A stretch of DNA of 62,904 nt from positions 1 through 62,904 of the IMG/VR virus record IMGVR_UViG_3300034168_001612, one strand, 5' to 3'. Position 1 is the stretch's first letter, and each line of letters opens with the position of its first letter. The stretch comes from a virus. Positions 1 to 62,904 of the stretch are shown here, piece by piece. The position numbers were made by a program, and so were the translations under genes. The notes beneath the pieces were generated by a model. That model made no database searches. It worked only from the letters and a program-made list of their open reading frames with translations, and was not told the DNA's origin.

Positions 1-1413
1 AGAGTTAATCAATTGAACAATTTCAGCAAATGAATCTTTATCAGCATCAGAAGCAGAAAGGATAGCGTCAATTCGAGATTTTTCTGTGTTAATTTTTGAA
101 TCAAGTCCTGACTCTATTGAGTCAACTTCTACTTTTGTGTAATAAGGAGTTAGATCAACATCAGGAATCAATGCAATCTGTGCATCTGCGTATGCCTTAG
201 CTTCAACAAGTTTTGAAGCATCTTGATCATCAGCATATTTTTTAGTGGCAGCATCTTGATCAGAAGTAGGGTCGAGCAATTCAGTGATCTTATTAGAATT
301 CATATCAATAGAAGTAAGCATATTTAGCTTAGAACCATCAATTTGGACCAAACCTCGTGTGGCTGCAGAACCAGAAGAAATTAAGATATTTCCAGAAGCT
401 ACAGAAGCAGCACCAGACTGAACTTGAACTTGACCAGAATTTGCACCAGAAGATTGACCAGAAAGAAGAGATGTAACGCCTGAATCTCCAACAGAATTTC
501 CAGATCTAACTTGTGTGTTACCTGAGTTTACAGCAGCATCACCTGATCTTAAAACAGCAGTACCTGTACTGCTTGATGATGAGTTACCAGATTTTAAAGT
601 TGCAAATCCAGTAGCACCTATACCATCACCCGAATGAGCAAAAATAGGACCAGAAGCCCCACTTACCTCGGCAGTACCAGAAAGAATCGTTACACCACCA
701 GAATTTGCACCTCTCGTGTATCCTGAACCAACGACCATTTCCTTGGAAGCGTTTCCAGCGAATGCCCCCAGTTGGTCGGCTGACTGGATATACATTTCAT
801 CAGTTGAACCATCTTTAGCTGTGATCACAGAGTAACCTGCACCCCATGGATTACCAATAACAATATTGTTAGCTTCGAGAGCAGCAGCATCAGCAACAGT
901 GATATCTAAAAGGCCTGACATAGTATCGCCAGATTTCTTAATCTTCTCAGTATCTAGTTCATTCAAGGCAGCTTGAACAGTTGTAGCATCCAAGTTACCA
1001 GCAGGAATACTAGGGATTGCAGAGGCATCAAGAACAACAACTCCAGTTTCTCCGTTAACAGAATCAACAGCTCCAGATGTAATTTGAACGTAAACAGATC
1101 CCGCCCATCTATACTGTTTATTAGTATCTAAGGCAACGTAAATTTTTCCTGCTTCTCCAGATACTGGTAATGCTGCCAAACTAGCGTATTCCTCGACATC
1201 ATCAACGTAAGACGGGAGTCTTGCTGAAGAAATTAGACCGGATGATTCAAGAACCTTAAATCCGTTTAAATAAACTTCTGATGAAGTAATTTTTGCTAGA
1301 TCGACCTCGGTAGCTCCGTCCATCGCTCTAATTGCTTGACCGTCTTTAAGTAATAATTTGTCACCATCGACTTGATTATTACCTATAAATTTTTTCTTTA
1401 ATTGCTGCGACAT
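1..1413 (-). CDS. Tail fibre-like virion protein (3' end beyond the window)
   Basis: The frame is open from an ATG at 1413 to the left edge, so 471 codons are visible and the C-terminus is missing. The strong ribosome site TAGGAGGA precedes the start. The product is rich in Gly, Ser and Ala, with many short SG-rich steps in its middle third, as in extended beta-structured fibres. Near the visible end it reads DQDAATKKYADDQ, close to the ATKKYVD signature of phage tail fibre/collar proteins, and KKSGDTMSGLLD lies mid-protein, another phrase typical of that family. A late-type promoter and a terminator separate it from the capsid gene. The role in adsorption or as a fibre/whisker is inferred; receptor-binding residues would be in the missing part. 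Confidence 0.75.
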   Translation of the reverse strand, partial: MSQQLKKKFIGNNQVDGDKLLLKDGQAIRAMDGATEVDLAKITSSEVYLNGFKVLESSGLISSARLPSYVDDVEEYASLAALPVSGEAGKIYVALDTNKQYRWAGSVYVQITSGAVDSVNGETGVVVLDASAIPSIPAGNLDATTVQAALNELDTEKIKKSGDTMSGLLDITVADAAALEANNIVIGNPWGAGYSVITAKDGSTDEMYIQSADQLGAFAGNASKEMVVGSGYTRGANSGGVTILSGTAEVSGASGPIFAHSGDGIGATGFATLKSGNSSSSSTGTAVLRSGDAAVNSGNTQVRSGNSVGDSGVTSLLSGQSSGANSGQVQVQSGAASVASGNILISSGSAATRGLVQIDGSKLNMLTSIDMNSNKITELLDPTSDQDAATKKYADDQDASKLVEAKAYADAQIALIPDVDLTPYYTKVEVDSIESGLDSKINTEKSRIDAILSASDADKDSFAEIVQLINS

Positions 1414-1470
1414 AGTTTTTCCTCCTATGGGCTGGGTGAAAGGTGTAAATGTTTTATTGTTTTTACAAGA

Positions 1471-1480
1471 TAAAGATTAT
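1471..1480 (-). promoter_or_regulatory. Late-type promoter motif ATAATCTTTA
   Basis: An exact ATAATCTTTA on the minus strand, 57 bases upstream of the tail-fibre-like start and directly downstream of the capsid terminator. The same ten bases, or a variant at the first positions, precede several other structural genes. No -35 box is evident, as in T4-type late promoters. Confidence 0.6.
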
Positions 1481-1489
1481 ATCTCTTGC

Positions 1490-1521
1490 AAACAAAAAGG
1501 GAGGCTCAATGGCCCCCCTTT
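1490..1521 (-). terminator. Rho-independent terminator after the capsid gene
   Basis: On the minus strand, AAAGGGGGGC and GCCTCCCTTT form a 10-bp stem with one G-U pair around a six-base loop, followed by TTTTTGTTT. It lies just after the major capsid stop codon and before the late-type motif serving the fibre gene. Confidence 0.85.
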
Positions 1522-1542
1522 ATACTTATGTTCTTAATTTAA

Positions 1543-2937
1543 TTAAGAAAGTTGACCAGTAATATTATCCACAAGAACGTTCTTACGAGGCTGGTATCCA
1601 GCAAGACATAAGAAACGGAAATGGGCTTCTGGTAAGCTAAGATCGTTGATCGCCATTTTCAAACGAGAATATGGAGACAACTGGTGAATTCCCCAAGTAT
1701 TGGCCTGGATCAAGAACCCAGTTACTGCACCTGGACTACGATGACCAAGATCAGTAAATACTGTAGAAGCACCACCGGCAGATTTTACACGACCGATAAA
1801 TTTAGCAGAAGAAGCAGATCCACCAGCTTCAGAACGGTAAACGTTAAAATACTTAGAACCATTATTAGTAATAGTTACAGTAATTTTGTCACCAGCAGCT
1901 GCAGAAGTTGAAGCAGAAGCTGAAGAAAGTGATTCACCTCTTTCGTTTACACCAGTTACGAAATAAACGTAAGCTCCAGCAGGAAGAACTGAGTTAGCAT
2001 CAGCTGGAGAAGCAAGAACTGGAACAGCAGGAGCTGCCGGAGAACCAGAACGAGCACGAGCAGGTTTAGTTTTACCAGAAAGGAATCTAGAAGCTTCTAG
2101 AGAAACTAGAGCTGAAGAAGTCCATTGTTGTCTTAATTCAGCACCAGTCTTAGACGTAGCACTTCCACTAAGAACAATTCTTTCTTTTGCGTGAGCAATT
2201 TTATTATATTGAGCAAGAGAAATAGGATCAAGACAAAGTTTGTCAGCAGAACCGTGGTTCATAGCAGAACGAACAGCAGCATCTTCGATGATAGACTGAG
2301 TAAGAGTACCATCAGCAGAGAGAACTACAGTTTGATCTGAACCATATTCAGCAAACATAAGATCTTGAGTATTTGCCATTGCATCACTCATACGGATTTG
2401 TGCGTCAACACCAACCATATTCGGGATATCAGCGATTGAAGAAGGATCTCCAGTGAAGAAACCGTCAGAAGAGAATCCAGATTGACCTTGGAAAAGATCG
2501 AATTCAACGTCACCAGAAAGTTTCATAGCAGCATCAGAAGCAGCACGATCTTCAGCTTTAACGCCGTCAAAAGCACCAATCATGTTAGAAGCTACTGAAA
2601 CACGACGAGTTGTCGAGTAGTAAGCCATTGGAACTACAGCACGTACGTAGTTTGAAGTATCTTCTTCTCCGATACCACCTTCATACTGAGCTGAACCACC
2701 AAAAATACCGTAATCAAGTTGACGGTTAAATTGGATGAGTTGAGACTTGGCATCTTTGCTTTCAACCATTTTTTGAAGCTTGATGTGAGAATCATCCCAA
2801 GTAACGTTTTGCATAACAGGAGAAAGATCTTCTACCTGAAGTGCTGAACCTTGAGTAAGACTGTCTGGGGTTGCGTTGTAACTACCAACTTCTAGTGCCT
2901 TTACTAGCTGTTGCAGTTGTTCAATAGTGTTCGACAT
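1543..2937 (-). CDS. Major capsid protein with an inserted Ig/FN3-like domain
   Basis: This 464-residue protein is identified mainly by context and composition: it follows the acidic scaffold/core gene in one operon, has a strong AGGAGGA site, and ends in a strong terminator, as expected for the most abundant virion protein. Residues 1-70 are helical and could be a removable N-terminal arm; 70-290 and 408-464 would form the HK97-type core. Residues about 300-408 are Ala/Pro/Gly-rich and read like a fibronectin III or Ig-like beta-sandwich, with motifs AYVYFVTGVNERGES and YFNVYRSEAGG followed by a VFTDLG strand; such domains often decorate phage capsids. No hydrophobic-x-K-S-E site is seen here. 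An alternative would be another abundant head protein. Confidence 0.75.
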   Translation of the reverse strand: MSNTIEQLQQLVKALEVGSYNATPDSLTQGSALQVEDLSPVMQNVTWDDSHIKLQKMVESKDAKSQLIQFNRQLDYGIFGGSAQYEGGIGEEDTSNYVRAVVPMAYYSTTRRVSVASNMIGAFDGVKAEDRAASDAAMKLSGDVEFDLFQGQSGFSSDGFFTGDPSSIADIPNMVGVDAQIRMSDAMANTQDLMFAEYGSDQTVVLSADGTLTQSIIEDAAVRSAMNHGSADKLCLDPISLAQYNKIAHAKERIVLSGSATSKTGAELRQQWTSSALVSLEASRFLSGKTKPARARSGSPAAPAVPVLASPADANSVLPAGAYVYFVTGVNERGESLSSASASTSAAAGDKITVTITNNGSKYFNVYRSEAGGSASSAKFIGRVKSAGGASTVFTDLGHRSPGAVTGFLIQANTWGIHQLSPYSRLKMAINDLSLPEAHFRFLCLAGYQPRKNVLVDNITGQLS

Positions 2938-2946
2938 GGATTCCTC

Positions 2947-3678
2947 CTATTTTGAAATTAAGTGTTTAATTTTTTCTACACTTTCGTTTTTTAGATAAAA
3001 ATTGTTTATAGCATCTCTATCAGATTTAGACAATGATTGAAAATCAAGAGCTTTTAGCTTGCTTGTAACTTCGCCTTTTGACATTTCAGCAACGTTAACA
3101 CCTTCTGTTTCCAGCTCTTCTGATTTAGCAATAAAGCTACTAGCAGTGATCGCTTTCTGAGCAGGGGCTTTTTTTGAAGCAAAAAGTTTGTTTACAAGAT
3201 CGTTTAAGCTTTCAAGATTTTTCTTAAGTGCTTCATTTTCTTGAATTAAAGATTTTTCAGACTTGTCCATTTTCGGAGCGTCAGATTTTTTACGATCTTT
3301 CTTCTCTTCCTCTTCTTCGTCTTCATCTTCGTCTTCAGATTTTTTAGCAGACATTTCGCCGCACTTTTCCATTTCTTCTTTTTCTTCGTGCTTCTTGTCT
3401 TCTTTTTTCTCTTTTTCTTCGTGCTCTTTACTTTCTTCTTCTTCTTCGTCCTCAGACTTAGTCATCATAACTTTTTTAATAGAAGAATAATGAACTTCAA
3501 TTTCATTTTTTGTCATTGAAGCGTAAAGATCTTCAATTGTTTCAAATTCTTCAGAATCGGCTTCGACCGATTCTTCAGTTGTTTGATTTTTTTCGTTTTT
3601 TGCAATGCCTTCCAAGGTTCTTTCAAATTCGTGTTCTACCTGGAGGAGCATTTCATCAACCTGTGCTTTTGTATACAT
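2947..3678 (-). CDS. Acidic head scaffold / prohead core-type protein
   Basis: The 243-residue product is extremely charged: residues about 70-150 are almost entirely Glu, Asp, Lys and Ser, followed by a coiled-coil stretch (about 150-170) and a helical C-terminal part. It sits immediately upstream of the capsid gene with AAGGAG before its ATG, the classic place for a scaffold or internal core protein. It contains four K-S-E triplets (TKSE, KKSE, DKSE, AKSE), which recur in other head-region proteins and may be cleavage sites for the maturation protease at 4260. Scaffold function is inferred from composition and position. Confidence 0.6.
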   Translation of the reverse strand: MYTKAQVDEMLLQVEHEFERTLEGIAKNEKNQTTEESVEADSEEFETIEDLYASMTKNEIEVHYSSIKKVMMTKSEDEEEEESKEHEEKEKKEDKKHEEKEEMEKCGEMSAKKSEDEDEDEEEEEKKDRKKSDAPKMDKSEKSLIQENEALKKNLESLNDLVNKLFASKKAPAQKAITASSFIAKSEELETEGVNVAEMSKGEVTSKLKALDFQSLSKSDRDAINNFYLKNESVEKIKHLISK

Positions 3679-3711
3679 GGCAGATCTCCTTTATATGTGA
3701 GTAGACAAAAA

Positions 3712-4101
3712 TTAAGCTCCTCTAGTTGGCCACATCATGTTATGTCTTTGTTCTTCAGCACTATCAGCAGCTATTTCAGCATCGGCAAGAGTTGCGTCTT
3801 CACCAATTTTAAGAGCTACGCCTTGTTTTCCAAGTTCCATCATGGCTTTAGCAACTTGAGAATGAGTAGCTACAGCGTTGTCGATTGCAAGTTTTACTTC
3901 ATGCGGGGCAAATGAGTCAACAGAATTTCCAAAGATATCTTTAGAAACAGCATCTTTAGCTTCGATTCTGATAGAAATACAAGCACTTAGTACTAATTTC
4001 TTACCTTTTGCAAGATCAGACTCAACTACAGAAAAGCCTCTTTTTTCAAGAGCAGATTTCATTTCACGAGCCATTGCTTGAGATTTTGCTTTACTTAACA
4101 T
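3712..4101 (-). CDS. Small protein of the capsid operon, unknown function
   Basis: A 129-residue protein with TAGGAGGA before its ATG, first gene of the minus-strand head operon (this gene, scaffold, capsid). It has an N-terminal basic helix, a central strand-rich segment (KLVLSACISIRIEAKD) and an Ala-rich helical C-terminal half. I recognise no family. Its place ahead of scaffold and capsid suggests a head component or assembly factor. Transcription would start in the gap 4102-4259, where the minus strand carries a possible TATAAT (plus positions 4156-4161) but no convincing -35 box. Confidence 0.6.
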   Translation of the reverse strand: MLSKAKSQAMAREMKSALEKRGFSVVESDLAKGKKLVLSACISIRIEAKDAVSKDIFGNSVDSFAPHEVKLAIDNAVATHSQVAKAMMELGKQGVALKIGEDATLADAEIAADSAEEQRHNMMWPTRGA

Positions 4102-4191
4102 AAAATTCCTCCTATTAATATAGAAAATTGCGTATCAACGAATTTTCAACGGTTTATTATAAATTATTATGTCTCATGGGTGTAAAATGAA

Positions 4192-4201
4192 TGATATTAT
4201 A
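4192..4201 (+). promoter_or_regulatory. Early-type extended -10 promoter motif TGATATTATA
   Basis: TGATATTATA matches the extended -10 element found before many replication genes here. It lies 59 bases upstream of the maturation protease start, which also has a late-type motif closer to it, so that gene may be transcribed in two phases. Confidence 0.4.
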
Positions 4202-4240
4202 TAGTTACAATTAAATATTTTTCACAAAAACTAATGAAAA

Positions 4241-4250
4241 TAAATCTTTA
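4241..4250 (+). promoter_or_regulatory. Late-type promoter motif TAAATCTTTA
   Basis: A TAAATCTTTA element ending 9 bases before the ATG at 4260, one of about nine such elements before structural and lysis genes. Used as a -10 element it would give a transcript with almost no leader. Confidence 0.5.
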
Positions 4251-4259
4251 ACTGTAAGT

Positions 4260-6152
4260 ATGGGAAATAAAATGAGCAAAAATACAATAATCGACGGAAT
4301 CGCTGCAAGTGAACACATAGACTCTTCAGGTGAGTCACTAAGTATTGAGGGGATGGACATCTCAAGTCTGGGTGGTCCTGATTCAATATTGAACTGGGAA
4401 CACGGTTCAAAAGACCGTCCGGGTCAGGTTGTTGGTAAAGTTACGTTTGCCAGAAAAATCATGAAAAAAGAAGACGCTAAATCCCAAAGGGAGCTTTATT
4501 TTTGGAATAAAGCAAAAAAACCTTTTGTTTATATTAAAGCGGAACTATTTGATGGATTAGGCCACTCTGGCGCAGAAGACGTATCGGCCATGTTAAAATA
4601 TAAAAACAAAGATAAAGGTGAGGACAGCAGACTTGTTGTAGGTTTTTCGATCGAAGGTGGTAAGATTGAAAAAAATGGCATGCTGGTAACAAAATCAATA
4701 GCACGAGATGTTGCAATTACTGTTAAGCCATGTAATAAGATATGCGACGCAGAAGTAATAGATAGCGAAGTTGCAGATGACTTTCTTTACAAGAATCAAA
4801 ACTTTGATTGTGAAATTCTAGAAAGTGAATTATCAATAAATTCAACATCGTACAGATCCCTACTGTTGGATAGTATTAAAAAAAGTGAATGGAAACCATC
4901 GAAAGAAGATAAAGAGCAAATCAAAGAACTCAAAATAACTCCTAAAGCTAAGGAGTTGATTGAAGAATATAGTACAGATAATAATATGAGAAAAGCCCTT
5001 ATTGCTGGTATGATAACAGGATCTCCTGATTGTCGAACAGGAACAGCGGCCTTGACTCCTGAACATTTAGAGGGTAAACTAGAAAAACCTTTTACATCCA
5101 AAGCTCAGCGTAAGTTTGCTTACGCCAATCCTGAAAAATTTGGAGGGAAAGAAGGTGTAAAAGAATGGGAAGAAAAAACTCCCAAAAAACTGCCCGAAAA
5201 AGTTAAAAAAGCTGAAAAGTTAGAAAAAATGTCTCGTCCACTTATGCAAAATAAAGAATTGAATCTAGGACAAGATCCTAGAATGGATGTTAAAAGTGTA
5301 GATCCTAAAAAGGAATACACTGTTCCTGCTAAAATGACTCCAGAAGGTGTAAAGCCCGAGCAAAAATATAGTGCAATGGATATAGAAAATAAAAAACTGA
5401 CACAGATGGCAAGAGAAGGGATGAGACAACAACAAAAAAATCCCGAAAAAATATCTCCTAAAAAAGAAGGCGAGATAAAAGAAAAAGCAACAAAAACATA
5501 TGGTGATTTGTTAGACCCTAACCAAGAAGCTGCAGCAAATGTTAACATACCTGGGTATGGTCAAAAATCTTATGAATATACCCCGCAAGAACAGACTGCT
5601 AAACAGGGTAAAATTTTGTATACATCTGATAAATCTAAAAGACCTCCTGAGGCTCAGTTGGGTCATAAAATACACGAAGCAACCCATGGCTTTTTTACAG
5701 ACATAATAAACAAACACGGTCGCCCTAATGCTATAGCTTTATCTGACAGATTGTTAAAAGAAAACTTTCATCCAAAAGACAGAGAAAGAATAAAGAGCTG
5801 GATCAAAAACAAGGGATATAAATCAAAGAATGATCGGTTTAACGAAGAACATATCACTCACATATCTGATGTATTAAACAATCCATCTGATAAAAAAAGT
5901 TTTTACGAGCACTTGGGATTTGAAAACTCTGAAAAGATATTTAAACAGATCCCATCTTACGTAAAAGCGTTAAAAACGGGCCAAGGAATTGAGAAATTTT
6001 CTCCAGAAGAATTAGATAAAATTAGACAGGTAAGACATATTGATAGAAGGTTAAAAAGAGGTTGGGAAAATGCTACCAAATTTACCAGCAACCCTCTTCA
6101 GTTGACCGATTTTTTTAATCAAATTGATAAAAAACAAAAGAAAAAAGGATAG
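4260..6152 (+). CDS. Capsid maturation protease fused to a zincin-like C-terminal region
   Basis: The 630-residue protein starts with a herpes/HK97-type prohead protease domain (about 5-170). Its opening GIAASEHIDSSGES, the probable catalytic His48 in ILNWEHGS, and Ser130 in LVVGFSIEGG match that Ser-His protease family, which removes scaffold and capsid arms. A hydrophobic-x-K-S-E sequence (residues 206-210) follows the protease domain. Residues about 260-310 hold a phage linker module (EKPFTSKAQRKFAYANPEKF). Residues 472-476 read HEATH, an HExxH zinc-peptidase signature inside GHKIHEATHGFF, with a candidate third ligand near residues 527-529 (NEEH). It faces away from the minus-strand head operon. 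The second start at 4272 is possible. Metallopeptidase activity is inferred from the motif alone. Confidence 0.75.
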   Translation: MGNKMSKNTIIDGIAASEHIDSSGESLSIEGMDISSLGGPDSILNWEHGSKDRPGQVVGKVTFARKIMKKEDAKSQRELYFWNKAKKPFVYIKAELFDGLGHSGAEDVSAMLKYKNKDKGEDSRLVVGFSIEGGKIEKNGMLVTKSIARDVAITVKPCNKICDAEVIDSEVADDFLYKNQNFDCEILESELSINSTSYRSLLLDSIKKSEWKPSKEDKEQIKELKITPKAKELIEEYSTDNNMRKALIAGMITGSPDCRTGTAALTPEHLEGKLEKPFTSKAQRKFAYANPEKFGGKEGVKEWEEKTPKKLPEKVKKAEKLEKMSRPLMQNKELNLGQDPRMDVKSVDPKKEYTVPAKMTPEGVKPEQKYSAMDIENKKLTQMAREGMRQQQKNPEKISPKKEGEIKEKATKTYGDLLDPNQEAAANVNIPGYGQKSYEYTPQEQTAKQGKILYTSDKSKRPPEAQLGHKIHEATHGFFTDIINKHGRPNAIALSDRLLKENFHPKDRERIKSWIKNKGYKSKNDRFNEEHITHISDVLNNPSDKKSFYEHLGFENSEKIFKQIPSYVKALKTGQGIEKFSPEELDKIRQVRHIDRRLKRGWENATKFTSNPLQLTDFFNQIDKKQKKKG

Positions 6153-6161
6153 TTTTTCAAT

Positions 6162-6554
6162 ATGTCTAAAAATAGCAAACGAGTAGCAATTGGGTTAATA
6201 GTAGATAAAGAAAACAAAATTCTTATGGGAAAAAGAAATGATACAAACAAATGGACAATTCCCGCAGGTCACATAGAAGAAAATGAATGTCCGTTTGCCG
6301 GAATGGGAAGAGAGCTTAAGGAAGAGACAGGATTGGATGCTAAAGAAATTAAAATGATTAGAGCAGGATTTGAAGATGATTTACTGCTTTATTTATTTGA
6401 AATAGAAATAGATCCGAAACAAAAAATTGACACCTCCGGCGATCCGGATGGTGAATGTAACGATTGGACATATGAAGATCCATTCGATCATGTTTACGAA
6501 CTACATGTACCAGCTCATAAGAACTGGGCATTAAAACACTGGGCCAATAGGTAA
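6162..6554 (+). CDS. Nudix hydrolase
   Basis: A 130-residue single-domain Nudix protein. The full Nudix box is present at residues 36-58: G36, then E42, R50-E51-L52, E54-E55 and G57-L58, the Mg-binding helix that hydrolyses nucleoside diphosphates linked to another moiety. The N-terminal strand RVAIGLIVDKENKILMGKR and WTIPAGHIE are typical. The substrate cannot be read from the sequence; phage Nudix enzymes may act on dNTPs, ADP-ribose/NAD derivatives or RNA 5' ends. It lies 9 bases after the protease fusion and 3 bases before a membrane protein, so it is part of the same transcript. Confidence 0.9.
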   Translation: MSKNSKRVAIGLIVDKENKILMGKRNDTNKWTIPAGHIEENECPFAGMGRELKEETGLDAKEIKMIRAGFEDDLLLYLFEIEIDPKQKIDTSGDPDGECNDWTYEDPFDHVYELHVPAHKNWALKHWANR

Positions 6555-6557
6555 AAT

Positions 6558-6887
6558 ATGAATTACGAAATCTTAGGACTTGTTCTTGCAGCATTATTTA
6601 TGATAAGCGGTGGGGTTGCCACTCTTTATAGAATGATCAACTCTTTACGAGAAGAAAGAGATCGTGAAAATGAAAAACTTATAAAAGAAGCCAAGGAATA
6701 TACTGATGTAAAATGCCAATCTCTGGAGCAGGAGTTAGCTCATCAAAAAGATATGCACGAAGGTAAGATTGCTGAATTATCTGATAAAATTGAACAACTA
6801 AGAGAAGAAATGAGGAGGCACCATGGTCAGCTAGTGGAACTCCTCACTAAAATGATCGACAAAACCCATTTTAAAGACAAAGATTAA
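6558..6887 (+). CDS. Membrane-anchored coiled-coil protein
   Basis: This 109-residue protein has one N-terminal membrane helix (about residues 4-24, ILGLVLAALFMISGGVATLY) followed by a charged coiled coil to the C-terminus. The layout resembles a signal-anchored periplasmic or cytoplasmic coiled coil such as an inner-membrane spanin or a tethering factor, but no family is recognised and there is no partner spanin beside it. Its stop codon overlaps the end of the convergent minus-strand gene. Confidence 0.6.
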   Translation: MNYEILGLVLAALFMISGGVATLYRMINSLREERDRENEKLIKEAKEYTDVKCQSLEQELAHQKDMHEGKIAELSDKIEQLREEMRRHHGQLVELLTKMIDKTHFKDKD

Positions 6888-7162
6888 AAACCTAATTCTT
6901 TTGCTCTAGCCATACTAAGAGTCCCTCGGGCTTCTCCTGCTCTTTTTGTTCTTTCGTAATCTACTGTTTTGAAACTTACAAAAGTACCTTTTGGAGCTAC
7001 AACCTCAAAAACAGTACCATCCTCAGGATCTTGGAAAGCTTTTCCAACACCAATTGTTGTTAAAAGCCCCTCTACCTCTGTCCCCAATTCTTTAAGCTCA
7101 TTTTTAAGACTTTCTACTTTTTTTGAAACTTCAATAAGTTTTTTTTGTTCATCTGTAAGCAT
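6884..7162 (-). CDS. Small protein with its own sigma70-like promoter, unknown function
   Basis: A 92-residue protein. I start it at the ATG at 7162 because AAGGAGG stands 5 bases upstream; the longer open frame begins in the promoter region. Residues 1-45 form an amphipathic helix (LTDEQKKLIEVSKKVESLK); the second half is strand-rich (FEVVAPKGTFVSFKTVDY) with a basic C-terminal helix. It is the only gene here on a full consensus TTGACA/TATCAT promoter, so it may be one of the first genes expressed. I recognise no family. Confidence 0.65.
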   Translation of the reverse strand: MLTDEQKKLIEVSKKVESLKNELKELGTEVEGLLTTIGVGKAFQDPEDGTVFEVVAPKGTFVSFKTVDYERTKRAGEARGTLSMARAKELGF

Positions 7163-7183
7163 GTTTCCTCCTTGCTTTTTTAT

Positions 7184-7212
7184 ATGATAGAACAAGATGA
7201 TTTTTATGTCAA
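7184..7212 (-). promoter_or_regulatory. Consensus sigma70-type promoter (TTGACA, 17 bp, TATCAT)
   Basis: On the minus strand TTGACA is followed after exactly 17 bases by TATCAT, then a leader of about 20 bases carrying AAGGAGG and the ATG at 7162. This is a textbook host-type promoter for an immediate-early gene. Confidence 0.75.
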
Positions 7213-7265
7213 TTAAAAAAATATTCAATATTTTCAATTACTTGGATATGCAATGGTTACGTAAT

Positions 7266-7275
7266 ATAATCTTTA
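7266..7275 (+). promoter_or_regulatory. Late-type promoter motif ATAATCTTTA
   Basis: Exact ATAATCTTTA upstream of the repeat protein at 7330. It gives about 50 bases of leader if translation starts at 7330, or almost none if it starts at 7285. Confidence 0.55.
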
Positions 7276-7329
7276 ATTCATAGTATGCAAAAAAGGCGTT
7301 ACGGATTAACCGTTCTATGGGAGAAATTT

Positions 7330-7770
7330 ATGATTAGTGAAAAAGAAGAAGTTATTCTTGGTATCGCTCTTGCAAACAAAAGAGTTGCCAGCGAATTGGT
7401 GGCAAGAGTTATCGACGCTACACCAGCCGATGCTGCTGCTGCTCAAGCTATTCTTGATGTGGTCTCAAGCTCTTCAAAAGAAGAGAAACAGATCGAAGAG
7501 TATCTTATAGTCGCTCTTACAAGTCGCCGTTTGGGGAAAGAAGTCTCTGATAAACTAAAACTAATTGTTGAATGCTTATCGCTTCAAGCCGCTGACTTGA
7601 TTGCAAATAACGCTGCTTTGAACGCTAAACAAGCGCTTCTCAGCTCTCTTAGTAAAGAAGCAAGAGAAAGATTAGTGGTTGCTATGGCTAATAGAGCTGT
7701 TGCTAAGTCAGTAGCGGATAAAATTGATGTTGCAATTGTTGCCGCTGTTGCAATCCCTGACGCTGTCTAA
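7330..7770 (+). CDS. Three-repeat helical protein, unknown function
   Basis: I start this 146-residue protein at ATG 7330, which has GGGAG at good spacing; an in-frame ATG at 7285 would add 15 residues (MQKRRYGLTVLWEKF) that look unlike the rest. The protein contains three copies of a short helical unit: VILGIALANKRVASELVARV, then LIVALTSRRLGKEVSDKL, then LVVAMANRAVAKSVADKI. The units are 45-70 residues apart and the linkers are Ala/Ser/Leu-rich. Late-type promoter control and head-gene neighbours suggest a virion or assembly protein. No family recognised. Confidence 0.65.
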   Translation: MISEKEEVILGIALANKRVASELVARVIDATPADAAAAQAILDVVSSSSKEEKQIEEYLIVALTSRRLGKEVSDKLKLIVECLSLQAADLIANNAALNAKQALLSSLSKEARERLVVAMANRAVAKSVADKIDVAIVAAVAIPDAV

Positions 7771-7777
7771 TTAGTTA

Positions 7778-7951
7778 ATGGAAAAATCGGATTTAATGAG
7801 GACTTTAATGGAAAGGCTGTTTCGTAAGAAGCATCAACCAGAGAAGTCCTCAATAGAAAATCAAGAAAAATCTGAATCAGAAGATCATATCTTTAAATCA
7901 AATCAATCATTTCGAGTGGTTAAAAAGAAAATTGTAAGAAGAAGGGACTAA
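7778..7951 (+). CDS. Small basic protein (57 aa), unknown function
   Basis: A short open frame begins ATG at 7778, 7 bases after the repeat protein, and ends at a TAA overlapping the terminal bases of the convergent kinase gene. The product starts MEKSDLMRTLMERLFRKKHQ and ends with a strongly basic tail (VVKKKIVRRRD). The tight packing between two genes and the absence of other content in this gap support it, but a ribosome site is not clear. Confidence 0.45.
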   Translation: MEKSDLMRTLMERLFRKKHQPEKSSIENQEKSESEDHIFKSNQSFRVVKKKIVRRRD

Positions 7952-8490
7952 ATTCTGTAGTCTTTTTCAATAATATTCAATATTTGATCTCTTACATCAA
8001 AAATTTTGTCGTCTTCATTAAAAAATATGAGCCTGATATCAAGACCTTGAGAGACAGAGTAATTGTTTATATTCTTGAAAAAATTATAAGAATCTAGCAA
8101 TCCGTAGATATCAGGAAGTTCTTTAAATCGTTCAGCAGGAATTGACATATTTTCAGGTATTAGAAAGAAATGAATAGACCCATACTTATGGTTTATATCC
8201 TGTTCCTTTCTCAACAATTCTCGATAACCATCTCCCACAGAAAATATACCTAAGCCTTTTTTAACATCATCCTGAAACAAAGAGAGTATGGAGTTTTCCT
8301 TCAAAATGACAGAATTAGAGTTATCTTCTAATAAGATGTTTTGTAATTTCAGCTTGTTATCATCTGTGCCATTCATTTCATGCAAGTCAAGTTCTTTATT
8401 TTTCAAATACTTACGCATTTCTCTGACCACGGAAGTTTTACCCGCTTTGTCTATCCCGTCTATGTAGATGCATCTTATTTTTCTTGACAT
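7948..8490 (-). CDS. Thymidylate kinase-like P-loop kinase
   Basis: A 180-residue protein opening CIYIDGIDKAGKTSVV, whose P-loop GIDKAGKTS (residues 12-20) preceded by a hydrophobic strand and Asp is the thymidylate kinase signature. These enzymes phosphorylate dTMP to dTDP for phage DNA synthesis. It is shorter than typical bacterial Tmk (about 210 residues) and the lid region is hard to place, so another (deoxy)nucleoside monophosphate kinase is possible. It is transcribed from an early-type promoter on the minus strand, opposite to the surrounding late genes, consistent with a metabolic role. Confidence 0.65.
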   Translation of the reverse strand: MSRKIRCIYIDGIDKAGKTSVVREMRKYLKNKELDLHEMNGTDDNKLKLQNILLEDNSNSVILKENSILSLFQDDVKKGLGIFSVGDGYRELLRKEQDINHKYGSIHFFLIPENMSIPAERFKELPDIYGLLDSYNFFKNINNYSVSQGLDIRLIFFNEDDKIFDVRDQILNIIEKDYRI

Positions 8491-8496
8491 ATAATA

Positions 8497-8506
8497 TATA
8501 ATATCA
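8497..8506 (-). promoter_or_regulatory. Early-type extended -10 promoter for the kinase gene
   Basis: The minus strand reads TGATATTATA immediately upstream of the kinase ATG at 8490, implying a very short leader. It shares one base with the oppositely oriented late-type motif at 8506-8515. Confidence 0.5.
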
Positions 8507-8515
8507 TAATCTTTA
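8506..8515 (+). promoter_or_regulatory. Late-type promoter motif ATAATCTTTA
   Basis: Exact ATAATCTTTA, followed by TAGGAG and the ATG at 8532. It is back-to-back with the early-type promoter for the minus-strand kinase gene. Confidence 0.6.
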
Positions 8516-8531
8516 AACTATAGGAGCACTC

Positions 8532-8921
8532 ATGAAAATATCGGTTAAGTTCTTGAAAAATGTAGCAAATGTAAACACTTTTCAATACGCATCTCAATGG
8601 AATATTTCCGAAGGATCGTCGCAAGTTTTGTACTTTCAATTCGTTGACAAACTTAAAGACGATCTGAGATATAAGAGCCAAGCAACCGTTATTGATGAGG
8701 TATCGGTAACGTTCTTAAACATTGATGAAGCTTCAGAAATTATCAAAATAGCCACACAGGCTTTCCCTGACGATAAATCGATATGGACTATCACTTTAGA
8801 AAGTGACGAAGTCCCAAATCCGGGTGCTGCAAAATTTTCAATAACCGAAGACGGACAAGAGCGCAGGTTCAGAGTAGAACAAGCTATTTCTGTCGATCTT
8901 CTTGACGCTGGGAGCTGCTAA
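8532..8921 (+). CDS. Virion-region protein of unknown function
   Basis: A 129-residue protein with TAGGAG before the ATG and a late-type promoter upstream. It is strand-rich and acidic (VIDEVSVTFLNIDEASEIIK, IWTITLESDEVPNPG) and ends in a Cys. Its stop overlaps the start of the next gene (TAATG), so the two are translationally coupled. I recognise no family; position before connector-type genes suggests a head or neck component. Confidence 0.6.
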   Translation: MKISVKFLKNVANVNTFQYASQWNISEGSSQVLYFQFVDKLKDDLRYKSQATVIDEVSVTFLNIDEASEIIKIATQAFPDDKSIWTITLESDEVPNPGAAKFSITEDGQERRFRVEQAISVDLLDAGSC

Positions 8922-9751
8922 TGGCTTTATTATCTGATCAAGACTACCCCAAAGATTACGGCACAAAAGGTTATCCTGTAGGAGCTGTAGACAGTAGTGA
9001 GCTATTAAAAAGAATAGAACCTATTTTAACACCCGAAAAATTAGTTAACCGATACCTAAAAGGAATCAACCTATCTCAATATTCTAACGATGATTTAAAA
9101 GATATACTTACAATTGCTGCCGATAAAGCTGAGCTTTTGATAGCCACAACTATTACTCCTGTAAAACGAAAAGAAAAACATCCTTTTGATCAAAATCTGT
9201 ATAGAAGCTTTATTCACATAATGGCGAATTTTGGCCCAATTCTTCAGATTAATAAATTTTGTATCAGAAGCTCGAACGATAAGAGTATTTTTGAAATACC
9301 AGCTGACTGGATTGACGCAGCTAGGTTTTATCAAAAACAAATAAATGTTATTCCCTTGACGGTTGTGGGAGCTACAGGCATTAGCCAAGGCCAGCCTACT
9401 GGGGCTGCTGGCTTAGCTTTTATCGCAGCAATGAATGGAGGAATTAGTTGGGTTCCTTCCTATTGGGAAATAGAGTACACGACAGGAGTGTGTACAAAAG
9501 AAGGACAAGTACCCTCTATCATAAATGAATTGATTGGATGTATTGCGGCCATCAATATTTTAGGTAACTTAGGAGCACAAAACAAAAATACTTCCATAAG
9601 TATAAGTCATGATGGTATTTCTCAATCTAGCTCTAATCCGGGTCCAAATCTGTACCAAACAAGAATTGCCGAGCTAAGCAATGAAAGAGAGATGATGGTA
9701 AAGAAAATTAAGGCTGTATTTTACAATAAACGCTTTGTTACAAATATTTAA
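8921..9751 (+). CDS. Putative head-tail connector/neck protein
   Basis: This 276-residue protein begins one base before the end of the previous gene. A helical N-terminal half (ELLKRIEPILTPEKLVNRYL) is followed by strand segments and a Gly-rich central stretch (VGATGISQGQPTGAAGLAF). The phrase WEIEYTTGVCTKEGQVP near residue 185, then a helical segment on inter-subunit-type sequence IINELIGCIAAINILG, recalls phage adaptor and connector proteins that contain a similar YTTG step before a helix. That resemblance is from memory and modest. Its neighbours are late structural genes. Confidence 0.45.
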   Translation: MALLSDQDYPKDYGTKGYPVGAVDSSELLKRIEPILTPEKLVNRYLKGINLSQYSNDDLKDILTIAADKAELLIATTITPVKRKEKHPFDQNLYRSFIHIMANFGPILQINKFCIRSSNDKSIFEIPADWIDAARFYQKQINVIPLTVVGATGISQGQPTGAAGLAFIAAMNGGISWVPSYWEIEYTTGVCTKEGQVPSIINELIGCIAAINILGNLGAQNKNTSISISHDGISQSSSNPGPNLYQTRIAELSNEREMMVKKIKAVFYNKRFVTNI

Positions 9752-9761
9752 TGATATTATA
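9752..9761 (+). promoter_or_regulatory. Early-type extended -10 motif TGATATTATA
   Basis: TGATATTATA ends 5 bases before the ATG at 9767, so a transcript starting at the usual distance would be leaderless. It spans the stop codon of the preceding gene. Confidence 0.4.
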
Positions 9762-9766
9762 ATTTT

Positions 9767-11203
9767 ATGTATAAACAAATTATACAAGAGATTAAAAAAA
9801 ACGAAAACCAACCGATTCAATCGGTACAGTCTGATGTTGTCAAAATTAATCCCGAAGATGGCAAAAAGGTAGCTCAAGCCTACCATAACATGGAACATAA
9901 TCCAGATCATCCCGAAGTAAAGCAAGCTTACGGTGCCTTGATTGATGAAACTAAACAGCAATTCAATGACTTAGTAGGTAAAGGATTGAAAATCTCCAGA
10001 ATTGAGTCTGGAATGGAAAATCCTTATAAAAATTCTAAAGAATTACATGCCGATGTTAAAAACAATGGCCACCTCTGGTATTTTCCTACAGAATCTGGTT
10101 TTGGGGGAGAGGAAAAAACTACGAATCACCCCATGTTACAGCCTGCCGGAATAACTCACGAAAATAAAGAACTTTTAGCTAACGATATATTCAGAATTGT
10201 TCATGATATAAACGGACACCATACGGGAGGTGAGTCAGGATTTGGCCCTACAGGGGAGCACAAGGCTTATTTAACTCACAAGCAAATGTATTCGCCACTT
10301 GCGGGGAAAGCATTAGCCTCGGAAACCTTAGGACAAAATTCATGGGTAAATTTCGGACCTCATGGAGATCATAATAAAAAAAACCCTTCTCAAACTATTT
10401 ATGCCGAACAAAAAGCAGGATTATTACCTGATGAAATAATCAATGGGAATTGGCATATATCAAAAAATATTGAAAAATCTGAAAAATCTTATTCTGAAGA
10501 AGAATTACTTCATTTTTTTAAGGAATACACCATGAAAAAATCTCTCGAATATACAGAAAAATATCCAGAAATACCCGAAAAAGAATTATATAAAAATTTT
10601 AATAAACTCCTGAGAAACGGCATAGCACTGATAGGTCTTGCACATGCCCACAGATATATGGACACCCCTCCGGAACAAATAAAGAATAAACTAATACCAG
10701 AAACGAGCATTTCTCAAGAAGCGGGGACTGGTAAGCAAAAAAAGATAAATAGTTTTTTAAAAACGACCTCTATGATAGAAAGCTCGGGCGGGAAAAATTT
10801 AGACCACCCTAAAGTTGCCCATGGACTACATGCAGGAGACAGAGCTGTTGGACAATGGGCACTAATGCCTAAGACAGTCAAGGAAATAGCAGGAAGGATG
10901 GCTGATGATTCTGAGATAGCTCCTTATGCTCAAATGAACAGTAAAAAAATATCACAAAAATTATCACAAAATCCTCATCATGAAAAACAGATGGCATCAT
11001 TTCTAGCCAATAAGCTTTACGATAAATTTGGAGGAGATGAAAATAAGATGGCATATGCTTGGAATCAAGGGCACAATATAGAGCCTAAGTCTTTTGATAG
11101 TGACCGAAAGGATTATTTAAATCACGATTATGTAAAAAAATATAATAAATATAAAAATCAAGATTCCTCATCCAGATCTATTGCTGGCTCTCAGAATGAG
11201 TGA
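9767..11203 (+). CDS. Two-domain polyvalent virion protein with transglycosylase-like C-terminus
   Basis: In this 478-residue protein, residues about 30-225 form a domain I have seen in large phage polyvalent proteins but cannot name. It contains IVHDINGHHTGG, a possible metal site, and the phrase SETLGQNSWVNFGPHG. A linker at 233-245 carries IEKSEKSYSEE, a candidate maturation cleavage site. Residues about 325-440 look like a lysozyme/SLT fold: catalytic-type Glu338 in SMIESSGGKN, then AVGQWALMPKTVKEIAG and MAYAWNQGHN. Such domains cut peptidoglycan during DNA entry when carried in virions. Whether the N-terminal domain is enzymatic is unknown. No ribosome site precedes the start. Confidence 0.65.
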   Translation: MYKQIIQEIKKNENQPIQSVQSDVVKINPEDGKKVAQAYHNMEHNPDHPEVKQAYGALIDETKQQFNDLVGKGLKISRIESGMENPYKNSKELHADVKNNGHLWYFPTESGFGGEEKTTNHPMLQPAGITHENKELLANDIFRIVHDINGHHTGGESGFGPTGEHKAYLTHKQMYSPLAGKALASETLGQNSWVNFGPHGDHNKKNPSQTIYAEQKAGLLPDEIINGNWHISKNIEKSEKSYSEEELLHFFKEYTMKKSLEYTEKYPEIPEKELYKNFNKLLRNGIALIGLAHAHRYMDTPPEQIKNKLIPETSISQEAGTGKQKKINSFLKTTSMIESSGGKNLDHPKVAHGLHAGDRAVGQWALMPKTVKEIAGRMADDSEIAPYAQMNSKKISQKLSQNPHHEKQMASFLANKLYDKFGGDENKMAYAWNQGHNIEPKSFDSDRKDYLNHDYVKKYNKYKNQDSSSRSIAGSQNE

Positions 11204-11211
11204 TATGTTGT

Positions 11212-11478
11212 ATGAATATGAAAAAAACTACAAATGAAAAACTTGTTGGTAAAGTAAAAAAAAGAAGCTGGGACGATCTGGCGGGTGATATAATTTCATT
11301 AGAAAATTGCATCAGAAAGGAAAAAAATTCTAAATCATTGATTTTACTCAAAAATAAGTTAAAAATATGGGAAAAGGAGAAATCTGATCGTATTTTTAAC
11401 ACTTTTGATATGAAAACTTTTTTAAACAAAAATAATGAAGAATTTGAAATAGAATATTCTACAAAAACAACCACTTAA
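11212..11478 (+). CDS. Small charged helical protein, unknown function
   Basis: An 88-residue Lys/Glu/Asn-rich helical protein (KKRSWDDLAGDIISLENCIR). The frame also opens at a GTG at 11200 overlapping the previous stop; I prefer the ATG at 11212. No family recognised. It follows the transglycosylase-type gene directly and is probably co-transcribed with it. Confidence 0.5.
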   Translation: MNMKKTTNEKLVGKVKKRSWDDLAGDIISLENCIRKEKNSKSLILLKNKLKIWEKEKSDRIFNTFDMKTFLNKNNEEFEIEYSTKTTT

Positions 11479-11496
11479 CTGTTTGAAATATCTGAA

Positions 11497-11506
11497 ATAA
11501 TCTTTA
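11497..11506 (+). promoter_or_regulatory. Late-type promoter motif ATAATCTTTA
   Basis: Exact ATAATCTTTA, 31 bases before the ATG at 11538, followed by AAAGAGG as ribosome site. Confidence 0.55.
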
Positions 11507-11537
11507 TATTATACATTATCTTGTATAAAGAGGACGC

Positions 11538-12074
11538 ATGGACATCAAAGAAGACGAAATCAAAGAAGTAAATAAATTAGGCAACCTTAATGGTGATGAA
11601 GTTAAGCTCATTACCCTGAAGGGAGGTCTTCATATTGGGATCGGCAAAAAAACTGAAAATAGCAACAAAAGCGCAATTTTAGCCATTGGATCTCATCCAG
11701 CTCTGGTCTCTTATCAAATTTCTAAGAAGTTTGAACAAAAATTTGAAGAAACTCTAAATAAAAGCGAAGGGAAGGCATCTCCCGAGGTTACTAATTATTC
11801 TAAAAATCTCTCCTCAATGAATAAGAATATTATGGGGTTAGATATCTATGCTATAAAAACTGGTGAAAATGTAGACTTCAAAATTACAAAACATAATTTT
11901 GAGATTTTTTCAATACAGGCAATTGATGATGGACAAACTCTTTCATTGAATAAAACATCTAAAAATGAAGAAAGACTATCCAAACTAGACAAGGCTGAGC
12001 TGAGTAAAAATTTGGAAAAAGCTATAAGACAATTTGCTAAAAACAGTAAATTAAAGATTAAGAAAAAATTCTAA
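11538..12074 (+). CDS. Virion-region protein of unknown function
   Basis: A 178-residue protein with an ordered N-terminal half (VKLITLKGGLHIGIGKK) and a basic C-terminal tail. It carries one hydrophobic-x-K-S-E site (TLNKSEGKAS, about residue 77). Late-type control and AAAGAGG before the start fit a structural or internal head protein. It overlaps no neighbour and is 1 base from the next gene. I recognise no family. Confidence 0.6.
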   Translation: MDIKEDEIKEVNKLGNLNGDEVKLITLKGGLHIGIGKKTENSNKSAILAIGSHPALVSYQISKKFEQKFEETLNKSEGKASPEVTNYSKNLSSMNKNIMGLDIYAIKTGENVDFKITKHNFEIFSIQAIDDGQTLSLNKTSKNEERLSKLDKAELSKNLEKAIRQFAKNSKLKIKKKF

Positions 12075-12075
12075 T

Positions 12076-12948
12076 ATGGATAAACTTAAGATCCCATCTC
12101 CTCCAAACCCTGATATTGGAATCAATCTAGATTCTCAGGATGAGTTTATCAAAAATAGAGGAGTGAATCTTGAGCATTACGCTGCCCTCCCCTCTCCGAT
12201 TGGATTAAAAGATAGAGGGGATTATAGAAGAACCGATCAATACGATTCTGTTACTTCAAACGGAATGCTTTATAAAAAAGTCGGATGTTTTACAGGGGTT
12301 ATTGTTTCAAATTCCAAAAGAAAAACCCCGGGTGAGGGTGGGATAATAGATCACTCTACTGCAAGACTTTTATTGCCTCGATTTTACAATGATAACAAAG
12401 AAATACACTTAGCCCCAGGTGACAGGGTTTTTATTAAAGATGTAGATGTTCTTGTATCAAATTATCAAAGAATGCAGTATGATCCGGGAAATTTTGATAG
12501 AGCGCAATTCCCTATTAAGTGTGTTGAATATTTAATAGATAGCAGAGGAATAGAATACAAAGAAGGGGTCCAGTTTAAAATCCAGGACGGGTATATCGAA
12601 TGGATTGATGGTAAGGATAATCCCGGAATAGACCAAGATACCGGCAAAGGAAGAGTCTATTCAGTAAGGTATAAATACAACGCCCATTGGTACATAACAG
12701 AAATACCAAATGAAGTAAGAGTGGCTCAGACATTCGGTCCAGATGGAGAAAGAGTTGCGGAAAGAATGCAATATTCGGCCATCATTCAAAGAGAATATGT
12801 TTACTATAATCAAAATAATGATATTAATAAGGACCATGGAAAAGAAAAATTGGTTAGAAATATAGAAGAGCCAAAAGACCTAATTGATACCATTTACGAA
12901 TATGAAATAAAAGTCGATATGAATGATATAGGAGAACAAGATGAGTAA
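12076..12948 (+). CDS. Virion structural protein, unassigned
   Basis: A 290-residue strand-rich protein with many Tyr, Gly and Asp (IDHSTARLLLPRFYNDNKEI, HLAPGDRVFIKDVDVLVSNY). It lies in the late gene cluster and its end overlaps the next gene by 8 bases. The fold reads as a beta-rich virion component such as a neck or baseplate-proximal protein; I cannot assign a family. Confidence 0.55.
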   Translation: MDKLKIPSPPNPDIGINLDSQDEFIKNRGVNLEHYAALPSPIGLKDRGDYRRTDQYDSVTSNGMLYKKVGCFTGVIVSNSKRKTPGEGGIIDHSTARLLLPRFYNDNKEIHLAPGDRVFIKDVDVLVSNYQRMQYDPGNFDRAQFPIKCVEYLIDSRGIEYKEGVQFKIQDGYIEWIDGKDNPGIDQDTGKGRVYSVRYKYNAHWYITEIPNEVRVAQTFGPDGERVAERMQYSAIIQREYVYYNQNNDINKDHGKEKLVRNIEEPKDLIDTIYEYEIKVDMNDIGEQDE

Positions 12949-13333
12949 GTTTTTTAGAAGAAAAATAGACGGAAGATATGCGGAAGATTCTCAAACTATT
13001 GATAATATTGAACACAATAGCGAAGCTGGTGCTCAAAAAAACATGGAAGTAGGTCCTGGATTAAAATTCATTGGAGATGCAACTTCCGAATTAAGAATAG
13101 CCCCGGGCGATCAGCTTTTTTTCTTTAAGACCACTAGCGGTCTTGGATGGGTTGAAATGTCGGAAAGTGGTAGTATAGGAGTTGTGGGATCTGCTCCAGC
13201 TGATAATACTTTCCCAATTGAAGGTCAAGTTTTCACTAGGTACTCGGCGGCAAATTATAAATATGTCAAAGCAAGTGCTGGTGTTTATCTCTATATTTTG
13301 AGGGATGACAATCAGCTAAGAATTAACCCTTAA
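12941..13333 (+). CDS. Small beta-rich virion-type protein, unknown
   Basis: A 130-residue protein overlapping the previous gene by 8 bases. After a basic N-terminus it is Gly/Ser-rich and strand-like (LKFIGDATSELRIAPGDQLF, YKYVKASAGVYLYILRDD). Size, composition and place suit a capsid decoration or baseplate-type small protein, but this is inference only. Confidence 0.5.
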   Translation: MSKFFRRKIDGRYAEDSQTIDNIEHNSEAGAQKNMEVGPGLKFIGDATSELRIAPGDQLFFFKTTSGLGWVEMSESGSIGVVGSAPADNTFPIEGQVFTRYSAANYKYVKASAGVYLYILRDDNQLRINP

Positions 13334-13346
13334 AAGGCAGTAATTA

Positions 13347-13634
13347 ATGAGTTCTTCTAAAAAATTAGAGAATTTTTTAAAAAAATCCCAAGGCGACCAG
13401 AGACAAGAGGCTGAGATAAAAAAAGCCGAGCTGATTAGTTGCCCAGACTGCGGTTTTAGTTTATATGAAGGTGGAAAAAGTTTGACGCTATGTATTTGTT
13501 ATGGAGAAGATTGGGATAAGAATATTAAAATTCAAAAGTCCGAAAAGGCCATAAAAATGCAGTTTCCTAAGAATATAGATCCAGAAAATATTGAAATGTT
13601 ATTGAATACATTAAAAAATTTGAATAAGGAATAG
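13347..13634 (+). CDS. Zinc-ribbon small protein, probable internal head protein
   Basis: A 95-residue Lys-rich protein with a compact four-cysteine knuckle: CPDCG at residues 32-36 and CIC about 17 residues later, spacing that fits zinc binding. It contains IQKSEKAIKMQ, a hydrophobic-x-K-S-E site, after the Cys cluster, and ends in an amphipathic helix. The next gene starts 2 bases later. Function unknown. Confidence 0.55.
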   Translation: MSSSKKLENFLKKSQGDQRQEAEIKKAELISCPDCGFSLYEGGKSLTLCICYGEDWDKNIKIQKSEKAIKMQFPKNIDPENIEMLLNTLKNLNKE

Positions 13635-13636
13635 AT

Positions 13637-15520
13637 ATGAAAGAGCAAATGACCTACGTAGCAATCGATGCTGATGATGTAGGAGAAAGCATTGGAGGAG
13701 CTGTAATATCCGACGATGCAGATAAGCTATCATCAATTTCCGGCAAGATAAACGCTGGAGTACAAATTTTTTCAAAATGGGCTGAATATAACGGTGGATC
13801 TGTAATTAGTAGCGGAAGTGATGAGGCTATTTTTCAGGTTCCTTCAACCAGTATTAAAGAACTAGAAGATTTGAAAAACAAATACCAGAAGCATACAGGA
13901 TTTTCCGTATCAATTGGGATTGGTGAAAAAATATCTGATGCAGCTAAAGCTTTAATCTACGCCAAGGTGAACGGTAAAAATCAAATTGTTGATTATTCGC
14001 CTGAAATAGAAGAAGTGATGAAACAATCCATCACAGGAAACTTAGACAGAGAGCAATCTGATCAAAAATTAGAAGGCGGAGTAGGTGATGAGACTGAATC
14101 ATCAGAAGTTAAATCTGACCAGCTCAAGCAAGGTCGCACAGTAGAAAAAGAACACACCGACGATGAAGCGGAGGCTGAAGAGATCGCTTTAGATCATCTC
14201 ACAGAAGATCCTGAATACTATTCAAAACTTCAGGAAATGGAAAGTAGTAAGCCTAAAACCAGAAGGCCGAAATTTGAGGAAAAAGATGAAAGTGAAGATG
14301 AAAGTGAAGATGAAAGTGAAGAGGAAGATGAAGAGGAAGATGAAGATGAAGATACCGAAGATTTAGATCTTATACAAGATCAGGATTCGGAAGAAGAGAG
14401 TGAAAATTCATTTTTAAATCAAGAAGACTTAGATCTCGATGGCCGTCCTGACAAACAAGAAGAGCACGGGGAAATAAATCCTGAAGAAGACGATATAGAT
14501 AAAGATGGAGATACAGAGCACGAAGAGGCGATGGCTTCGGAGGCTGGTGAAAAAGATAAATATAGCGATGAAGGTGATTTTTCAGATGAATATCTGGATG
14601 AAGAAGCTGAACAAGATAAGACTGAACCAGAAGGCGAAGAAGAAATACCAGAAGGCGAAGAAGAAATGCCAGAAGGCGAAGAATTAGAAGAAGATGCGGA
14701 ATCCGAGGATGAGGGCGGTCTAACTGATTCTATAGCTTCGGAAATGTCTGACGAAGATATGTCTGAAGAAGAAATACCTGACGAAGAAATGTCTGACGAA
14801 GATATGGCGGATGAAGGGGATATGACTGATGAAGATTTAAAACAAGCCATTTTTGATAGCTTGCAAATATTCAAAGAAAATAAGGATATTCTATCCTCTC
14901 TTGCCTCTCAGAGTCCTGATCTATACAATGCTCTTGTTGTTTCTTTGCAATCTATGATAGAAATGGCAAAAGAGCTTGGATACGGAGGATACGGAGATAG
15001 CTCAAAGCAAGAGACTGATCCTAAAAAAATGAAAACCGAAGATGAAGAATCAAGCGATCAGGATGAAGACATGAATCCTGAAGACTATGAAGTCTCGGAC
15101 GATGAAGGAGATATCGAAAAAAGTGAGAATTTTCATAATTTAATAAACAAAATTAATAATACAAAAAATCTTCTAGAAATGAAAAAGAAAGAAGATAAAA
15201 AACAAATGTTTTTAAGGCTTAGAGAGAAGTTAAAGAAGATAAAAAACAAAGCCCCCGATTCTGGCAAAAAACCGTTCGAGGATAAAAAAAAGAAGCCACC
15301 AAAACCTAAGAAAGTTGAGGCAGCGTCATTTTGCTCGTCTTCTAATCAAAAAATGAAAACAGCAGGTCATGATTGTCGAGCTAATGAAGACAAAGACTCT
15401 CCCATGTGTGCTGCAAGAAAAAAAATGAATTGCAGAGGAAAAAATGCCGAAAAGGGTGCTGTTGTTCAGAAATCTGAAAAATTAAAAAACTTTCTGGAAA
15501 ATAAAAGAAAAAAGAATTAG
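13637..15520 (+). CDS. Acidic head-region protein with N-terminal GGDEF/mCpol-like domain
   Basis: The 627-residue zero-frame product has three parts. Residues 5-122 read as a nucleotide-cyclase palm domain related to GGDEF and minimal CRISPR polymerase (mCpol) proteins: AIDADDVGESI (metal-type Asp11, Asp13, Asp14), SSGSDEAIF at 59-66 replacing GGDEF/GGDD, SIGIG at 92-96, and AKVNGKNQIVDY at 109-120. Residues about 170-420 are Asp/Glu-rich with short repeats and two DxDxDG-type calcium-like loops. The C-terminal quarter is basic, with a Cys module (CSSSNQKMK to KKMNC). Hydrophobic-x-K-S-E sites occur near residues 494 and 611. Whether it synthesises a nucleotide signal is unknown: the first Gly of GGDE is Ser. 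A -1 frameshift probably extends it. Confidence 0.65.
   Translation: MKEQMTYVAIDADDVGESIGGAVISDDADKLSSISGKINAGVQIFSKWAEYNGGSVISSGSDEAIFQVPSTSIKELEDLKNKYQKHTGFSVSIGIGEKISDAAKALIYAKVNGKNQIVDYSPEIEEVMKQSITGNLDREQSDQKLEGGVGDETESSEVKSDQLKQGRTVEKEHTDDEAEAEEIALDHLTEDPEYYSKLQEMESSKPKTRRPKFEEKDESEDESEDESEEEDEEEDEDEDTEDLDLIQDQDSEEESENSFLNQEDLDLDGRPDKQEEHGEINPEEDDIDKDGDTEHEEAMASEAGEKDKYSDEGDFSDEYLDEEAEQDKTEPEGEEEIPEGEEEMPEGEELEEDAESEDEGGLTDSIASEMSDEDMSEEEIPDEEMSDEDMADEGDMTDEDLKQAIFDSLQIFKENKDILSSLASQSPDLYNALVVSLQSMIEMAKELGYGGYGDSSKQETDPKKMKTEDEESSDQDEDMNPEDYEVSDDEGDIEKSENFHNLINKINNTKNLLEMKKKEDKKQMFLRLREKLKKIKNKAPDSGKKPFEDKKKKPPKPKKVEAASFCSSSNQKMKTAGHDCRANEDKDSPMCAARKKMNCRGKNAEKGAVVQKSEKLKNFLENKRKKN
15508..15514 (+). 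promoter_or_regulatory. Probable -1 ribosomal frameshift site (A AAA AAG)
   Basis: The slippery heptamer A AAA AAG is in the correct phase two codons before the TAG at 15518. Six bases downstream begin potential stems GGTCG (15521-15525) with CGACC (15551-15555), and GTGGT (15539-15543) with ACCAC (15562-15566), which interleave like an H-type pseudoknot. Stems are short, so the structure is tentative. Confidence 0.5.
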
Positions 15521-15771
15521 GGTCGCTAGATAAGACGAGTGGTGGACTACCGACCAAACAGACCACAAAGCATATTCCTAAACCCCATCACGAAGAAGGG
15601 ACTGTTAAGGGGTATAAGATAAAAGATACCGATCCGGCCACGGGCAAGGCTAAATGGATCGACGCATCCAGAGGACTAGCCTTGGATGACAATGGTGATC
15701 CCGTGTCTCCTCCTGGTCGCAGTCCTGTTAGAGGTACTAAAAATAAGCTTCCTCCTCCAGGACTTGTATGA
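15514..15771 (+). CDS. Probable -1 frameshift extension of the acidic protein (85 aa)
   Basis: Shifting -1 at the heptamer enters an open frame of 85 codons (ELGSLDKTSGGLPTKQTTKH onward) ending in TGA at 15769-15771, which overlaps the next ATG as ATGA. The frame has no ATG or GTG of its own near its beginning and would otherwise leave about 250 unexplained bases in a genome with almost no gaps. The peptide contains YKIKDTDPATGKAKWIDASR, resembling short modules found in other large-phage head proteins. The fused product would be about 711 residues. A sequencing indel is the alternative. Confidence 0.6.
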   Translation, partial: ELGSLDKTSGGLPTKQTTKHIPKPHHEEGTVKGYKIKDTDPATGKAKWIDASRGLALDDNGDPVSPPGRSPVRGTKNKLPPPGLV

Positions 15772-16532
15772 TTTTGGTGGATGTACAAATAGAAGGGAAT
15801 TTAGAACAAGATGGCAATAGAATAAAAAATAATATTCGAGAAGATCTTCATCTTGCCGTTAAAGCTATGGGTTCTAGTACTTTAAAAAAAGCAGAAGAAC
15901 TTGCTCAACAGCATCTTTCTCCAAAACTTGCCAGTATGTACAGAACCGCATTAAAGATAGAACAGCTATCAGAAGATGTAGTGATAATAGAATTGGATCA
16001 AAAAGCACTCTGGATAGAAAAAGGCCGCAAAGCAGGCTTTATGGAAGATCTCCTCAAATCTGGCACAAAAAAAGCAAAAGATGGGTCTAAATATAGGGTG
16101 ATACCTATTGGAGAATCAAAAACATCGCCTCAATCTCCTTCTGTAGGTGAAAATCTTGTGCCTGAGATAAAATCTTTTTTACAAAAAAAAGGTATCAGAA
16201 CAGGTGCGGGTGATTTAGAATTAGACAGCAGAGGAAGTCCCCGGCTTGGTAAAATAAATACTTTTAATATCAAAGATTTGAAAGATAAAAAACAAATTTC
16301 TGATAATATATCTAGAATAAGTGTTTTTCAGAATAAAAACCCTAAAACTGGAAAAGTAGAAAAAAGCATAACAGCGTTCAGGGTTATATCAGAAAAGCAT
16401 AAAGGAACGGGCAAATGGGTTCACCCAGGCACTCCTCCTGCAGAAATACTGGAAAAAGCTTTTAAATGGTCAGAACAACTATGGCAAACAGAGTTGTTTT
16501 TGGCGATTAAAGCAAAGTACGAAGGTAAATAA
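15768..16532 (+). CDS. Putative tail-completion/neck-type protein
   Basis: A 254-residue protein starting in the ATGA overlap with the frameshift extension. It begins with a strand and a long helix (NNIREDLHLAVKAMGSSTLK), continues with VVIIELDQKALWIEKGRKAG, and ends in a helix after WVHPGTPPAEILEKAF. The pattern of an N-terminal helix pair followed by a WIEKG turn is seen in phage gp10-like or tail-completion proteins. I infer a neck or tail role from that and from co-translation with the next gene (1-base overlap). Confidence 0.45.
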   Translation: MILVDVQIEGNLEQDGNRIKNNIREDLHLAVKAMGSSTLKKAEELAQQHLSPKLASMYRTALKIEQLSEDVVIIELDQKALWIEKGRKAGFMEDLLKSGTKKAKDGSKYRVIPIGESKTSPQSPSVGENLVPEIKSFLQKKGIRTGAGDLELDSRGSPRLGKINTFNIKDLKDKKQISDNISRISVFQNKNPKTGKVEKSITAFRVISEKHKGTGKWVHPGTPPAEILEKAFKWSEQLWQTELFLAIKAKYEGK

Positions 16533-17515
16533 TGTCAATATGGCAAGGCGATGTCTTTTTTAGACGAATTATAGAATTGATCCTAAGAGATGTCAGACAA
16601 AATCCGTGGCTGATTGATGATATTCTTTCGGATTTTATCACAGATCCCATGCTTTCTGGCATATACGGTCAAAAAGAGATAGAAAACGCAAAAAAATGGA
16701 TCACTGATAACGAGATATCCGTATTTCTTCCTCATAGAATGGACTTGGAAAAAATGCCTTGTATTACCATCGCTATAGGAACCAACATGGAAGATAGGAG
16801 TCTGGCCAGAATGGCTGATATGACTCATATTGTTGAAACCTTAAACCCGACTCAAGTAGGTAAGGTAGTCCCTTATATTATCTCTCCTTTTAATTACATA
16901 TCTTACAACCAAGCAACAGGTTTTTTTGAAGTTCCAGATAGTATTAACTTACTAATAATACAACCAGGAATGGCGGTGATAAACCCCCAAACAGGCGCAG
17001 GATTTATTATTGTAAGCAAAAGCAACAATGGTTTTTCTATTGCGGCAGGAACCACTATAACCTTCCCTTCAATTGGCATAATCCCAGAGTATAGGATATA
17101 TAAAGCCAGAAGAGAAATTGCAACTTTCCAAGAAAACATCTCCATAGGATGTCATGTCCACGGTGATCCAAACGCCCTTCTGTGGCTTTATTCCATAATG
17201 ATGTATGGATTGTTAAGATATCGAGAAGGATTGATAGAATCTAGAAATTTCCAAATATCCAGCTTACAGACAACCGATATGATCAGGAATGATGCGTTTC
17301 AGAGCTTCGGAGAAAATGTCTATAGTCGATTCATAACTATAACCGGTCAGGTAGAGAATACTTGGATCAAGGCTCCTAAACGTGTAATAGAGGCTATCAA
17401 TATTGTTGAAGGAATCGATGCTGGACTGGTAATAATAAACAAAGACAATGGCGAAGTACCTGGAATTATTGATCGAGAACAGGATTCTTGGGTAGCTAAA
17501 ACTGATCCGGAATAA
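16532..17515 (+). CDS. Virion structural protein, unassigned (neck/tail region)
   Basis: This 327-residue protein overlaps the preceding gene by one base. A helical N-terminus (VFFRRIIELILRDVRQNPWL) is followed by a strand-rich body and a C-terminal segment ending IIDREQDSWVAKTDPE. The composition fits a structural tail-terminator or sheath-terminator type protein in a myovirus, but I see no decisive motif. Confidence 0.5.
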   Translation: MSIWQGDVFFRRIIELILRDVRQNPWLIDDILSDFITDPMLSGIYGQKEIENAKKWITDNEISVFLPHRMDLEKMPCITIAIGTNMEDRSLARMADMTHIVETLNPTQVGKVVPYIISPFNYISYNQATGFFEVPDSINLLIIQPGMAVINPQTGAGFIIVSKSNNGFSIAAGTTITFPSIGIIPEYRIYKARREIATFQENISIGCHVHGDPNALLWLYSIMMYGLLRYREGLIESRNFQISSLQTTDMIRNDAFQSFGENVYSRFITITGQVENTWIKAPKRVIEAINIVEGIDAGLVIINKDNGEVPGIIDREQDSWVAKTDPE

Positions 17516-17522
17516 ATCTTTA
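17513..17522 (+). promoter_or_regulatory. Late-type promoter motif TAAATCTTTA
   Basis: TAAATCTTTA overlapping the stop codon of the previous gene, followed by AGAGG and the ATG at 17536. Confidence 0.55.
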
Positions 17523-17535
17523 TCTAGAGGTAAGT

Positions 17536-18168
17536 ATGGATAATTATTTAAAAGAAAAAAGCGATTTATTGTTAAAGTCACTTTATAAAAAAATGAAGAA
17601 ACTTGAACATAAAAAAAATGCCATTGAGGATGTTCTTGATTCAAATGCAACTGCTGAAATGAATCCTGACGACATCCCTACGTCCAGCTCTGGCACTTTA
17701 AATAAAGCCAAAATGCAGAAAAAACAAAAAGTGTCTGAGGATGTTAAAAAAAACGAAGAAATAATTGATAAACTTTTAAAAAATTTAGATGTGATTTCAA
17801 AAGCTTGCAAGTCAAAAATGGAAAAAAGATGCTGGGAAGGGTACGAAGCCACTCCTGGAAAAAAAGCTTATTCAGAAGGTTCTTGTCAATCTATAAAGAA
17901 AGAAGAAAAAGAAAAACCGTTCGTAGGGTATAATAAAGAAAAGCACTCCAAAGAGGGTGGTTTAAACGAAAAAGCTAGAGAAGAATACAATAGAGAGCAT
18001 GGATCGAATCTACAAGCTCCAGTTTCTTCAAAAGAAGCCAAAAAATCGCCCAAGAAAGCAGCTAGAAGAGAATCTTTTTGTGCTAGAATGTCGGGCGTAA
18101 AAGGTCCTACTAGTAAAGAAGGCAAAAAGACACCAAAAGGTGCCGCTCTTAAGAGATGGGATTGTTAA
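17536..18168 (+). CDS. Lysine-rich internal head-type protein with Cys modules
   Basis: A 210-residue, strongly basic protein. It has two modules that recur in large-phage head-associated proteins: CWEGYEATPGKKAYSEGSC, a Cys-bounded turn near residue 97, and a C-terminal unit running from GLNEKAREEYNREHGSN to the ending SFCARMSGVKGPTS...KRWDC. The function of these modules is not known to me; by charge they could contact packaged DNA. A late-type promoter and AGAGG precede it. Confidence 0.55.
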   Translation: MDNYLKEKSDLLLKSLYKKMKKLEHKKNAIEDVLDSNATAEMNPDDIPTSSSGTLNKAKMQKKQKVSEDVKKNEEIIDKLLKNLDVISKACKSKMEKRCWEGYEATPGKKAYSEGSCQSIKKEEKEKPFVGYNKEKHSKEGGLNEKAREEYNREHGSNLQAPVSSKEAKKSPKKAARRESFCARMSGVKGPTSKEGKKTPKGAALKRWDC

Positions 18169-18217
18169 TAAGTGTTTGAATTTACTGGTATAAACTGGTC
18201 TTAAAAATAATATAGAA

Positions 18218-18227
18218 TTAATCTTTA
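18218..18227 (+). promoter_or_regulatory. Late-type promoter motif TTAATCTTTA
   Basis: TTAATCTTTA within the 81-base gap before the ATG at 18250. The same decamer occurs at 49878 and, on the minus strand, at 33773-33782. Confidence 0.55.
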
Positions 18228-18249
18228 ATATATAAATCAGGGGATTGTT

Positions 18250-18990
18250 ATGTCTGAAAAGAAAATGTTTACAGCAGCAGAAGTGGCCAGAATGATTCTG
18301 GAAAAAACTCATAACACTTTAAAAAAACACGAAGATATGTTGCAAAAATCTAAAAACACTTCTCATGAAATAGATGCTGGTGAAGAGCCTAATAATGACG
18401 AGGCAGAGTGTCCTGAATCTTTAAAAGGTGAAGGAAGTTCTGAGGCTTCGGGAAATGAGCCTAAAAAAATTAAAGCTCCGGCAGAAGATAGCGAAGATCC
18501 AAGCATGGAAGACCAGTCTTTGAGTGATGATGAAAGCGAAGATGAAGAATCTGAAGAAGAAGAATCGGAAGAAAAAGAAGAACAACCTAAGTTTGAATTC
18601 AAAAAGTCTGAATCTGGTATGCACACTGTGCAGTACAAAACATTGGTAAAAAAAGAACAACCTCTTAAAAAACTAATGTCTGCAACAAGCGGTATGCCGG
18701 GAAGTGTTGCCTCAACCGGTGGTCCTTCTATAGGGTCTCAAATTGGTTTTCCAGGAATTAAAAAAGACGAAGATAAAAAAGAAGGCCAGGATATGGTCCC
18801 TAATCCAGATCCGAAAGCTCCTACTCATATTAGAAGAGAACAGGAAGGAGAAGGAAAATCAAAAACTATAACAGAAAATCAAAAAAAAGCAGGGTGGGGA
18901 CAGTCCATTTCTCCTAAGCAAAAAACAACCAATGTAGGCCAGTATCAAGGAATCAAAGCCGCACAGGAAAAAAGAAAAAAACAAGACTAG
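18250..18990 (+). CDS. Acidic internal head-type protein
   Basis: A 246-residue protein with a helical N-terminus (MFTAAEVARMILEKTHNTLK), an Asp/Glu/Ser-rich centre, then FKKSESGMHTVQYKTLVKKE, and a basic Gly/Gln-rich tail. The N-terminal segment resembles in style the first residues of the scaffold protein at 2947-3678. It has one hydrophobic-x-K-S-E site. The GMHTVQYK peptide is shared with the next gene. It is 1 base from that gene and likely co-expressed. Probable core or internal protein. Confidence 0.55.
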   Translation: MSEKKMFTAAEVARMILEKTHNTLKKHEDMLQKSKNTSHEIDAGEEPNNDEAECPESLKGEGSSEASGNEPKKIKAPAEDSEDPSMEDQSLSDDESEDEESEEEESEEKEEQPKFEFKKSESGMHTVQYKTLVKKEQPLKKLMSATSGMPGSVASTGGPSIGSQIGFPGIKKDEDKKEGQDMVPNPDPKAPTHIRREQEGEGKSKTITENQKKAGWGQSISPKQKTTNVGQYQGIKAAQEKRKKQD

Positions 18991-18991
18991 T

Positions 18992-20488
18992 ATGGAAAAA
19001 GACAATAAAATTCAATACAAAATTCTTAAATCTGAAGCTTGCGGTCATACTATCGAGTATAAGATGGTAAAGAAAGAACATGAGCTTGAAAAAGCTCGTA
19101 TTGATGAGGGATTGTCTTCTAGAGAAAAAATGAAAGCTCGTGAGGCAAGATCTTCTAAAGAAAGAGAACCGAGAGAATTAAGCCCTGAACAGTATGAGAC
19201 TGGTAAAAAAATAGCCCGGACTAAGGCTGTCACTGCTACAGGCGAAAAACAAAGAAAAGAAACTCTTAAAGATGTTCTTCATACACATAAGCAAAATGCT
19301 CCTAAATCTCCTTCCAAGGAAGATCTAGAATACCCTATGGCTGCTAGTGAAAAAGAATGTTTGTGCAAAGATTGTGATTGTGATAAAAAAGAAATGAATA
19401 AAAGAGAAAAATTCTATATTCAAAAGATTCAGGAATTGAGGAAATTTGGTTTTGATCAAAAAGAATTTGAAACAGGCTTAAGACAAAAAGTTGCTGCTAC
19501 GGCTGATCAACAACGGCAGCAAAAAGATACAAGTTTAGAAAATACTGGAATTGTTAATCGAAATCGAGCCGCCTTTGGTCAGCCCATGGCTACGCAAGGA
19601 ACTCAAAGCAGTATGGGCGATTATGTTTTAAAAGACGCTCCTCAAAGAGGGGAAAGAGCCGGAACAGCTTCTGTTAATCAAATGACAGGAATGAATAGAA
19701 TGTTACCTGCTTCTGCCTCTTCAGCACAAGGTCCGTCAGCACAAGCTCCTGCTCCTGCTGCTGGACAAGCTCCTGCTCCTGCTGCTGGACAAGCTCCTGC
19801 TCCTGCTGCTGGACAAGCTCCTGCTCCTGCTGGTGCTGCTGCACCGCAAAGGATGCAATTTGGGAAAGATAGCGGCGTGAATTTTAAAGATGCTTTCGCA
19901 CAAGCTAGGAAATCAGGTAATCAAGAATTTGACTGGTATAATCCTAAAACAGGTAAAACGCAGCCATATCATACCCATTCAAAAGAAGAATTTCAACAAG
20001 GTAAAACTCTTGCTGCTGGAAGAAATCCTGAAGGATTTCAATCACAGACTATAGGCGCTGATAATAAGTATTTCAAAGGTTATCAAGCTCAACAAAAAGC
20101 TGCTCCTACAGCACAAGGTCCTGTCGCTGCTCCTACAGCACAAGGTCCTGCCGCTGCTCCCGCAGCAAAAGCGCCAAATCCAAATGCGAACATAACGGGT
20201 GTAAATACAAATGGTTCTATTTCTTCAACAGAATCTGATGGAAGAAAAACATTAACCATGCCTCAAAATTCTATATCAATGGCTCGTCCTGATCAAATGG
20301 GAATGGCACCAGCTCTAAACGAGCCAGGTAAAGTAGGAATGAAAATTCCTGGTGCCTCTGTTAAATATCCAGAAGCCGAAGGTTTTAAATCTGGAGATAC
20401 GGCCACAACCCAAGCTCCTACGAGTGAGCAGGCTGAAGGAAATATAAAATATAATAAAAATAATAAATTAAATGCGAATATGGGATAA
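18992..20488 (+). CDS. Ala/Pro/Gln-repeat internal head-type protein
   Basis: The 498-residue protein opens IQYKILKSEACGHTIEYKMV, containing a hydrophobic-x-K-S-E site and a copy of the H-T-[IV]-x-Y-K peptide also seen in the preceding protein. A Cys cluster (ECLCKDCDCDKKEM, near residue 126) may bind metal. The centre has four tandem copies of an eight-residue QAPAPAAG unit and, further on, two AAPTAQGP units. The rest is Gln/Gly/Ala-rich and probably disordered. Function unknown; position points to the virion. Confidence 0.55.
   Translation: MEKDNKIQYKILKSEACGHTIEYKMVKKEHELEKARIDEGLSSREKMKAREARSSKEREPRELSPEQYETGKKIARTKAVTATGEKQRKETLKDVLHTHKQNAPKSPSKEDLEYPMAASEKECLCKDCDCDKKEMNKREKFYIQKIQELRKFGFDQKEFETGLRQKVAATADQQRQQKDTSLENTGIVNRNRAAFGQPMATQGTQSSMGDYVLKDAPQRGERAGTASVNQMTGMNRMLPASASSAQGPSAQAPAPAAGQAPAPAAGQAPAPAAGQAPAPAGAAAPQRMQFGKDSGVNFKDAFAQARKSGNQEFDWYNPKTGKTQPYHTHSKEEFQQGKTLAAGRNPEGFQSQTIGADNKYFKGYQAQQKAAPTAQGPVAAPTAQGPAAAPAAKAPNPNANITGVNTNGSISSTESDGRKTLTMPQNSISMARPDQMGMAPALNEPGKVGMKIPGASVKYPEAEGFKSGDTATTQAPTSEQAEGNIKYNKNNKLNANMG
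19742..19837 (+). repeat. Four tandem 24-bp repeats encoding QAPAPAAG
   Basis: The unit CAAGCTCCTGCTCCTGCTGC plus TGGA is repeated almost perfectly; the fourth copy diverges at its end. Near identity at DNA level, including silent sites, suggests recent expansion by slippage or recombination. Confidence 0.85.
20098..20161 (+). repeat. Two tandem 27-bp repeats encoding AAPTAQGP-type units
   Basis: Two nearly identical copies of a 27-bp unit (GCTGCTCCTACAGCACAAGG and following) and a degenerate third copy, in the same gene as the 24-bp repeat. Confidence 0.7.
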
Positions 20489-20490
20489 AT

Positions 20491-20682
20491 ATGATAACAA
20501 ATAAGAAAAAAGACAAAAACAACAACAGAGAAGAATTTAGAAAATACTTCTTGAAATTAAACAAAAAACTTAATCTGAATAAATCTTTAGAGGAAGTAAT
20601 TTGGATACACCTTAAAACAATTGATCATGATAAGAAAGAATTGTTTGATAAGGGAGTAGAACATTTTGGATATAAATTATAA
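20491..20682 (+). CDS. Small basic protein (63 aa), unknown function
   Basis: Starts 2 bases after the repeat protein. The product is Lys/Asn-rich with an amphipathic helix (EEFRKYFLKLNKKLNLNK) and ends in FGYKL. An internal TAAATCTTTA (20580-20589) could be a late-type promoter for the downstream tail sheath gene. No family recognised. Confidence 0.5.
   Translation: MITNKKKDKNNNREEFRKYFLKLNKKLNLNKSLEEVIWIHLKTIDHDKKELFDKGVEHFGYKL
20580..20589 (+). promoter_or_regulatory. Possible late-type promoter for the tail genes
   Basis: TAAATCTTTA inside the small preceding gene, about 120 bases upstream of the sheath ATG. Identical to the elements at 4241 and 17513, but being within coding sequence it could be chance. 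Confidence 0.3.
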
Positions 20683-20710
20683 TATTTTTTTGACATAAAG
20701 GAGAATAACC

Positions 20711-22867
20711 ATGGCACAACGATTAACTACTAGCTTTGTAAACACCAACATCCCCGGTGCTTACCCAAGCGTAACAGTAAAGTCAACCCCGGTAGGCATT
20801 TCTAGTACTGGAGATATTGTTATTATCGGAGAAGCCGAAGGCGGCGCTGATTTTACACAAGACGCACTTAAAGATAACTTTTTTACTGCCACTCAATTAA
20901 CAAGAGTGAAAGCAAAATATCTGAGAGGACCAATAGTTGACGCTATGGCGGCGCTTATTTCTCCAAGCAATGACACCAATATCCAAGGATCGATTGGTAA
21001 AGTCTACATTATTAAAACTAATGGTGGATCAAAAGCATTGGCAAGTATGGGTGCTTCTCCATCGGGTGTTTACGGCTCTCTTTCTGATAAGAATTTTGGT
21101 GCAGATGGAAATAAATATTTTTTCAAGATAAGTCAAGTAGAATCTGAAGTTGCTCCTTCTATCACAGGAAATAGCTTAGCTCCATTTACTGCCACAGACT
21201 TTGACGCTCTTTCTTTTTCTGTAAGATTGAATGGTGGAGCGGAAGTAGCAATTACCTTAGGTACTGGTACTCATGCTTCTCTTGCTGCTCTTGCTTCTGA
21301 AATTGATGCCCTTTTGCCAGCTGGAATGAGCTGTGCAGCAGTTCCTGCCAGTAATTCGATTGCTATCTCTGTTGACGCAGATGCAGCCGCTAATGGAAAA
21401 GGATCTGGTAAATCATTTGAATTGATTGACTCTACCCCGGGTGATTTGGCAGTTTTGGGTCATGATGAAGATCTTATCGTTTCCTCTCAAGAGCCAGAAG
21501 TTCAAATAGCTATCAATAGACAAGATACGAACACTAACGAATCTTTCATGGCAGAGGCTCAAATAGCTATATCTGTAGGATATGATGGTACTAGTGCTAT
21601 TCTTTCAATTTCATCAGGAAGCCTTACAACTACTGTAGTTGGCGGATCTGGCTCTAGTCTAAGTATCGCTCTTAGCGAATTTACAACTATGTCCGACCTT
21701 GCTGCTTTCATTAATTCTCAAGCAGGATATTCTGCTTCTTCAGTTTCTTCTTCTAATAATCTAAGCCCGCTTAAATTGGATGAAGTAGCTGCTATCGGAA
21801 TTGCTACATCTGGCGGATTTGAAGCTGGAAGAATTAAAAGAGCACTTTATAACTTTCAAAATAAAATTGCATCAAGTTCTGTTCTTGATTTTGAAGCATC
21901 TGCTGCTGCAGGATTGCCGGCTGAAATGGCTGCTTCTCAATTCTTAGCAGGAGGAGCAAAAGGTTCTACAACTGCTGCTGATATTGCAAATTCTATCCCT
22001 TCTTTAGAGGGTGTTAAAGTTAATTTTGTTATTCCTCTGTTCTCTAGAGATGCCTCTGAAGATATCGCAGATGGTTTGACTGAATCTACTTCTACTTATA
22101 CAATTGACGCTATTAACGCTCTTGTTAAGTCTCACGTTCTTGCTATGTCAACTCCAAAAATGAAGAGGAACAGAGTAGCTATGCTCAGTAAACAAGCAAG
22201 CTATGCAGCTACAAAAGAAGCGGCGGCTTCTTTGTCTAATTACAGAGCTAACATGTTTTTCCAAAGATCAAGCCAAGTTAATTCTCTTGGTAATGTTACA
22301 GAGTACCAACCATGGCATGCGGCCTGTATTGCAGCTGGTATGCAAGCTGCAGGATTTAACAAGTCTCTGACTAATAAATTCGCCAATGTTATCAGTTTTA
22401 AAGATCCTGCTGGATTTGATTCTGGTAATCCGGGTGATGTTGAAGATGCAATTGATGCAGGATTATTTTTCATGCAACAAGAAACAGCTGGGAACAAGTG
22501 GGTGGTTGATCAAACTACTTACGGTTTTGACACAAATTTTGTGTACAACTCACTACAAGCCGTATATATGGCCGATGTTCTTGCGATTCAATTGTCTGAA
22601 TCTCTTGAAAAATTTGCAGTAGGACAATCTCTTGCTGATATTACTTCTGCAGGAATTGTTGCCTTCATTTCTAAAAAAATGGAAGAATATAGAAAGCTTA
22701 AAATCATTGGGGCTTCTGATGACGCTCCTTTGGGATATAAAAATGTTAGCGTTTCTATCAATGGCCCTATTGCAGAAGTTAAACTTGAAGCTAAACTTGC
22801 TACGGCAATCTTGTTCATACCAATTGAATTAGAATTGAGCCAAATCCAGTCTAGCGCATCAGCATAA
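20711..22867 (+). CDS. Contractile tail sheath protein
   Basis: A 718-residue protein. The N-terminus FVNTNIPGAYPSVTVKSTPV, then a VIIGEAEGGAD loop, is the hallmark of tail sheath subunits, and the C-terminal domain ends with LGYKNVSVSINGPIAEVK and LATAILFIPIELE, the conserved sheath-to-tube handshake region. Sheath subunits polymerise around the tail tube and contract at infection. The central part (about 150-420) is Ser/Ala-rich and probably an exposed insertion. AAGGAG precedes the ATG. The tube gene follows 24 bases later, the standard myovirus order. Confidence 0.9.
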   Translation: MAQRLTTSFVNTNIPGAYPSVTVKSTPVGISSTGDIVIIGEAEGGADFTQDALKDNFFTATQLTRVKAKYLRGPIVDAMAALISPSNDTNIQGSIGKVYIIKTNGGSKALASMGASPSGVYGSLSDKNFGADGNKYFFKISQVESEVAPSITGNSLAPFTATDFDALSFSVRLNGGAEVAITLGTGTHASLAALASEIDALLPAGMSCAAVPASNSIAISVDADAAANGKGSGKSFELIDSTPGDLAVLGHDEDLIVSSQEPEVQIAINRQDTNTNESFMAEAQIAISVGYDGTSAILSISSGSLTTTVVGGSGSSLSIALSEFTTMSDLAAFINSQAGYSASSVSSSNNLSPLKLDEVAAIGIATSGGFEAGRIKRALYNFQNKIASSSVLDFEASAAAGLPAEMAASQFLAGGAKGSTTAADIANSIPSLEGVKVNFVIPLFSRDASEDIADGLTESTSTYTIDAINALVKSHVLAMSTPKMKRNRVAMLSKQASYAATKEAAASLSNYRANMFFQRSSQVNSLGNVTEYQPWHAACIAAGMQAAGFNKSLTNKFANVISFKDPAGFDSGNPGDVEDAIDAGLFFMQQETAGNKWVVDQTTYGFDTNFVYNSLQAVYMADVLAIQLSESLEKFAVGQSLADITSAGIVAFISKKMEEYRKLKIIGASDDAPLGYKNVSVSINGPIAEVKLEAKLATAILFIPIELELSQIQSSASA

Positions 22868-22891
22868 TTTTAAGATATAAGGAGAAATAAA

Positions 22892-23341
22892 ATGAGTGTA
22901 ACAATGACAGGCGCACGAGCCAAAGTAAAAGTAGACGGGAAATACGTGGGAGTTTTTGATTCTTGCCAATATGGCGGAACTATAGGAACAGAACCTATTC
23001 ACACATTAGGTCGTTATTCACCTGCAGAAGTTGTTATTAACAGCTACGAAGCTGTTCAGGTACAATGCGGTGGTTTTAGAATTATAGACCAAGGTGTTCA
23101 CGTATTACCAGCAGCCCCAAAACTGCAGGATCTTTTGAATTTTGAATCTATTCAATTAGAAGTTGAAGACAGACAATCAGGCAAAACAATTGCCATTGTT
23201 AAAAATTGTGTTCCTTCTAGCTGGGGAGAGGCTCAACAAGCAAAAGGTACTACTAGATTCAACATTACTTATGTTGGAACTGTTTACAGCGATGAGTCTG
23301 GAGATCAAGACGAAAGTGCTGGAGCATCTAGCCTTCCTTAA
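22892..23341 (+). CDS. Tail tube protein
   Basis: A 149-residue protein, the usual size for a myovirus tube subunit, placed directly after the sheath gene with AAGGAG. It begins MTGARAKVKVDGKYVGVFDS, a beta-hairpin typical of tube proteins, and continues with alternating strands. A strong terminator follows, consistent with high expression of sheath and tube together. Confidence 0.85.
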   Translation: MSVTMTGARAKVKVDGKYVGVFDSCQYGGTIGTEPIHTLGRYSPAEVVINSYEAVQVQCGGFRIIDQGVHVLPAAPKLQDLLNFESIQLEVEDRQSGKTIAIVKNCVPSSWGEAQQAKGTTRFNITYVGTVYSDESGDQDESAGASSLP

Positions 23342-23367
23342 TATTATTTAAAAAACATTAATAGAAT

Positions 23368-23395
23368 AGCCACCTTCGGGTGGCTTTTTTATTTT
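23368..23395 (+). terminator. Strong rho-independent terminator after the tube gene
   Basis: AGCCACC and GGTGGCT form a 7-bp stem around a TTCG tetraloop, followed by TTTTTATTTTT. It ends the sheath/tube transcript; an early-type promoter starts within 5 bases. Confidence 0.95.
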
Positions 23396-23397
23396 TG

Positions 23398-23407
23398 TGA
23401 TAATATA
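23398..23407 (+). promoter_or_regulatory. Early-type extended -10 promoter TGATAATATA
   Basis: TGATAATATA directly after the tube terminator, ending 4 bases before the ATG at 23412. Transcripts from here would be leaderless or nearly so. It would drive the small-gene cassette up to about 26377. Confidence 0.6.
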
Positions 23408-23411
23408 AGGC

Positions 23412-23792
23412 ATGAATGAAGATAAAAGAAATTGTATTTTCACAAAACTTCCTGCAACGGCTAAATTAACCGTATCTTCCTCTAAACATAACTGGACCAA
23501 GTCCGTCCCGTGTACTAAAGAATTCTTAGAATCTAAAAAAAACAATAAGTTAACCGATGTCGAGTTCAGACTGGTTGAGATTTTCTATTTGAAAGAGACA
23601 GCTTTGCTTAGGGCTGAATATTTAGAAAACAAAATGGAAGAACTCAGACAGATGATTGATTTGAGTGGTTACGCCAAGATAACTCTCCAGGATATTGAAA
23701 TAATTGAAATCGATATAGAAAAAGCCGAGGAATTGACAAACATAGAAGAACCTGCTAAGATCGTTCTTAGTGATAAAAACCTGTGGGAGTAG
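23412..23792 (+). CDS. Early-cassette protein, unknown function
   Basis: A 126-residue protein, first gene after the tube terminator. It has a mixed N-terminus (CIFTKLPATAKLTVSSSKHN), a long helix (ALLRAEYLENKMEELRQMID) and an acidic C-terminal part. No family recognised. Position behind an early-type promoter suggests a role early in infection. The next gene starts at the base after its stop. Confidence 0.55.
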   Translation: MNEDKRNCIFTKLPATAKLTVSSSKHNWTKSVPCTKEFLESKKNNKLTDVEFRLVEIFYLKETALLRAEYLENKMEELRQMIDLSGYAKITLQDIEIIEIDIEKAEELTNIEEPAKIVLSDKNLWE

Positions 23793-24002
23793 ATGAAAGA
23801 AAAAAGACAGAATATTATCTATCAATACGAAGACGGCGATGATCAGGAAAAAATTGGATTTTTAAAAAATTGTTATGATACTAATAAAAAAAAATATCTT
23901 TTTCATGCAGAATTTTATGATATTTTCAATGTGAATGAAAAAGAGGAAAGTTTCTCGATTACCAGAGTTGGAATGAATAAACGAATTAAAAATTTCAAAT
24001 AA
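23793..24002 (+). CDS. Small early-cassette protein (69 aa)
   Basis: Starts immediately after the previous stop. The product is charged and aromatic-rich (YQYEDGDDQEKIGFLKNCYD) and ends RVGMNKRIKNFK. Nearly the same ending, and the same AAAAGGATTT ribosome-site segment after it, are found in the next gene, so the two share a duplicated 3' end. Function unknown. Confidence 0.55.
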   Translation: MKEKRQNIIYQYEDGDDQEKIGFLKNCYDTNKKKYLFHAEFYDIFNVNEKEESFSITRVGMNKRIKNFK

Positions 24003-24010
24003 AAGGATTT

Positions 24011-24331
24011 ATGCAAGGAATCAAATTGAGACTCTATATCCCAGACCACAACCATGTGTCGAGGCATTGGGTTAAGTTATTTCAAAAGCGTATAAAAATA
24101 AGTCAAATAGTTTTTATTGATTATTTTGATTTAAAAAGCAAAGAAGTTCATCAAAAACACAGAAAATTTGATATAAATTGTTCTATAGGCTTTACTTATA
24201 AAGGTAAATATATAAATTATGAAAAAGTTACTAAATTTACTAGGGATTATGCTACTTATCAAACATTTGAACCGCAACTACCTAGCTTTAAAGTTATTGG
24301 AATGAATAAAAAGATTTTCAATTTTAAATAA
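24011..24331 (+). CDS. Early-cassette protein with duplicated C-terminal peptide (106 aa)
   Basis: A basic, aromatic-rich protein (YIPDHNHVSRHWVKLFQKRI), preceded by AAAAGGATTT. Its C-terminus VIGMNKKIFNFK matches that of the preceding protein. The rest does not align obviously with its neighbour. Function unknown; perhaps the shared tail is a localisation or partner-binding tag. Confidence 0.55.
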   Translation: MQGIKLRLYIPDHNHVSRHWVKLFQKRIKISQIVFIDYFDLKSKEVHQKHRKFDINCSIGFTYKGKYINYEKVTKFTRDYATYQTFEPQLPSFKVIGMNKKIFNFK

Positions 24332-24342
24332 AAAAGGATTTT

Positions 24343-25338
24343 ATGGAAGATAATTCGGGTAGATTTAAAATTATCAAAGCGACCTCATTGGAAGATATTA
24401 ACGATGGTACAATCAAAGAATTGCCAGAATCCGACTTATGCATCCAAACCAGCTCTCATATTGTTCAATATAAGTATGTAGACGAAGAAGATGAAAACAA
24501 AGGTAAGGTTACAATCAAACCAGGTATCTGGACTATTGTAAATATGGGCGGATCTTTACGTCTTAAAAAACTAGAGCTTAAAATTCATAACTTATTAGAA
24601 ACAGCAACCAACAGTGCTCTTATCCAAAAAGAGGCTCAAATTTTCTTCAGTAAGTTGGATGTTTATAAGAAATTCAAGAAAGAGCCTAAAAGATCTATTT
24701 TGCTTTATTCTCAGCCCGGAATGGGAAAAAGCTCGACAATTGCCAAGATTAGTCAGGATTTTTTACAAGAAGACGAAGGAACAGTGGCCATATTTTGGGA
24801 TACTTCTGATATTGGCTCTGGTGCTGTTAGTAAATTTTTATCTACAGGAAGTAAATTCTCTAGCAAATGTACTCGAATGTTTTTCATCATGGAGGATATT
24901 GGAGGAGGAAATGCAGAGGATTATCACGGTCCTAAAACTGCGGATTCAAGTCTACTTGAGCTTTTAGATGGGGCTTCTGTAAATTTCAGACTTCCTACGT
25001 TTATTATTGCTACTACCAATACTCCTGAAAACCTATTAAAATCTCTAGCGGATAGACCGGGTAGATTTGATCAAATGTTTGAGCTGGTAGGCCCAGATGC
25101 GGAAGAAAGAGTAAAATTAGCGGAACACATGTTCGGAAATAAATTAACGCCAACTCAACGTGAGGCTTTAATGAGTAAGGACGCAGATGGTCTTAGTATT
25201 GCTCATATTTCTGAAATAATTATCAGATCAGAACTTCATGACAAAACCTATCTAGAGGTTATAAAAGAAATGAAAGAACATAAGAAAAAAATAGAAGCGG
25301 CTTTCCAAAAAGCTAAAAGCAAGCTAGGGCTTGGGTAA
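24343..25338 (+). CDS. AAA+ ATPase
   Basis: A 331-residue protein with a complete AAA+ core: Walker A QPGMGKSS at 124-131, Walker B FFIMED at 180-185, sensor-1 ATTN at 223-226, and the arginine-finger region DRPGRFD around 237-243. The order and PGRFD phrase resemble the FtsH/Bcs1/proteasomal branch of classical AAA enzymes. The N-terminal 90 residues are specific, with SSHIVQYKYV near residue 38. Small phage AAA proteins of this type remodel protein complexes; the target is unknown. Setting: early cassette, followed by an HTH gene. Confidence 0.85.
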   Translation: MEDNSGRFKIIKATSLEDINDGTIKELPESDLCIQTSSHIVQYKYVDEEDENKGKVTIKPGIWTIVNMGGSLRLKKLELKIHNLLETATNSALIQKEAQIFFSKLDVYKKFKKEPKRSILLYSQPGMGKSSTIAKISQDFLQEDEGTVAIFWDTSDIGSGAVSKFLSTGSKFSSKCTRMFFIMEDIGGGNAEDYHGPKTADSSLLELLDGASVNFRLPTFIIATTNTPENLLKSLADRPGRFDQMFELVGPDAEERVKLAEHMFGNKLTPTQREALMSKDADGLSIAHISEIIIRSELHDKTYLEVIKEMKEHKKKIEAAFQKAKSKLGLG

Positions 25339-25355
25339 TAACAAAGGGAGAAAAA

Positions 25356-25559
25356 ATGAGTACAGAAGTAAAGAGATGGTCTACGGTTAATGGTAAATCG
25401 ACCAAAGCGGGCAAAAAGTTAACGAAAGGATCTGTTGATTTTATTGTTAAAAATGCGGGTAAAATGTCAGGCAGAAGTATTGCAAATATTTTGCATCGAC
25501 CGCTTAAGACAGTTCAGACAGTCGCAGCTCGTGCTGGTGTAAGTCTAAAAGTTAAGTAG
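25356..25559 (+). CDS. Small helix-turn-helix DNA-binding protein
   Basis: A 67-residue basic protein with GGGAG before its ATG. Residues 28-62 (FIVKNAGKMSGRSIANILHR then PLKTVQTVAARAG) form a helix-turn-helix of the kind that recognises DNA in small regulators. The frame stays open after its TAG stop up to 25865, so read-through is conceivable but unproven. It may regulate early genes or host transcription. Confidence 0.65.
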   Translation: MSTEVKRWSTVNGKSTKAGKKLTKGSVDFIVKNAGKMSGRSIANILHRPLKTVQTVAARAGVSLKVK

Positions 25560-25679
25560 TTATCGTGGTGTCACATACCAGTAAAGGTCAGGGATAATGA
25601 TGTCGGCTCGGACTCGATAACCCTTGATGAGAGCGAAAGTTGTGAGTGTTGCGGGCTATCCGCTTTTATAAAGGAATTT

Positions 25680-25865
25680 GTGCATAGATATAAAGTAGAT
25701 GCAGTTGTCACAACAATAATAGAGACTAGGGAACAGTTGGAAAAGTTAAAAGAAATATTCCCTACAATGGCAGACATATCTTTACATGTCTCTGACGATG
25801 AGAAAAAGTTAATACTGGATGAATTAAGATTATTAGAAATAGTTCTTGATTCTTTAAAAAAATGA
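25680..25865 (+). CDS. Small acidic helical protein (61 aa)
   Basis: I begin it at GTG 25680 with AAGGA just upstream. The product (HRYKVDAVVTTIIETREQLE and a second helix ILDELRLLEIVLDSLKK) is predicted helical and acidic. It is in the same frame as the HTH gene, separated by a TAG and 40 open codons that contain a CECC cluster. Its TGA overlaps the next ATG (ATGA), supporting translation. Function unknown. Confidence 0.45.
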   Translation: MHRYKVDAVVTTIIETREQLEKLKEIFPTMADISLHVSDDEKKLILDELRLLEIVLDSLKK

Positions 25866-25984
25866 TAAAAGGCACAAAACATAACGGGTGGAATTTCGGG
25901 CTGTCCTATACTATAGGTCAGAAAGGTAAGTATTTGAGCGTTATGTTCTATAAATGGACTTGGATATTTTCAATAGGAGAATAA
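25862..25984 (+). CDS. Micro-protein (40 aa)
   Basis: Starts in the ATGA overlap with the preceding gene. Reads MIKGTKHNGWNFGLSYTIGQ and ends WIFSIGE, aromatic-rich. Its last codons (ATAGGAGAATAA) double as ribosome site for the next gene. Coupling to both neighbours is the main evidence. Confidence 0.4.
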   Translation: MIKGTKHNGWNFGLSYTIGQKGKYLSVMFYKWTWIFSIGE

Positions 25985-26143
25985 ATGTATATTTTATTAT
26001 TGCTTTTAATACACAAAGGGACTCCTTCTGTTACTAATTTAAATTTTGACAGTCATTCAGCTTGTTTAAAAGCTTTGAATACTGTTTTAGAATTTGAAAA
26101 CAAAGATACCGCTATAAAAGCAAGGTGTATTAAAAATGATTAG
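25985..26143 (+). CDS. Micro-protein with hydrophobic N-terminus and two cysteines (52 aa)
   Basis: AGGAG precedes the ATG. A Leu/Ile-rich N-terminus (MYILLLLLIHKG) could be a signal peptide or short anchor, followed by a helical part with Cys27 and Cys48, compatible with an exported, disulphide-bonded peptide. The stop overlaps the next gene. Confidence 0.5.
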   Translation: MYILLLLLIHKGTPSVTNLNFDSHSACLKALNTVLEFENKDTAIKARCIKND

Positions 26144-26306
26144 ACTACTACTAGCAACTTTTGGGCTTTTATTGTGTATTAAGATGATGATAAACCCCAC
26201 AGACACCCTTACTTTTGGTTTGTGTGGTCTTTTTATACCCATTTTCTTTGTCTACGGCTGGATGGCTATAGAAAAAATGGGCGAAGAAAAAAAGGAAGAT
26301 GAATGA
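26136..26306 (+). CDS. Two-helix membrane micro-protein (56 aa)
   Basis: Begins inside the end of the previous gene. Two hydrophobic stretches (LLLATFGLLLCI; GLCGLFIPIFFVYGW) suggest two membrane passes, with an acidic/basic C-terminal tail. Its end overlaps the next micro-gene. Possibly a membrane-active early protein; no family recognised. Confidence 0.5.
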   Translation: MIRLLLATFGLLLCIKMMINPTDTLTFGLCGLFIPIFFVYGWMAIEKMGEEKKEDE

Positions 26307-26377
26307 GTTGTCCATTTTGCGGAACCCAGCCTTGTAATAGATCTTGGTGTCCCTATACAAAACCTGTTAAGAAATAA
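26303..26377 (+). CDS. Zinc-knuckle micro-protein (24 aa)
   Basis: A 24-codon frame overlapping the previous stop (ATGA). The peptide MSCPFCGTQPCNRSWCPYTK packs four cysteines in a C-x2-C-x4-C-x4-C pattern that can bind zinc. The Cys spacing and the chain of ATGA overlaps make it plausible despite its length. Confidence 0.4.
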   Translation: MSCPFCGTQPCNRSWCPYTKPVKK

Positions 26378-26384
26378 TTTTTTA

Positions 26385-26394
26385 TGATACTATA
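26385..26394 (+). promoter_or_regulatory. Early-type extended -10 promoter TGATACTATA
   Basis: TGATACTATA, 18 bases before the chaperonin ATG at 26412, with AAGGAG between. Confidence 0.55.
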
Positions 26395-26411
26395 GTATTA
26401 AGGAGTAATCA

Positions 26412-28196
26412 ATGACTGTAAAGAAGGTAAAAAGCCCCGCAAAGCTTTATTGTTCTAATCCTAGTATTTTGAGGAAAATCACCTCTCAAACTATGGATGA
26501 GATCTCAAGTATCGTAGGGTCTAGCTATGGTCCCGGTGGTAAGACCACTCTTATAGAGAGTGAGTATCCAGGAATTCCCAATAAGAATACCAAAGATGGG
26601 GTGACGATTTTTAAATCGCTAGGGTCACAAGATCCCTATAAACATTTGATTATCGAACAAACTAGGGATGCAGCCCAAAGAACGGCCAGTGAGGCTGGAG
26701 ATGGAACGACTGCAACCACTATTATCTCAGCTCATCTCGTTAAATCTTTGTTTAAATATTGTGAAGAAAATCCAAAAGAATCGCCTCAAAGGGCTACTCG
26801 GATTCTGGACAAAATAGTAAAAAAAGAACTTATTCCAACTGTCAGAAAAGCATCAATCCAAATCACTACAGAAAACCAACATCTTCTTGGGAAAGTGGCT
26901 AAAATCTCTGCGAATGGGGATGAGGAGATGGCGGAAGCAGTAATGCAAGCGTTTGATATGGTAGGTTTTGGCGAATCTTCTCACGTTACGATCCAGGAAC
27001 TTTCCGGACCGGGTGGGTACGAAGTAGAGCTTATTGAAGGATATCCGATTGCTATCGGTTTTGAAGAATCAATCGGTAAATTTCATACTGCATTCATAAA
27101 TGATAAAGCCAATCAAAGATGTAAGCTTGATAAGCCTTTGTTTCTTTTGTACGATGGTATAGTGAACGATTTAGTGGCATTTCTTCCTTTGATCGATTCT
27201 CTAGGCAAAAAATACGTACAAGAAGGCGATTCAGATTACTGTAACCTAGTACTAGTAGCCCATGGTTTTTCTGAAAACGTATTAACAACTCTTGCTTTTA
27301 ACTTTTCAAATCCTACAACTTTAAACGTTGTACCAATGGCAACTCCTATAACCAACCAAAAAAATTCCCGATTAGAGTTTCTTTACGATATAGCTGGCTT
27401 TACAGGAGCTAAGATTTTTGATATGAATAATCAGGTAGCGAAGGCTGGATTGCAGGATCTAGGAGCTGGTATGGAACTGTTTGAGTTCTATAGATTTAGA
27501 GGGACAGTTGTCGGTCAGCCTGACGAGATGGATATTTCAGATAGAGCTGACGAATTGGAACAACAACTCAAAAATGCAGCAAGTATTTCCGAAAAATTGG
27601 ATCTGGAAGAGAGGCTCGGTAAATTAACAAACGGTATTGCAAAACTTAAAATATATGGTGCATCTAATGGCGAACTTAAAGAAAGACACGACAGATGCGA
27701 AGATGCTGTTTGTGCTGTAAGAAGTGCGATTAAGCATGGAGCACTTCCCGGCGGATGTAGAGTACTGGTTAACTTAGCATTGAAATTAAATTCTGAATAT
27801 GAAGAAAGTCACAGGGACTACAACTTGGTTCAGACTGTTTTGATTGAAAGTCTTATGGAACCTCTACGCAAGCTTCTGGACAATGCGGGATATAATTCTG
27901 AAGAAATTCAAAAAATTATTACAGATTATTTTGTTGACACAAAAAAAGTCTACGATATAGAAAATATGGAATTCGGAGATCCAGAGGATCTTGGTATATT
28001 CGATGCCTCCCAAGCTATTATCCAGGCTCTAGAGAACAGTGTTTCAATCGCCAGTGTCATGGGTAATTTGGGTGGAATTGTTTGTTCTCCAAGGGATAAT
28101 CAATTAGAACTGAGTGCATGGAAAGAAGATCAAGATTTTAGAAGATCTGTAGACCATGCGGAAGAATTCACAAACGAAGCGAACGTAAGACCTTAA
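26412..28196 (+). CDS. Phage GroEL-like chaperonin
   Basis: A 594-residue group I-type chaperonin, somewhat longer than GroEL (about 548). Conserved ATP-site motifs are visible: GPGGKTT at 40-46 (GPKGRN in GroEL), TKDGVTIFKSL at 60-70, AGDGTTATT at 95-103 with the catalytic-type Asp97, ISANGDEEMAEA, the CED Asp corresponding to GroEL Asp398, and GALPGGCRVL. The C-terminus lacks the GGM repeat and is acidic instead. Phage chaperonins such as that of phiEL fold virion proteins with or without a co-chaperonin. A GroES-like candidate lies at 36305. AAGGAG precedes the start. Confidence 0.92.
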   Translation: MTVKKVKSPAKLYCSNPSILRKITSQTMDEISSIVGSSYGPGGKTTLIESEYPGIPNKNTKDGVTIFKSLGSQDPYKHLIIEQTRDAAQRTASEAGDGTTATTIISAHLVKSLFKYCEENPKESPQRATRILDKIVKKELIPTVRKASIQITTENQHLLGKVAKISANGDEEMAEAVMQAFDMVGFGESSHVTIQELSGPGGYEVELIEGYPIAIGFEESIGKFHTAFINDKANQRCKLDKPLFLLYDGIVNDLVAFLPLIDSLGKKYVQEGDSDYCNLVLVAHGFSENVLTTLAFNFSNPTTLNVVPMATPITNQKNSRLEFLYDIAGFTGAKIFDMNNQVAKAGLQDLGAGMELFEFYRFRGTVVGQPDEMDISDRADELEQQLKNAASISEKLDLEERLGKLTNGIAKLKIYGASNGELKERHDRCEDAVCAVRSAIKHGALPGGCRVLVNLALKLNSEYEESHRDYNLVQTVLIESLMEPLRKLLDNAGYNSEEIQKIITDYFVDTKKVYDIENMEFGDPEDLGIFDASQAIIQALENSVSIASVMGNLGGIVCSPRDNQLELSAWKEDQDFRRSVDHAEEFTNEANVRP

Positions 28197-28199
28197 AAA

Positions 28200-30035
28200 A
28201 TGTCTGAAGAATTAGAAAAACTCAAAGCCGACCTCATCTTAAGGCCCCTCAATTCTGCACAAGAGTTGAGGGACTGGATGTACACGTATTTTGATATTAG
28301 ATTTCCTATGGGGGTCGTATATCCTACATCAACCCATGGACCGGTGGAGTCTGCTTGGCGTATTTATGAACTGATAAAAACAGGCGAAAGTAAAGATGTT
28401 CCTGAGATTGTCTTGCTTTCTAGTCGTGATTCTTATAAAACTCTAATTGCTTCAGCTATTGAAGTCCTTTGTCTTGTTCATTTTAAATTCAGTATCGCTC
28501 ATGCCGCAGCTATCCTTTCTCAATCAGAAAAAGCCGTACAATATGCTAACTCATTTTTTAATAAAATACAGCCTTATTTAGAAAAAAATGGCTGGAAAAA
28601 GATATCAGACAGCAAAACCAAGCTTGAATGGAGAACAGACGAGGGTGATAGTATCTATCTTCGAGTTCTTGTAATGACACGAAAAGGGATGAACTCTGAG
28701 CATTTGCCCATGCTTTTTTTGGATGAGATTGATCTAATCCAAGATCCAGGTGCCTTAGAAGAAGCTAAAATGGTTCCCAGTATTTATAAAAAATACTTCC
28801 CCCTTACAGTAGGGTTATCTACTCGAAAATATGCCGGGGGATTAATGGAAAAAAAGATTCGAGAAACTGAAAGATCTGGCGGCGAAGTGTTACGATGGAA
28901 TATTGTAGATATAACAGAAAGAATCTCAAAAGAAGAAGCAAAAACAAACCAACCCAAGGTTACAAGGTATATATCCAGAGAGCTTCCTTTAAAGAATATA
29001 CCACCAGAAGAATTTAAAACATTAAATGAAAAAGAACAACAAAAGTTTGAAGAATTTGAAGCCTACGCTGGGATAGCTACTCATCCCATGCTTTCTGTTA
29101 TGAGGAACTACTTGGTAGACAGGCCGCAGGCAGATGTTGGAGATTTGTACAAACCTGTTATTGCAGTAAGAAATAACTTTAAACAAACCTCACCAGAAAT
29201 GGGGGAGGCTCAGCTCTTATGTAATAAACCAAGTTCTTCTGGACTTGTTTATCCTAGGTTTAGTACTGTTGAAAATTCAATCAGCCTAAATGATGCCTAT
29301 AAGTACCTGTCAGGCGATGAAGAATCATCCAGAACCTTGACAGAACTCATAGATTACATGCATAATCTGGGTATAGAGTTTTATGCAGCTGCCGATTGGG
29401 GTAATACTGATGAAACTTCTTTAGGTATTTTTGCTAAATTGGCAGGGGGAACGACATGGCTTATAGACTTACTCTCTGCTCCTGATATGGAAATACCTGA
29501 AATTAAAGAGAAAGTTAAAGATTTTACAGAGATGTATAAAATAAAAAGATGGTTTTGTGATTCCAACTATCCTGCTTATATAAAAATGCTAAAAAGAACT
29601 GATACTATATATGGAAAGATTCCTGCTGTGGGTGTTAAGAAAGGTGTAGAGTCTGTGATAGACGGGATCACCTGCGTACAATCTCGAATTGTGGACGCTA
29701 GTAATAGTCGACATTTTAAAGTGCTGAAGCATCAAAATACACAAAGAGTGCTTGATGCTTTTGAAACGTATAAATGGAAACTTGATGGAAAAGGGAACCC
29801 CATAGATGGTAAGCCGGAGCACGGGAAAGACGGAGTTGCTGATATTATGGATATGATACGATATTATTTTTTTAGTATGTTCGGGAAGGGGAAAAGCGTT
29901 TTATTCTCTTATGATTTAGAGAATCTCAACCAGACCCCTACCAACTTGAAAAATAAAATAACAGAATTAACGGGTAAACCTACTTCTGGCGTAAGAAAAT
30001 CAGGAAAAAATAAAGGTTTATTGTGGGACATTTAA
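28200..30035 (+). CDS. terL: Terminase large subunit
   Basis: A 611-residue packaging motor. The ATPase domain has a deviant Walker A SSRDSYKT (74-81), hydrophobic strand and Walker B MLFLDEID (171-178), and LSTRK as coupling region. The nuclease domain begins near residue 390, with Asp399 in AAADWGNTDETS, later WFCDSNYPAY and KDGVADIMDMIRY as the other RNase H-type acidic positions. TerL docks on the portal, translocates DNA and cuts concatemers. It starts 3 bases after the chaperonin gene; portal follows one gene later. A small-subunit candidate lies at 37944. Confidence 0.9.
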   Translation: MSEELEKLKADLILRPLNSAQELRDWMYTYFDIRFPMGVVYPTSTHGPVESAWRIYELIKTGESKDVPEIVLLSSRDSYKTLIASAIEVLCLVHFKFSIAHAAAILSQSEKAVQYANSFFNKIQPYLEKNGWKKISDSKTKLEWRTDEGDSIYLRVLVMTRKGMNSEHLPMLFLDEIDLIQDPGALEEAKMVPSIYKKYFPLTVGLSTRKYAGGLMEKKIRETERSGGEVLRWNIVDITERISKEEAKTNQPKVTRYISRELPLKNIPPEEFKTLNEKEQQKFEEFEAYAGIATHPMLSVMRNYLVDRPQADVGDLYKPVIAVRNNFKQTSPEMGEAQLLCNKPSSSGLVYPRFSTVENSISLNDAYKYLSGDEESSRTLTELIDYMHNLGIEFYAAADWGNTDETSLGIFAKLAGGTTWLIDLLSAPDMEIPEIKEKVKDFTEMYKIKRWFCDSNYPAYIKMLKRTDTIYGKIPAVGVKKGVESVIDGITCVQSRIVDASNSRHFKVLKHQNTQRVLDAFETYKWKLDGKGNPIDGKPEHGKDGVADIMDMIRYYFFSMFGKGKSVLFSYDLENLNQTPTNLKNKITELTGKPTSGVRKSGKNKGLLWDI

Positions 30036-30071
30036 TCCTAATTTTTCAAATAAAATCTAGAGAGGTATTCT

Positions 30072-30773
30072 GTGTCTAAAATGAATATTCTAGTAGATTT
30101 AAAGGGATACGATGGGAATAATGCCAATACTTCCAGAGCTATCTTTAACAAAAATCTACAACATGTAGGTATTTCAATTGATAGAGAAATAACCCAGGAA
30201 TTGGAAATACCGGCAAATACGGTAAGACTGCTAGTCTCTGCTTCTGGTTCTTCGGGTTCAACTCCGGCTACAGGTCCTACGTTTAAACAAGAATCTGCTA
30301 CTTTAACAACAACGCAGGATCTGGTTTATATTGAAATAGATAAAAAAATAATAACAGATAGCCTGATTCTATCAAACGGCATGGCTCTTGGGCATAGAAA
30401 CGTTGATTATCAGATTACCTTTATAGGCAGTAAAACAAGGATAACTTGGATCAATGATTGGGCAGTAGGAGGAGACAGAGCTGTTGAATTAGATGAAACC
30501 ATATTTTTATCCTATGCCTATTATACAACAGAACAAGATCCGTCATTCCCAACTCCTCATCCTGGGGTTGCTTTGTTTAAATTCTTTTACATAGAGGCTG
30601 ACAAAGAGTGCGAAATACTTATAAATCAAACTATCCGGAACATTCTTAAACCTGTAGTTGTAAACAATACTGCAAAAAAAGGAATGTTTTTAATAAGCGC
30701 CGATATAAACGATGTTTATATTGTTAACAATAATGATACAAGTATAATTGTGTATTATGTAACAGCAAAATAG
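30072..30773 (+). CDS. Beta-rich virion-type protein
   Basis: A 233-residue protein from GTG 30072, with AGAGAGG upstream. It is strand-rich with Ser/Thr/Gly runs (VRLLVSASGSSGSTPATG) and ends IVYYVTAK. The gene lies between terminase and portal, so a head or head-decoration role is likely. I recognise no family. Confidence 0.5.
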   Translation: MSKMNILVDLKGYDGNNANTSRAIFNKNLQHVGISIDREITQELEIPANTVRLLVSASGSSGSTPATGPTFKQESATLTTTQDLVYIEIDKKIITDSLILSNGMALGHRNVDYQITFIGSKTRITWINDWAVGGDRAVELDETIFLSYAYYTTEQDPSFPTPHPGVALFKFFYIEADKECEILINQTIRNILKPVVVNNTAKKGMFLISADINDVYIVNNNDTSIIVYYVTAK

Positions 30774-30780
30774 GTAAACT

Positions 30781-32646
30781 ATGTCTGATGATAACAAAAA
30801 AAATTCAGGTAGCCCAGAGAACGGCAATAATTCCGAAGGGCTAAACAAATCAGAAAGCCCTCCGACTGGGTCTAGGAAAACTTTATTCACTATTTCAAAT
30901 GAGATTAATTCAGAGCTAATGAAAGGCTACATGGATAATCCCGATACAGACGTAGATAAAAGTCTAGGAGATCTAATAGGCTCCGGCTCAGGTTCTTCGA
31001 GAAATGTCAACAGAACCACAAAGCCTCGAATGGCTTTTACCGAAGATCCAGCCCGAAAAGACAATTACTTTGGCTTATTCAAAAACAAAAAAAGACTTCT
31101 TCCAGACTGGACAATCAAAAGAATCAGACAGGAAGATCATCTTGTCGCCTCTATTTTACGTGCCAGAGGGAATACGATGTCAATGTTTGCCCGTCTTAGA
31201 AAAGACAGGTTCGATATTGGTATTGAGGGAAATATAAAATCTGAATATGAAGAAATAGTATCTCCAGAGCAAAGAATCAAAATTGAAGAAAGAATGGATA
31301 AAGCTTTAAATATTTTGATGAATTGCGGGAATAATGAAGGTGTTGCTAATGATGACAGAATGCTTCTTTCGGAATATTTTTACACTTCAGCCATAAATGG
31401 ACTATCATTCGGAAGGTTTGCTACAGAGATTATCTACGAAGAGGATGATTTAGGAAATAAAATTTTTCACAGATTCAGACCTGTCGATGCTGGTACAATC
31501 TATAAAGCTGTTCAAAAAGGGGAATATGCTGATAGCATAAGACAAGCCTCTATTAGAATGCTAGAGGATGTGCAGGGTTCTAAAATCGATAGAGGATCTG
31601 TTTTGGCAGGACGGTATTCTTGGATTCAGGTAGTGGACAATATCCCTCGACAGGCTTTTACTCAAGAGGAAATGCTTCTTTGTAACCTATTTCCTTCAAC
31701 AGATATTGAGCACAATGGATATCCTGTAACTCCTCTTGATACAATAATGCAAGCGGTAACTACTCATATTTCCATAGAAACCTATAACAGACTTTATTTT
31801 GCCAACGGAAGAGCCACCAAAGGTATCTTGGTTATTAAGTCAGACGAAATTGATCAAGCAACAGTCGAAGGGATTAAGCAACAGTTTAATGCTTCAATCA
31901 ATAGTGTAGGAAATTCTTTTAGAACACCAATCTTCGGAGTAAGCTCGGAAGACGATGTTCAGTGGGTTCCTATGAATATGCAGAAAAAAGACGGGGAATT
32001 TCAGTTTCTTTATGACTCCGTAGCCAGAAATATTTTATCGGCTTTTTGTATGTCGCCAGATGAATTACCGGGGTACGGACATCTTTCAAAAGGAACAAAT
32101 CAACAATCACTATCTGAAGCAAATAATGAGTACAAACTCACAGCTGCTCGAGATACAGGGATCAGACCACTTATTTTAAAATTTCAAGATTTTATTAATG
32201 AGAAACTCTTTCCTTTGATTGATCCCGAGCTTTCTCAGGTATGTATCATAACCCTATCCGGATTAGATGCCGATACCAGACAAAACGAAGCTCTTAGACT
32301 TCAGTCAGATATGCCTCTTCATATGAGCATGGATGAGGTAATGAATTACGTTGACAAAAGACCTTTGGGCGTACATCTCGGCGGTGAGGTAAATTTTAAC
32401 GAAAGATTCCAAGTAATAGTTGATAAATATTTAGAAACATCTAATTTTACGGGTCACACAATTGACCCGGCGTATCTGGTTGATCCCATGTTAAAGTACC
32501 GCAGAGATGCGTTTTGGTTTCAACAATTAGCAATATTGATGCAATCTAACCCAACTGCGGTACAAGCTTATTTTGCTTACAGACCTGATAATGTTGAATT
32601 ATTAAAAATGTTAGAACAAGATATGTTAGACGAAGATGATGAATAG
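30781..32646 (+). CDS. Portal protein
   Basis: A 621-residue protein with the features of myovirus portals: an N-terminal disordered segment, then WTIKRIRQEDHLVASILRAR, a helical wing, IPRQAFTQEEMLLCNLFPST, the stem region and DSVARNILSAFCMSPDELPG followed by NEYKLTAARDTGIRPLILKF, phrases typical of portal family members. The portal dodecamer is the DNA gate and terminase dock. The N-terminus carries LNKSESPPTG (residues 21-30), a candidate maturation cleavage site. It is 7 bases downstream of the preceding gene. Confidence 0.88.
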   Translation: MSDDNKKNSGSPENGNNSEGLNKSESPPTGSRKTLFTISNEINSELMKGYMDNPDTDVDKSLGDLIGSGSGSSRNVNRTTKPRMAFTEDPARKDNYFGLFKNKKRLLPDWTIKRIRQEDHLVASILRARGNTMSMFARLRKDRFDIGIEGNIKSEYEEIVSPEQRIKIEERMDKALNILMNCGNNEGVANDDRMLLSEYFYTSAINGLSFGRFATEIIYEEDDLGNKIFHRFRPVDAGTIYKAVQKGEYADSIRQASIRMLEDVQGSKIDRGSVLAGRYSWIQVVDNIPRQAFTQEEMLLCNLFPSTDIEHNGYPVTPLDTIMQAVTTHISIETYNRLYFANGRATKGILVIKSDEIDQATVEGIKQQFNASINSVGNSFRTPIFGVSSEDDVQWVPMNMQKKDGEFQFLYDSVARNILSAFCMSPDELPGYGHLSKGTNQQSLSEANNEYKLTAARDTGIRPLILKFQDFINEKLFPLIDPELSQVCIITLSGLDADTRQNEALRLQSDMPLHMSMDEVMNYVDKRPLGVHLGGEVNFNERFQVIVDKYLETSNFTGHTIDPAYLVDPMLKYRRDAFWFQQLAILMQSNPTAVQAYFAYRPDNVELLKMLEQDMLDEDDE

Positions 32647-32654
32647 GAGATTAT

Positions 32655-33194
32655 ATGAGTGGTAAAAAAACGGATTGGAAATCAAAATATTATGAATTAC
32701 GCTCCAGGCATATAAATGCAATGGATGTCAGTTTTCGTCTTGGATTTCAAGAAGGACTTAAGGCGGCTGAATTGCAAAATATGCAAATGCAATTACAACA
32801 AGCTCAACAGTCTGCTGCTGCAGGAATGGCTGCCGGCGGTGGAATGCCACCAGAAGCCATGGGAGGCGCTCCGGAAGCAGGAGGTATGCCGCCGGAAGCT
32901 ATGGGAGGCGAAATGCCACCAGAAGCCATGGGAGGCGAAATGCCGCCTGAAATGGGAGGCGCTCCGGAAGCAGGAGGGGAAGAAATTCCTCAGGAAGAAG
33001 AGGAACCAGAGGGTGATCCTCTAGATTCTACTATTAGTGAATTAGAAACTCTTGTGTCTAAAAATGAAAAAATTGATTTTTCTAAAATGCTCAAATCTTT
33101 ACACAGATCCGGCACTAAAAAAAATATTCCTGAGCTATCGGAAAAACATAAAAAAATTGATGATATAATTAAAAAATGGGATGAAAAGAAGTAA
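32655..33194 (+). CDS. Portal-linked protein with MPPEAMGG repeats
   Basis: A 179-residue protein with AGGAGA before its ATG. It starts with a basic helix (WKSKYYELRSRHINAMDVSF), a Gln-rich helix, then 4-5 copies of a GGxMPPEAMGG-type unit, an acidic segment and a charged helical C-terminus (SKMLKSLHRSGTKKNI). The unit resembles linkers in T4-type scaffold or head-internal proteins. Coupling to portal suggests a head-assembly chaperone or core component. Confidence 0.5.
   Translation: MSGKKTDWKSKYYELRSRHINAMDVSFRLGFQEGLKAAELQNMQMQLQQAQQSAAAGMAAGGGMPPEAMGGAPEAGGMPPEAMGGEMPPEAMGGEMPPEMGGAPEAGGEEIPQEEEEPEGDPLDSTISELETLVSKNEKIDFSKMLKSLHRSGTKKNIPELSEKHKKIDDIIKKWDEKK
32840..32980 (+). repeat. Tandem repeats encoding MPPEAMGG
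   Basis: Repeated 24-30-bp units (CCACCAGAAGCCATGGGAGG and variants) with interspersed APEAGG copies, in the portal-linked gene. Confidence 0.75.
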
Positions 33195-33199
33195 ATTAA

Positions 33200-33340
33200 A
33201 TGAGTACATTTAAATTAGTAATAATCTCGATCACTGTGGCGATATTTTTATTTTTATCTCAAAAACACAAAAACCTAGGATGTAACAATCCAGGATCTCT
33301 TGCTGAAAAAGTTAATTTTGGCGGAAAGAATTGTGATTAA
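33200..33340 (+). CDS. Small membrane-anchored peptide beside the endolysin (46 aa)
   Basis: A 46-codon frame starting ATG at 33200. One hydrophobic N-terminal helix (VIISITVAIFLFLS) is followed by a polar tail with two Cys (GCNNPGSLAEK, GGKNCD). The end overlaps the convergent endolysin-type gene by 4 bases. Beside a lytic peptidase it could be a holin/spanin-related peptide, but that is a guess from position; the topology also fits an exported disulphide-bonded peptide. Confidence 0.45.
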   Translation: MSTFKLVIISITVAIFLFLSQKHKNLGCNNPGSLAEKVNFGGKNCD

Positions 33341-33738
33341 TCTTTTTTTAACTCAAAATGAGGGATGTCGTTAAAGGTCTGATCTTTGGTATCAAAGTCT
33401 CCGTCCCAATCGGCACCCATTCTTATGTTTATGCCCATTGAAACGGCCAGCCCTTTAATAAAACCTGCAAAAAGATAATTCCTGCTTGTGTTATTCCAAT
33501 CAATAGGGAACGGCATAGCATCAACAGCGTGACTATAGCCATCTGGCTGTTTTATATGCTTAGAGTCCATAGTCTTGGATTTGCCTGTTTTTACATATTC
33601 TTCTTGTTGTTCTTTTGTTCTAACGCCGTCAATAATAGCAATATCAACATATTTAATTGCTTCATTGAACAAGCGCTGTATGTCAGGATGGCAAGTATTT
33701 AATTTATCCAAGGATTTTTGACCGTATTTAAATGACAT
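33337..33738 (-). CDS. M15-type L-alanyl-D-glutamate peptidase (endolysin)
   Basis: A 133-residue single-domain peptidase like the T5 endolysin. It opens MSFKYGQKSLDKLNTCHPDI, shows IIDGVRTKEQQ, the zinc-binding SKHIKQPDGYSHAVDAMPF (ligands of the SxHxxxxAxD type), and a C-terminal PHFEL with the third His. These enzymes cut the stem peptide of peptidoglycan and need a holin to reach it. The gene is on the minus strand with a late-type motif 34 bases upstream. Confidence 0.88.
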   Translation of the reverse strand: MSFKYGQKSLDKLNTCHPDIQRLFNEAIKYVDIAIIDGVRTKEQQEEYVKTGKSKTMDSKHIKQPDGYSHAVDAMPFPIDWNNTSRNYLFAGFIKGLAVSMGINIRMGADWDGDFDTKDQTFNDIPHFELKKD

Positions 33739-33761
33739 AAGCCCTCAATTGTGATATTATA
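33732..33761 (+). promoter_or_regulatory. Early-type promoter (ATGACA, 17 bp, TATTAT with extended -10)
   Basis: ATGACA at 33732-33737 and TATTAT at 33755-33760 are 17 bases apart, with the TG extension at 33752-33753. The ATG of the helicase is 9 bases after the -10 box, so the message would be leaderless. Confidence 0.6.
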
Positions 33762-33768
33762 TATATGT

Positions 33769-35274
33769 ATGATAAAGATTAATATAGAAAATCCTACGGC
33801 TTGTTTTTTAGAGAACCCATCTTCGGATGAGATTTCCAAGCTTAAGCATTGTTTGACATACAATGATACTTCGGCGGCTTTTGCTTTAAAGAACCTTAAA
33901 CAAAACAGATGGTTAGAAGCAAACAAACCCGAAACTTTTAGAATCAGAAAAGAAGAGCTGGAAAGAAAATTGAGAACTTGCATGTTACATTTTTGTTCTA
34001 AGAAAGGGAAGTACTGGTTTCATCCGGGATCTATTTCATATCTTAAAGATAGTTTTAATTTTGAGCTTAAAAATAATATCAAATATCCGGAAGGAAGAAA
34101 AATGGCATGGAAAAAACCTTTGCCATTTGATTTGTATTTTTATCAAAAAGAATCCATAGAGAAGCTCTTGGGAGCGAAGCACGGTTGTGTAGAGTTATGC
34201 ACAGGCGCAGGCAAAACTGCTATAATACTTACCTTAGCCAGGGAGCTGGGTCTTAAAACCGTCATTGTAACACCTAGTAAGTCTATTTTTTTAGAAATTT
34301 TAGAAAAGTTTGAACACCATCTTGGCAAATCAAATGTCGGAGCATATGGAGATGGTAAGAAAAAACTAGGTAAAAATCTTACAGTTTGTGTATCAAAGTC
34401 TTTAACTATGCTAAAAGAAGGGACTCCTGAATACGATTTTTTCGCCAAAGCCGATGTTGTTATAGGGGATGAATCTCACACACTTGCTGCTGAAACTCTA
34501 GAATCAGTATTCCATGGTGTATTGAAAGATGTGCCATATAGGTTCTTTTTATCTGGAACTCAAGTAAGGGGAGATGGTAAAGACGAGCTATTAGAATCAA
34601 TTATCGGTCAGAAAGTTTTTTCTTTAACCACTAAAGAGGCAATTGAAGGAAAGTTTATTTGTCCTGTAAAGTTTGTTATTTTTGAAACTACCAGCAAAGA
34701 CACTAAGAGATATGGCGATGCTCTTAAAGCAAAACGTAATCAATTCTTATATAATTCCAATATTGCAGACATTGCTGCGAAAATTGCCAATTCTGCGTGG
34801 AACCAGGCTCAAGAGTCCACTCTTATTCTTGTCGAAGAACTTGAGCAAATCAGGATGCTTAAAGATAGATTAAAAGTACCTTTTGATTACGTCCATTCGG
34901 CGGCTAAGGCTAATGCCGCAGAGTTTGGGCTAGAGACCAGAAAGGTAGACGAGACAGTGGAGGCGTTTAATAAGGGCGAAATAAGGGTCTTAATTGGCAC
35001 AAGTTGTATTGCAACCGGAACAAATATCTACCCAACTCATAATACTATAAACTGGGTAGGAGGTTCTTCAGAAGTTAAAACAAAACAAGGAGCAGTTGGC
35101 AGAAGTGTCAGGCTTTTAGAAAAAAGTGAATACAACAATCTTCACAAAAATAAGCCATATTCTAAGGTTTATGATTTTAGAGTTTCTAACATCCCCTTGA
35201 TGGAAAATCATTTACAAAAAAGAATTTCTATGTACAAAGAAACTTCTGATGATATTAAGTATATTAAGTTATGA
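33769..35274 (+). CDS. UvsW-like SF2 helicase
   Basis: Started at ATG 33769, giving 501 residues; the longer open frame runs back through the promoter. An N-terminal DNA-binding part (about 1-115) precedes a superfamily 2 core: Walker A CTGAGKTA, motif II GDESHT (a DExH variant), SGT motif III (FFLSGTQVRGDG) and motif VI QGAVGRSVRL. The architecture resembles T4 UvsW, which unwinds R-loops and recombination intermediates. It is divergent from the endolysin gene, with overlapping promoter elements. Confidence 0.82.
   Translation: MIKINIENPTACFLENPSSDEISKLKHCLTYNDTSAAFALKNLKQNRWLEANKPETFRIRKEELERKLRTCMLHFCSKKGKYWFHPGSISYLKDSFNFELKNNIKYPEGRKMAWKKPLPFDLYFYQKESIEKLLGAKHGCVELCTGAGKTAIILTLARELGLKTVIVTPSKSIFLEILEKFEHHLGKSNVGAYGDGKKKLGKNLTVCVSKSLTMLKEGTPEYDFFAKADVVIGDESHTLAAETLESVFHGVLKDVPYRFFLSGTQVRGDGKDELLESIIGQKVFSLTTKEAIEGKFICPVKFVIFETTSKDTKRYGDALKAKRNQFLYNSNIADIAAKIANSAWNQAQESTLILVEELEQIRMLKDRLKVPFDYVHSAAKANAAEFGLETRKVDETVEAFNKGEIRVLIGTSCIATGTNIYPTHNTINWVGGSSEVKTKQGAVGRSVRLLEKSEYNNLHKNKPYSKVYDFRVSNIPLMENHLQKRISMYKETSDDIKYIKL
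33773..33782 (-). promoter_or_regulatory. Late-type promoter motif TTAATCTTTA for the endolysin
   Basis: On the minus strand the decamer TTAATCTTTA stands 34 bases upstream of the endolysin start and lies inside the first codons of the oppositely oriented helicase gene. Confidence 0.6.
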
Positions 35275-36308
35275 AAAATAAAAGTAAAAAGATTAATGAT
35301 CCTGTTTTTTATAATCTAGCGAACGATATCGCTAAGATTCTAGCTAAAAACAATAACGGCAAAAAGCTGAATAAAAAGGATTTTACCAAAAAACAGAAGG
35401 CCCAAGTAGAAAGAATGATGGAGTTAGAAGAAGTTTTTAGAAAAACTATAAACTCCTATAAACAAAGTGATAAAATATATTATAAGTTTTTAATGCATAT
35501 AAAAATAGAAAAAGGCAACATCTTGATGGCAAGACCTTTTTTTAGAGAAAATTCAAAAACATTCGGAAAAGATATATCTCCAGCATTTAAAGAAGATGAT
35601 ATCGAAAAAATAAAACAATTTCATATAAATTATAAGTTTATATTGTTCGTGATTGAGAACTGGAAAGGAAACGTTCCAACTAAGGCTGTGGATGCATGGG
35701 AAGAACATCAAGAAGTAAGAAGGCAGCTAATAGAGAACAGCATGCCTATGGCTATAAACGAAGCCATGAAGTTCTATAAGGCTGTGCCTAAAAATCATGC
35801 CACTTTGATGGACATCATAAATGCCTCTGTGGCGGGGTTATGTATTGGGGCGGATAAATGGGTAGGACCATTCAGGACTGTTTTCAGAAGTGTGTGCCTT
35901 AGTCGTATGAAGAGTAATATCATGGATGTTTACAATCAAACTTTTCTTCATTATTATCCTTCTGATAAAAAAATCATTTATAAGTCTAACTTATTGAAAA
36001 GTCGTGAAAAGATAAAAGATCCGTTAGAGCTTTTAAATGCTATTAATGCCTATCTCGAAGAAAACAATGATAAGAGAGTTTTAAAAAATCACGAATTACA
36101 GAACTTATTAAATGGAGCAAGTTTGGAAAGCATAGAAGCCAACGCCACTGAGGAAGGTTTTTCAATTTACGACACTTATGTTGATGAAAACAGTGATGTA
36201 GAAAAAAATATGGAAAATTCTGATGCATTAAAACACATCGTAGTAAAAATGAAAGATTTACTAATAATAGAAAAGAAAATAATAAAACTTAAAGGGGTAG
36301 ACTTATGA
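35271..36308 (+). CDS. Sigma70 region 2-like transcription factor (candidate late sigma)
   Basis: This 345-residue basic protein overlaps the helicase by 4 bases (ATGA). Residues about 150-240 follow the pattern of sigma70 region 2: QLIENSMPMAINEAMKFYKA, then LMDIINASVAGLCIGADKWV and VFRSVCLSRMKSNIMDVYNQ, corresponding to the core-binding helices and the -10 recognition helix. The C-terminal 100 residues are acidic and helical without a clear region 4. The identification is from pattern and hydrophobicity, not from a search. It may direct RNA polymerase to the ATAATCTTTA-type sites. Confidence 0.5.
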   Translation: MKNKSKKINDPVFYNLANDIAKILAKNNNGKKLNKKDFTKKQKAQVERMMELEEVFRKTINSYKQSDKIYYKFLMHIKIEKGNILMARPFFRENSKTFGKDISPAFKEDDIEKIKQFHINYKFILFVIENWKGNVPTKAVDAWEEHQEVRRQLIENSMPMAINEAMKFYKAVPKNHATLMDIINASVAGLCIGADKWVGPFRTVFRSVCLSRMKSNIMDVYNQTFLHYYPSDKKIIYKSNLLKSREKIKDPLELLNAINAYLEENNDKRVLKNHELQNLLNGASLESIEANATEEGFSIYDTYVDENSDVEKNMENSDALKHIVVKMKDLLIIEKKIIKLKGVDL

Positions 36309-36619
36309 AAACATCCATTAATGGCAACCTAATTCTAAAGCCTTACACTAAGACTAAAGAGTTAAGAGCTACAGAGGTAGCCTCTGGGTTTGTAATGACA
36401 GCAAATAAGATCGGACTAGAATCATTAGAACTTTTAGTTGACGCAACAGTAGGACTAGGCCATAATGCAATGCATCTGCCCAAAGGTAGTAAAATTTATT
36501 TCAAGGAAGAAACATTGCATACTCAGAAATGGCCTAGACAAATTTTTGAATCAGAAGAGTTTTCTGGAGGATTTGTCGTAGGTAGTATTGCTGATGTTTT
36601 ATTTTTCGAGCATGTATAA
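36305..36619 (+). CDS. Putative GroES-like co-chaperonin
   Basis: A 104-residue protein, the size of GroES, overlapping the previous gene by 4 bases. It begins with a basic strand (NLILKPYTKTKELRATEVAS) with VASGFVM like the GroES start, has LPKGSKIYFKEE where GroES has VGDIVIF, and ends FVVGSIADVLFFEH resembling the final DILAIVE strand. The mobile loop would be around residues 15-35. Presence of a phage GroEL at 26412 makes this assignment attractive. A generic beta-barrel is the alternative. Confidence 0.5.
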   Translation: MKTSINGNLILKPYTKTKELRATEVASGFVMTANKIGLESLELLVDATVGLGHNAMHLPKGSKIYFKEETLHTQKWPRQIFESEEFSGGFVVGSIADVLFFEHV

Positions 36620-37598
36620 AACTCTAGTTATCGGAGATCCGCACGTTCAGGTATCAAATCTCAAAGATTCTCAGGAATTGATGAATTTTATAATCAAAAC
36701 TGCACTTGAAAGAAAAATTAAAGTCGTAGTGTTACTAGGTGATTTATTTCATACTCATGCTGTTAAAAGAGTTGAAGTCGAGGATTTTTGGTCAAATGCT
36801 TTTCGCAGACTTGACGAAAATGGAATAGCATGCAGGGTTCTTGTTGGTAATCACGATCAGGTAGGGTCAAAAGAAAAAGAGCAAGAAATGAATGCTCTTA
36901 ATATTTTCAATCCAGGCCCTCATGATCTAAGCGAACGAGTAATCATCAATAAGCCGCTGGTCTTGGGCAAAATCGCCTATATGCCATATCACAGTAACGA
37001 GGATGCTTTTCTCAAAGCATGTCAGGATCTTTATGATTTGGGAGCTACAGACCTCCTCGTGGCTCACCAGACATTCACAGGAGCACAGTATGAGAATGGG
37101 TTTTTTAGCGAAGAAGGGATAGATCCAGGTTTAGTACCTCAGAAGCAAATACTTAGTGGTCATATACATAAAAGTCAACAAGTAGGTAAATGCTTCTATC
37201 CCGGAACCCCTAAATGGGACACGATGGCTGATGTTAATCAAGAAAAAGGTATATGGATTTTTACGCATAATCAGCAAACGGGTGAATATGTTGATAAAGA
37301 ATTTATCTCTACCGCAGATATTGTAACTCCAATTATTTCTTATGATATTAAAGAAGGGGATGATTTACCAGAAGTTAACCCTTCCGCTAGGAATTACGTG
37401 ACCTTAGAAGGCAAGACAGCGTGGATTAATAATATTAAATCTAAACTGAAGAATTGCAACATTAAGATAAAGCCTACTGATAGAACTGCAAGCAAAACTA
37501 ACAGCAGTCTATCGATTGATAAGTATTTAGAATCAGAATTCGAGCCTATTGCAGGCATTGAAAAAGACGAACTAAAACAATTTATAATGAGCATATGA
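36612..37598 (+). CDS. sbcD: SbcD/gp47-like Mre11-type exonuclease subunit
   Basis: I start this 328-residue protein at ATG 36612 (MYKTLVIGDPH), overlapping the previous stop by 8 bases. The calcineurin-type phosphoesterase motifs are complete: GDPHV, LLGDLFH, VGNHDQ, and SGHIHKS. With the SbcC-like ATPase at 39884 it would form the two-subunit nuclease that processes DNA ends and recombination intermediates, as T4 gp46/gp47 do. Confidence 0.88.
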   Translation: MYKTLVIGDPHVQVSNLKDSQELMNFIIKTALERKIKVVVLLGDLFHTHAVKRVEVEDFWSNAFRRLDENGIACRVLVGNHDQVGSKEKEQEMNALNIFNPGPHDLSERVIINKPLVLGKIAYMPYHSNEDAFLKACQDLYDLGATDLLVAHQTFTGAQYENGFFSEEGIDPGLVPQKQILSGHIHKSQQVGKCFYPGTPKWDTMADVNQEKGIWIFTHNQQTGEYVDKEFISTADIVTPIISYDIKEGDDLPEVNPSARNYVTLEGKTAWINNIKSKLKNCNIKIKPTDRTASKTNSSLSIDKYLESEFEPIAGIEKDELKQFIMSI

Positions 37599-37957
37599 AA
37601 AACACATCCAAAAACACTCAGAGCATAGTAGAAGACATGAAAAAAATCACCATACTAACCGGTGAAATTTCTAATGTACACGAAAAAAGCCTCCTAACAT
37701 GGCCATACGTTGTGTTTGACCGGGTCAAAAACGTTGAAATAAAGTATGATCTTAGCAAAACAGCGTACTCAGATCTAGGGTATAATCTAGTCGAATTCTT
37801 TGTAACGGTGGCCGAAGAAGACAGACAAAATATTGACAATTTTGAAAAAAGATGTGACACTTTAAAAGAATGGACAGAGTCGATGCTATGGTCTGGGATA
37901 GAGGTGAGAGTTCATATAAACAAACCCTCAGAATTAGGTGAAAATGGACTTAAGTAA
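37595..37957 (+). CDS. Unknown protein in the recombination cluster (120 aa)
   Basis: Begins in an ATGA overlap with the SbcD-like gene. Mixed strands and helices (ISNVHEKSLLTWPYVVFDRV, YNLVEFFVTVAEEDRQNI). No family recognised. Tight coupling suggests co-expression with SbcD. Confidence 0.55.
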   Translation: MKNTSKNTQSIVEDMKKITILTGEISNVHEKSLLTWPYVVFDRVKNVEIKYDLSKTAYSDLGYNLVEFFVTVAEEDRQNIDNFEKRCDTLKEWTESMLWSGIEVRVHINKPSELGENGLK

Positions 37958-38585
37958 AATTGATAATGACTTTACGGATGATGAAGTAGAAAAGGTTAAT
38001 ACCTATGTATCCAATGGCTCCATTGGGCTAGAAACTATTGTAAAAGACGAACATAAAATGAATTCGCTTTTCGGCCTGTACATGGCTGGGAAAACTTATG
38101 AAGAAATTAGCAAAATATCCAGAGTCAAGAAAGATATCGTCCTTTATTTATCTGCAAAAATGAGATGGTACGAAAAAAGAATGGAATATCTTGAAGATAT
38201 TCAGCGACAAATGACTAAAAAGTTATCCTACACCCGAATAGAAAGTCTTAATTTTATTAGCGATCTAATCAATTGTCATCATAAATACTATGGAGATGAG
38301 ATTAATAGGTATCTACAAACAAATGATAGGACTATTATTGAAAATTTAGATTTAAAATCTTTAACTCAATACTTTAAAAGTATTGAAATATTAGAGAAAA
38401 TTCTAAATCCCACAAATGTGACCAAGGGCGGAGGAAGTGGGACTACTATTAACATAAACGCTATCGGATCTAAAATAGATGCAACTGATGACAGCATTCA
38501 AATTACACCCTCTAATACGGGCGATATTCTGAAAGCATTGGCAAATCTAAAAGATAAAAAGAAAAGTGAAGAGAGTGATAAATAA
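37944..38585 (+). CDS. HTH protein, possible terminase small subunit
   Basis: Started at ATG 37944 (213 residues). The N-terminal half contains a helix-turn-helix, GLYMAGKTYEEISKISRVKK, followed by long amphipathic helices that could oligomerise, and a Gly-rich C-terminal part. HTH plus helical oligomerisation is the usual plan of small terminase subunits, which is why I suggest it, but it could equally be a regulator. It overlaps the preceding gene by 14 bases. Confidence 0.45.
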   Translation: MDLSKIDNDFTDDEVEKVNTYVSNGSIGLETIVKDEHKMNSLFGLYMAGKTYEEISKISRVKKDIVLYLSAKMRWYEKRMEYLEDIQRQMTKKLSYTRIESLNFISDLINCHHKYYGDEINRYLQTNDRTIIENLDLKSLTQYFKSIEILEKILNPTNVTKGGGSGTTININAIGSKIDATDDSIQITPSNTGDILKALANLKDKKKSEESDK

Positions 38586-38588
38586 GTA

Positions 38589-38598
38589 TGATAATATA
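38589..38598 (+). promoter_or_regulatory. Early-type extended -10 promoter TGATAATATA
   Basis: TGATAATATA 30 bases before the secreted ClpP start at 38629, just after the preceding stop codon. Confidence 0.55.
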
Positions 38599-38628
38599 CT
38601 CGTACAGCTATTTTTCAAAGGAGAAAAA

Positions 38629-39606
38629 ATGAGAATGTTTCTAGCTATGCTGTTATTTGTTTTGTTTGTACCAACGACCCAAGCTAAAGAGATCGTCCTT
38701 ACTCAGGATAACTCCGTAGTATTGAATGGAGAAGTATCGGGTAGGTCTGTTTCTAAATTGATTGGTGAGATCAAAAAATTAGATGCCGAATTAAAAAATG
38801 GGTATCCAATTTATCTGTTTCTAAACACTCCCGGAGGAAGTATTCAGGCGGGGTTAGAATTATTTGAATTTGTTAAAGGTGTAAACAGACCTGTTCACAC
38901 AATCACATTGTTCGCAGCATCAATGGGGTTTCAGACAGTTCAACACTTCGGTACACGATATATCTTAGAATACGGTGTCCTAATGAGCCATAAGGCTTCT
39001 GGTGGATTTCAAGGAGAGTTTGGCGGGGAATCCAGCCAGATCGATTCCCAATACGGACTATGGCTACGAAGACTGAAGATGATGGATCAAAAAACCGTCG
39101 AACGCACAAAAGGCAAAAAGACTCTCCAGAAATACCAAGCAGAATACGATAACGAACTGTGGCTTAATGGTGAAGAAGCTGTTAAAAATGGTTATGCTGA
39201 TGAGGTAGTGACTGTAAAATGTTCTGCAGGACTGCAAGGGGAAAAAGAAGAACAAGTAAATTTCATGGGAATGAGATTTGTTGTAAAGTTTGACAAATGC
39301 CCTATCAGAACTGGTCCTGTTTCTGTTGCCGCTTCCGTAAGAACAAACAAAGGTCTTATGACTCTTGATGATTTTGTGACCAAGGGTGGAAATTTTGATA
39401 CTGATAATTGTCAAAGAAATGCTCAAGTTCAGCAGTATGGGTGGTCAAATCAAGTAACAGCTCCTGTTGAATCAGAGATTTGTGCTCTTGATAAAGGATT
39501 GAGTATTGAAAAGGTTGAACAAGCTATCCAAGAATACAGAACTAAAACCTTGACAAAAAACAAAAAAGTTATTAAGATGAGTTTTGGAAACTTTGTTTCG
39601 GAATAA
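38629..39606 (+). CDS. ClpP-like serine protease with signal peptide
   Basis: Started at ATG 38629, where AAAGGAG is well spaced; the open frame extends further back without support. Residues 1-19 (MRMFLAMLLFVLFVPTTQA) are a clear signal peptide, so the 325-residue protein is probably exported. The ClpP triad is visible: Ser98 in LFAASMGF, His121 in LMSHKAS, Asp174 in EYDNELWLNGEEAVKNG. The strand YLFLNTPGGSIQ matches the ClpP oxyanion loop. After residue 200 there is an extra domain with several Cys. A secreted ClpP is unusual since ClpP normally works with cytoplasmic Clp ATPases. Function unknown. Confidence 0.85.
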   Translation: MRMFLAMLLFVLFVPTTQAKEIVLTQDNSVVLNGEVSGRSVSKLIGEIKKLDAELKNGYPIYLFLNTPGGSIQAGLELFEFVKGVNRPVHTITLFAASMGFQTVQHFGTRYILEYGVLMSHKASGGFQGEFGGESSQIDSQYGLWLRRLKMMDQKTVERTKGKKTLQKYQAEYDNELWLNGEEAVKNGYADEVVTVKCSAGLQGEKEEQVNFMGMRFVVKFDKCPIRTGPVSVAASVRTNKGLMTLDDFVTKGGNFDTDNCQRNAQVQQYGWSNQVTAPVESEICALDKGLSIEKVEQAIQEYRTKTLTKNKKVIKMSFGNFVSE

Positions 39607-39608
39607 AT

Positions 39609-39884
39609 ATGCCAAGAATACTGTATCTATGTTCAAAATGTAACTGTGAATCTAAAAAGTTTTACAGATCCTCTGGAGGCATTTTGAATAAAATAAGTTG
39701 TGAATGCGGGGGAGAGTTGCTAAGGCAGCTCTCTTCTCCTAATCAGCGTAGTAAGATTATTGTTGACAATGGTGTACAATCAAAAGCAGTCGAAATTGAT
39801 AGAGAAATAGTAGAGATTATTGAAGATAGAGAAAAAGCAGATCTCAAAAAACGAGGAGATTCTGTAATAGAGGAATTAAAATAG
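39609..39884 (+). CDS. Zinc-ribbon small protein (91 aa)
   Basis: Four Cys in two pairs (LCSKCNCES near residue 8 and SCECGGELL near 32) form a zinc ribbon of the FmdB type, followed by an acidic helical tail. The end overlaps the next GTG by one base. The regulatory target is unknown. Confidence 0.65.
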   Translation: MPRILYLCSKCNCESKKFYRSSGGILNKISCECGGELLRQLSSPNQRSKIIVDNGVQSKAVEIDREIVEIIEDREKADLKKRGDSVIEELK

Positions 39885-41929
39885 TGCTTAAATTAAAGAA
39901 ATACTCTTTTTCAGGCATCGGAAGATTCGTCGAAAAGCAAACAATAGATCTAGAATCTAGAAGCCATCTAATTCAAATTGATGGCTACAATACAAATACC
40001 GGAGGTTCTTCTGGTGCAGGAAAATCCACAACAGTAGAAGCCTTGGCCTTTCTTTTAGGTATTAGCGAGATACCAGCTACTCAACTCCAGTCTAGGATTA
40101 CAGACGACCCTGCCTGGGTGCAAGGGGAGTTTGAAGAAGGCATAACAATCACAAGATCCAAGAAAGATGGACTTACTATACAGACACCCGATGGGACAGT
40201 TTCTGGCAATAGTAAACTGGCTGAGGAAAAATTAGACGAAATTATCGGAGTAAATAGAGAGCTTCTTAAGACAATGTGCTATAAGAGACAGAAGCAAGGA
40301 GGATTTTTTTTAAACCTCACTCCTAAGCAATCCTATGATTTCTTAATGCAATGTCTTGATCTTAGAGAATTCCAAAATAAAATACTTAAATTAGATGACG
40401 TAGTAAAAAATAAATATAAGCCTAAAAAAATAGAACTAGAGAGCAGTATTAAGACTTTGAATGATGGTACTGACCAATTGCGCTCTTTGCTATTTCAAAA
40501 AACCCCTCCCCAGAAAGAAGAGCAGGATGACTCGTCTTTAAAAACAAATATACAAGATCTCAAGATAAGGGTAGAAGCCTTAAAAGAAGAGCGAGATCAG
40601 TTGATAGACGAAGCTGGAAGTAAGCCTGAATTTGTTTCCATGTCTTTTGAAAAAGATCAACAATTAACCGATATAAATAATCAAATTTCTGAACTAAAAA
40701 TTATCATAAACAACAATATCAGTAATAAAAACATAGAGATACAACAAGCATCTTCTGCTATTTTTAAGATTAGAGAGCACGTAAAAGAACTCAATCAACT
40801 TAAAAACAAAGCTATAGAACTAGATTCTTTTGTACAAACACTTTGTGATGAGTTTAAACATCTAGAAGCTGGTAACTGCCCCACCTGCCTTAGGCTCTGG
40901 GAAACAGAAGAAAATGCACAAAAAATGCAACATGTGGCTAGTCAGATAGAGTCTAACAAGAAGACTGTTGAAGAATATTTAAAAGAAGTTCAAAAAATAC
41001 CCCATTATAAAATGATGGAAAAAAAAGCAGAGGAATTGTTACAAAACAGAACCGACCGTGCCGTTAATGTTTTGGAAGAAAAAGATCTTACTGAAATTCA
41101 AGAAAATCAAAGAACTTTAATGAATGAAAAAGAAAACACAAAAAATGCAGTCAACCAAGACCATCTTAAAAGTGTGAACGAATGGAACTATAAGATTTTT
41201 AATATAAATCAAAAATACCATAACGAGTCTTCAGGGCTTGAGACTCAGATCAACCATCTTCGGCACGAGACTGAAAAGATTCAATTAAAAAAGAATAATT
41301 ATATCCAAGCCCTTGAAATCTATGAAAAAGACTGTAAAAATATAAAAGATAAAATTTCTTTGAATTCGGATGAGTTACTAAGACAATCAGGGGAATTAAA
41401 AATACTTGAAAAAAATACTCTATTATCTGAAGAATCTATTCGTTTAATTAAGAATTTTACTTTACAAAAGTTCCAAGATACGCTAAACTACATTGGACAC
41501 AGAGCTACTGAAATTATCAACTCAGTCCCTAATATGGCAAATGCTGTTATCTTTTTTGAAAATAGCAAAGAAACCAAATCAGGAAGCATTAAGAATGAGG
41601 TAAACGCTATTATTAATCTAGAAGGCGATAGTGCTGTTCCAATTAAGACTCTATCTGGGGGAGAACGTACTTCGGCTGATTTTGCGATTGATTTAGCTGT
41701 AGGTGAGATGATAGAAAATATGACCCAAAAAGGCGTTAACTTTTTTATTATAGATGAAGGATTTGATGGATTAGATTCCATATCAAAGATCCAGTGTCTG
41801 GAGATATTGAAAAGCTTAAATACTGACAAAAAAATACTAATGGTTGACCATTCGTCCGAGGTCAAAGAAATGGTATATGATACTATAATTGTAAAAAGAA
41901 TGGGCGAAAAGAGTTTTATTCATGAGTAA
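39884..41929 (+). CDS. sbcC: SbcC/gp46-like SMC-type ATPase
   Basis: A 681-residue protein from GTG 39884. Walker A GSSGAGKSTT (about 43-52), two long coiled coils, a zinc hook GNCPTCLRLW (about residue 331), signature motif LSGGERTSAD and Walker B FFIIDEGFDG with its D-loop. This is the complete plan of the Rad50-like partner of the SbcD-like nuclease at 36612. It is shorter than E. coli SbcC and close to T4 gp46 in size. It overlaps the next gene by 8 bases. A TGATACTATA sequence at 41878 could be an internal promoter. Confidence 0.9.
   Translation: MLKLKKYSFSGIGRFVEKQTIDLESRSHLIQIDGYNTNTGGSSGAGKSTTVEALAFLLGISEIPATQLQSRITDDPAWVQGEFEEGITITRSKKDGLTIQTPDGTVSGNSKLAEEKLDEIIGVNRELLKTMCYKRQKQGGFFLNLTPKQSYDFLMQCLDLREFQNKILKLDDVVKNKYKPKKIELESSIKTLNDGTDQLRSLLFQKTPPQKEEQDDSSLKTNIQDLKIRVEALKEERDQLIDEAGSKPEFVSMSFEKDQQLTDINNQISELKIIINNNISNKNIEIQQASSAIFKIREHVKELNQLKNKAIELDSFVQTLCDEFKHLEAGNCPTCLRLWETEENAQKMQHVASQIESNKKTVEEYLKEVQKIPHYKMMEKKAEELLQNRTDRAVNVLEEKDLTEIQENQRTLMNEKENTKNAVNQDHLKSVNEWNYKIFNINQKYHNESSGLETQINHLRHETEKIQLKKNNYIQALEIYEKDCKNIKDKISLNSDELLRQSGELKILEKNTLLSEESIRLIKNFTLQKFQDTLNYIGHRATEIINSVPNMANAVIFFENSKETKSGSIKNEVNAIINLEGDSAVPIKTLSGGERTSADFAIDLAVGEMIENMTQKGVNFFIIDEGFDGLDSISKIQCLEILKSLNTDKKILMVDHSSEVKEMVYDTIIVKRMGEKSFIHE
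41878..41887 (+). promoter_or_regulatory. Possible internal early-type promoter
   Basis: TGATACTATA within the last codons of the SbcC-like gene, 34 bases before the next start. It could be chance in AT-rich coding sequence. Confidence 0.25.
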
Positions 41930-42275
41930 ATTAAAAGAACAATTAGAAGTGGACATGCTTAGGTTTCTAGAAAATATAGAAACTCAGAATGCTTCTGATA
42001 AAATCCAAACACTTAGACAGCTATTTGATAAGTATATACACTTAAGTCAAGCAGAACTGTTATTGGATTCCCATGATTTAACTGTTATTATAAATGATGC
42101 TAAAAATAGGTTTGCAACACAATCTATGCCAGTGCACCTAGGTCCGAACAGGAGACCGGTTGGAGCTATGGATTTACCTAATTTCTGTGTGATAGAGGCT
42201 ACTGTAGGGCATTTAAATAAAAAAGATTGCCTTAAAAAAATGGCTAAATTTGATAAAAGAGAAGATAAACTATAG
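41922..42275 (+). CDS. Unknown protein (117 aa) after SbcC
   Basis: Overlaps the end of the SbcC-like gene by 8 bases. Helical N-terminal half (LEVDMLRFLENIETQNASDK), then MPVHLGPNRRPVGAMDLPNF and a basic C-terminus. No family recognised. Confidence 0.55.
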   Translation: MSKLKEQLEVDMLRFLENIETQNASDKIQTLRQLFDKYIHLSQAELLLDSHDLTVIINDAKNRFATQSMPVHLGPNRRPVGAMDLPNFCVIEATVGHLNKKDCLKKMAKFDKREDKL

Positions 42276-42282
42276 GAGGGTT

Positions 42283-42783
42283 ATGTCTAAAAAAACTATT
42301 GATGAGATTGTTGAAGAAAAACTACCAACATTCGCAAATATGATCAAGGATATGAAGAACAGGCAAGAGCTTGAAGGAAGTCTTATTATCTACCTCAGAG
42401 AAAAAGAGGGACTAGTTATCCAGAAAACTCGGGATGAAGAGCTGGTTAAACTAAAAGAAAGAAAGACAAAACTATCCAAACCGTACAATCAGACCATCAG
42501 CGCTTTAAAAAACATGATGGAGTGCATCTATAAGTTTGGTCATAAATTTGAAGCGGATCTTAAGCAAGAGTTTGAAAAGAACCTTGTAGCCTATGCTAGA
42601 CAGCTTTCTGACATCAAAAGACAGAAAGATGAGGATACAGAGCTTACGGCTATTGGTGAAATGATAAAAGAAATTAACGAGGATTATGACCCCACAATCA
42701 AAGCACTAGAAATGAAATGTGAATATGTTTCTTTTATCTTAAAGGAAAGGTTTAACATAGATGCCCCGAAAGTCGAAATCTAA
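42283..42783 (+). CDS. Coiled-coil protein (166 aa), unknown
   Basis: Started at ATG 42283, which has TAGGAGG; the open frame reaches further back into the preceding gene. Almost entirely helical and charged (LREKEGLVIQKTRDEELVKL). Overlaps the HNH gene. Possibly a DNA-metabolism accessory factor. Confidence 0.55.
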   Translation: MSKKTIDEIVEEKLPTFANMIKDMKNRQELEGSLIIYLREKEGLVIQKTRDEELVKLKERKTKLSKPYNQTISALKNMMECIYKFGHKFEADLKQEFEKNLVAYARQLSDIKRQKDEDTELTAIGEMIKEINEDYDPTIKALEMKCEYVSFILKERFNIDAPKVEI

Positions 42784-43354
42784 TAAAAAAGATGAATTAA
42801 AACCACCCACGCCTGATATCGTAAAAAAAAGGCTAATTAAGGGTGGTATTCGTCGTGTATTCAGGCAGTCAATAGAGATGAGAGTTGTTTTACAATCCTC
42901 TAGGGTAGAACTGTCTCCTAAGACACTCAAAGACGGCTCAATCGGTAAGAAGAATCAAATAAGATACAAGTGCGCAATATGCGGTGAGTTATTCTCTCAA
43001 CAAGATGTTGCAGTAGATCATATCGATCCTGTGATACCTTTGCATAGATCGGAAGAAGAGCTAACGATTGATGAAATGGCTTATAGAATATGGTGCGATA
43101 TAAGCAATTTGCAGGTTATTTGTAACACCACTCTAAAGAGAAGTCAAGGAGTTCCTAGCTGCCATAAGATAAAAACTGATGAAGAAAACTTTATCAGAAA
43201 AAAACTTAAGGAAGAAAAATGGGACGGCCAACTGTCTCGTATGCTTGAGCTAAAACAAGAATACAAACTATATTTAGAAGAAAAAGAAAAAGAAAGACTG
43301 GAAAAACAAAAACGAAAAGCTGAAAAAGAAGCGAAACGCAAGGTAAAAAAATGA
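42761..43354 (+). CDS. HNH endonuclease
   Basis: A 197-residue protein with an HNH core: CAICGELF, VAVDHIDPV (catalytic His), then DISNLQVICNTTLKRSQ with the Asn and the distal Cys/His. The N-terminal 60 residues are basic and the C-terminus is a Lys/Glu coiled coil. It could be a recombination nuclease or a free-standing homing-type nuclease; its place within an overlapping operon suggests a cellular role rather than a selfish insertion. Confidence 0.85.
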   Translation: MPRKSKSNKKDELKPPTPDIVKKRLIKGGIRRVFRQSIEMRVVLQSSRVELSPKTLKDGSIGKKNQIRYKCAICGELFSQQDVAVDHIDPVIPLHRSEEELTIDEMAYRIWCDISNLQVICNTTLKRSQGVPSCHKIKTDEENFIRKKLKEEKWDGQLSRMLELKQEYKLYLEEKEKERLEKQKRKAEKEAKRKVKK

Positions 43355-43593
43355 ACAATAAAACAATCACCCATGAGCAAGCTTCTAAAAGAATCAAAGA
43401 GCTAGAGGTCAAGCAAAGAGTTTTAAAAGCTTTTAGAAATCATTCTTTTAAATTTCAAAAAATTAGCGATGCCACCGATTATCAATTATACATATTCCAA
43501 AATAAAAAAGAAATAAATATGCTGCTAAGTATCATCTACTGGCATAAAAAAGCTAAAAAAATATTTGCTGATTTAAAGAAAATAAAACCATGA
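43351..43593 (+). CDS. Unknown basic helical protein (80 aa)
   Basis: Overlaps both neighbours by 4 bases. Helical and Lys-rich (HEQASKRIKELEVKQRVLKA). No family recognised. Confidence 0.5.
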   Translation: MNNKTITHEQASKRIKELEVKQRVLKAFRNHSFKFQKISDATDYQLYIFQNKKEINMLLSIIYWHKKAKKIFADLKKIKP

Positions 43594-44393
43594 AAGAAGA
43601 TGAAATAGTTAAAAAAATTAAAGATATTCAAAAAGATTACAAAGCAGAGCTGGAAGACAGCCCTGAAGAGGATCGTTTGTCTTTTCTTGACCGGATTAAC
43701 GATTTAATCAGGTCAATTTTTAACGATTCCTCCATGACTGTCTATGATGTGTTTAGTAAGGATGAACTAGAAAAATGGAAAAGTAAAAGATTTTCTAGAA
43801 AAATAAAAAACTTATTTCTTAATAATTATAAGAACACTTTTTACTTCCTGCTCCTGGTTACGATCACGGGCTTCCTTGTCAGCGAAGCTCTGGAATTTTA
43901 TGGAATAAACGGAACAATAGATACTAAAACATACATTAAAGCAGTCCTTACGGAAGTCTGTTTTATCTTTCTTTCTGGGTATAGATCTGATAATAAAATT
44001 CAAGAAATTGCAACCAATGTGCTGCGAGTAGGTATTTTTTGTTTAATGATATTTGTTATTACTTCCAAAACGTTCATGGACAGTACTAAAAATTCTAGTA
44101 ATACGAATGCTATTCAAGAACAAGTCACAATCATAGAACAGCAAATAAAAGAAAAAGAAAAAGATATTGAGTATTATCGGGATGTTAAGCAGTGGCCAAA
44201 TACTGCGAGACAACTCATAAAAGAAAAAGACGAACTCGTAAAGAAAATAATTGATTTAAAAGAAAAGCAAGCCGCCGGAGCAACTGTAGAAGTTTCGGAT
44301 CTTATAAGGTATAAAGCGTACGGAAATGCTTTTTTTCGTGTTCTACTACTGTTCATATCTATTTTAATCACAAGACGACTTTTTTCTTTCTAA
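43590..44393 (+). CDS. Membrane protein with central coiled coil
   Basis: A 267-residue protein with about four membrane segments: FYFLLLVTITGFLVSEALEF near residue 85, VLTEVCFIFLSGY, VLRVGIFCLMIFVITSK, and a C-terminal FFRVLLLFISILI, with a coiled coil (EQVTIIEQQIKEKEKDIEYY) between the last two. No family recognised. A host-membrane or superinfection role is possible. Confidence 0.55.
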   Translation: MKEDEIVKKIKDIQKDYKAELEDSPEEDRLSFLDRINDLIRSIFNDSSMTVYDVFSKDELEKWKSKRFSRKIKNLFLNNYKNTFYFLLLVTITGFLVSEALEFYGINGTIDTKTYIKAVLTEVCFIFLSGYRSDNKIQEIATNVLRVGIFCLMIFVITSKTFMDSTKNSSNTNAIQEQVTIIEQQIKEKEKDIEYYRDVKQWPNTARQLIKEKDELVKKIIDLKEKQAAGATVEVSDLIRYKAYGNAFFRVLLLFISILITRRLFSF

Positions 44394-44406
44394 ACCTTTC
44401 AAAAAA

Positions 44407-44416
44407 TGATATTATA
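44407..44416 (+). promoter_or_regulatory. Early-type extended -10 promoter TGATATTATA
   Basis: TGATATTATA 17 bases before the NrdB-like start at 44434, followed by AAAGGAG. Confidence 0.6.
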
Positions 44417-44433
44417 TCTATGAAAGGAGTACT

Positions 44434-45405
44434 ATGTCATTATTAAATCCCAGAGTTTTTTACAAGCCTTTTGAATACCCTCGTGCTTACGAGTATTTTG
44501 AAAAACAACAAAATGCCCACTGGTTGCCCAGTGAGGTTGCGATGTCTAAAGACATCAATGATTGGACCCATAAGCTTACAGAGTCCGAAAGACTCGTGAT
44601 TGGGCAAATTCTAAAATCATTTACTCAAACCGAAATCAGTGTTAATGAATACTGGGGAAGGAAGATAACTAAATGGTTCCAAAAGCCCGAGATTTGCATG
44701 ATGGCTTCGGCATTTAGTTCAATGGAAAGCGTCCATACCGTGGGTTATTCTTATCTGAATGACAGTCTGGGGTTGGATGATTATTCTGCTTTTTTACAAG
44801 ATCCTACGGCGGTTGCTAAATTAGATGCATTGAAAAATGTAAAAGGCAAAAGCAAACAGGATATAGCCCGGTCTTTGGCTATATTTAGTGGGTTTACAGA
44901 AGGTGTGAACTTATTTAGTTCTTTTGCCATTCTGATGAACTTTTCTAGATTCAATCTGTTAGAGGGAGTAGAAACTATCGTAAGCTGGTCGGTTCGGGAT
45001 GAGTCACTGCACTCTGAGGCGGGATGTTGGTTGTTTAGAACTTTTATTGAAGAAAACCCAGAGATATGGACTGACGAACTTAAAAAAGATATCTACGATG
45101 CAGCCAGACTCTCGGTTAAATTAGAAGATGACTTCATTGATAATGCTTTTTCCTTGGGTAAAGTAAGAGGTCTCGATCCAGTTGATCTTAAAAATTTTAT
45201 CAGAATGAGAGCTAATGCAAAATTGAATGACCTAAACCTTGCAACTAATTGGAAAAATATTGATCAGGACTCTCTTAAAAGAATGGCTTGGTTCGACGAA
45301 CTAAGTGGCGGTACAAAGTTTGCAGACTTCTTCGCCGGAAAAGTTACGGATTACAGTCGCTGTAATTTTACAATCGATAATTTATTTGAAGAAGAGGACA
45401 AATAG
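44434..45405 (+). CDS. nrdB: Ribonucleotide reductase small subunit
   Basis: A 323-residue class I R2 protein. Metal-ligand motifs are visible: FTQTEISVNEYW, FSSMESVHTVGYSYL, EGVNLFSSF and SWSVRDESLHSE. The tyrosine four residues after the His in ESVHTVGYS corresponds to the radical Tyr122 of E. coli NrdB, while the first ligand reads Glu (QTEIS) where E. coli has Asp84. The C-terminal tail binds NrdA. It makes dNDPs from NDPs with the next gene, whose GTG overlaps this stop. Confidence 0.92.
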   Translation: MSLLNPRVFYKPFEYPRAYEYFEKQQNAHWLPSEVAMSKDINDWTHKLTESERLVIGQILKSFTQTEISVNEYWGRKITKWFQKPEICMMASAFSSMESVHTVGYSYLNDSLGLDDYSAFLQDPTAVAKLDALKNVKGKSKQDIARSLAIFSGFTEGVNLFSSFAILMNFSRFNLLEGVETIVSWSVRDESLHSEAGCWLFRTFIEENPEIWTDELKKDIYDAARLSVKLEDDFIDNAFSLGKVRGLDPVDLKNFIRMRANAKLNDLNLATNWKNIDQDSLKRMAWFDELSGGTKFADFFAGKVTDYSRCNFTIDNLFEEEDK

Positions 45406-47156
45406 TGGAATTAGATAAAGAATTACAAAATCTAAAACAGACAGGCGAAGCTCCGGAATGGATGACTTCTGCCGGTTATATTACAATTTCAAAAGGCTAC
45501 AGACTTAAGGGTGAAACACCAAAAGGAATGTACCAGCGAGTTGCTTCAAGTGCTGCTGAATTCTTATACCAGAATACCGATAAAGTATTAGATTTTACCA
45601 AAAGCCAGATGGCTGATATTTTTTCCCAAGCAATGTGGAAAAACTGGCTATGCCCAGCTAGTCCTGTTTTATCAAATTGTGGAACTGACAGAGGGCTTCC
45701 TATAAGCTGTTATGGCAATGATGTTGGGGATTCTGTGCAACGAATCATGGAATGTGCAGCCGAGCTTGCCATGCTATCCAAGAATTCTGGTGGTGTAGGA
45801 ATGAACTGGAGCAGGATCAGACCACGAGGTACTCCGATCAAAGGGGGGGCTAATGGGACTTCTGAAGGCATTATTCCTTTTGCTAAAATTTACGATTCAA
45901 CGATCATAGGTATTTCTCAAGGATCTACTCGTCGAGGAGCCGCTTCTGGTAATCTAAATATTGAGCATGGTGATTGGCATGAATTTGTCCGTATGCGCAG
46001 GCCTGAAGGAGATACCAACCGTCAATGCGGGAATCTTCATCACTGTACGGTTATTAATGATGATTTTATGCAAAAAGTAGTAGATGGCGACTATGTTGCT
46101 AGGGCTAAATGGGCAGAGCTTATGAAGGCTCGTATGGAGACTGGTGAACCTTATATAATGTTCAAAGATAACGTCAATAAAACAAATCCTGAAGGGTATA
46201 AAAAACTTGGGCTAAAAGTTGATATGACAAATATATGTAGCGAAATCACTCTTTTTACGGATGATGACCACAGTTTTATTTGTTGTCTGGCCTCCCTCAA
46301 TCTGGTTAACTATGATGAATGGAAAACAGAAAAAATTAATGACTTATCTCTTCCTCAGATTGCGACAATTTTCTTAAACGGTGTACTGAATGAATTTATT
46401 AGCAAGGCTCAATCAGTATACGGCCTTGATAAAGTAGTAAGACACGCCACTAAAGGAAGGGCTATTGGAATAGGGGTTTTAGGATGGCACACTCTTCTAC
46501 AAGCCAAAAGCCTTCCCTTTGAATCATTTCCAACAATGATGCTGAATGGTGAGATTTTTAATTTCATACACAAAGAAGCCGTACAGGCATCGAAGGGTAT
46601 GGCCCAGGTTTTTGGAGAGCCGGAGTGGTGTAAAGATACAGGGATGTACAATTCTCATTTAATAGCAATTGCTCCTACTAGATCGAATTCGATTATTTCA
46701 GGGGATGTGTCTCCAGGTATTGAACCAATAATTGCCAACGCTTATGTTGATAAAACAGCTAAGGGAACTTTTATTAGGAAGAATCCATATCTTATGGTAC
46801 TATTAGAAAAATATGGTAAAAATGATGACAAGATCTGGAAAGATATTGCTAGAAAAAATGGATCGGTACAGCATTTTGAATTTCTTTCTGAGAATGAAAG
46901 AAATGTATTCAAGACAGCTTATGAGATTAATCAGATGGCAATAATTACACAAGCATCTCAAAGACAGCAATTTGTATGCCAATCTCAGAGTCTGAATTTG
47001 TTTTTTCCAGTAGAAGTAAAGCCTAGTTATTTCAACAAGGTGCATATGGAAGCATGGAAGATGGGCATTAAGACTCTTTACTATTGTCGATCTAAATCAG
47101 GCATCCAAGCAGATGTTGCCAACAGGGATGAAGGATGTCTTTCCTGTGAGTCGTAG
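45405..47156 (+). CDS. nrdA: Ribonucleotide reductase large subunit, short form
   Basis: A 583-residue R1 protein from GTG 45405. Substrate and radical motifs: PVLSNCGTDRGLPISCYG, GVGMNWSRIRPRGTPI, NICSEITLF with active-site Cys/Glu, and APTRSNSIISGDVSPGIEP. The C-terminal tail ends GCLSCES, the redox-active pair. It is much shorter than E. coli NrdA (761) and has no N-terminal ATP cone, so overall dATP shut-off is probably absent. It forms an operon with the R2 gene (1-base overlap). Confidence 0.92.
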   Translation: MELDKELQNLKQTGEAPEWMTSAGYITISKGYRLKGETPKGMYQRVASSAAEFLYQNTDKVLDFTKSQMADIFSQAMWKNWLCPASPVLSNCGTDRGLPISCYGNDVGDSVQRIMECAAELAMLSKNSGGVGMNWSRIRPRGTPIKGGANGTSEGIIPFAKIYDSTIIGISQGSTRRGAASGNLNIEHGDWHEFVRMRRPEGDTNRQCGNLHHCTVINDDFMQKVVDGDYVARAKWAELMKARMETGEPYIMFKDNVNKTNPEGYKKLGLKVDMTNICSEITLFTDDDHSFICCLASLNLVNYDEWKTEKINDLSLPQIATIFLNGVLNEFISKAQSVYGLDKVVRHATKGRAIGIGVLGWHTLLQAKSLPFESFPTMMLNGEIFNFIHKEAVQASKGMAQVFGEPEWCKDTGMYNSHLIAIAPTRSNSIISGDVSPGIEPIIANAYVDKTAKGTFIRKNPYLMVLLEKYGKNDDKIWKDIARKNGSVQHFEFLSENERNVFKTAYEINQMAIITQASQRQQFVCQSQSLNLFFPVEVKPSYFNKVHMEAWKMGIKTLYYCRSKSGIQADVANRDEGCLSCES

Positions 47157-47159
47157 TTG

Positions 47160-47169
47160 TGATATTATA
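47160..47169 (+). promoter_or_regulatory. Early-type extended -10 promoter TGATATTATA
   Basis: TGATATTATA right after the NrdA stop, followed by AAAGAGG and the ATG at 47187. Confidence 0.55.
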
Positions 47170-47186
47170 TATCCAAAGAGGTTTAT

Positions 47187-48080
47187 ATGAGTCAATTTGA
47201 TAATGATTTTTGGGATAAAGAAGAGGAAGAACCCTCTGATACTTGGAAACAAAGTAAGCAATATTCTCAAAAAGAAGAACAAGAAGAAGAACAAGACGGA
47301 GATGAAGAATTGTATGATTTAAGTGAATCTGAAGAAATAGAAGATTTTTTAGATGTAGAAGAGATTTCCGTAGTAGACAATGCCAGAATCAGACTTGAGC
47401 AAGGGCGTTTGTATGAAATGCTAATTAAGCATAATCTGTTCGACGGTGTGGAGGCTATGCCCCAGGCCGTAACCAAGGTGCAGTCTGAGATTAAAGAATT
47501 CATCATCGAAAGATTGGAAATTCTTTTAGGAATGAAATCAGAGAAACAAAAAGAAGTGCATCAAATAATTAAAGAATCCCAATTCAATGAGCTAGAAGTG
47601 CAAGCATTAAAAATGATTGCCAGCAAAGTTACTAAAGGGGTTTCCGAAAGTGCACCACCTCCCTCTGAAAGACCTAAGAGTGGGCTTAATGCTATCAAAA
47701 CCAGTAGCCCGAGCAAGCCTGCTTTGAGTGTTGTTAAAAAGTCTCCTCCCCCTCCTCCTCCTCAGGTTCAAAAAAAAACTTATAAACAAGTTCCAGTAAA
47801 AAACCCCCTCAAGCAGGAATCATTCAAAAAGCCTGTAGAAGAGGACACTCGCAATATGTCACCTGATGCAATTGCTAAAAAAGATATAAGATATATTAAT
47901 TCATTAAAAGACATGAGCTTGTCAGAAGCGAACAAACTAGTCTCTGAAAGACATGTTAGACCACGGCCAACTACTAAAATGGATCAAGAGTCAATCAATA
48001 GGCACTATGCCGCTAAAATGGCGGTTAACCAAGAAGCACAAACTTTTACAGCATTGCTTGCAATGGCAAAAAGAAAATAA
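47187..48080 (+). CDS. Acidic/Pro-rich unknown protein
   Basis: A 297-residue protein: an acidic N-terminus (about 1-60), helical middle, a proline run (KKSPPPPPPQVQKK near residue 190), and a basic helical C-terminal 70 residues (YINSLKDMSLSEANKLVSER). No family recognised. It precedes a coiled-coil protein and a phosphoesterase in one transcript and may be a scaffold for a nucleic-acid complex. Confidence 0.5.
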   Translation: MSQFDNDFWDKEEEEPSDTWKQSKQYSQKEEQEEEQDGDEELYDLSESEEIEDFLDVEEISVVDNARIRLEQGRLYEMLIKHNLFDGVEAMPQAVTKVQSEIKEFIIERLEILLGMKSEKQKEVHQIIKESQFNELEVQALKMIASKVTKGVSESAPPPSERPKSGLNAIKTSSPSKPALSVVKKSPPPPPPQVQKKTYKQVPVKNPLKQESFKKPVEEDTRNMSPDAIAKKDIRYINSLKDMSLSEANKLVSERHVRPRPTTKMDQESINRHYAAKMAVNQEAQTFTALLAMAKRK

Positions 48081-48090
48081 GGAGAACACA

Positions 48091-48666
48091 ATGAGACCTG
48101 AAGAGAAATTACAGAAATCAAAAGAAAAACTAGAGAACCTTTCGGAACAGTCGATGATTACAGCCCGAAGAGTTGGTGAAATGGAATTAATCCTGTACAA
48201 TATTGCCAGGGAAAATGAAATCCTGAAAGATGCTCTGCAATTGTTGCACGAGAAACTCGATGCTGTGATTTCTCTACAAAATAGAGAACTCCCTTTGAGC
48301 GAAGGGAATATTAATGAAGTGGTTGTGGAAATGAAAGTAAATTCACTAAAAGAACGAGTGGATCAGATGCTACAACAAGGAGCTATCAAAGTGACAGATG
48401 TTGTTGGTGAAGATTCTTTGATTGTTAGTCGTGAATTGAACAAGGAAGGCAAGGTTGAGAATCCTCGTTTACAGTTCCTTGTAGGTCGTCTTATAGATGA
48501 GCTTAAGTCTAGGTTTGTAGGTAAGAAAACTGGAGATTTAATTCAGGGTGAAGAGAATAAGCTGGACATTGAAATTATGGAAATTTACGATCTAGTGCCT
48601 GTAGGTTTAGGCAAGATCGACGCTAACAACGAATTGCCGTTGGAACAAAATAACCAGGATTCTTAA
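48091..48666 (+). CDS. Coiled-coil protein, unknown (191 aa)
   Basis: Started at ATG 48091, preceded by AAGGAG; the open frame extends back inside the previous gene. An N-terminal coiled coil is followed by a beta-rich C-terminal domain (IKVTDVVGEDSLIVSRELNK, VPVGLGKID). The next gene starts at the base after its stop. No family recognised. Confidence 0.55.
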   Translation: MRPEEKLQKSKEKLENLSEQSMITARRVGEMELILYNIARENEILKDALQLLHEKLDAVISLQNRELPLSEGNINEVVVEMKVNSLKERVDQMLQQGAIKVTDVVGEDSLIVSRELNKEGKVENPRLQFLVGRLIDELKSRFVGKKTGDLIQGEENKLDIEIMEIYDLVPVGLGKIDANNELPLEQNNQDS

Positions 48667-49839
48667 ATGAAATTTACGGAAGATCAGATTGCTTTTATTT
48701 TAAGTCAAAAGAGTGTTAGTCGCAGAGGGTTTGATGAAATAGCCATGCTTCTAAACGATAATTTTGTTTTACAAAAAAAAGTAACAGGTGTTGACATCAA
48801 GCAATGTTGGGAAAAATATAAAAACAATCCCGACAGTCTCACTGCTGGTGTTAGAACTTTAAAAGAAATTGCAAGAGTTAAAGCTAATAATTCGTTTACT
48901 TCCAAAGAAAACCGAACGATCCTCCAGCTGTGGAATGACCGGGATGATATTTTAGAAGCAATTAAAAGTGCTGCTAAAGATATCAATAAAATTAAAACCA
49001 AGCCTGTCAAAGCTGTAAAAAAATCCGGCAAACTAGGTGTTACCAAAGAGCTTCTTTTGTCAGATATTCATTTCGGCAAAAAAACAGACCGGTTCAATTT
49101 GGATATATGTAAACAAAGATTGGAAGAGGTGGTTCATGCTACTATTGGAGAAATTGAACGAGACAGTAAAGAATATGTTATTGATGAAATTGTCATAGGT
49201 TTATTGGGAGATATTATTGAAAACTACTCAATGCATGTTCTTGAATCAGCCAAGGGATGTGAGTTTGGGAATGCTAAACAAATATATGAAGCCACTATAA
49301 ACCTGTTTAAAATAGTCATAGCTCCTCTTAGCCAACTTGGGATTAAGATGAGAATTGTTTGTGTCACAGGGAATCATGACAGAGATGGGTCCGATAGAAC
49401 CTACCACAATCCGGGGGAAGAGAATTTTACCCATATCATTTATAATACTTTAAAAAACTTTGCAGAATTTTCAGGTCTTAAAAATATCCAATTTATAATA
49501 CCCAAGGAGCCATGGGCGGTTCTTCAGATTTATGGTAATAATATTCTATATGAACATTACGATAACTCTAAAAGTGCTGACAGAAAAGGCCTAGAGACTC
49601 TTATGACTAAAAGAGCTAATCAGCTAGGGATCAGCATAGATTACATGAGAGGGGGGCATTACCATGAGCCTACAAGCTTCCGTAATGGTCGAATGCAGAT
49701 CAATGGGTGTTTGACCGGAAATGATAGTTTTTCCTCTGTTCTCGGGTTCAATGCCGAAGCTTCTCAGACGCTTAATACTTTTGCTAACTCTAAAAGGAAA
49801 TATAAAATGTATAGAAGTTTTAACATCTTGCTTGAATAA
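48667..49839 (+). CDS. Metallophosphoesterase with N-terminal HTH-like region
   Basis: The 390-residue protein has a helical, HTH-like N-terminal 100 residues (RRGFDEIAMLLNDNFVLQKK) and a calcineurin-type phosphoesterase: LLSDIHFGKK, LLGDIIENYS, VTGNHDRDG and GGHYHEP. This is a second Mre11-superfamily enzyme in addition to the SbcD-like protein at 36612 but without an adjacent SMC partner. It could process DNA or RNA ends or cyclic nucleotides. Confidence 0.82.
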   Translation: MKFTEDQIAFILSQKSVSRRGFDEIAMLLNDNFVLQKKVTGVDIKQCWEKYKNNPDSLTAGVRTLKEIARVKANNSFTSKENRTILQLWNDRDDILEAIKSAAKDINKIKTKPVKAVKKSGKLGVTKELLLSDIHFGKKTDRFNLDICKQRLEEVVHATIGEIERDSKEYVIDEIVIGLLGDIIENYSMHVLESAKGCEFGNAKQIYEATINLFKIVIAPLSQLGIKMRIVCVTGNHDRDGSDRTYHNPGEENFTHIIYNTLKNFAEFSGLKNIQFIIPKEPWAVLQIYGNNILYEHYDNSKSADRKGLETLMTKRANQLGISIDYMRGGHYHEPTSFRNGRMQINGCLTGNDSFSSVLGFNAEASQTLNTFANSKRKYKMYRSFNILLE

Positions 49840-49877
49840 CCTAATAAAATCAATAACTTGCTTGATGGTTAATAGAA

Positions 49878-49887
49878 TTAATCTTTA
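49878..49887 (+). promoter_or_regulatory. Late-type promoter motif TTAATCTTTA
   Basis: TTAATCTTTA in the 77-base gap after the phosphoesterase; AAGGAG and GTG 49917 follow. It shares the extended AATAGAATTAATCTTTA context with the site at 18218, which reads TATAGAATTAATCTTTA. Confidence 0.55.
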
Positions 49888-49916
49888 AAGTAAAATTACA
49901 TTTTCAAGGAGAATCA

Positions 49917-50363
49917 GTGGGAAGAGGCCAGAGAGGATACAACAATACATCTTACCCCGAGGAAAAAGAAGGAAATGCTAAAGATGCGAACAAGAAATTA
50001 AAGGCAGAAATAAAAAACTTGAAGAGGATCGTTAAAAATTTGGAATCAGAGAACAGAACCTTGACCAAATCCTTTAGTAAAAGTTGTGATTTTATAAATA
50101 GCAAACTTGCTGATAAAAAGATAGAAGAAATAATAGAAATGATTAACGAATCCGACCAGCAAGAGGTCGATAAGTTAAAGAGAAAAGAAGAAGTTAAGAA
50201 AAAGGAAAAAAAGCTTGCACAAGAAAAGGAATGTCCGAAGTGTTTCATGCCAGAAGGAAGAGGGTATAAAATTATAGACTTCAATACTTTTAAAGTACAT
50301 ACCTGTGTTTGCGGGCATAGAGCTAGGATAGATAACGAAAATGAAGGAATCGAAAGAAGTTAA
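49917..50363 (+). CDS. Coiled-coil zinc-ribbon protein
   Basis: A 148-residue protein from GTG 49917 with AAGGAG. Coiled coil in the first 100 residues, then a C-terminal ribbon: ECPKC and HTCVCGHR. It overlaps the next gene. It lies behind a late-type motif and heads a short operon ending in the region 4-like protein, so it may belong to a transcription complex. No family recognised. Confidence 0.55.
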   Translation: MGRGQRGYNNTSYPEEKEGNAKDANKKLKAEIKNLKRIVKNLESENRTLTKSFSKSCDFINSKLADKKIEEIIEMINESDQQEVDKLKRKEEVKKKEKKLAQEKECPKCFMPEGRGYKIIDFNTFKVHTCVCGHRARIDNENEGIERS

Positions 50364-50730
50364 AACACTGAGAAGTAAACTACTAGGAATGGAATTAGAA
50401 TTAAATCTCCTTTCCAAGGATCTTGAACGCTTTAAGTTTGAATTGGCTTATAATGAAAAAATGTTTGAAATAACTTTAGAAAATTTGAATTTTTTAAAAT
50501 CATCAGATATTATTATTTCAATGCCAGAATATAAAAAAATAAAGCAACAAAAAAAATTGATAGAAATGAGAATGAAATATTACAGGGAACAGATATATCC
50601 ATTAGAGAGAATCTTAGATAGAAAAGAAGATAATCATAAAAAAGAAATGGAAAGATTTGAGTACCTATACAGAATGCAATTCAAAAACAATGTGCTGGAG
50701 TTCCCCTGTGACAGAAGAAAAAAAGCTTAA
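50341..50730 (+). CDS. Coiled-coil protein (129 aa)
   Basis: Overlaps both neighbours. Nearly all helical and charged (LELNLLSKDLERFKFELAYN, MKYYREQIYPLERILDRKED). No family recognised. Confidence 0.5.
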   Translation: MKESKEVKTLRSKLLGMELELNLLSKDLERFKFELAYNEKMFEITLENLNFLKSSDIIISMPEYKKIKQQKKLIEMRMKYYREQIYPLERILDRKEDNHKKEMERFEYLYRMQFKNNVLEFPCDRRKKA

Positions 50731-50917
50731 ATTAACACAAGAAGAAGATTTTATTGATTGTCCTAAGTTTAACAATAGCATTAGGCAATTGATTGAAAAA
50801 AACCCTGACGGTGTCGATGAAGAAACTATAGCAAAAGTCCTTAACATGACCGTTGAAGATGTTGAGAAAACATATGAAAACGCAATTAAAAAACTCAAGA
50901 AATCACTAGAAACTTAA
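50708..50917 (+). CDS. Stand-alone sigma70 region 4-like protein (69 aa)
   Basis: I start it at GTG 50708, inside the preceding gene; the longer frame begins with implausible sequence. After an acidic leader the protein reads NNSIRQLIEKNPDGVDEETI, then AKVLNMTVEDVEKTYENAIK and a Lys-rich end. This matches the helix-turn-helix of sigma70 region 4 (E-I-G-x-x-L-x-V-T-x-x-x-V-x-x-x-x-x-x-A-L-x-K-L), which contacts -35 boxes and the beta flap. A generic HTH is the alternative. Confidence 0.55.
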   Translation: MTEEKKLKLTQEEDFIDCPKFNNSIRQLIEKNPDGVDEETIAKVLNMTVEDVEKTYENAIKKLKKSLET

Positions 50918-50941
50918 CAAAATCAAACATTTATTACTACT

Positions 50942-50970
50942 AAAACCCTGTCCTTGACAGGGTTTTTTTT
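50942..50970 (+). terminator. Rho-independent terminator overlapping a promoter
   Basis: AAAACCCTGTC and GACAGGGTTTT form an 11-bp stem with loop CTT, followed by four more T. The 3' arm carries TTGACA, the -35 box of the next promoter. Confidence 0.9.
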
Positions 50971-50983
50971 ATGTGATAATATA
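50954..50983 (+). promoter_or_regulatory. Promoter TTGACA, 17 bp, TGATAATAT embedded in the terminator
   Basis: TTGACA at 50954-50959 and TAATAT at 50977-50982 with a 17-base spacer and TG extension. Drives the exonuclease/polymerase operon from 51001. Confidence 0.75.
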
Positions 50984-51000
50984 GCCCAAAGGCGGTTTGA

Positions 51001-51639
51001 ATGATGTACCTTGGGTTTGACTTAGAGACAGGTGGGTTTGATAAAAAAAATCATACTATTACAGAAGCTTATTTTGCCATATGGGACCAAGATTGGGTGC
51101 TGTTGGATGAAGTTCATTTATATTTAAAAAATGATAAAGGCGAAGTCCACGGAGAGGAGGAGGCTTTTAAAGTATCGGGAATCAACCCCCAAGAACTACT
51201 CTCAAGCCCTGACACCCTTACTTACACCGAAGGTAGGGTGAAGCTTATGGCAATGCTAGAAAAGCACAAAATGCCGGGTAAGAGGGTCCATTACAAGCTC
51301 CTTGGGCAGAATATCGCAATGTTTGATATCCCTTTCATGGAAGAACAGGGGTTCTTCACAAGTGCTCACCTCAAGAAAAGCGGCATCACTCATAATCCAG
51401 TCGATACCACCCTAATCGTCACCTGGCTAAAAGACATGGGAATAATTCCTGCGAACGTGGGGGGATTAGGAACCTTGGTGGACTATTTTGGCCTTCCTAA
51501 AGGAACCGCTCACCGTGCCAGAGATGATGTCCATATGCAAAAAGATGTCTATGTAAAATTATGCGAACTATTTAAGAATAATTCATTAAATAATCTAAAA
51601 AATGATAATGATGATTTGTTAAAGATAGTGGAACTTTAA
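51001..51639 (+). CDS. DnaQ-like 3'-5' proofreading exonuclease
   Basis: A 212-residue DEDDh exonuclease: FDLETGG (motif I), LGQNIAMFDIPF (motif II) and HRARDDVHMQKD (motif III with catalytic His and Asp). It starts 6 bases after AAAGGCGG and its end overlaps the polymerase gene by one base (TAATG), as if acting as the epsilon-like subunit for the DnaE-type polymerase. Confidence 0.9.
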   Translation: MMYLGFDLETGGFDKKNHTITEAYFAIWDQDWVLLDEVHLYLKNDKGEVHGEEEAFKVSGINPQELLSSPDTLTYTEGRVKLMAMLEKHKMPGKRVHYKLLGQNIAMFDIPFMEEQGFFTSAHLKKSGITHNPVDTTLIVTWLKDMGIIPANVGGLGTLVDYFGLPKGTAHRARDDVHMQKDVYVKLCELFKNNSLNNLKNDNDDLLKIVEL

Positions 51640-54600
51640 TGAAAAATTTTGTAACACCAAATTCCCACCCTTCCAGCTTCCTAACTGGCTCTACTTTAGA
51701 ATCCATGATAGATAGGGCCAAGGATCTGGACACCGGTTACTATGTATGTACCGACAACGGTTACTTAACCGACACATTCAAAGCATATAACTATGCCCTT
51801 AAAAAGCAGCTTAAACCGATTTTAGGATGTGAGCTGTATGTTAGTGTCAGTGATTGTCAATTTGCTTCTAAAAAGAAATCTGAAAAGATTAAATATTTCA
51901 CGATTACTTTGCATGCGAAAAATCAAAAAGCTTATCAATATCTTGTAAAAAAAATATCTGACAAAAAAAGACAAACAATCAAGATCCTAGATCATGACTA
52001 CCCTTTGTTCGGATGGCAAGACCTGTTAAATTTTGCTGAAGAAGATTTTACAGCAGTTATAGGCGGTCCTCAGTGTATTGTTTGTAAAAACTTGCTGGTG
52101 GGGAATAAAGTTTTTGCCGAAGCTATATTCATAGAGTTAAAAAATAAGTTTAAAAATAATTTTTACTCCTCTGTAGTACCTATGGAGTTTAATAAAAAAT
52201 GGGTAACATCTAGTACGTTCACATTCAGTAATGGACAATCTGCAAGTCTGGATTCCTCTATACTTGCCGAAACAGATCAGGCAGTAAGTTTCAGGGTTTC
52301 TTTAGAAGAAGTAGCTAACAAGCCTGACTTACACAGGACTATCCGTAAAGTCTATGTAAATGGGGTCGGATATAATGTAAACAAAAGGATCATATCAGCT
52401 CAAAATTATAAAGAATTCGTGTCCATTGGACAGGATATCTCTGAGTTGTATAATTCTTTTATTAGCAAAGTATCTAAAAAATATGATGTTAAAATTTTAA
52501 TCAATGATTATTCTTATTTTGCACACAAAGATGACCAATTAGTTCAGAACCTTAAGTTGGGAGAGGAGAAGAGACTCTCCACAAATAACTCAATGAAAAG
52601 CTCTGAAGAAGTTTTTTCTTATCTATCTAACTATTATTCTGCAGAAGAACTTGAAAAATTTATTGAGAATAGCTACTCTTGGGCCGGTAATTTTGATAAT
52701 TTTAAATTAAAGTACGAATACAGACTGGTAAAAGAATCCGACAACTCTTTACAGAGTGCCATGGACTTAATCAAAAAGATTGGCAGATTTGACATCAATG
52801 ACGCAGAGCATAGGAAAAGATTGAAACACGAGGTTGATGTTATCCATGCTAACGGAGTTGTTGATTTATTGCCTTATTTTTTCCCAATCAGTAAAGCCTT
52901 AAATTACTACGCTGATAGAGGGAGAATCGTCGGTCCTGCTCGGGGATCTGCTGGCGGATCTTTCCTTATGTACTGTATGGGAATCACTCAAATCAATCCG
53001 TTGAAACATGGATTGTATTTCTCCCGATTCCTTACTCTGGGTCGTATCCAGAAAGGGACTCTTCCAGATGTCGATTGCGACTTTCCAGACAGAGAGATGT
53101 TGGTATCTAAAGATGGTTTTCTTGAGACAAACTACAAAGACCGCTGGTCACAAGTATCCATCAGAACCTTAATGAAATTAAAATCTGCAGTCAGGGATGT
53201 TAATCGATTTAAAAAAGGCAAAGTAGAGGACGAGATAGAAACCTTTGCTAAAAACCTCGAGGCGACTCCTCAGGGTATATCGGATAAAGATTTTGTGTTC
53301 GGGTATGAAGACACACCGGGATTGATCGATCGTGACCCAAGACTCCGTGCTTATATCAATAAGCGTCCTGAAGAGTGGGAAATTGTAAAGAAAACCCTTG
53401 GTGTTCCTCGTCAACATGGTAGACATGCTTCTGCGTTTGTTATTTCTGATATACCGATCAATGATGTTATCCCTACGATGAAAGTGTCTGACTCAGAAAA
53501 CATAACGCAATATGAGGCAAAAGAAGTAGAAGCTGCCGGTCTTATTAAGTACGACTTTCTTGTGGTAAAGTGCTTAAACGATATCGAGCTTGCTATCAAA
53601 TATATTAATCAAAAGAATGGGGCTGTGGACTTAAGTGCAGGGTATTTTTTACACAACAGTAAAAATACCTATATATGGGATCTAGATGAAGAATCCTCTG
53701 TTTTCAATATGCTTGCAGAAGGAAAGACCGAAACTGTATTCCAATTAAACACAAGTTCTGTGACACCGTTTGTTCAAAGCATGATGCCCAGATCGATCGA
53801 AGATTGTGCCGTTGTGACTTCTTTGGTGCGTCCAGGTCCTCTTGAGTTTATAGATGAAAGAACCGGTCGAAACATGGCCGAAGAGTATGTAGAAAGAAGA
53901 CAAGGAAGAAGTAAGGGCGAAATGCCGATCCTTGATGATCTTTTGCCAGAAACTTACGGGATTATGGTGTATCAGGAACAAATTACTAAGGTCACAAAAG
54001 AACTGACCGGATGGGATGATGAAAAAGCAGAAGATGTTCGTATTGCAGTAGGTAAAAAACAGGCCAAAATGATCGACGAGCTTCGTCCTCAGTTTATCGA
54101 GGCATCGGCTAAAATAGGCAAGGTTAATGCAGAAACAGCGGAAGTCGTGTGGTCAATGATCGAAAAGTTTGGTAGGTATGGATTTAACAAATCCCATGCT
54201 GTGGCCTACTCAATGATTGCATATGCTTGTGCTTATTTAAAGCACCACTATTCTCTAGAATGGTGGGCCGCAGTGTTATCCAATGCTGAAGAAAAAGAAA
54301 TAACAGAAGTGCTATGGCCTCACGTTAAAAAAATACTTCTTCCTCCTGATATTAACTTGTCCAGAGAGGAGATTGTGATTGATTACGAAACAGGGACACT
54401 TAGAAATAAATTATCAGTACTCAGAGGGTTGGGTGTAAAAGTTGCTCAGAATATTATTGACAATCGACCTTACTTAACAGTCGATGATCTTATTATCAAA
54501 GAAGTTGTAGGCCCTGCTCTTGTTAGAAGTCTAATCCACGTTGGTGTTATGGACAGTCTTTTTCCTAAGAACACAAATCTTATGGAGAAGATGCAGCAGT

Positions 54601-55262
54601 TTGAGAACGCCCTAAGTGCATGGGAATACAAGAAAAAAATGTATGAAAAATCAAACAAAGAACTCAGTCTAGGGTTGGATCTGTTAAATTTTATTGAAGC
54701 AGCCAAGATACATCCTCTGACCAAAAGATGTCGGCACAAAATACCCGAAGGTAAAATTGATTTGAAGTATGCTTTTATGAATCCAGTCAAGGACTATATT
54801 CTTAAAAAATCTATTTTCCCTACTATGCCTGCGAAGCTTTATGATGTTATCAAAAGTAGTACCAAGAATGTTAAGCTTATTTCATCAAACGGCAATAGTT
54901 ATGTATTTAATAAAAAACACGAAGAGATAAGATTAATTAATGGTAAGACATTTCAAAATATAAAAGATATCCCATACCAGACCAACACTAGACAAGTTAT
55001 AAATTTTTGTATAGCAGGATATGTTGTTGAATCTAAAGAGTTTGCATATAAAGCAGGACAGAGAAAGGCCTTAAAGATGATCATAGATATAGATGGCCAC
55101 TTGGAAGAATTTGTACAATGGCCAGACTATGAAACCGGCGTTTTAAAGTACCCCGAAAATTTAAAGAAAAATTCAGTTATATTCTTGTTTTTACACAGGA
55201 AAATGGACAGAGAAAAATATCACACCAATATAGATGACATTGTTGTTGAAGATATATTTTAA
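51639..55262 (+). CDS. dnaE: DNA polymerase III alpha (DnaE-type) replicative polymerase
   Basis: A 1207-residue family C polymerase. The N-terminal PHP domain is recognisable but degenerate: NSHPSSFLTG and CTDNGYL replace the usual metal-binding LHxHS and TDHG. The palm carries GPARGSAGGS (near residue 432) and LPDVDCDFPD with both catalytic Asp (near 476). HGRHASAFVIS, VFQLNTSSVTPFV, LVRPGPLEF, VYQEQITKV and FNKSHAVAYS are the expected fingers motifs. It is coupled to the exonuclease gene. Family C rather than B polymerase separates this phage from T4. No beta clamp is seen in the window. Confidence 0.93.
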   Translation: MKNFVTPNSHPSSFLTGSTLESMIDRAKDLDTGYYVCTDNGYLTDTFKAYNYALKKQLKPILGCELYVSVSDCQFASKKKSEKIKYFTITLHAKNQKAYQYLVKKISDKKRQTIKILDHDYPLFGWQDLLNFAEEDFTAVIGGPQCIVCKNLLVGNKVFAEAIFIELKNKFKNNFYSSVVPMEFNKKWVTSSTFTFSNGQSASLDSSILAETDQAVSFRVSLEEVANKPDLHRTIRKVYVNGVGYNVNKRIISAQNYKEFVSIGQDISELYNSFISKVSKKYDVKILINDYSYFAHKDDQLVQNLKLGEEKRLSTNNSMKSSEEVFSYLSNYYSAEELEKFIENSYSWAGNFDNFKLKYEYRLVKESDNSLQSAMDLIKKIGRFDINDAEHRKRLKHEVDVIHANGVVDLLPYFFPISKALNYYADRGRIVGPARGSAGGSFLMYCMGITQINPLKHGLYFSRFLTLGRIQKGTLPDVDCDFPDREMLVSKDGFLETNYKDRWSQVSIRTLMKLKSAVRDVNRFKKGKVEDEIETFAKNLEATPQGISDKDFVFGYEDTPGLIDRDPRLRAYINKRPEEWEIVKKTLGVPRQHGRHASAFVISDIPINDVIPTMKVSDSENITQYEAKEVEAAGLIKYDFLVVKCLNDIELAIKYINQKNGAVDLSAGYFLHNSKNTYIWDLDEESSVFNMLAEGKTETVFQLNTSSVTPFVQSMMPRSIEDCAVVTSLVRPGPLEFIDERTGRNMAEEYVERRQGRSKGEMPILDDLLPETYGIMVYQEQITKVTKELTGWDDEKAEDVRIAVGKKQAKMIDELRPQFIEASAKIGKVNAETAEVVWSMIEKFGRYGFNKSHAVAYSMIAYACAYLKHHYSLEWWAAVLSNAEEKEITEVLWPHVKKILLPPDINLSREEIVIDYETGTLRNKLSVLRGLGVKVAQNIIDNRPYLTVDDLIIKEVVGPALVRSLIHVGVMDSLFPKNTNLMEKMQQFENALSAWEYKKKMYEKSNKELSLGLDLLNFIEAAKIHPLTKRCRHKIPEGKIDLKYAFMNPVKDYILKKSIFPTMPAKLYDVIKSSTKNVKLISSNGNSYVFNKKHEEIRLINGKTFQNIKDIPYQTNTRQVINFCIAGYVVESKEFAYKAGQRKALKMIIDIDGHLEEFVQWPDYETGVLKYPENLKKNSVIFLFLHRKMDREKYHTNIDDIVVEDIF

Positions 55263-55270
55263 CTTTTATA

Positions 55271-55299
55271 TTGACTTAAGTTTTCTTTGTGATAATATA
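55271..55299 (+). promoter_or_regulatory. Promoter TTGACT, 16 bp, TGATAATATA
   Basis: TTGACT at 55271-55276, TAATAT at 55293-55298, with TG extension at 55290-55291. It lies between polymerase and the small gene at 55313. Confidence 0.65.
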
Positions 55300-55312
55300 G
55301 GGTGGGGTCTTA

Positions 55313-55543
55313 ATGGAAAATAAATTAAAATTAGAAGAAAAAGTCATCTCTAGTAATTGTACGTTAAATACATACATAACTAAAGATGAAGGAAGCTATG
55401 TATTAGAAATCAATTACTTGAGAGGAAGATTTGTTTCTGAAAAGTTTTTTTCTAATGATTTAGAAGGAGTAGAGCTTATGGAAGAAGCTAAAGAATTGTT
55501 TAAAACAGAATATGATATTAAAGAGTATTTCGGCATCATTTAA
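55313..55543 (+). CDS. Unknown small protein (76 aa)
   Basis: GGGTGGGG lies upstream of the ATG. Mixed strands and acidic helix (TYITKDEGSYVLEINYLRGR). No family recognised; first gene of the SSB/RecA operon. Confidence 0.55.
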   Translation: MENKLKLEEKVISSNCTLNTYITKDEGSYVLEINYLRGRFVSEKFFSNDLEGVELMEEAKELFKTEYDIKEYFGII

Positions 55544-55554
55544 AGGAGAACAAA

Positions 55555-56328
55555 ATGAGCTTGGCCACTATCCTGGATCAGATTAATCAACAAAAAGAAA
55601 TCGCACAACAAGATTTGAATGTTATCAGCCCTAGGGCTTTGCCTTATAAAAAGGGACAAATCAATAGTGCTAAACAAAAGTTGGAAGATCTGTATGTTGA
55701 TTATAAAAACGAAGTCTTAAGAAACGCAGTATTTATCCTAGTCACAGGGGATCTATCAGAAAAATTTGCATCCGTTGCTGAAGAAAATTTTAAATGTTTT
55801 TCGGTAGATGGGAAAGAAATGTTCAGAGAGATACTGGAAAAAGTAAGTCCTCAGTTGTACAGAAACAAAAAAATTAACGCATTTGTTTTTGAAGCTCTTG
55901 GTAATCTGCTAGAAGAAAAGATGAAAAAACTGGATGTGACAGGATATAATCAACTTATATTTGACTCAAAGTACTCTCGTGTGGTAAAAGATGAAGCAGA
56001 GATGCTAGATGTTATCGCATCAGCAGTGACCGATATTGTAGGAAGCGAAGTAGTCGGTCTAGATGCGTTAGAAAGGATTACACAGAAAGCAATTAATAAG
56101 AATTACAAATCAAAGATTGTACCAATTCTTATTCATAGCAAAGATGAAAAATTTATTGTAAGTATCACCGAAGGATTAAAACGCTTAAATCCTAAGGTAG
56201 TAAAGGTATCTGCAGGTAAGCTAGAAACTGATTTAAAGACAAAAATTTCACTTGAAGAAGTGGATGAAAAAAATGTAGAAGAAACCCTAAAAACAATCGC
56301 CGCAAACGCACAAGGAGAAAAGGTATGA
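55555..56328 (+). CDS. Unknown replication-cluster protein (257 aa)
   Basis: AAGGAG before ATG. Helical N-terminal half with basic patches (LPYKKGQINSAKQKLEDLYV), and a C-terminal mixed alpha/beta part (IVPILIHSKDEKFIVSITEG). Its end overlaps the SSB gene (ATGA). Might be a helicase loader or clamp-loading accessory, but nothing in the sequence proves it. Confidence 0.5.
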   Translation: MSLATILDQINQQKEIAQQDLNVISPRALPYKKGQINSAKQKLEDLYVDYKNEVLRNAVFILVTGDLSEKFASVAEENFKCFSVDGKEMFREILEKVSPQLYRNKKINAFVFEALGNLLEEKMKKLDVTGYNQLIFDSKYSRVVKDEAEMLDVIASAVTDIVGSEVVGLDALERITQKAINKNYKSKIVPILIHSKDEKFIVSITEGLKRLNPKVVKVSAGKLETDLKTKISLEEVDEKNVEETLKTIAANAQGEKV

Positions 56329-57350
56329 AACTAGGATCACCAAAGTATGAACAAAGTAAAAAGAATTATTTTTCATTCAAAAAGAATCAGAACACATTTA
56401 TTCTGAGAGTTCTTCCACCTATGGGTAATCTGGCAGATTCAGGCAAGTGGTCTATGTATCACAGAGTAGAATTTGGATATACAGGGACAGATGGCAAATT
56501 GCGACCTTTCCTATCTCCTAGAGTTGTAAACTATGGAGGGATGGTAGAGGTTGAATCAGAGTCACATAAAAGACGAGAGGCTATCAAAGTCCAGCAGGCT
56601 CAGGCCAAGAAGAGTGGCAACGGGGCGTTGGTAGAACAATGCACTAAAATGCTTCAGAAATATAACCAAGATGCAAAACATCACATGAATGTAATTGACC
56701 TACAAGGGAATATTGGACTATTTAAGATCGGTCATAAAGGATTCCAAGCGCTTAAAGCAGAAGTGGATCGTCTTCGCTCTGAAGGGATCGATCCTATCGG
56801 TGTAGAGAATGGTCGTTTCTTTGTGTTCAGCAGGAATGGAACTGGTCGAGATACTCTATACACTGTCAATGAATATAAACAAAAACAAGAAATCGCAACT
56901 CCTACCGGTAAATTAACGGCCATGATTGACCTTCCCCATTCAATCAGTGACTCCATTATGGTAAAGCTTTCTACCGATGCGTTCGAGTTAGATAAAATCT
57001 ATCCAACTGTAACTCCTGACGAAGAGCACAGAATTGTGCACGAAGGAGCTACAGCGGTAGATGAAATTCTGGGCAACAAAAGACAAAAAACCGAAGCAAG
57101 CTCTACGACTACTAGACAAACAACTGCAACTTCGGGTCTCTCGGTTCCTACTGGAACCGCAGATTTGCAAAAAACCGCAGGTGTCACAATGACAACTGCT
57201 AATGCAACCACTACAGTAACTGCTCAGACTGTTTCGGATGAGAGTGACTTTTACGAAGATGAGGACATGCCTGTAGGAATGGGGAACGTGGATGTTTCAA
57301 GTATGAGTGAGGAAGACTTCTTTAAAAAAGTAGAGAGTGGTAACTTCTAA
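56325..57350 (+). CDS. ssb: Single-stranded DNA-binding protein, gp32-type
   Basis: A 341-residue protein that opens like T4 gp32-type SSBs: YFSFKKNQNTFILRVLPPMG, then YHRVEFGYTG and an OB-fold of alternating strands. The C-terminal 90 residues are Thr/Ser-rich and end in an acidic tip (MSEEDFFKKVESGNF), the usual partner-binding tail. It is coupled to its neighbours and next to RecA, which needs SSB during strand exchange. Confidence 0.75.
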   Translation: MKLGSPKYEQSKKNYFSFKKNQNTFILRVLPPMGNLADSGKWSMYHRVEFGYTGTDGKLRPFLSPRVVNYGGMVEVESESHKRREAIKVQQAQAKKSGNGALVEQCTKMLQKYNQDAKHHMNVIDLQGNIGLFKIGHKGFQALKAEVDRLRSEGIDPIGVENGRFFVFSRNGTGRDTLYTVNEYKQKQEIATPTGKLTAMIDLPHSISDSIMVKLSTDAFELDKIYPTVTPDEEHRIVHEGATAVDEILGNKRQKTEASSTTTRQTTATSGLSVPTGTADLQKTAGVTMTTANATTTVTAQTVSDESDFYEDEDMPVGMGNVDVSSMSEEDFFKKVESGNF

Positions 57351-57844
57351 TGTCAGACACAAAAAAAGGGACGATGCTTGTCGTCCCTGCTTTTAAACAT
57401 TGTAAGGAATTAAGGATAGATACCTCTAGCTGGGAAACGGCTAAAACTCGTATGAGTGAGGTTCAGCATCTAGTTCCTGCGAATTATTCCAGTCTTGAGT
57501 TTACCTTTCAAGAGGCTTGGAGAGAAGCAAGAAGAAATGCTATCATTACAGAAGATGCTATAAAAAAGGCTATGCAAAATATAGAGGAGATTAAAGCCGA
57601 TATTATTTTGACAGACATACCCAAGCTTCTGGAAGAAATGCCTAAGAACGCTAATAATACAGACTTTAGAAAAGCTGTTATTACTAAGAATGAAGATCAT
57701 AGGCAGGCGAATGAGCATTTAGAAAAACTTCAATCAATCCTAGCACATCTTGAATCGAATATGAAAGTGATGGAAAATACATCAAGATTTTTAAAAAAAC
57801 AAATGGACTACATTATCCGCAGTGGTAGTGTAGGCCTGAGATAA
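57350..57844 (+). CDS. Helical protein between SSB and RecA, possible mediator
   Basis: A 164-residue, mostly helical protein whose start overlaps the SSB stop by one base. C-terminal coiled coil (EHLEKLQSILAHLESNMKVM) and basic end. By size and by position between SSB and recombinase it could act like T4 UvsY, loading RecA on SSB-coated DNA. There is no motif to confirm this. Confidence 0.45.
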   Translation: MSDTKKGTMLVVPAFKHCKELRIDTSSWETAKTRMSEVQHLVPANYSSLEFTFQEAWREARRNAIITEDAIKKAMQNIEEIKADIILTDIPKLLEEMPKNANNTDFRKAVITKNEDHRQANEHLEKLQSILAHLESNMKVMENTSRFLKKQMDYIIRSGSVGLR

Positions 57845-57854
57845 GGAGCAACCC

Positions 57855-58895
57855 GTGGCTGAAAATAAATGGTTAAAACAACTTAGAAAACATGATGCTT
57901 ATGTGCAGCATAATTATGATGCTTTTGCATCCGAAAACTGTCTCTATACACCAAGTCCCTACATGAACTGGATCTTTGCAAACAAGTCACATGGCATCCC
58001 TAAGGGATCTGGTGTCCTGCTTTACTCTGAACCCAAAGCAGGTAAATCACTGCTTGCTCAATCAATTGCTGCCCAACTTCACCAGGATGATCCTGAAGGG
58101 ATTGTTATGTATTTCTCTACAGAATACAAGGGCAAGTTCCAGAAAGGATTCTTCACTGGAATTGATCCAGATCGTCTGTTATTTTATGATACATCTGATC
58201 CTAAGGATATCTTCGACTATCTGGCCTACGAGGTTCAACCTCTGGTTCAAGACGGCATGCCACTAAGACTGGTGATAATCGATTCGATCACCGCAATTGG
58301 TGGTGTAAAGGCACAAGGGAAGTCTGTTGAGGATCACTTGATCGGAGATAAAGCCTTGACCATTACCAGAGGTCTGGATCAGATTATTCCTTTTTTCAAG
58401 AAAAATAACATCAACTACATCACCGTTGCTCAGATTCGTATGAACATCGGATCGCACTACGGCCCAGATACTAAAGCGGCTGTTCCTAAGGCGTGTGAGC
58501 ATAACCATGAATACTTTATTTCTGTTAAAAAAGCTGGATCGGCTGACGATAAAAAAGATCTGGCAGGAAACAGTTTTGAAGGAGAATCAAAAGATGCCAG
58601 AGGGAATAAGGACTTGACCGGACATAAGATCTATGTTAAGATGGAGCAGAATTCGGTAGGAACAGCAGGACGAGCGGCAAGAATCACAGTTGATTATAAA
58701 AAAGGATTTATCAATCAACACGAAGAGATTTTTGAACTAGGTGTAAACACAGGAGTTCTAACTAGACCGAATAATCGTGTCTATGAATTCCAAGGGATTA
58801 CATATGATGGCAAAAACACTATGGCAGATGCTATCAAAAACAACCCCGGACTAGGCGAAGCTATTTTGAATGAAGTAAGATTGTTAGATTTATAA
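57855..58895 (+). CDS. recA: RecA/UvsX-type recombinase
   Basis: A 346-residue protein from GTG 57855 with AAGGAG. Walker A SEPKAGKS at 58-65, STEYKGKFQ, Walker B LRLVIIDSITA (about 138-147), and VAQIRMNIGSHYGPDTKAAV as the DNA-binding loop region. It forms filaments on single-stranded DNA for strand exchange and recombination-dependent replication. The surrounding genes are SSB, the possible mediator and the helicase. Confidence 0.9.
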   Translation: MAENKWLKQLRKHDAYVQHNYDAFASENCLYTPSPYMNWIFANKSHGIPKGSGVLLYSEPKAGKSLLAQSIAAQLHQDDPEGIVMYFSTEYKGKFQKGFFTGIDPDRLLFYDTSDPKDIFDYLAYEVQPLVQDGMPLRLVIIDSITAIGGVKAQGKSVEDHLIGDKALTITRGLDQIIPFFKKNNINYITVAQIRMNIGSHYGPDTKAAVPKACEHNHEYFISVKKAGSADDKKDLAGNSFEGESKDARGNKDLTGHKIYVKMEQNSVGTAGRAARITVDYKKGFINQHEEIFELGVNTGVLTRPNNRVYEFQGITYDGKNTMADAIKNNPGLGEAILNEVRLLDL

Positions 58896-58904
58896 GGAGT
58901 TGTA

Positions 58905-59708
58905 ATGACTGATTTTTTAAGAAAGTTGGACGATCCAGAAGTGGATTGTAAAAAGAAGATTAATTCTAATGATTATTTTGAATTAGTCTACATGAGACAT
59001 CGGTATTTTAGAAAATCTACAAATCCTAAACCTGAAAGACTCCAGGAATTTGAAGAAATGATCTGTAATATTTCTGAAAAAATTTATTACAGAAATATAG
59101 GCATCTTTAAAATAGTAGGATTTGACAGTGATGATTTAAAAAACATAGGAAGAATTAATACGGTGTCGTTCATTTCCATGGGTGGGCTAAATGAAAATCC
59201 ACAGCTAATGGAAAAGTTTATTGCCGATCATAAGTATAAGTATGGCGACAAGAGCGATCCTAGTAAGCGTGACATATTTCTTAGAGAATGTTACAACCTT
59301 GCTAAGTATTTAAACCAAAGGCTTCAGGAAATTGCTAAATTTTGCGAAATTAAAAGCGCAAATATTATAGGAGATAAGGCTAAGAAAATCTATCTTATTG
59401 GGGGACAAGAAAAAAACCCTAGTGACGATAGCTTACTAATGTCTCCAGAATCCTTTGGGTTTAAGAAAATAAAGATAAAAAAGTTTAAACAAATGCTCAA
59501 AGATTTAAAACCTTTGAGCAAAACATCTTTCTTAACACCGGATGGTCAGGTTATTAGAATTGTTCATAAAAAACCTAACTATCTTGCGATTGAAGATTTT
59601 TATAGAAACAGTACAGATAACGAATCATACCTAAGTGCTGAAGACCTAATGATCAAAAAAGAAGAAATGGCGATGGCTCAAAAACTTGTTTCTAAAAAAA
59701 ATCTATGA
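58905..59708 (+). CDS. Unknown protein (267 aa) before the helicase
   Basis: AAGGAG precedes the ATG. Helical with basic patches; YYRNIGIFKIVGFDSDDLKN followed by INTVSFISMG is slightly reminiscent of sigma region 2, but less convincing than the protein at 35271. The C-terminal part is Lys-rich. No assignment made; co-transcription with recA suggests a replication or transcription role. Confidence 0.5.
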   Translation: MTDFLRKLDDPEVDCKKKINSNDYFELVYMRHRYFRKSTNPKPERLQEFEEMICNISEKIYYRNIGIFKIVGFDSDDLKNIGRINTVSFISMGGLNENPQLMEKFIADHKYKYGDKSDPSKRDIFLRECYNLAKYLNQRLQEIAKFCEIKSANIIGDKAKKIYLIGGQEKNPSDDSLLMSPESFGFKKIKIKKFKQMLKDLKPLSKTSFLTPDGQVIRIVHKKPNYLAIEDFYRNSTDNESYLSAEDLMIKKEEMAMAQKLVSKKNL

Positions 59709-59715
59709 TACTATA
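59706..59715 (+). promoter_or_regulatory. Early-type extended -10 promoter TGATACTATA
   Basis: TGATACTATA overlaps the previous stop codon and ends 7 bases before ATG 59723, again predicting an almost leaderless message. Confidence 0.5.
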
Positions 59716-59722
59716 GGTGAGT

Positions 59723-60898
59723 ATGGCTGACAATGCTGATAAAGAAAGTCCTGAAGAGATGTTTAATAAGATTACGGAAGCGTATGACAAAACTGCTAAA
59801 ACGCAGCTTCTGGTCGAAGAAAACAAAGAACTTCAGGCGCAAATTTACAATGTTAAGCTTAAAATGCAAAAAAGTGAAATCGATAAGATTTCTAATATCC
59901 ACAATAATTTGCAAAAAGAAGACTTAACAAACAGAGTTTTTGATAAACAGAAAATGTTGAGAGATCTTGAGGATCGAAAAAACTCTGTTATTTTTTTAAA
60001 CGAAAAAATATCAAAACATTTTATTGCTGCTCCGGGAAGCTTGATCGTTGTGCCTTCTATGACAAATAATGGTAAATCAACACTTACCGCACACATAGCA
60101 GAAGCAATGGTCAATAAAAATAAAAAAGTTTTGATTCTTTCCAATGAAGAAAAAGAAGAAGATGTTAGAGCCAGGATCAGCTGTCTCAGGACTAAGGTAT
60201 CGTTCGGTGATTATAAAACAAATAAGTGCTCCCCTGAAGAGATTGATAAGGTACTGGATGATGCAGAATTACTGGCTAATAGCTCTAATCTTGTTGTAAT
60301 TTCTCCTAAAAATGAATCCGATGCATATAAAGTCACCACAGTAAGAGGTGTTATGGCCACGCTAGAAAAGGCCAAGGGGATCTTTGACGCTGTTATAATC
60401 GATTACTATACAAACGTAAACATCAGCGAAATGGGAGCACAAGATCCTTGGACCGTGAACAATGCTCTTGCTAGTGAACTTAACGTATTTAAAGACTCCT
60501 CTCCATTCCCTATTATAGCCATGGCCCAGTGTGACAGTTTGAGAAATGAGAAAAATAAACAAGATTTAGATGATGCGGATTTTGAATCTCAGCATCCAAT
60601 GTATAGATGGAAAGGTGGTAAATCAATTATCATCTATGCTACCGATATTATTGAACTTAAAAAAGATTTTGAAAATAGCAGATCCTACCTATATGCTCAC
60701 AAAGTCAGATTCGGACATGGAGATCTTCTAAGAGGCCACGTTCTTTACTTTGATAAAAAAATGCAAAGATTTTCTGAATGGACACCTCAAATTGATGCTC
60801 AAGTTACTGCCTCAAAAGTAATAAGACAAACAAGAGAACAGAGCAAGGACATGGGACTGGCGAATATTTTTGAAGACAAAAATGAAAGAAATGACTAA
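59723..60898 (+). CDS. DnaB/gp41-type replicative helicase
   Basis: Started at ATG 59723 (391 residues); a GTG 6 bases earlier is possible. An N-terminal helical region (about 1-80) with a coiled coil precedes a RecA-type motor: Walker A SMTNNGKST (112-120), ILSNEEKEEDVRARI (DnaB motif 1a-like with E), and Walker B FDAVIIDYYTNV, and later IIAMAQCDSL. It resembles the DnaB family but has a short N-terminal domain. The adjacent primase suggests a primosome. Confidence 0.8.
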   Translation: MADNADKESPEEMFNKITEAYDKTAKTQLLVEENKELQAQIYNVKLKMQKSEIDKISNIHNNLQKEDLTNRVFDKQKMLRDLEDRKNSVIFLNEKISKHFIAAPGSLIVVPSMTNNGKSTLTAHIAEAMVNKNKKVLILSNEEKEEDVRARISCLRTKVSFGDYKTNKCSPEEIDKVLDDAELLANSSNLVVISPKNESDAYKVTTVRGVMATLEKAKGIFDAVIIDYYTNVNISEMGAQDPWTVNNALASELNVFKDSSPFPIIAMAQCDSLRNEKNKQDLDDADFESQHPMYRWKGGKSIIIYATDIIELKKDFENSRSYLYAHKVRFGHGDLLRGHVLYFDKKMQRFSEWTPQIDAQVTASKVIRQTREQSKDMGLANIFEDKNERND

Positions 60899-61700
60899 AA
60901 ACTTTTTAGATTTATTTTTCAATCCCGGTGAGGAGATATGTTTCTCTCCGAATAAATATGCCTACCCTAGCGAATCTCAAGAAAAACTTGACGAAGAAAA
61001 AACAGTTCTAGTGGCGATCAATCCTATTAAGGGTCAAAGAAATGACGAAAACGTTGTCGCCTATAGGACATTTATGGTGGAGTGTGACGATGCAACCCTC
61101 GAAAATCAATGGAAATACATTAAAGACAGCGGCTTCCCTTATTCTTATTGTTGCTTTTCAGGCAATAAATCTCTACATTTTGCTCTCGTCCTTGATCACG
61201 ACATTCCCAGTTCCCACATTTATAGACATACCTATCAGTGGATTCTAAACATCCTCACTCAGGCCGATCAGAAAACTAAAAACCCTAGCCGGTCTATTAG
61301 GTTCCCGGGTGCGATCAGATCCGAAACAAACAAAGAACAAAGACTTCTTCATATGGGTAAGAGAATAAGCCTCGACACGCTGGCAGAATGGCTTAATAAG
61401 CACATTGATAAACAACCCAAGCCTTTGATCAGAAATAAAGGGAAAAGCCCTGTTCCTAATTTTAAAGGGATTAAACCATGGGTTATGCAGGCTCTGGTGG
61501 AAGGGGTTCATAATATGCACGGATCTCGAAATCAAAAATGGATGTCAATAGGGTGTGAATTTGCTTTAAATGGGTACGATGTAGATTCTACGATATTATA
61601 CTTGGAAAGGTTTTTTCAAGAGCAGTCTGATTTCAAAGAAAGAGAATGGCTGACAGCTATTAAATCGGGCTGGAGCTATGCCGACAAAATAACGAGATAA
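60882..61700 (+). CDS. Archaeo-eukaryotic-type primase (AEP/PrimPol-like)
   Basis: Start ATG 60882 or 60891 inside the end of the helicase gene; 272 residues from the first. AEP motifs: FMVECDDATL (metal Asp/Glu pair), CCFSGNKSLHFALVLD with the His, and SRSIRFPGAIR. The C-terminal part (FKEREWLTAIKSGWSYA) looks like a PriCT-type helical domain. AEP primases differ from DnaG and are common in mobile elements. Together with the DnaB-like helicase it likely primes lagging-strand synthesis. Confidence 0.82.
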   Translation: MKEMTKNFLDLFFNPGEEICFSPNKYAYPSESQEKLDEEKTVLVAINPIKGQRNDENVVAYRTFMVECDDATLENQWKYIKDSGFPYSYCCFSGNKSLHFALVLDHDIPSSHIYRHTYQWILNILTQADQKTKNPSRSIRFPGAIRSETNKEQRLLHMGKRISLDTLAEWLNKHIDKQPKPLIRNKGKSPVPNFKGIKPWVMQALVEGVHNMHGSRNQKWMSIGCEFALNGYDVDSTILYLERFFQEQSDFKEREWLTAIKSGWSYADKITR

Positions 61701-61702
61701 TT

Positions 61703-62419
61703 ATGACCGATGAATTAGATGTTTATCACAAATTTAAAAAAGATGATGTTGACCAGTTTATGGACAATCACATCTATCTTCCCACTCGAACCATTTATAT
61801 GGGGAGCATGAGCAGCTCTGACAGTGACGGAGAAAGTGGCACAGACTACCACATGGCCGAAACTGTTGTTAAAGCTCTTCATATTCTGGATAATCAGGAT
61901 TCTCTCTCAATGAAGGGTGAGAAGCCTATCAATGTGATCATGAACAATATTGGCGGTGACGTTTATCACGGCATGGCTATTTATGATGCTATTTCTAATT
62001 GTAAAAACCATGTGACAATCCGGGTATACGGGCATGCGATGTCTATGGGATCTTTAATCTTGCAAGCAGCCGATCAAAGAACCATGACAAGACACTCAAG
62101 AATCATGATACATTACGGAAGCGCTGGTACAAATCAGCATGCAAAAACTCTTTATAAATGGGCCAATGAGACAAAGAAATTTGATCAAATGATGGAAGAC
62201 ATCTACTTGGACAAGATTAGTGACAGGAAAATAACATTAGAAAAATATCTTACTTTAATTGACAGACAATCAGAAATCCCTGCAGGAAATGCTAAAAATA
62301 AAAAGATATCAATCGGAAGAAAAGAGCTTCAAGAGATGTTAAATTTTGATACTATAATAGATGCAGAGACCGCTCTTGAGCTTAATCTGATCGATAAGAT
62401 CGAGGATAAAAATGTCTGA
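61703..62419 (+). CDS. Cytoplasmic ClpP-like serine protease
   Basis: A 238-residue protein starting 2 bases after the primase. ClpP-family motifs: VIMNNIGGDVYHGMAIYDAI, Ser114 in GHAMSMGS, His137 in SRIMIHYGS, and Asp216 in NFDTIIDAETALELNL. No signal peptide, in contrast to the homologue at 38629. It may degrade host proteins or act in virion maturation; no Clp ATPase is seen in the window, though the AAA+ protein at 24343 could be a partner. A possible TGATACTATA lies near its end. Confidence 0.85.
   Translation: MTDELDVYHKFKKDDVDQFMDNHIYLPTRTIYMGSMSSSDSDGESGTDYHMAETVVKALHILDNQDSLSMKGEKPINVIMNNIGGDVYHGMAIYDAISNCKNHVTIRVYGHAMSMGSLILQAADQRTMTRHSRIMIHYGSAGTNQHAKTLYKWANETKKFDQMMEDIYLDKISDRKITLEKYLTLIDRQSEIPAGNAKNKKISIGRKELQEMLNFDTIIDAETALELNLIDKIEDKNV
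62347..62356 (+). promoter_or_regulatory. Possible internal early-type promoter
   Basis: TGATACTATA inside the ClpP-like gene, 55 bases before the next start. May be chance. Confidence 0.25.
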
Positions 62420-62882
62420 ACAATTTGCAGGAGTTTCTCTTTCTGTTTTCCTAGTCTTAGTAAATCTGATAGCTTTTGTATATTTTACTAAGGTATTGTA
62501 CGGAAGATTTAAACTAAAAATACAGCAGATTAAAAAATTCAAGTTATTAGCGGCCAAAAAGTGCAAGGGACCACACATTTGGCTGACTATATCTGTAGAA
62601 GGTTCCCAGACCCATGTTTGTCGTGAATGCTATTTTGCTCCTAAGCATGATACTTTTGTTAAAGAATATTATGTAAAAGAAGCAATCTATACCCAGCAAT
62701 TTGAAGCAGATTACAAAAAATATCTTGACAAAAAAGTTCAGGAAATGGCTTTGTTTTACGGCATCGATGGTGAGGAGATTATAGAAATCAATGAAAAAAT
62801 TGTACAAATAAAACAAGAATTTTCCTTACAATATCTCAAAAAAATGATTCAGGAAATGAGCCAGGACTTGGAGAAAAAGTAG
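62412..62882 (+). CDS. Membrane-anchored protein with Cys pair (156 aa)
   Basis: Overlaps the ClpP-like gene by 8 bases. One N-terminal membrane helix (VFLVLVNLIAFVYFTKV), then a possible zinc site HVCREC near residue 76, and a charged helical tail (VQEMALFYGIDGEEIIEINE). Function unknown. Confidence 0.55.
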   Translation: MSEQFAGVSLSVFLVLVNLIAFVYFTKVLYGRFKLKIQQIKKFKLLAAKKCKGPHIWLTISVEGSQTHVCRECYFAPKHDTFVKEYYVKEAIYTQQFEADYKKYLDKKVQEMALFYGIDGEEIIEINEKIVQIKQEFSLQYLKKMIQEMSQDLEKK

Positions 62883-62904
62883 TGATAGAAGAATTTCGAT
62901 TCTG
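62882..62904 (+). CDS. Start of a further gene at the right edge
   Basis: GTG at 62882 overlaps the previous TAG by one base and the frame (VIEEFRF) runs off the window. Only seven codons are seen, so nothing can be said about the product. Confidence 0.3.

Follow-up and report, generated by a model that had tools for sequence, protein, structure and literature searches.

Panoptes OptS/mCpol (minimal CRISPR polymerase) proteins, represented in the PDB by KpOptS (9mnr, 9pd0) and an mCpol (9nwn), are the closest described relatives of the phage domain analyzed here. In KpOptS, catalysis depends on the metal-binding residues D6 and D57, and the adenine is contacted by S30 and N34 (PMC12657218, PMC12657230; Nature 2025). 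Work on VnOptS indicates that mCpol products differ according to which residue occupies the S30 position (PMC12657218). Panoptes effectors besides the S-2TM-β type exist, linked to CARF and SAVED (PMC12657218). The phage answers to cyclic-nucleotide defense known so far are degradation or sequestration of the signal, and Panoptes has been described as a host trap for exactly these answers. Two further groups share the palm fold, the Cas10/Csm1/Cmr2 palm domains of type III CRISPR, which belong to the same palm-cyclase superfamily, and the GGDEF diguanylate cyclases. A precedent of another kind comes from phage T4, whose head proteins IPI-IPIII and Alt are packaged, processed by the prohead protease, injected, and active at once.

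The stretch of DNA analyzed here (the window) comprises 62,904 nucleotides of the IMG/VR virus record IMGVR_UViG_3300034168_001612. It encodes a domain that shares with OptS/mCpol the fold, the length, and ~30% sequence identity, together with the catalytic Asp pair, the base-contacting Ser/Asn, and the GxG and K..GK motifs. Unlike OptS, this version is phage-encoded, is fused to a 500-aa acidic/helical/basic tail, lies among virion genes without a 2TM-β effector gene, and falls in a separate clade. Whereas Cas10 has two palms and Csm/Cmr partners, the phage domain is a stand-alone single palm with no HD domain and no RNA-guided complex, and it matches the Cas10 palm profile only weakly. With GGDEF proteins it has in common the palm fold, with Foldseek TM values of about 0.5-0.7, and a hairpin of the GG(D/E)E type, and phage-encoded GGDEF proteins, for example from Bacillus phage SP-15, occur among the BFVD matches; however, this likeness is much weaker than that to OptS, and the base-contact residues in the window are OptS-like. 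The logic of T4 IPI-IPIII and Alt is what we propose for the phage mCpol, although packaging and injection are not shown here, and where the injected T4 proteins act by enzyme inhibition or ADP-ribosylation, the activity of the phage mCpol would be nucleotide cyclization.

Identity and architecture of the phage mCpol protein

The Pfam mCpol family, PF18182, matches residues 7 to 120 of the window protein with 70.3 bits (E = 2.3e-19; cut-off 26.4), covering profile positions 1 to 114 of 114. When the PDB was searched with the same protein by phmmer, only two sequences were returned, 9nwn and 9mnr/9pd0, both of them OptS/mCpol (E~1e-10). An AlphaFold2 model of the domain, computed from an input of 18 family members, has a pLDDT of 94.9. 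The six best Foldseek PDB matches to this model are all OptS/mCpol (9mnr_A, OptS: TM 0.82 on the query and 0.89 on the target), with GGDEF, adenylyl cyclase, and Cas10 structures behind them at lower scores. By the model and the Foldseek comparison, the domain has the mCpol fold and none of the additional domains found in Cas10. The PF18182 cut-off is passed by 14 of 15 related records, the Myxococcus phage Mx1 falling slightly under it, and a PHROGs search gave no credible family for the mCpol domain. The identity and fold of the domain are thus shown, and we have little doubt that the ORF joins an mCpol domain to a virion-block protein.

Two other assignments were considered and rejected. 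A GGDEF diguanylate cyclase is excluded by the absence of a PF00990 match at E<=1, by the motif GSDEA, and by the far better match of the OptS structures. A Cas10 fragment is excluded by the PF22335 (palm2) score of 18.7 bits, which is below the 27-bit cut-off, by the presence of a single 120-aa palm, and by the low scores of Cas10 domains (<=24 bits) with a profile built from the phage mCpol family. An earlier note, made from the sequence alone, had called the domain "GGDEF/mCpol-like." The mCpol part of that name held, with support from the profile, the PDB sequence matches, the predicted structure, and the conserved active site, and the GGDEF part failed; the domain is present on the ORF as observed, and its four motifs sit where the note had placed them. 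The note would have been refuted by the lack of a structural match to palm cyclases, which is not the case, OptS/mCpol being the best matches.

An AAGGAA at 13626-13631 provides a good ribosome-binding site ahead of the ATG. The full-length model of the 627-aa protein shows a confident mCpol domain, a disordered linker, a helical domain at residues 398 to 446, and helices in the basic C terminus (Table 1). An mCpol domain, a low-complexity linker (20-53% D+E), and a 50-aa helical domain constitute the architecture of every non-truncated copy, and the helical domain is found in all non-truncated family members, including Mx1. Searched against PDB profiles, the helical domain matched a designed repeat protein and chance-level helices and nothing else. 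The fusion that the earlier note had pointed out, to an acidic head-region protein, held and is conserved within a virion gene block; the region joined to the domain is strongly acidic (45% D/E, pI 4.05). We take the entire ORF to be the functional unit, the mCpol domain itself stopping at about residue 120-125. In one relative (L088:6495-7772) the mCpol gene lies in two frames with the break inside the domain, which may reflect a sequencing error or a broken copy.

Table 1. Features of the mCpol gene and its surroundings; positions are those of the window unless given as residues of the mCpol protein.
Feature	Position	Strand	Remarks
Major capsid protein	1543..2937	-	phrog_752, E=2.2e-44
Virion structural protein, upstream	12076..12948	+	phrog_1004, head and packaging; member of the conserved block
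Zinc-ribbon-like gene, immediately upstream	13347..13634	+	CxxC...C; adjoins the mCpol gene in nearly all relatives
ORF	13637..15520	+	627 aa; mCpol domain followed by acidic linker, helical domain, and basic C-terminal tail
mCpol domain	13655..13996	+	Residues 7-120; PF18182, PDB matches, AlphaFold2, Foldseek
Motif 1, AIDADDVG	13661..13684	+	Residues 9-16; D11 corresponds to KpOptS catalytic D6 (alignment)
S35...N39	13739..13753	+	Equivalents of KpOptS adenine-contact S30 and N34 (alignment)
Motif 2, SGSDE	13811..13825	+	D62 corresponds to KpOptS catalytic D57; degenerate GGDE β-hairpin
Motif 3, KVNGKN	13964..13981	+	K110, G113, K114; presumed to bind triphosphate; without variation in the phage set that retains D11
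Acidic, mostly disordered linker	14012..14824	+	Residues 126-396; D/E 45%, pI 4.05; low pLDDT
DUF5661 match inside the linker	residues 158-203		PF18905, E=2.4e-12
Conserved helical domain	14828..14974	+	Residues 398-446; LxxFKxNKxxL...NPxLYxxLxxxLxxMIxMAK
KSE of the DIEKSE motif	15119..15127	+	Residues 495-497; possible protease site before the basic C-terminal extension (inferred)
Immediate downstream gene	15768..16532	+	phrog_16819; conserved neighbor
Phage "termination protein"-like gene	16532..17515	+	PF23932, phrog_1000; conserved neighbor, survey key
Tail sheath	20711..22867	+	phrog_279, E=2.8e-29

Gene neighborhood and distribution

A first survey, by profile scan of IMG/VR, gave 19 loci, and a second IMG/VR scan, keyed on the neighboring tail-terminator-like gene, gave 65. 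The mCpol gene is present in 47 of these 65 loci, which are all 47 viral contigs with enough upstream sequence, and it always occupies the same place. In the remaining 18 the terminator gene lies within 2.15 kb of a contig edge, and in 8 of them the helical domain is itself truncated at that edge; because all 18 end near the terminator gene, none is a clear case of absence. A one-off acquisition or an assembly artefact is excluded by the presence of the gene in 47 of 47 loci. Each record searched holds a single mCpol copy, the one exception (G009) having a second match that is weak and sub-threshold.

The record of the window carries major capsid, portal, sheath, and terminase genes and is viral. 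The order phrog_1004, the gene at 12941, zinc ribbon, mCpol, the gene at 15768, terminator, sheath, and tube is the same in loci whose identity ranges from 93% to 38%, with small genes going undetected in some. In the isolate Mx1 the order is largely kept, relatives of the zinc-ribbon gene and the gene at 12941 being undetected, and the full-length Mx1 protein used as a query found no matches among the viral contigs. Synteny with the phrog_1004, terminator, and sheath genes thus places the mCpol gene at a conserved position in the virion block, and its universal conservation at this one place in a myovirus lineage is shown.

Whether the product resides in the head is a separate matter. The earlier note's "internal head protein" held in part: the virion-block position is confirmed, and the head location remains plausible, not shown, for a gene flanked on one side by neck/connector-type genes and on the other by those for the tail terminator and the sheath. 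Across the lineage, the virion block is strongly enriched in the motif [ILVFM]xKSE, with 10 occurrences in Mx1 against 0.49 expected, 9 against 0.43 in L097, and 6 against 0.8 in the window (the regions being 2947-3678 on the minus strand and 8532-20488 in the window, and relatives including Mx1); four KSE occur in the 243-aa protein adjoining the capsid gene. T4 provides the basis for reading KSE as a maturation-protease site, and by this analogy the motif may be a prohead protease site, although no prohead protease gene was identified. The mCpol protein contains two KSE sites, at residues 495-497 and 612-614. Since both are behind the helical domain, cleavage would be predicted to leave mCpol, linker, and helical domain joined, and their presence is compatible with putative processing alongside the head proteins.

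We also searched for the partners of known systems. No Cap15/S-2TM-β effector (PF18153) was found in 10 phage records. In the control locus L036, from a bacterial Pseudogemmobacter, the mCpol gene overlaps a Cap15-type 2TM-β gene (PF18153) beside a CBASS operon, with what we take to be, from naming by eye, patatin, CD-NTase, and E1/E2 genes; this locus is textbook Panoptes. Two features of Panoptes are not met by the window gene. One is the two-gene operon with a 2TM effector, the mCpol neighbors being virion genes without PF18153 (CARF-type effectors were outside the search); the other is a bacterial host gene, often near CBASS, the window being a viral record. A SAVED profile search gave no matches anywhere, the control signal being absent as well; a search for Acb2 with PF13876 found no sponge, and this model is also silent on T4, which has Acb2 (vs.4). 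No 2H phosphoesterase (PF13563) was found.

Several other genes deserve mention. Directly upstream of the terminase-like gene and the portal gene, the window encodes a Cpn60/TCP-1 chaperonin (26412-28196), and at 51639-55262 it encodes a bacterial-type DNA polymerase III α subunit with a PHP domain. The enzyme cargo among the head/neck genes varies in the lineage: the window has an SLT transglycosylase (9767-11203), another locus (L031:4423-5073) a protein with two H-x-S/T motifs and no Pfam match, and Mx1 (24404-30710) long genes annotated NUDIX and kinase.

Active-site conservation and descent

By alignment, the catalytic Asp pair and the Ser/Asn base contacts of KpOptS are all four kept in the window protein, and the motifs extend over SSGSDEAIF (residues 58-66), SIGIG (92-96), and AKVNGKN (109-115). 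The presence of these active-site residues is shown. The GG-D-E hairpin reads G60 S61 D62 E63 in the window and A-A-D-G in KpOptS. The earlier note had placed the Ser at the first Gly, which is incorrect since it is the second (S61), and had argued that it makes activity uncertain; because KpOptS is active with A-A-D-G at the hairpin, Ser61 is no argument against activity.

A non-redundant set of 18 phage members that retain D11 (<70% identical to one another) has 14 invariant columns out of 121, including D11, D13, S35, D62, G94, G96, K110, G113, and K114; the invariance of D11 in this set is a consequence of how the set was chosen. Across 35 phage rows, the residue at this position is D in 26, N in 8, and S in Mx1. 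Position 14 is not conserved in relatives, Asn being commonest, and position 39 varies widely in the phage copies (N, D, K, E, R). The proposal that Asp 11, 13, 14, and 62 are key was therefore partly borne out, with D11 and D62 key, D13 invariant, and D14 unconserved; homologs lacking these Asp residues, which would have spoken against the earlier note, are not found in the window's own clade, where only D14 varies. On balance we favor the view that the window domain is catalytically competent, an activity inferred from its residues.

In the comparison of the window with L017, the linker has a dN/dS of 0.13 and the mCpol part one of ~0.035; the majority of the other pairs approach saturation. 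In a maximum-likelihood tree the phage copies fall on one side (95/85) and bacterial mCpol and Cas10 on the other. The eight D11N members, L070 among them, and Mx1, which is on a long branch, form one group (97/99), and G113 is gone too in several members of the D11N sub-clade. The Mx1 copy, WNM70340.1, has lost both Asp and both Lys and retains the domain, its helical partner, and its position. Thus, the catalytic-looking site has been kept in most of the lineage and has decayed in one branch, and the domain persists throughout. Because Mx1 keeps the domain without the Asp and Lys residues, there must be a use independent of catalysis, at least there. PF18182 cross-matches Cas10 in bacterial genomes (~30-48 bits, in one case 84), and the bacterial counts were therefore screened with the family profile and for ORF length. 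Apart from Cas10, the 398 Pseudomonadota genomes yielded a single match, which was the seed genome itself. As mCpol is this rare in bacteria, a gene carried by an entire phage lineage may serve a more general job.

Proposed function and rival explanations

We propose that the phage protein is a virion-associated cyclase that mimics OptS and holds Panoptes-type effectors off. Its helical/acidic part would fix the protein in or on the particle, with several mCpol copies near enough to pair. Inside the cell, the mCpol would join two NTPs into a 2′,3′-type cyclic dinucleotide such as 2′,3′-c-di-AMP; that the NTPs contain adenine is predicted from Ser35. Such a product would be the signal that OptS itself uses to hold OptE/2TM-β, the Panoptes effector, off. 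The phage would thereby tell the host that "all is well" even while it, or sponges of its own, draw down the cyclic nucleotides, which would amount to an enzymatic counter-defense through OptS mimicry with the effector absent. Destroying or sequestering the OptS signal triggers Panoptes, and hence a phage meeting both CBASS and Panoptes would gain by making it. Catalysis, product, particle location, and function are each inferred, and we judge that the chain as a whole more probably fails at some link than holds throughout. A bolder form, in which the OptS-like cyclase is packaged and injected and delivers a ready-made "all-clear" cyclic dinucleotide, is no more than a possibility. The strongest counter-argument is the D11N/Mx1 branch, which favors the fused protein having a structural role as well, in that branch if not beyond it.

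The main rival, a possible one, is such a role in structure or in nucleotide binding. The mCpol fold would have been recruited long ago as an assembly or oligomerization module of a head/neck-associated protein, where NTP binding may regulate assembly and catalysis would be beside the point. It is supported by the universality of mCpol in the virion block, by the retention of domain, helical partner, and position in the D11N sub-clade and the degenerate Mx1, and by the formation of the OptS active site between protomers (PMC12657218), so that the fold self-associates. Against it, the invariant columns outside the D11N branch are largely those of the active site, and metal-binding Asp and phosphate-binding Lys residues would not be expected to last in a pure scaffold.

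It is also conceivable that the protein is an active cyclase with another purpose, providing a decoy that sits on or blocks CBASS, type III CRISPR, or other nucleotide-triggered effectors, or a signal that resets host physiology or lysis timing. The same catalytic-residue evidence supports this as supports OptS mimicry, and the variation reported for VnOptS together with the variability of position 39 in phages means that products may vary. However, S35 and N39 of the window match the adenine-selective KpOptS, and no partner gene of another pathway was recognized.

The last two alternatives appear very unlikely. A phage-borne Panoptes with an unrecognized effector, guarding the infected cell against sponge-carrying competitor phages, would fit with mCpol being the signal-making half of Panoptes and with the existence of non-S-2TM-β effectors (PMC12657218), but bacterial effectors are operonic whereas the neighbors here are virion genes, and PF18153 is absent from the 10 records. 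A sponge, which would bind rather than make cyclic dinucleotides and so sequester the host signal, could describe the possibly binding-only D11N clade and Mx1, but mCpol binds substrate NTPs between protomers and is not known to have a product-binding feature, most members retain the catalytic residues, and sequestering the OptS product would trigger Panoptes, not block it. The earlier note had offered both synthesis of a nucleotide signal and sequestration of a ligand; with activity inferred, sequestration is the less likely of the two because the metal- and triphosphate-binding residues are kept.

In the literature searched we found no report of a phage mCpol, nor of its fusion to a conserved protein of the virion block; the mCpol family as such was already known. 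If OptS mimicry is correct, the phage cyclase would carry the race one step further, the trap being disarmed by a supplied inhibitor, and such phages are predicted to carry sponges without penalty. Even if the protein is non-catalytic, a fold described so far from bacterial defense is a core part of a widespread virion gene block. Since most members keep the active-looking site and one sub-clade has lost it, the lineage constitutes a natural experiment on the site's purpose, and the hypothesis can be put to the test with a single purified domain and with the isolated relative Mx1.

Further mCpol fusions were observed. In the 110-kb viral contig IMGVR_UViG_3300009503_000022 (L032:5667-11672), one open frame of 2002 codons holds mCpol and a full GGDEF domain together with ATP-dependent DNA ligase, LigD primase-polymerase, sigma-70-like, and LigD 3′-phosphoesterase domains, and is thus a polyprotein with two different palm cyclases. 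In another phage type, at L028:6300-8825 and in L029, an mCpol with the motif GGDD is fused to HEAT repeats in a gene lying among apparent baseplate genes; the main lineage is thus not the only one with an mCpol fusion, this being a second.
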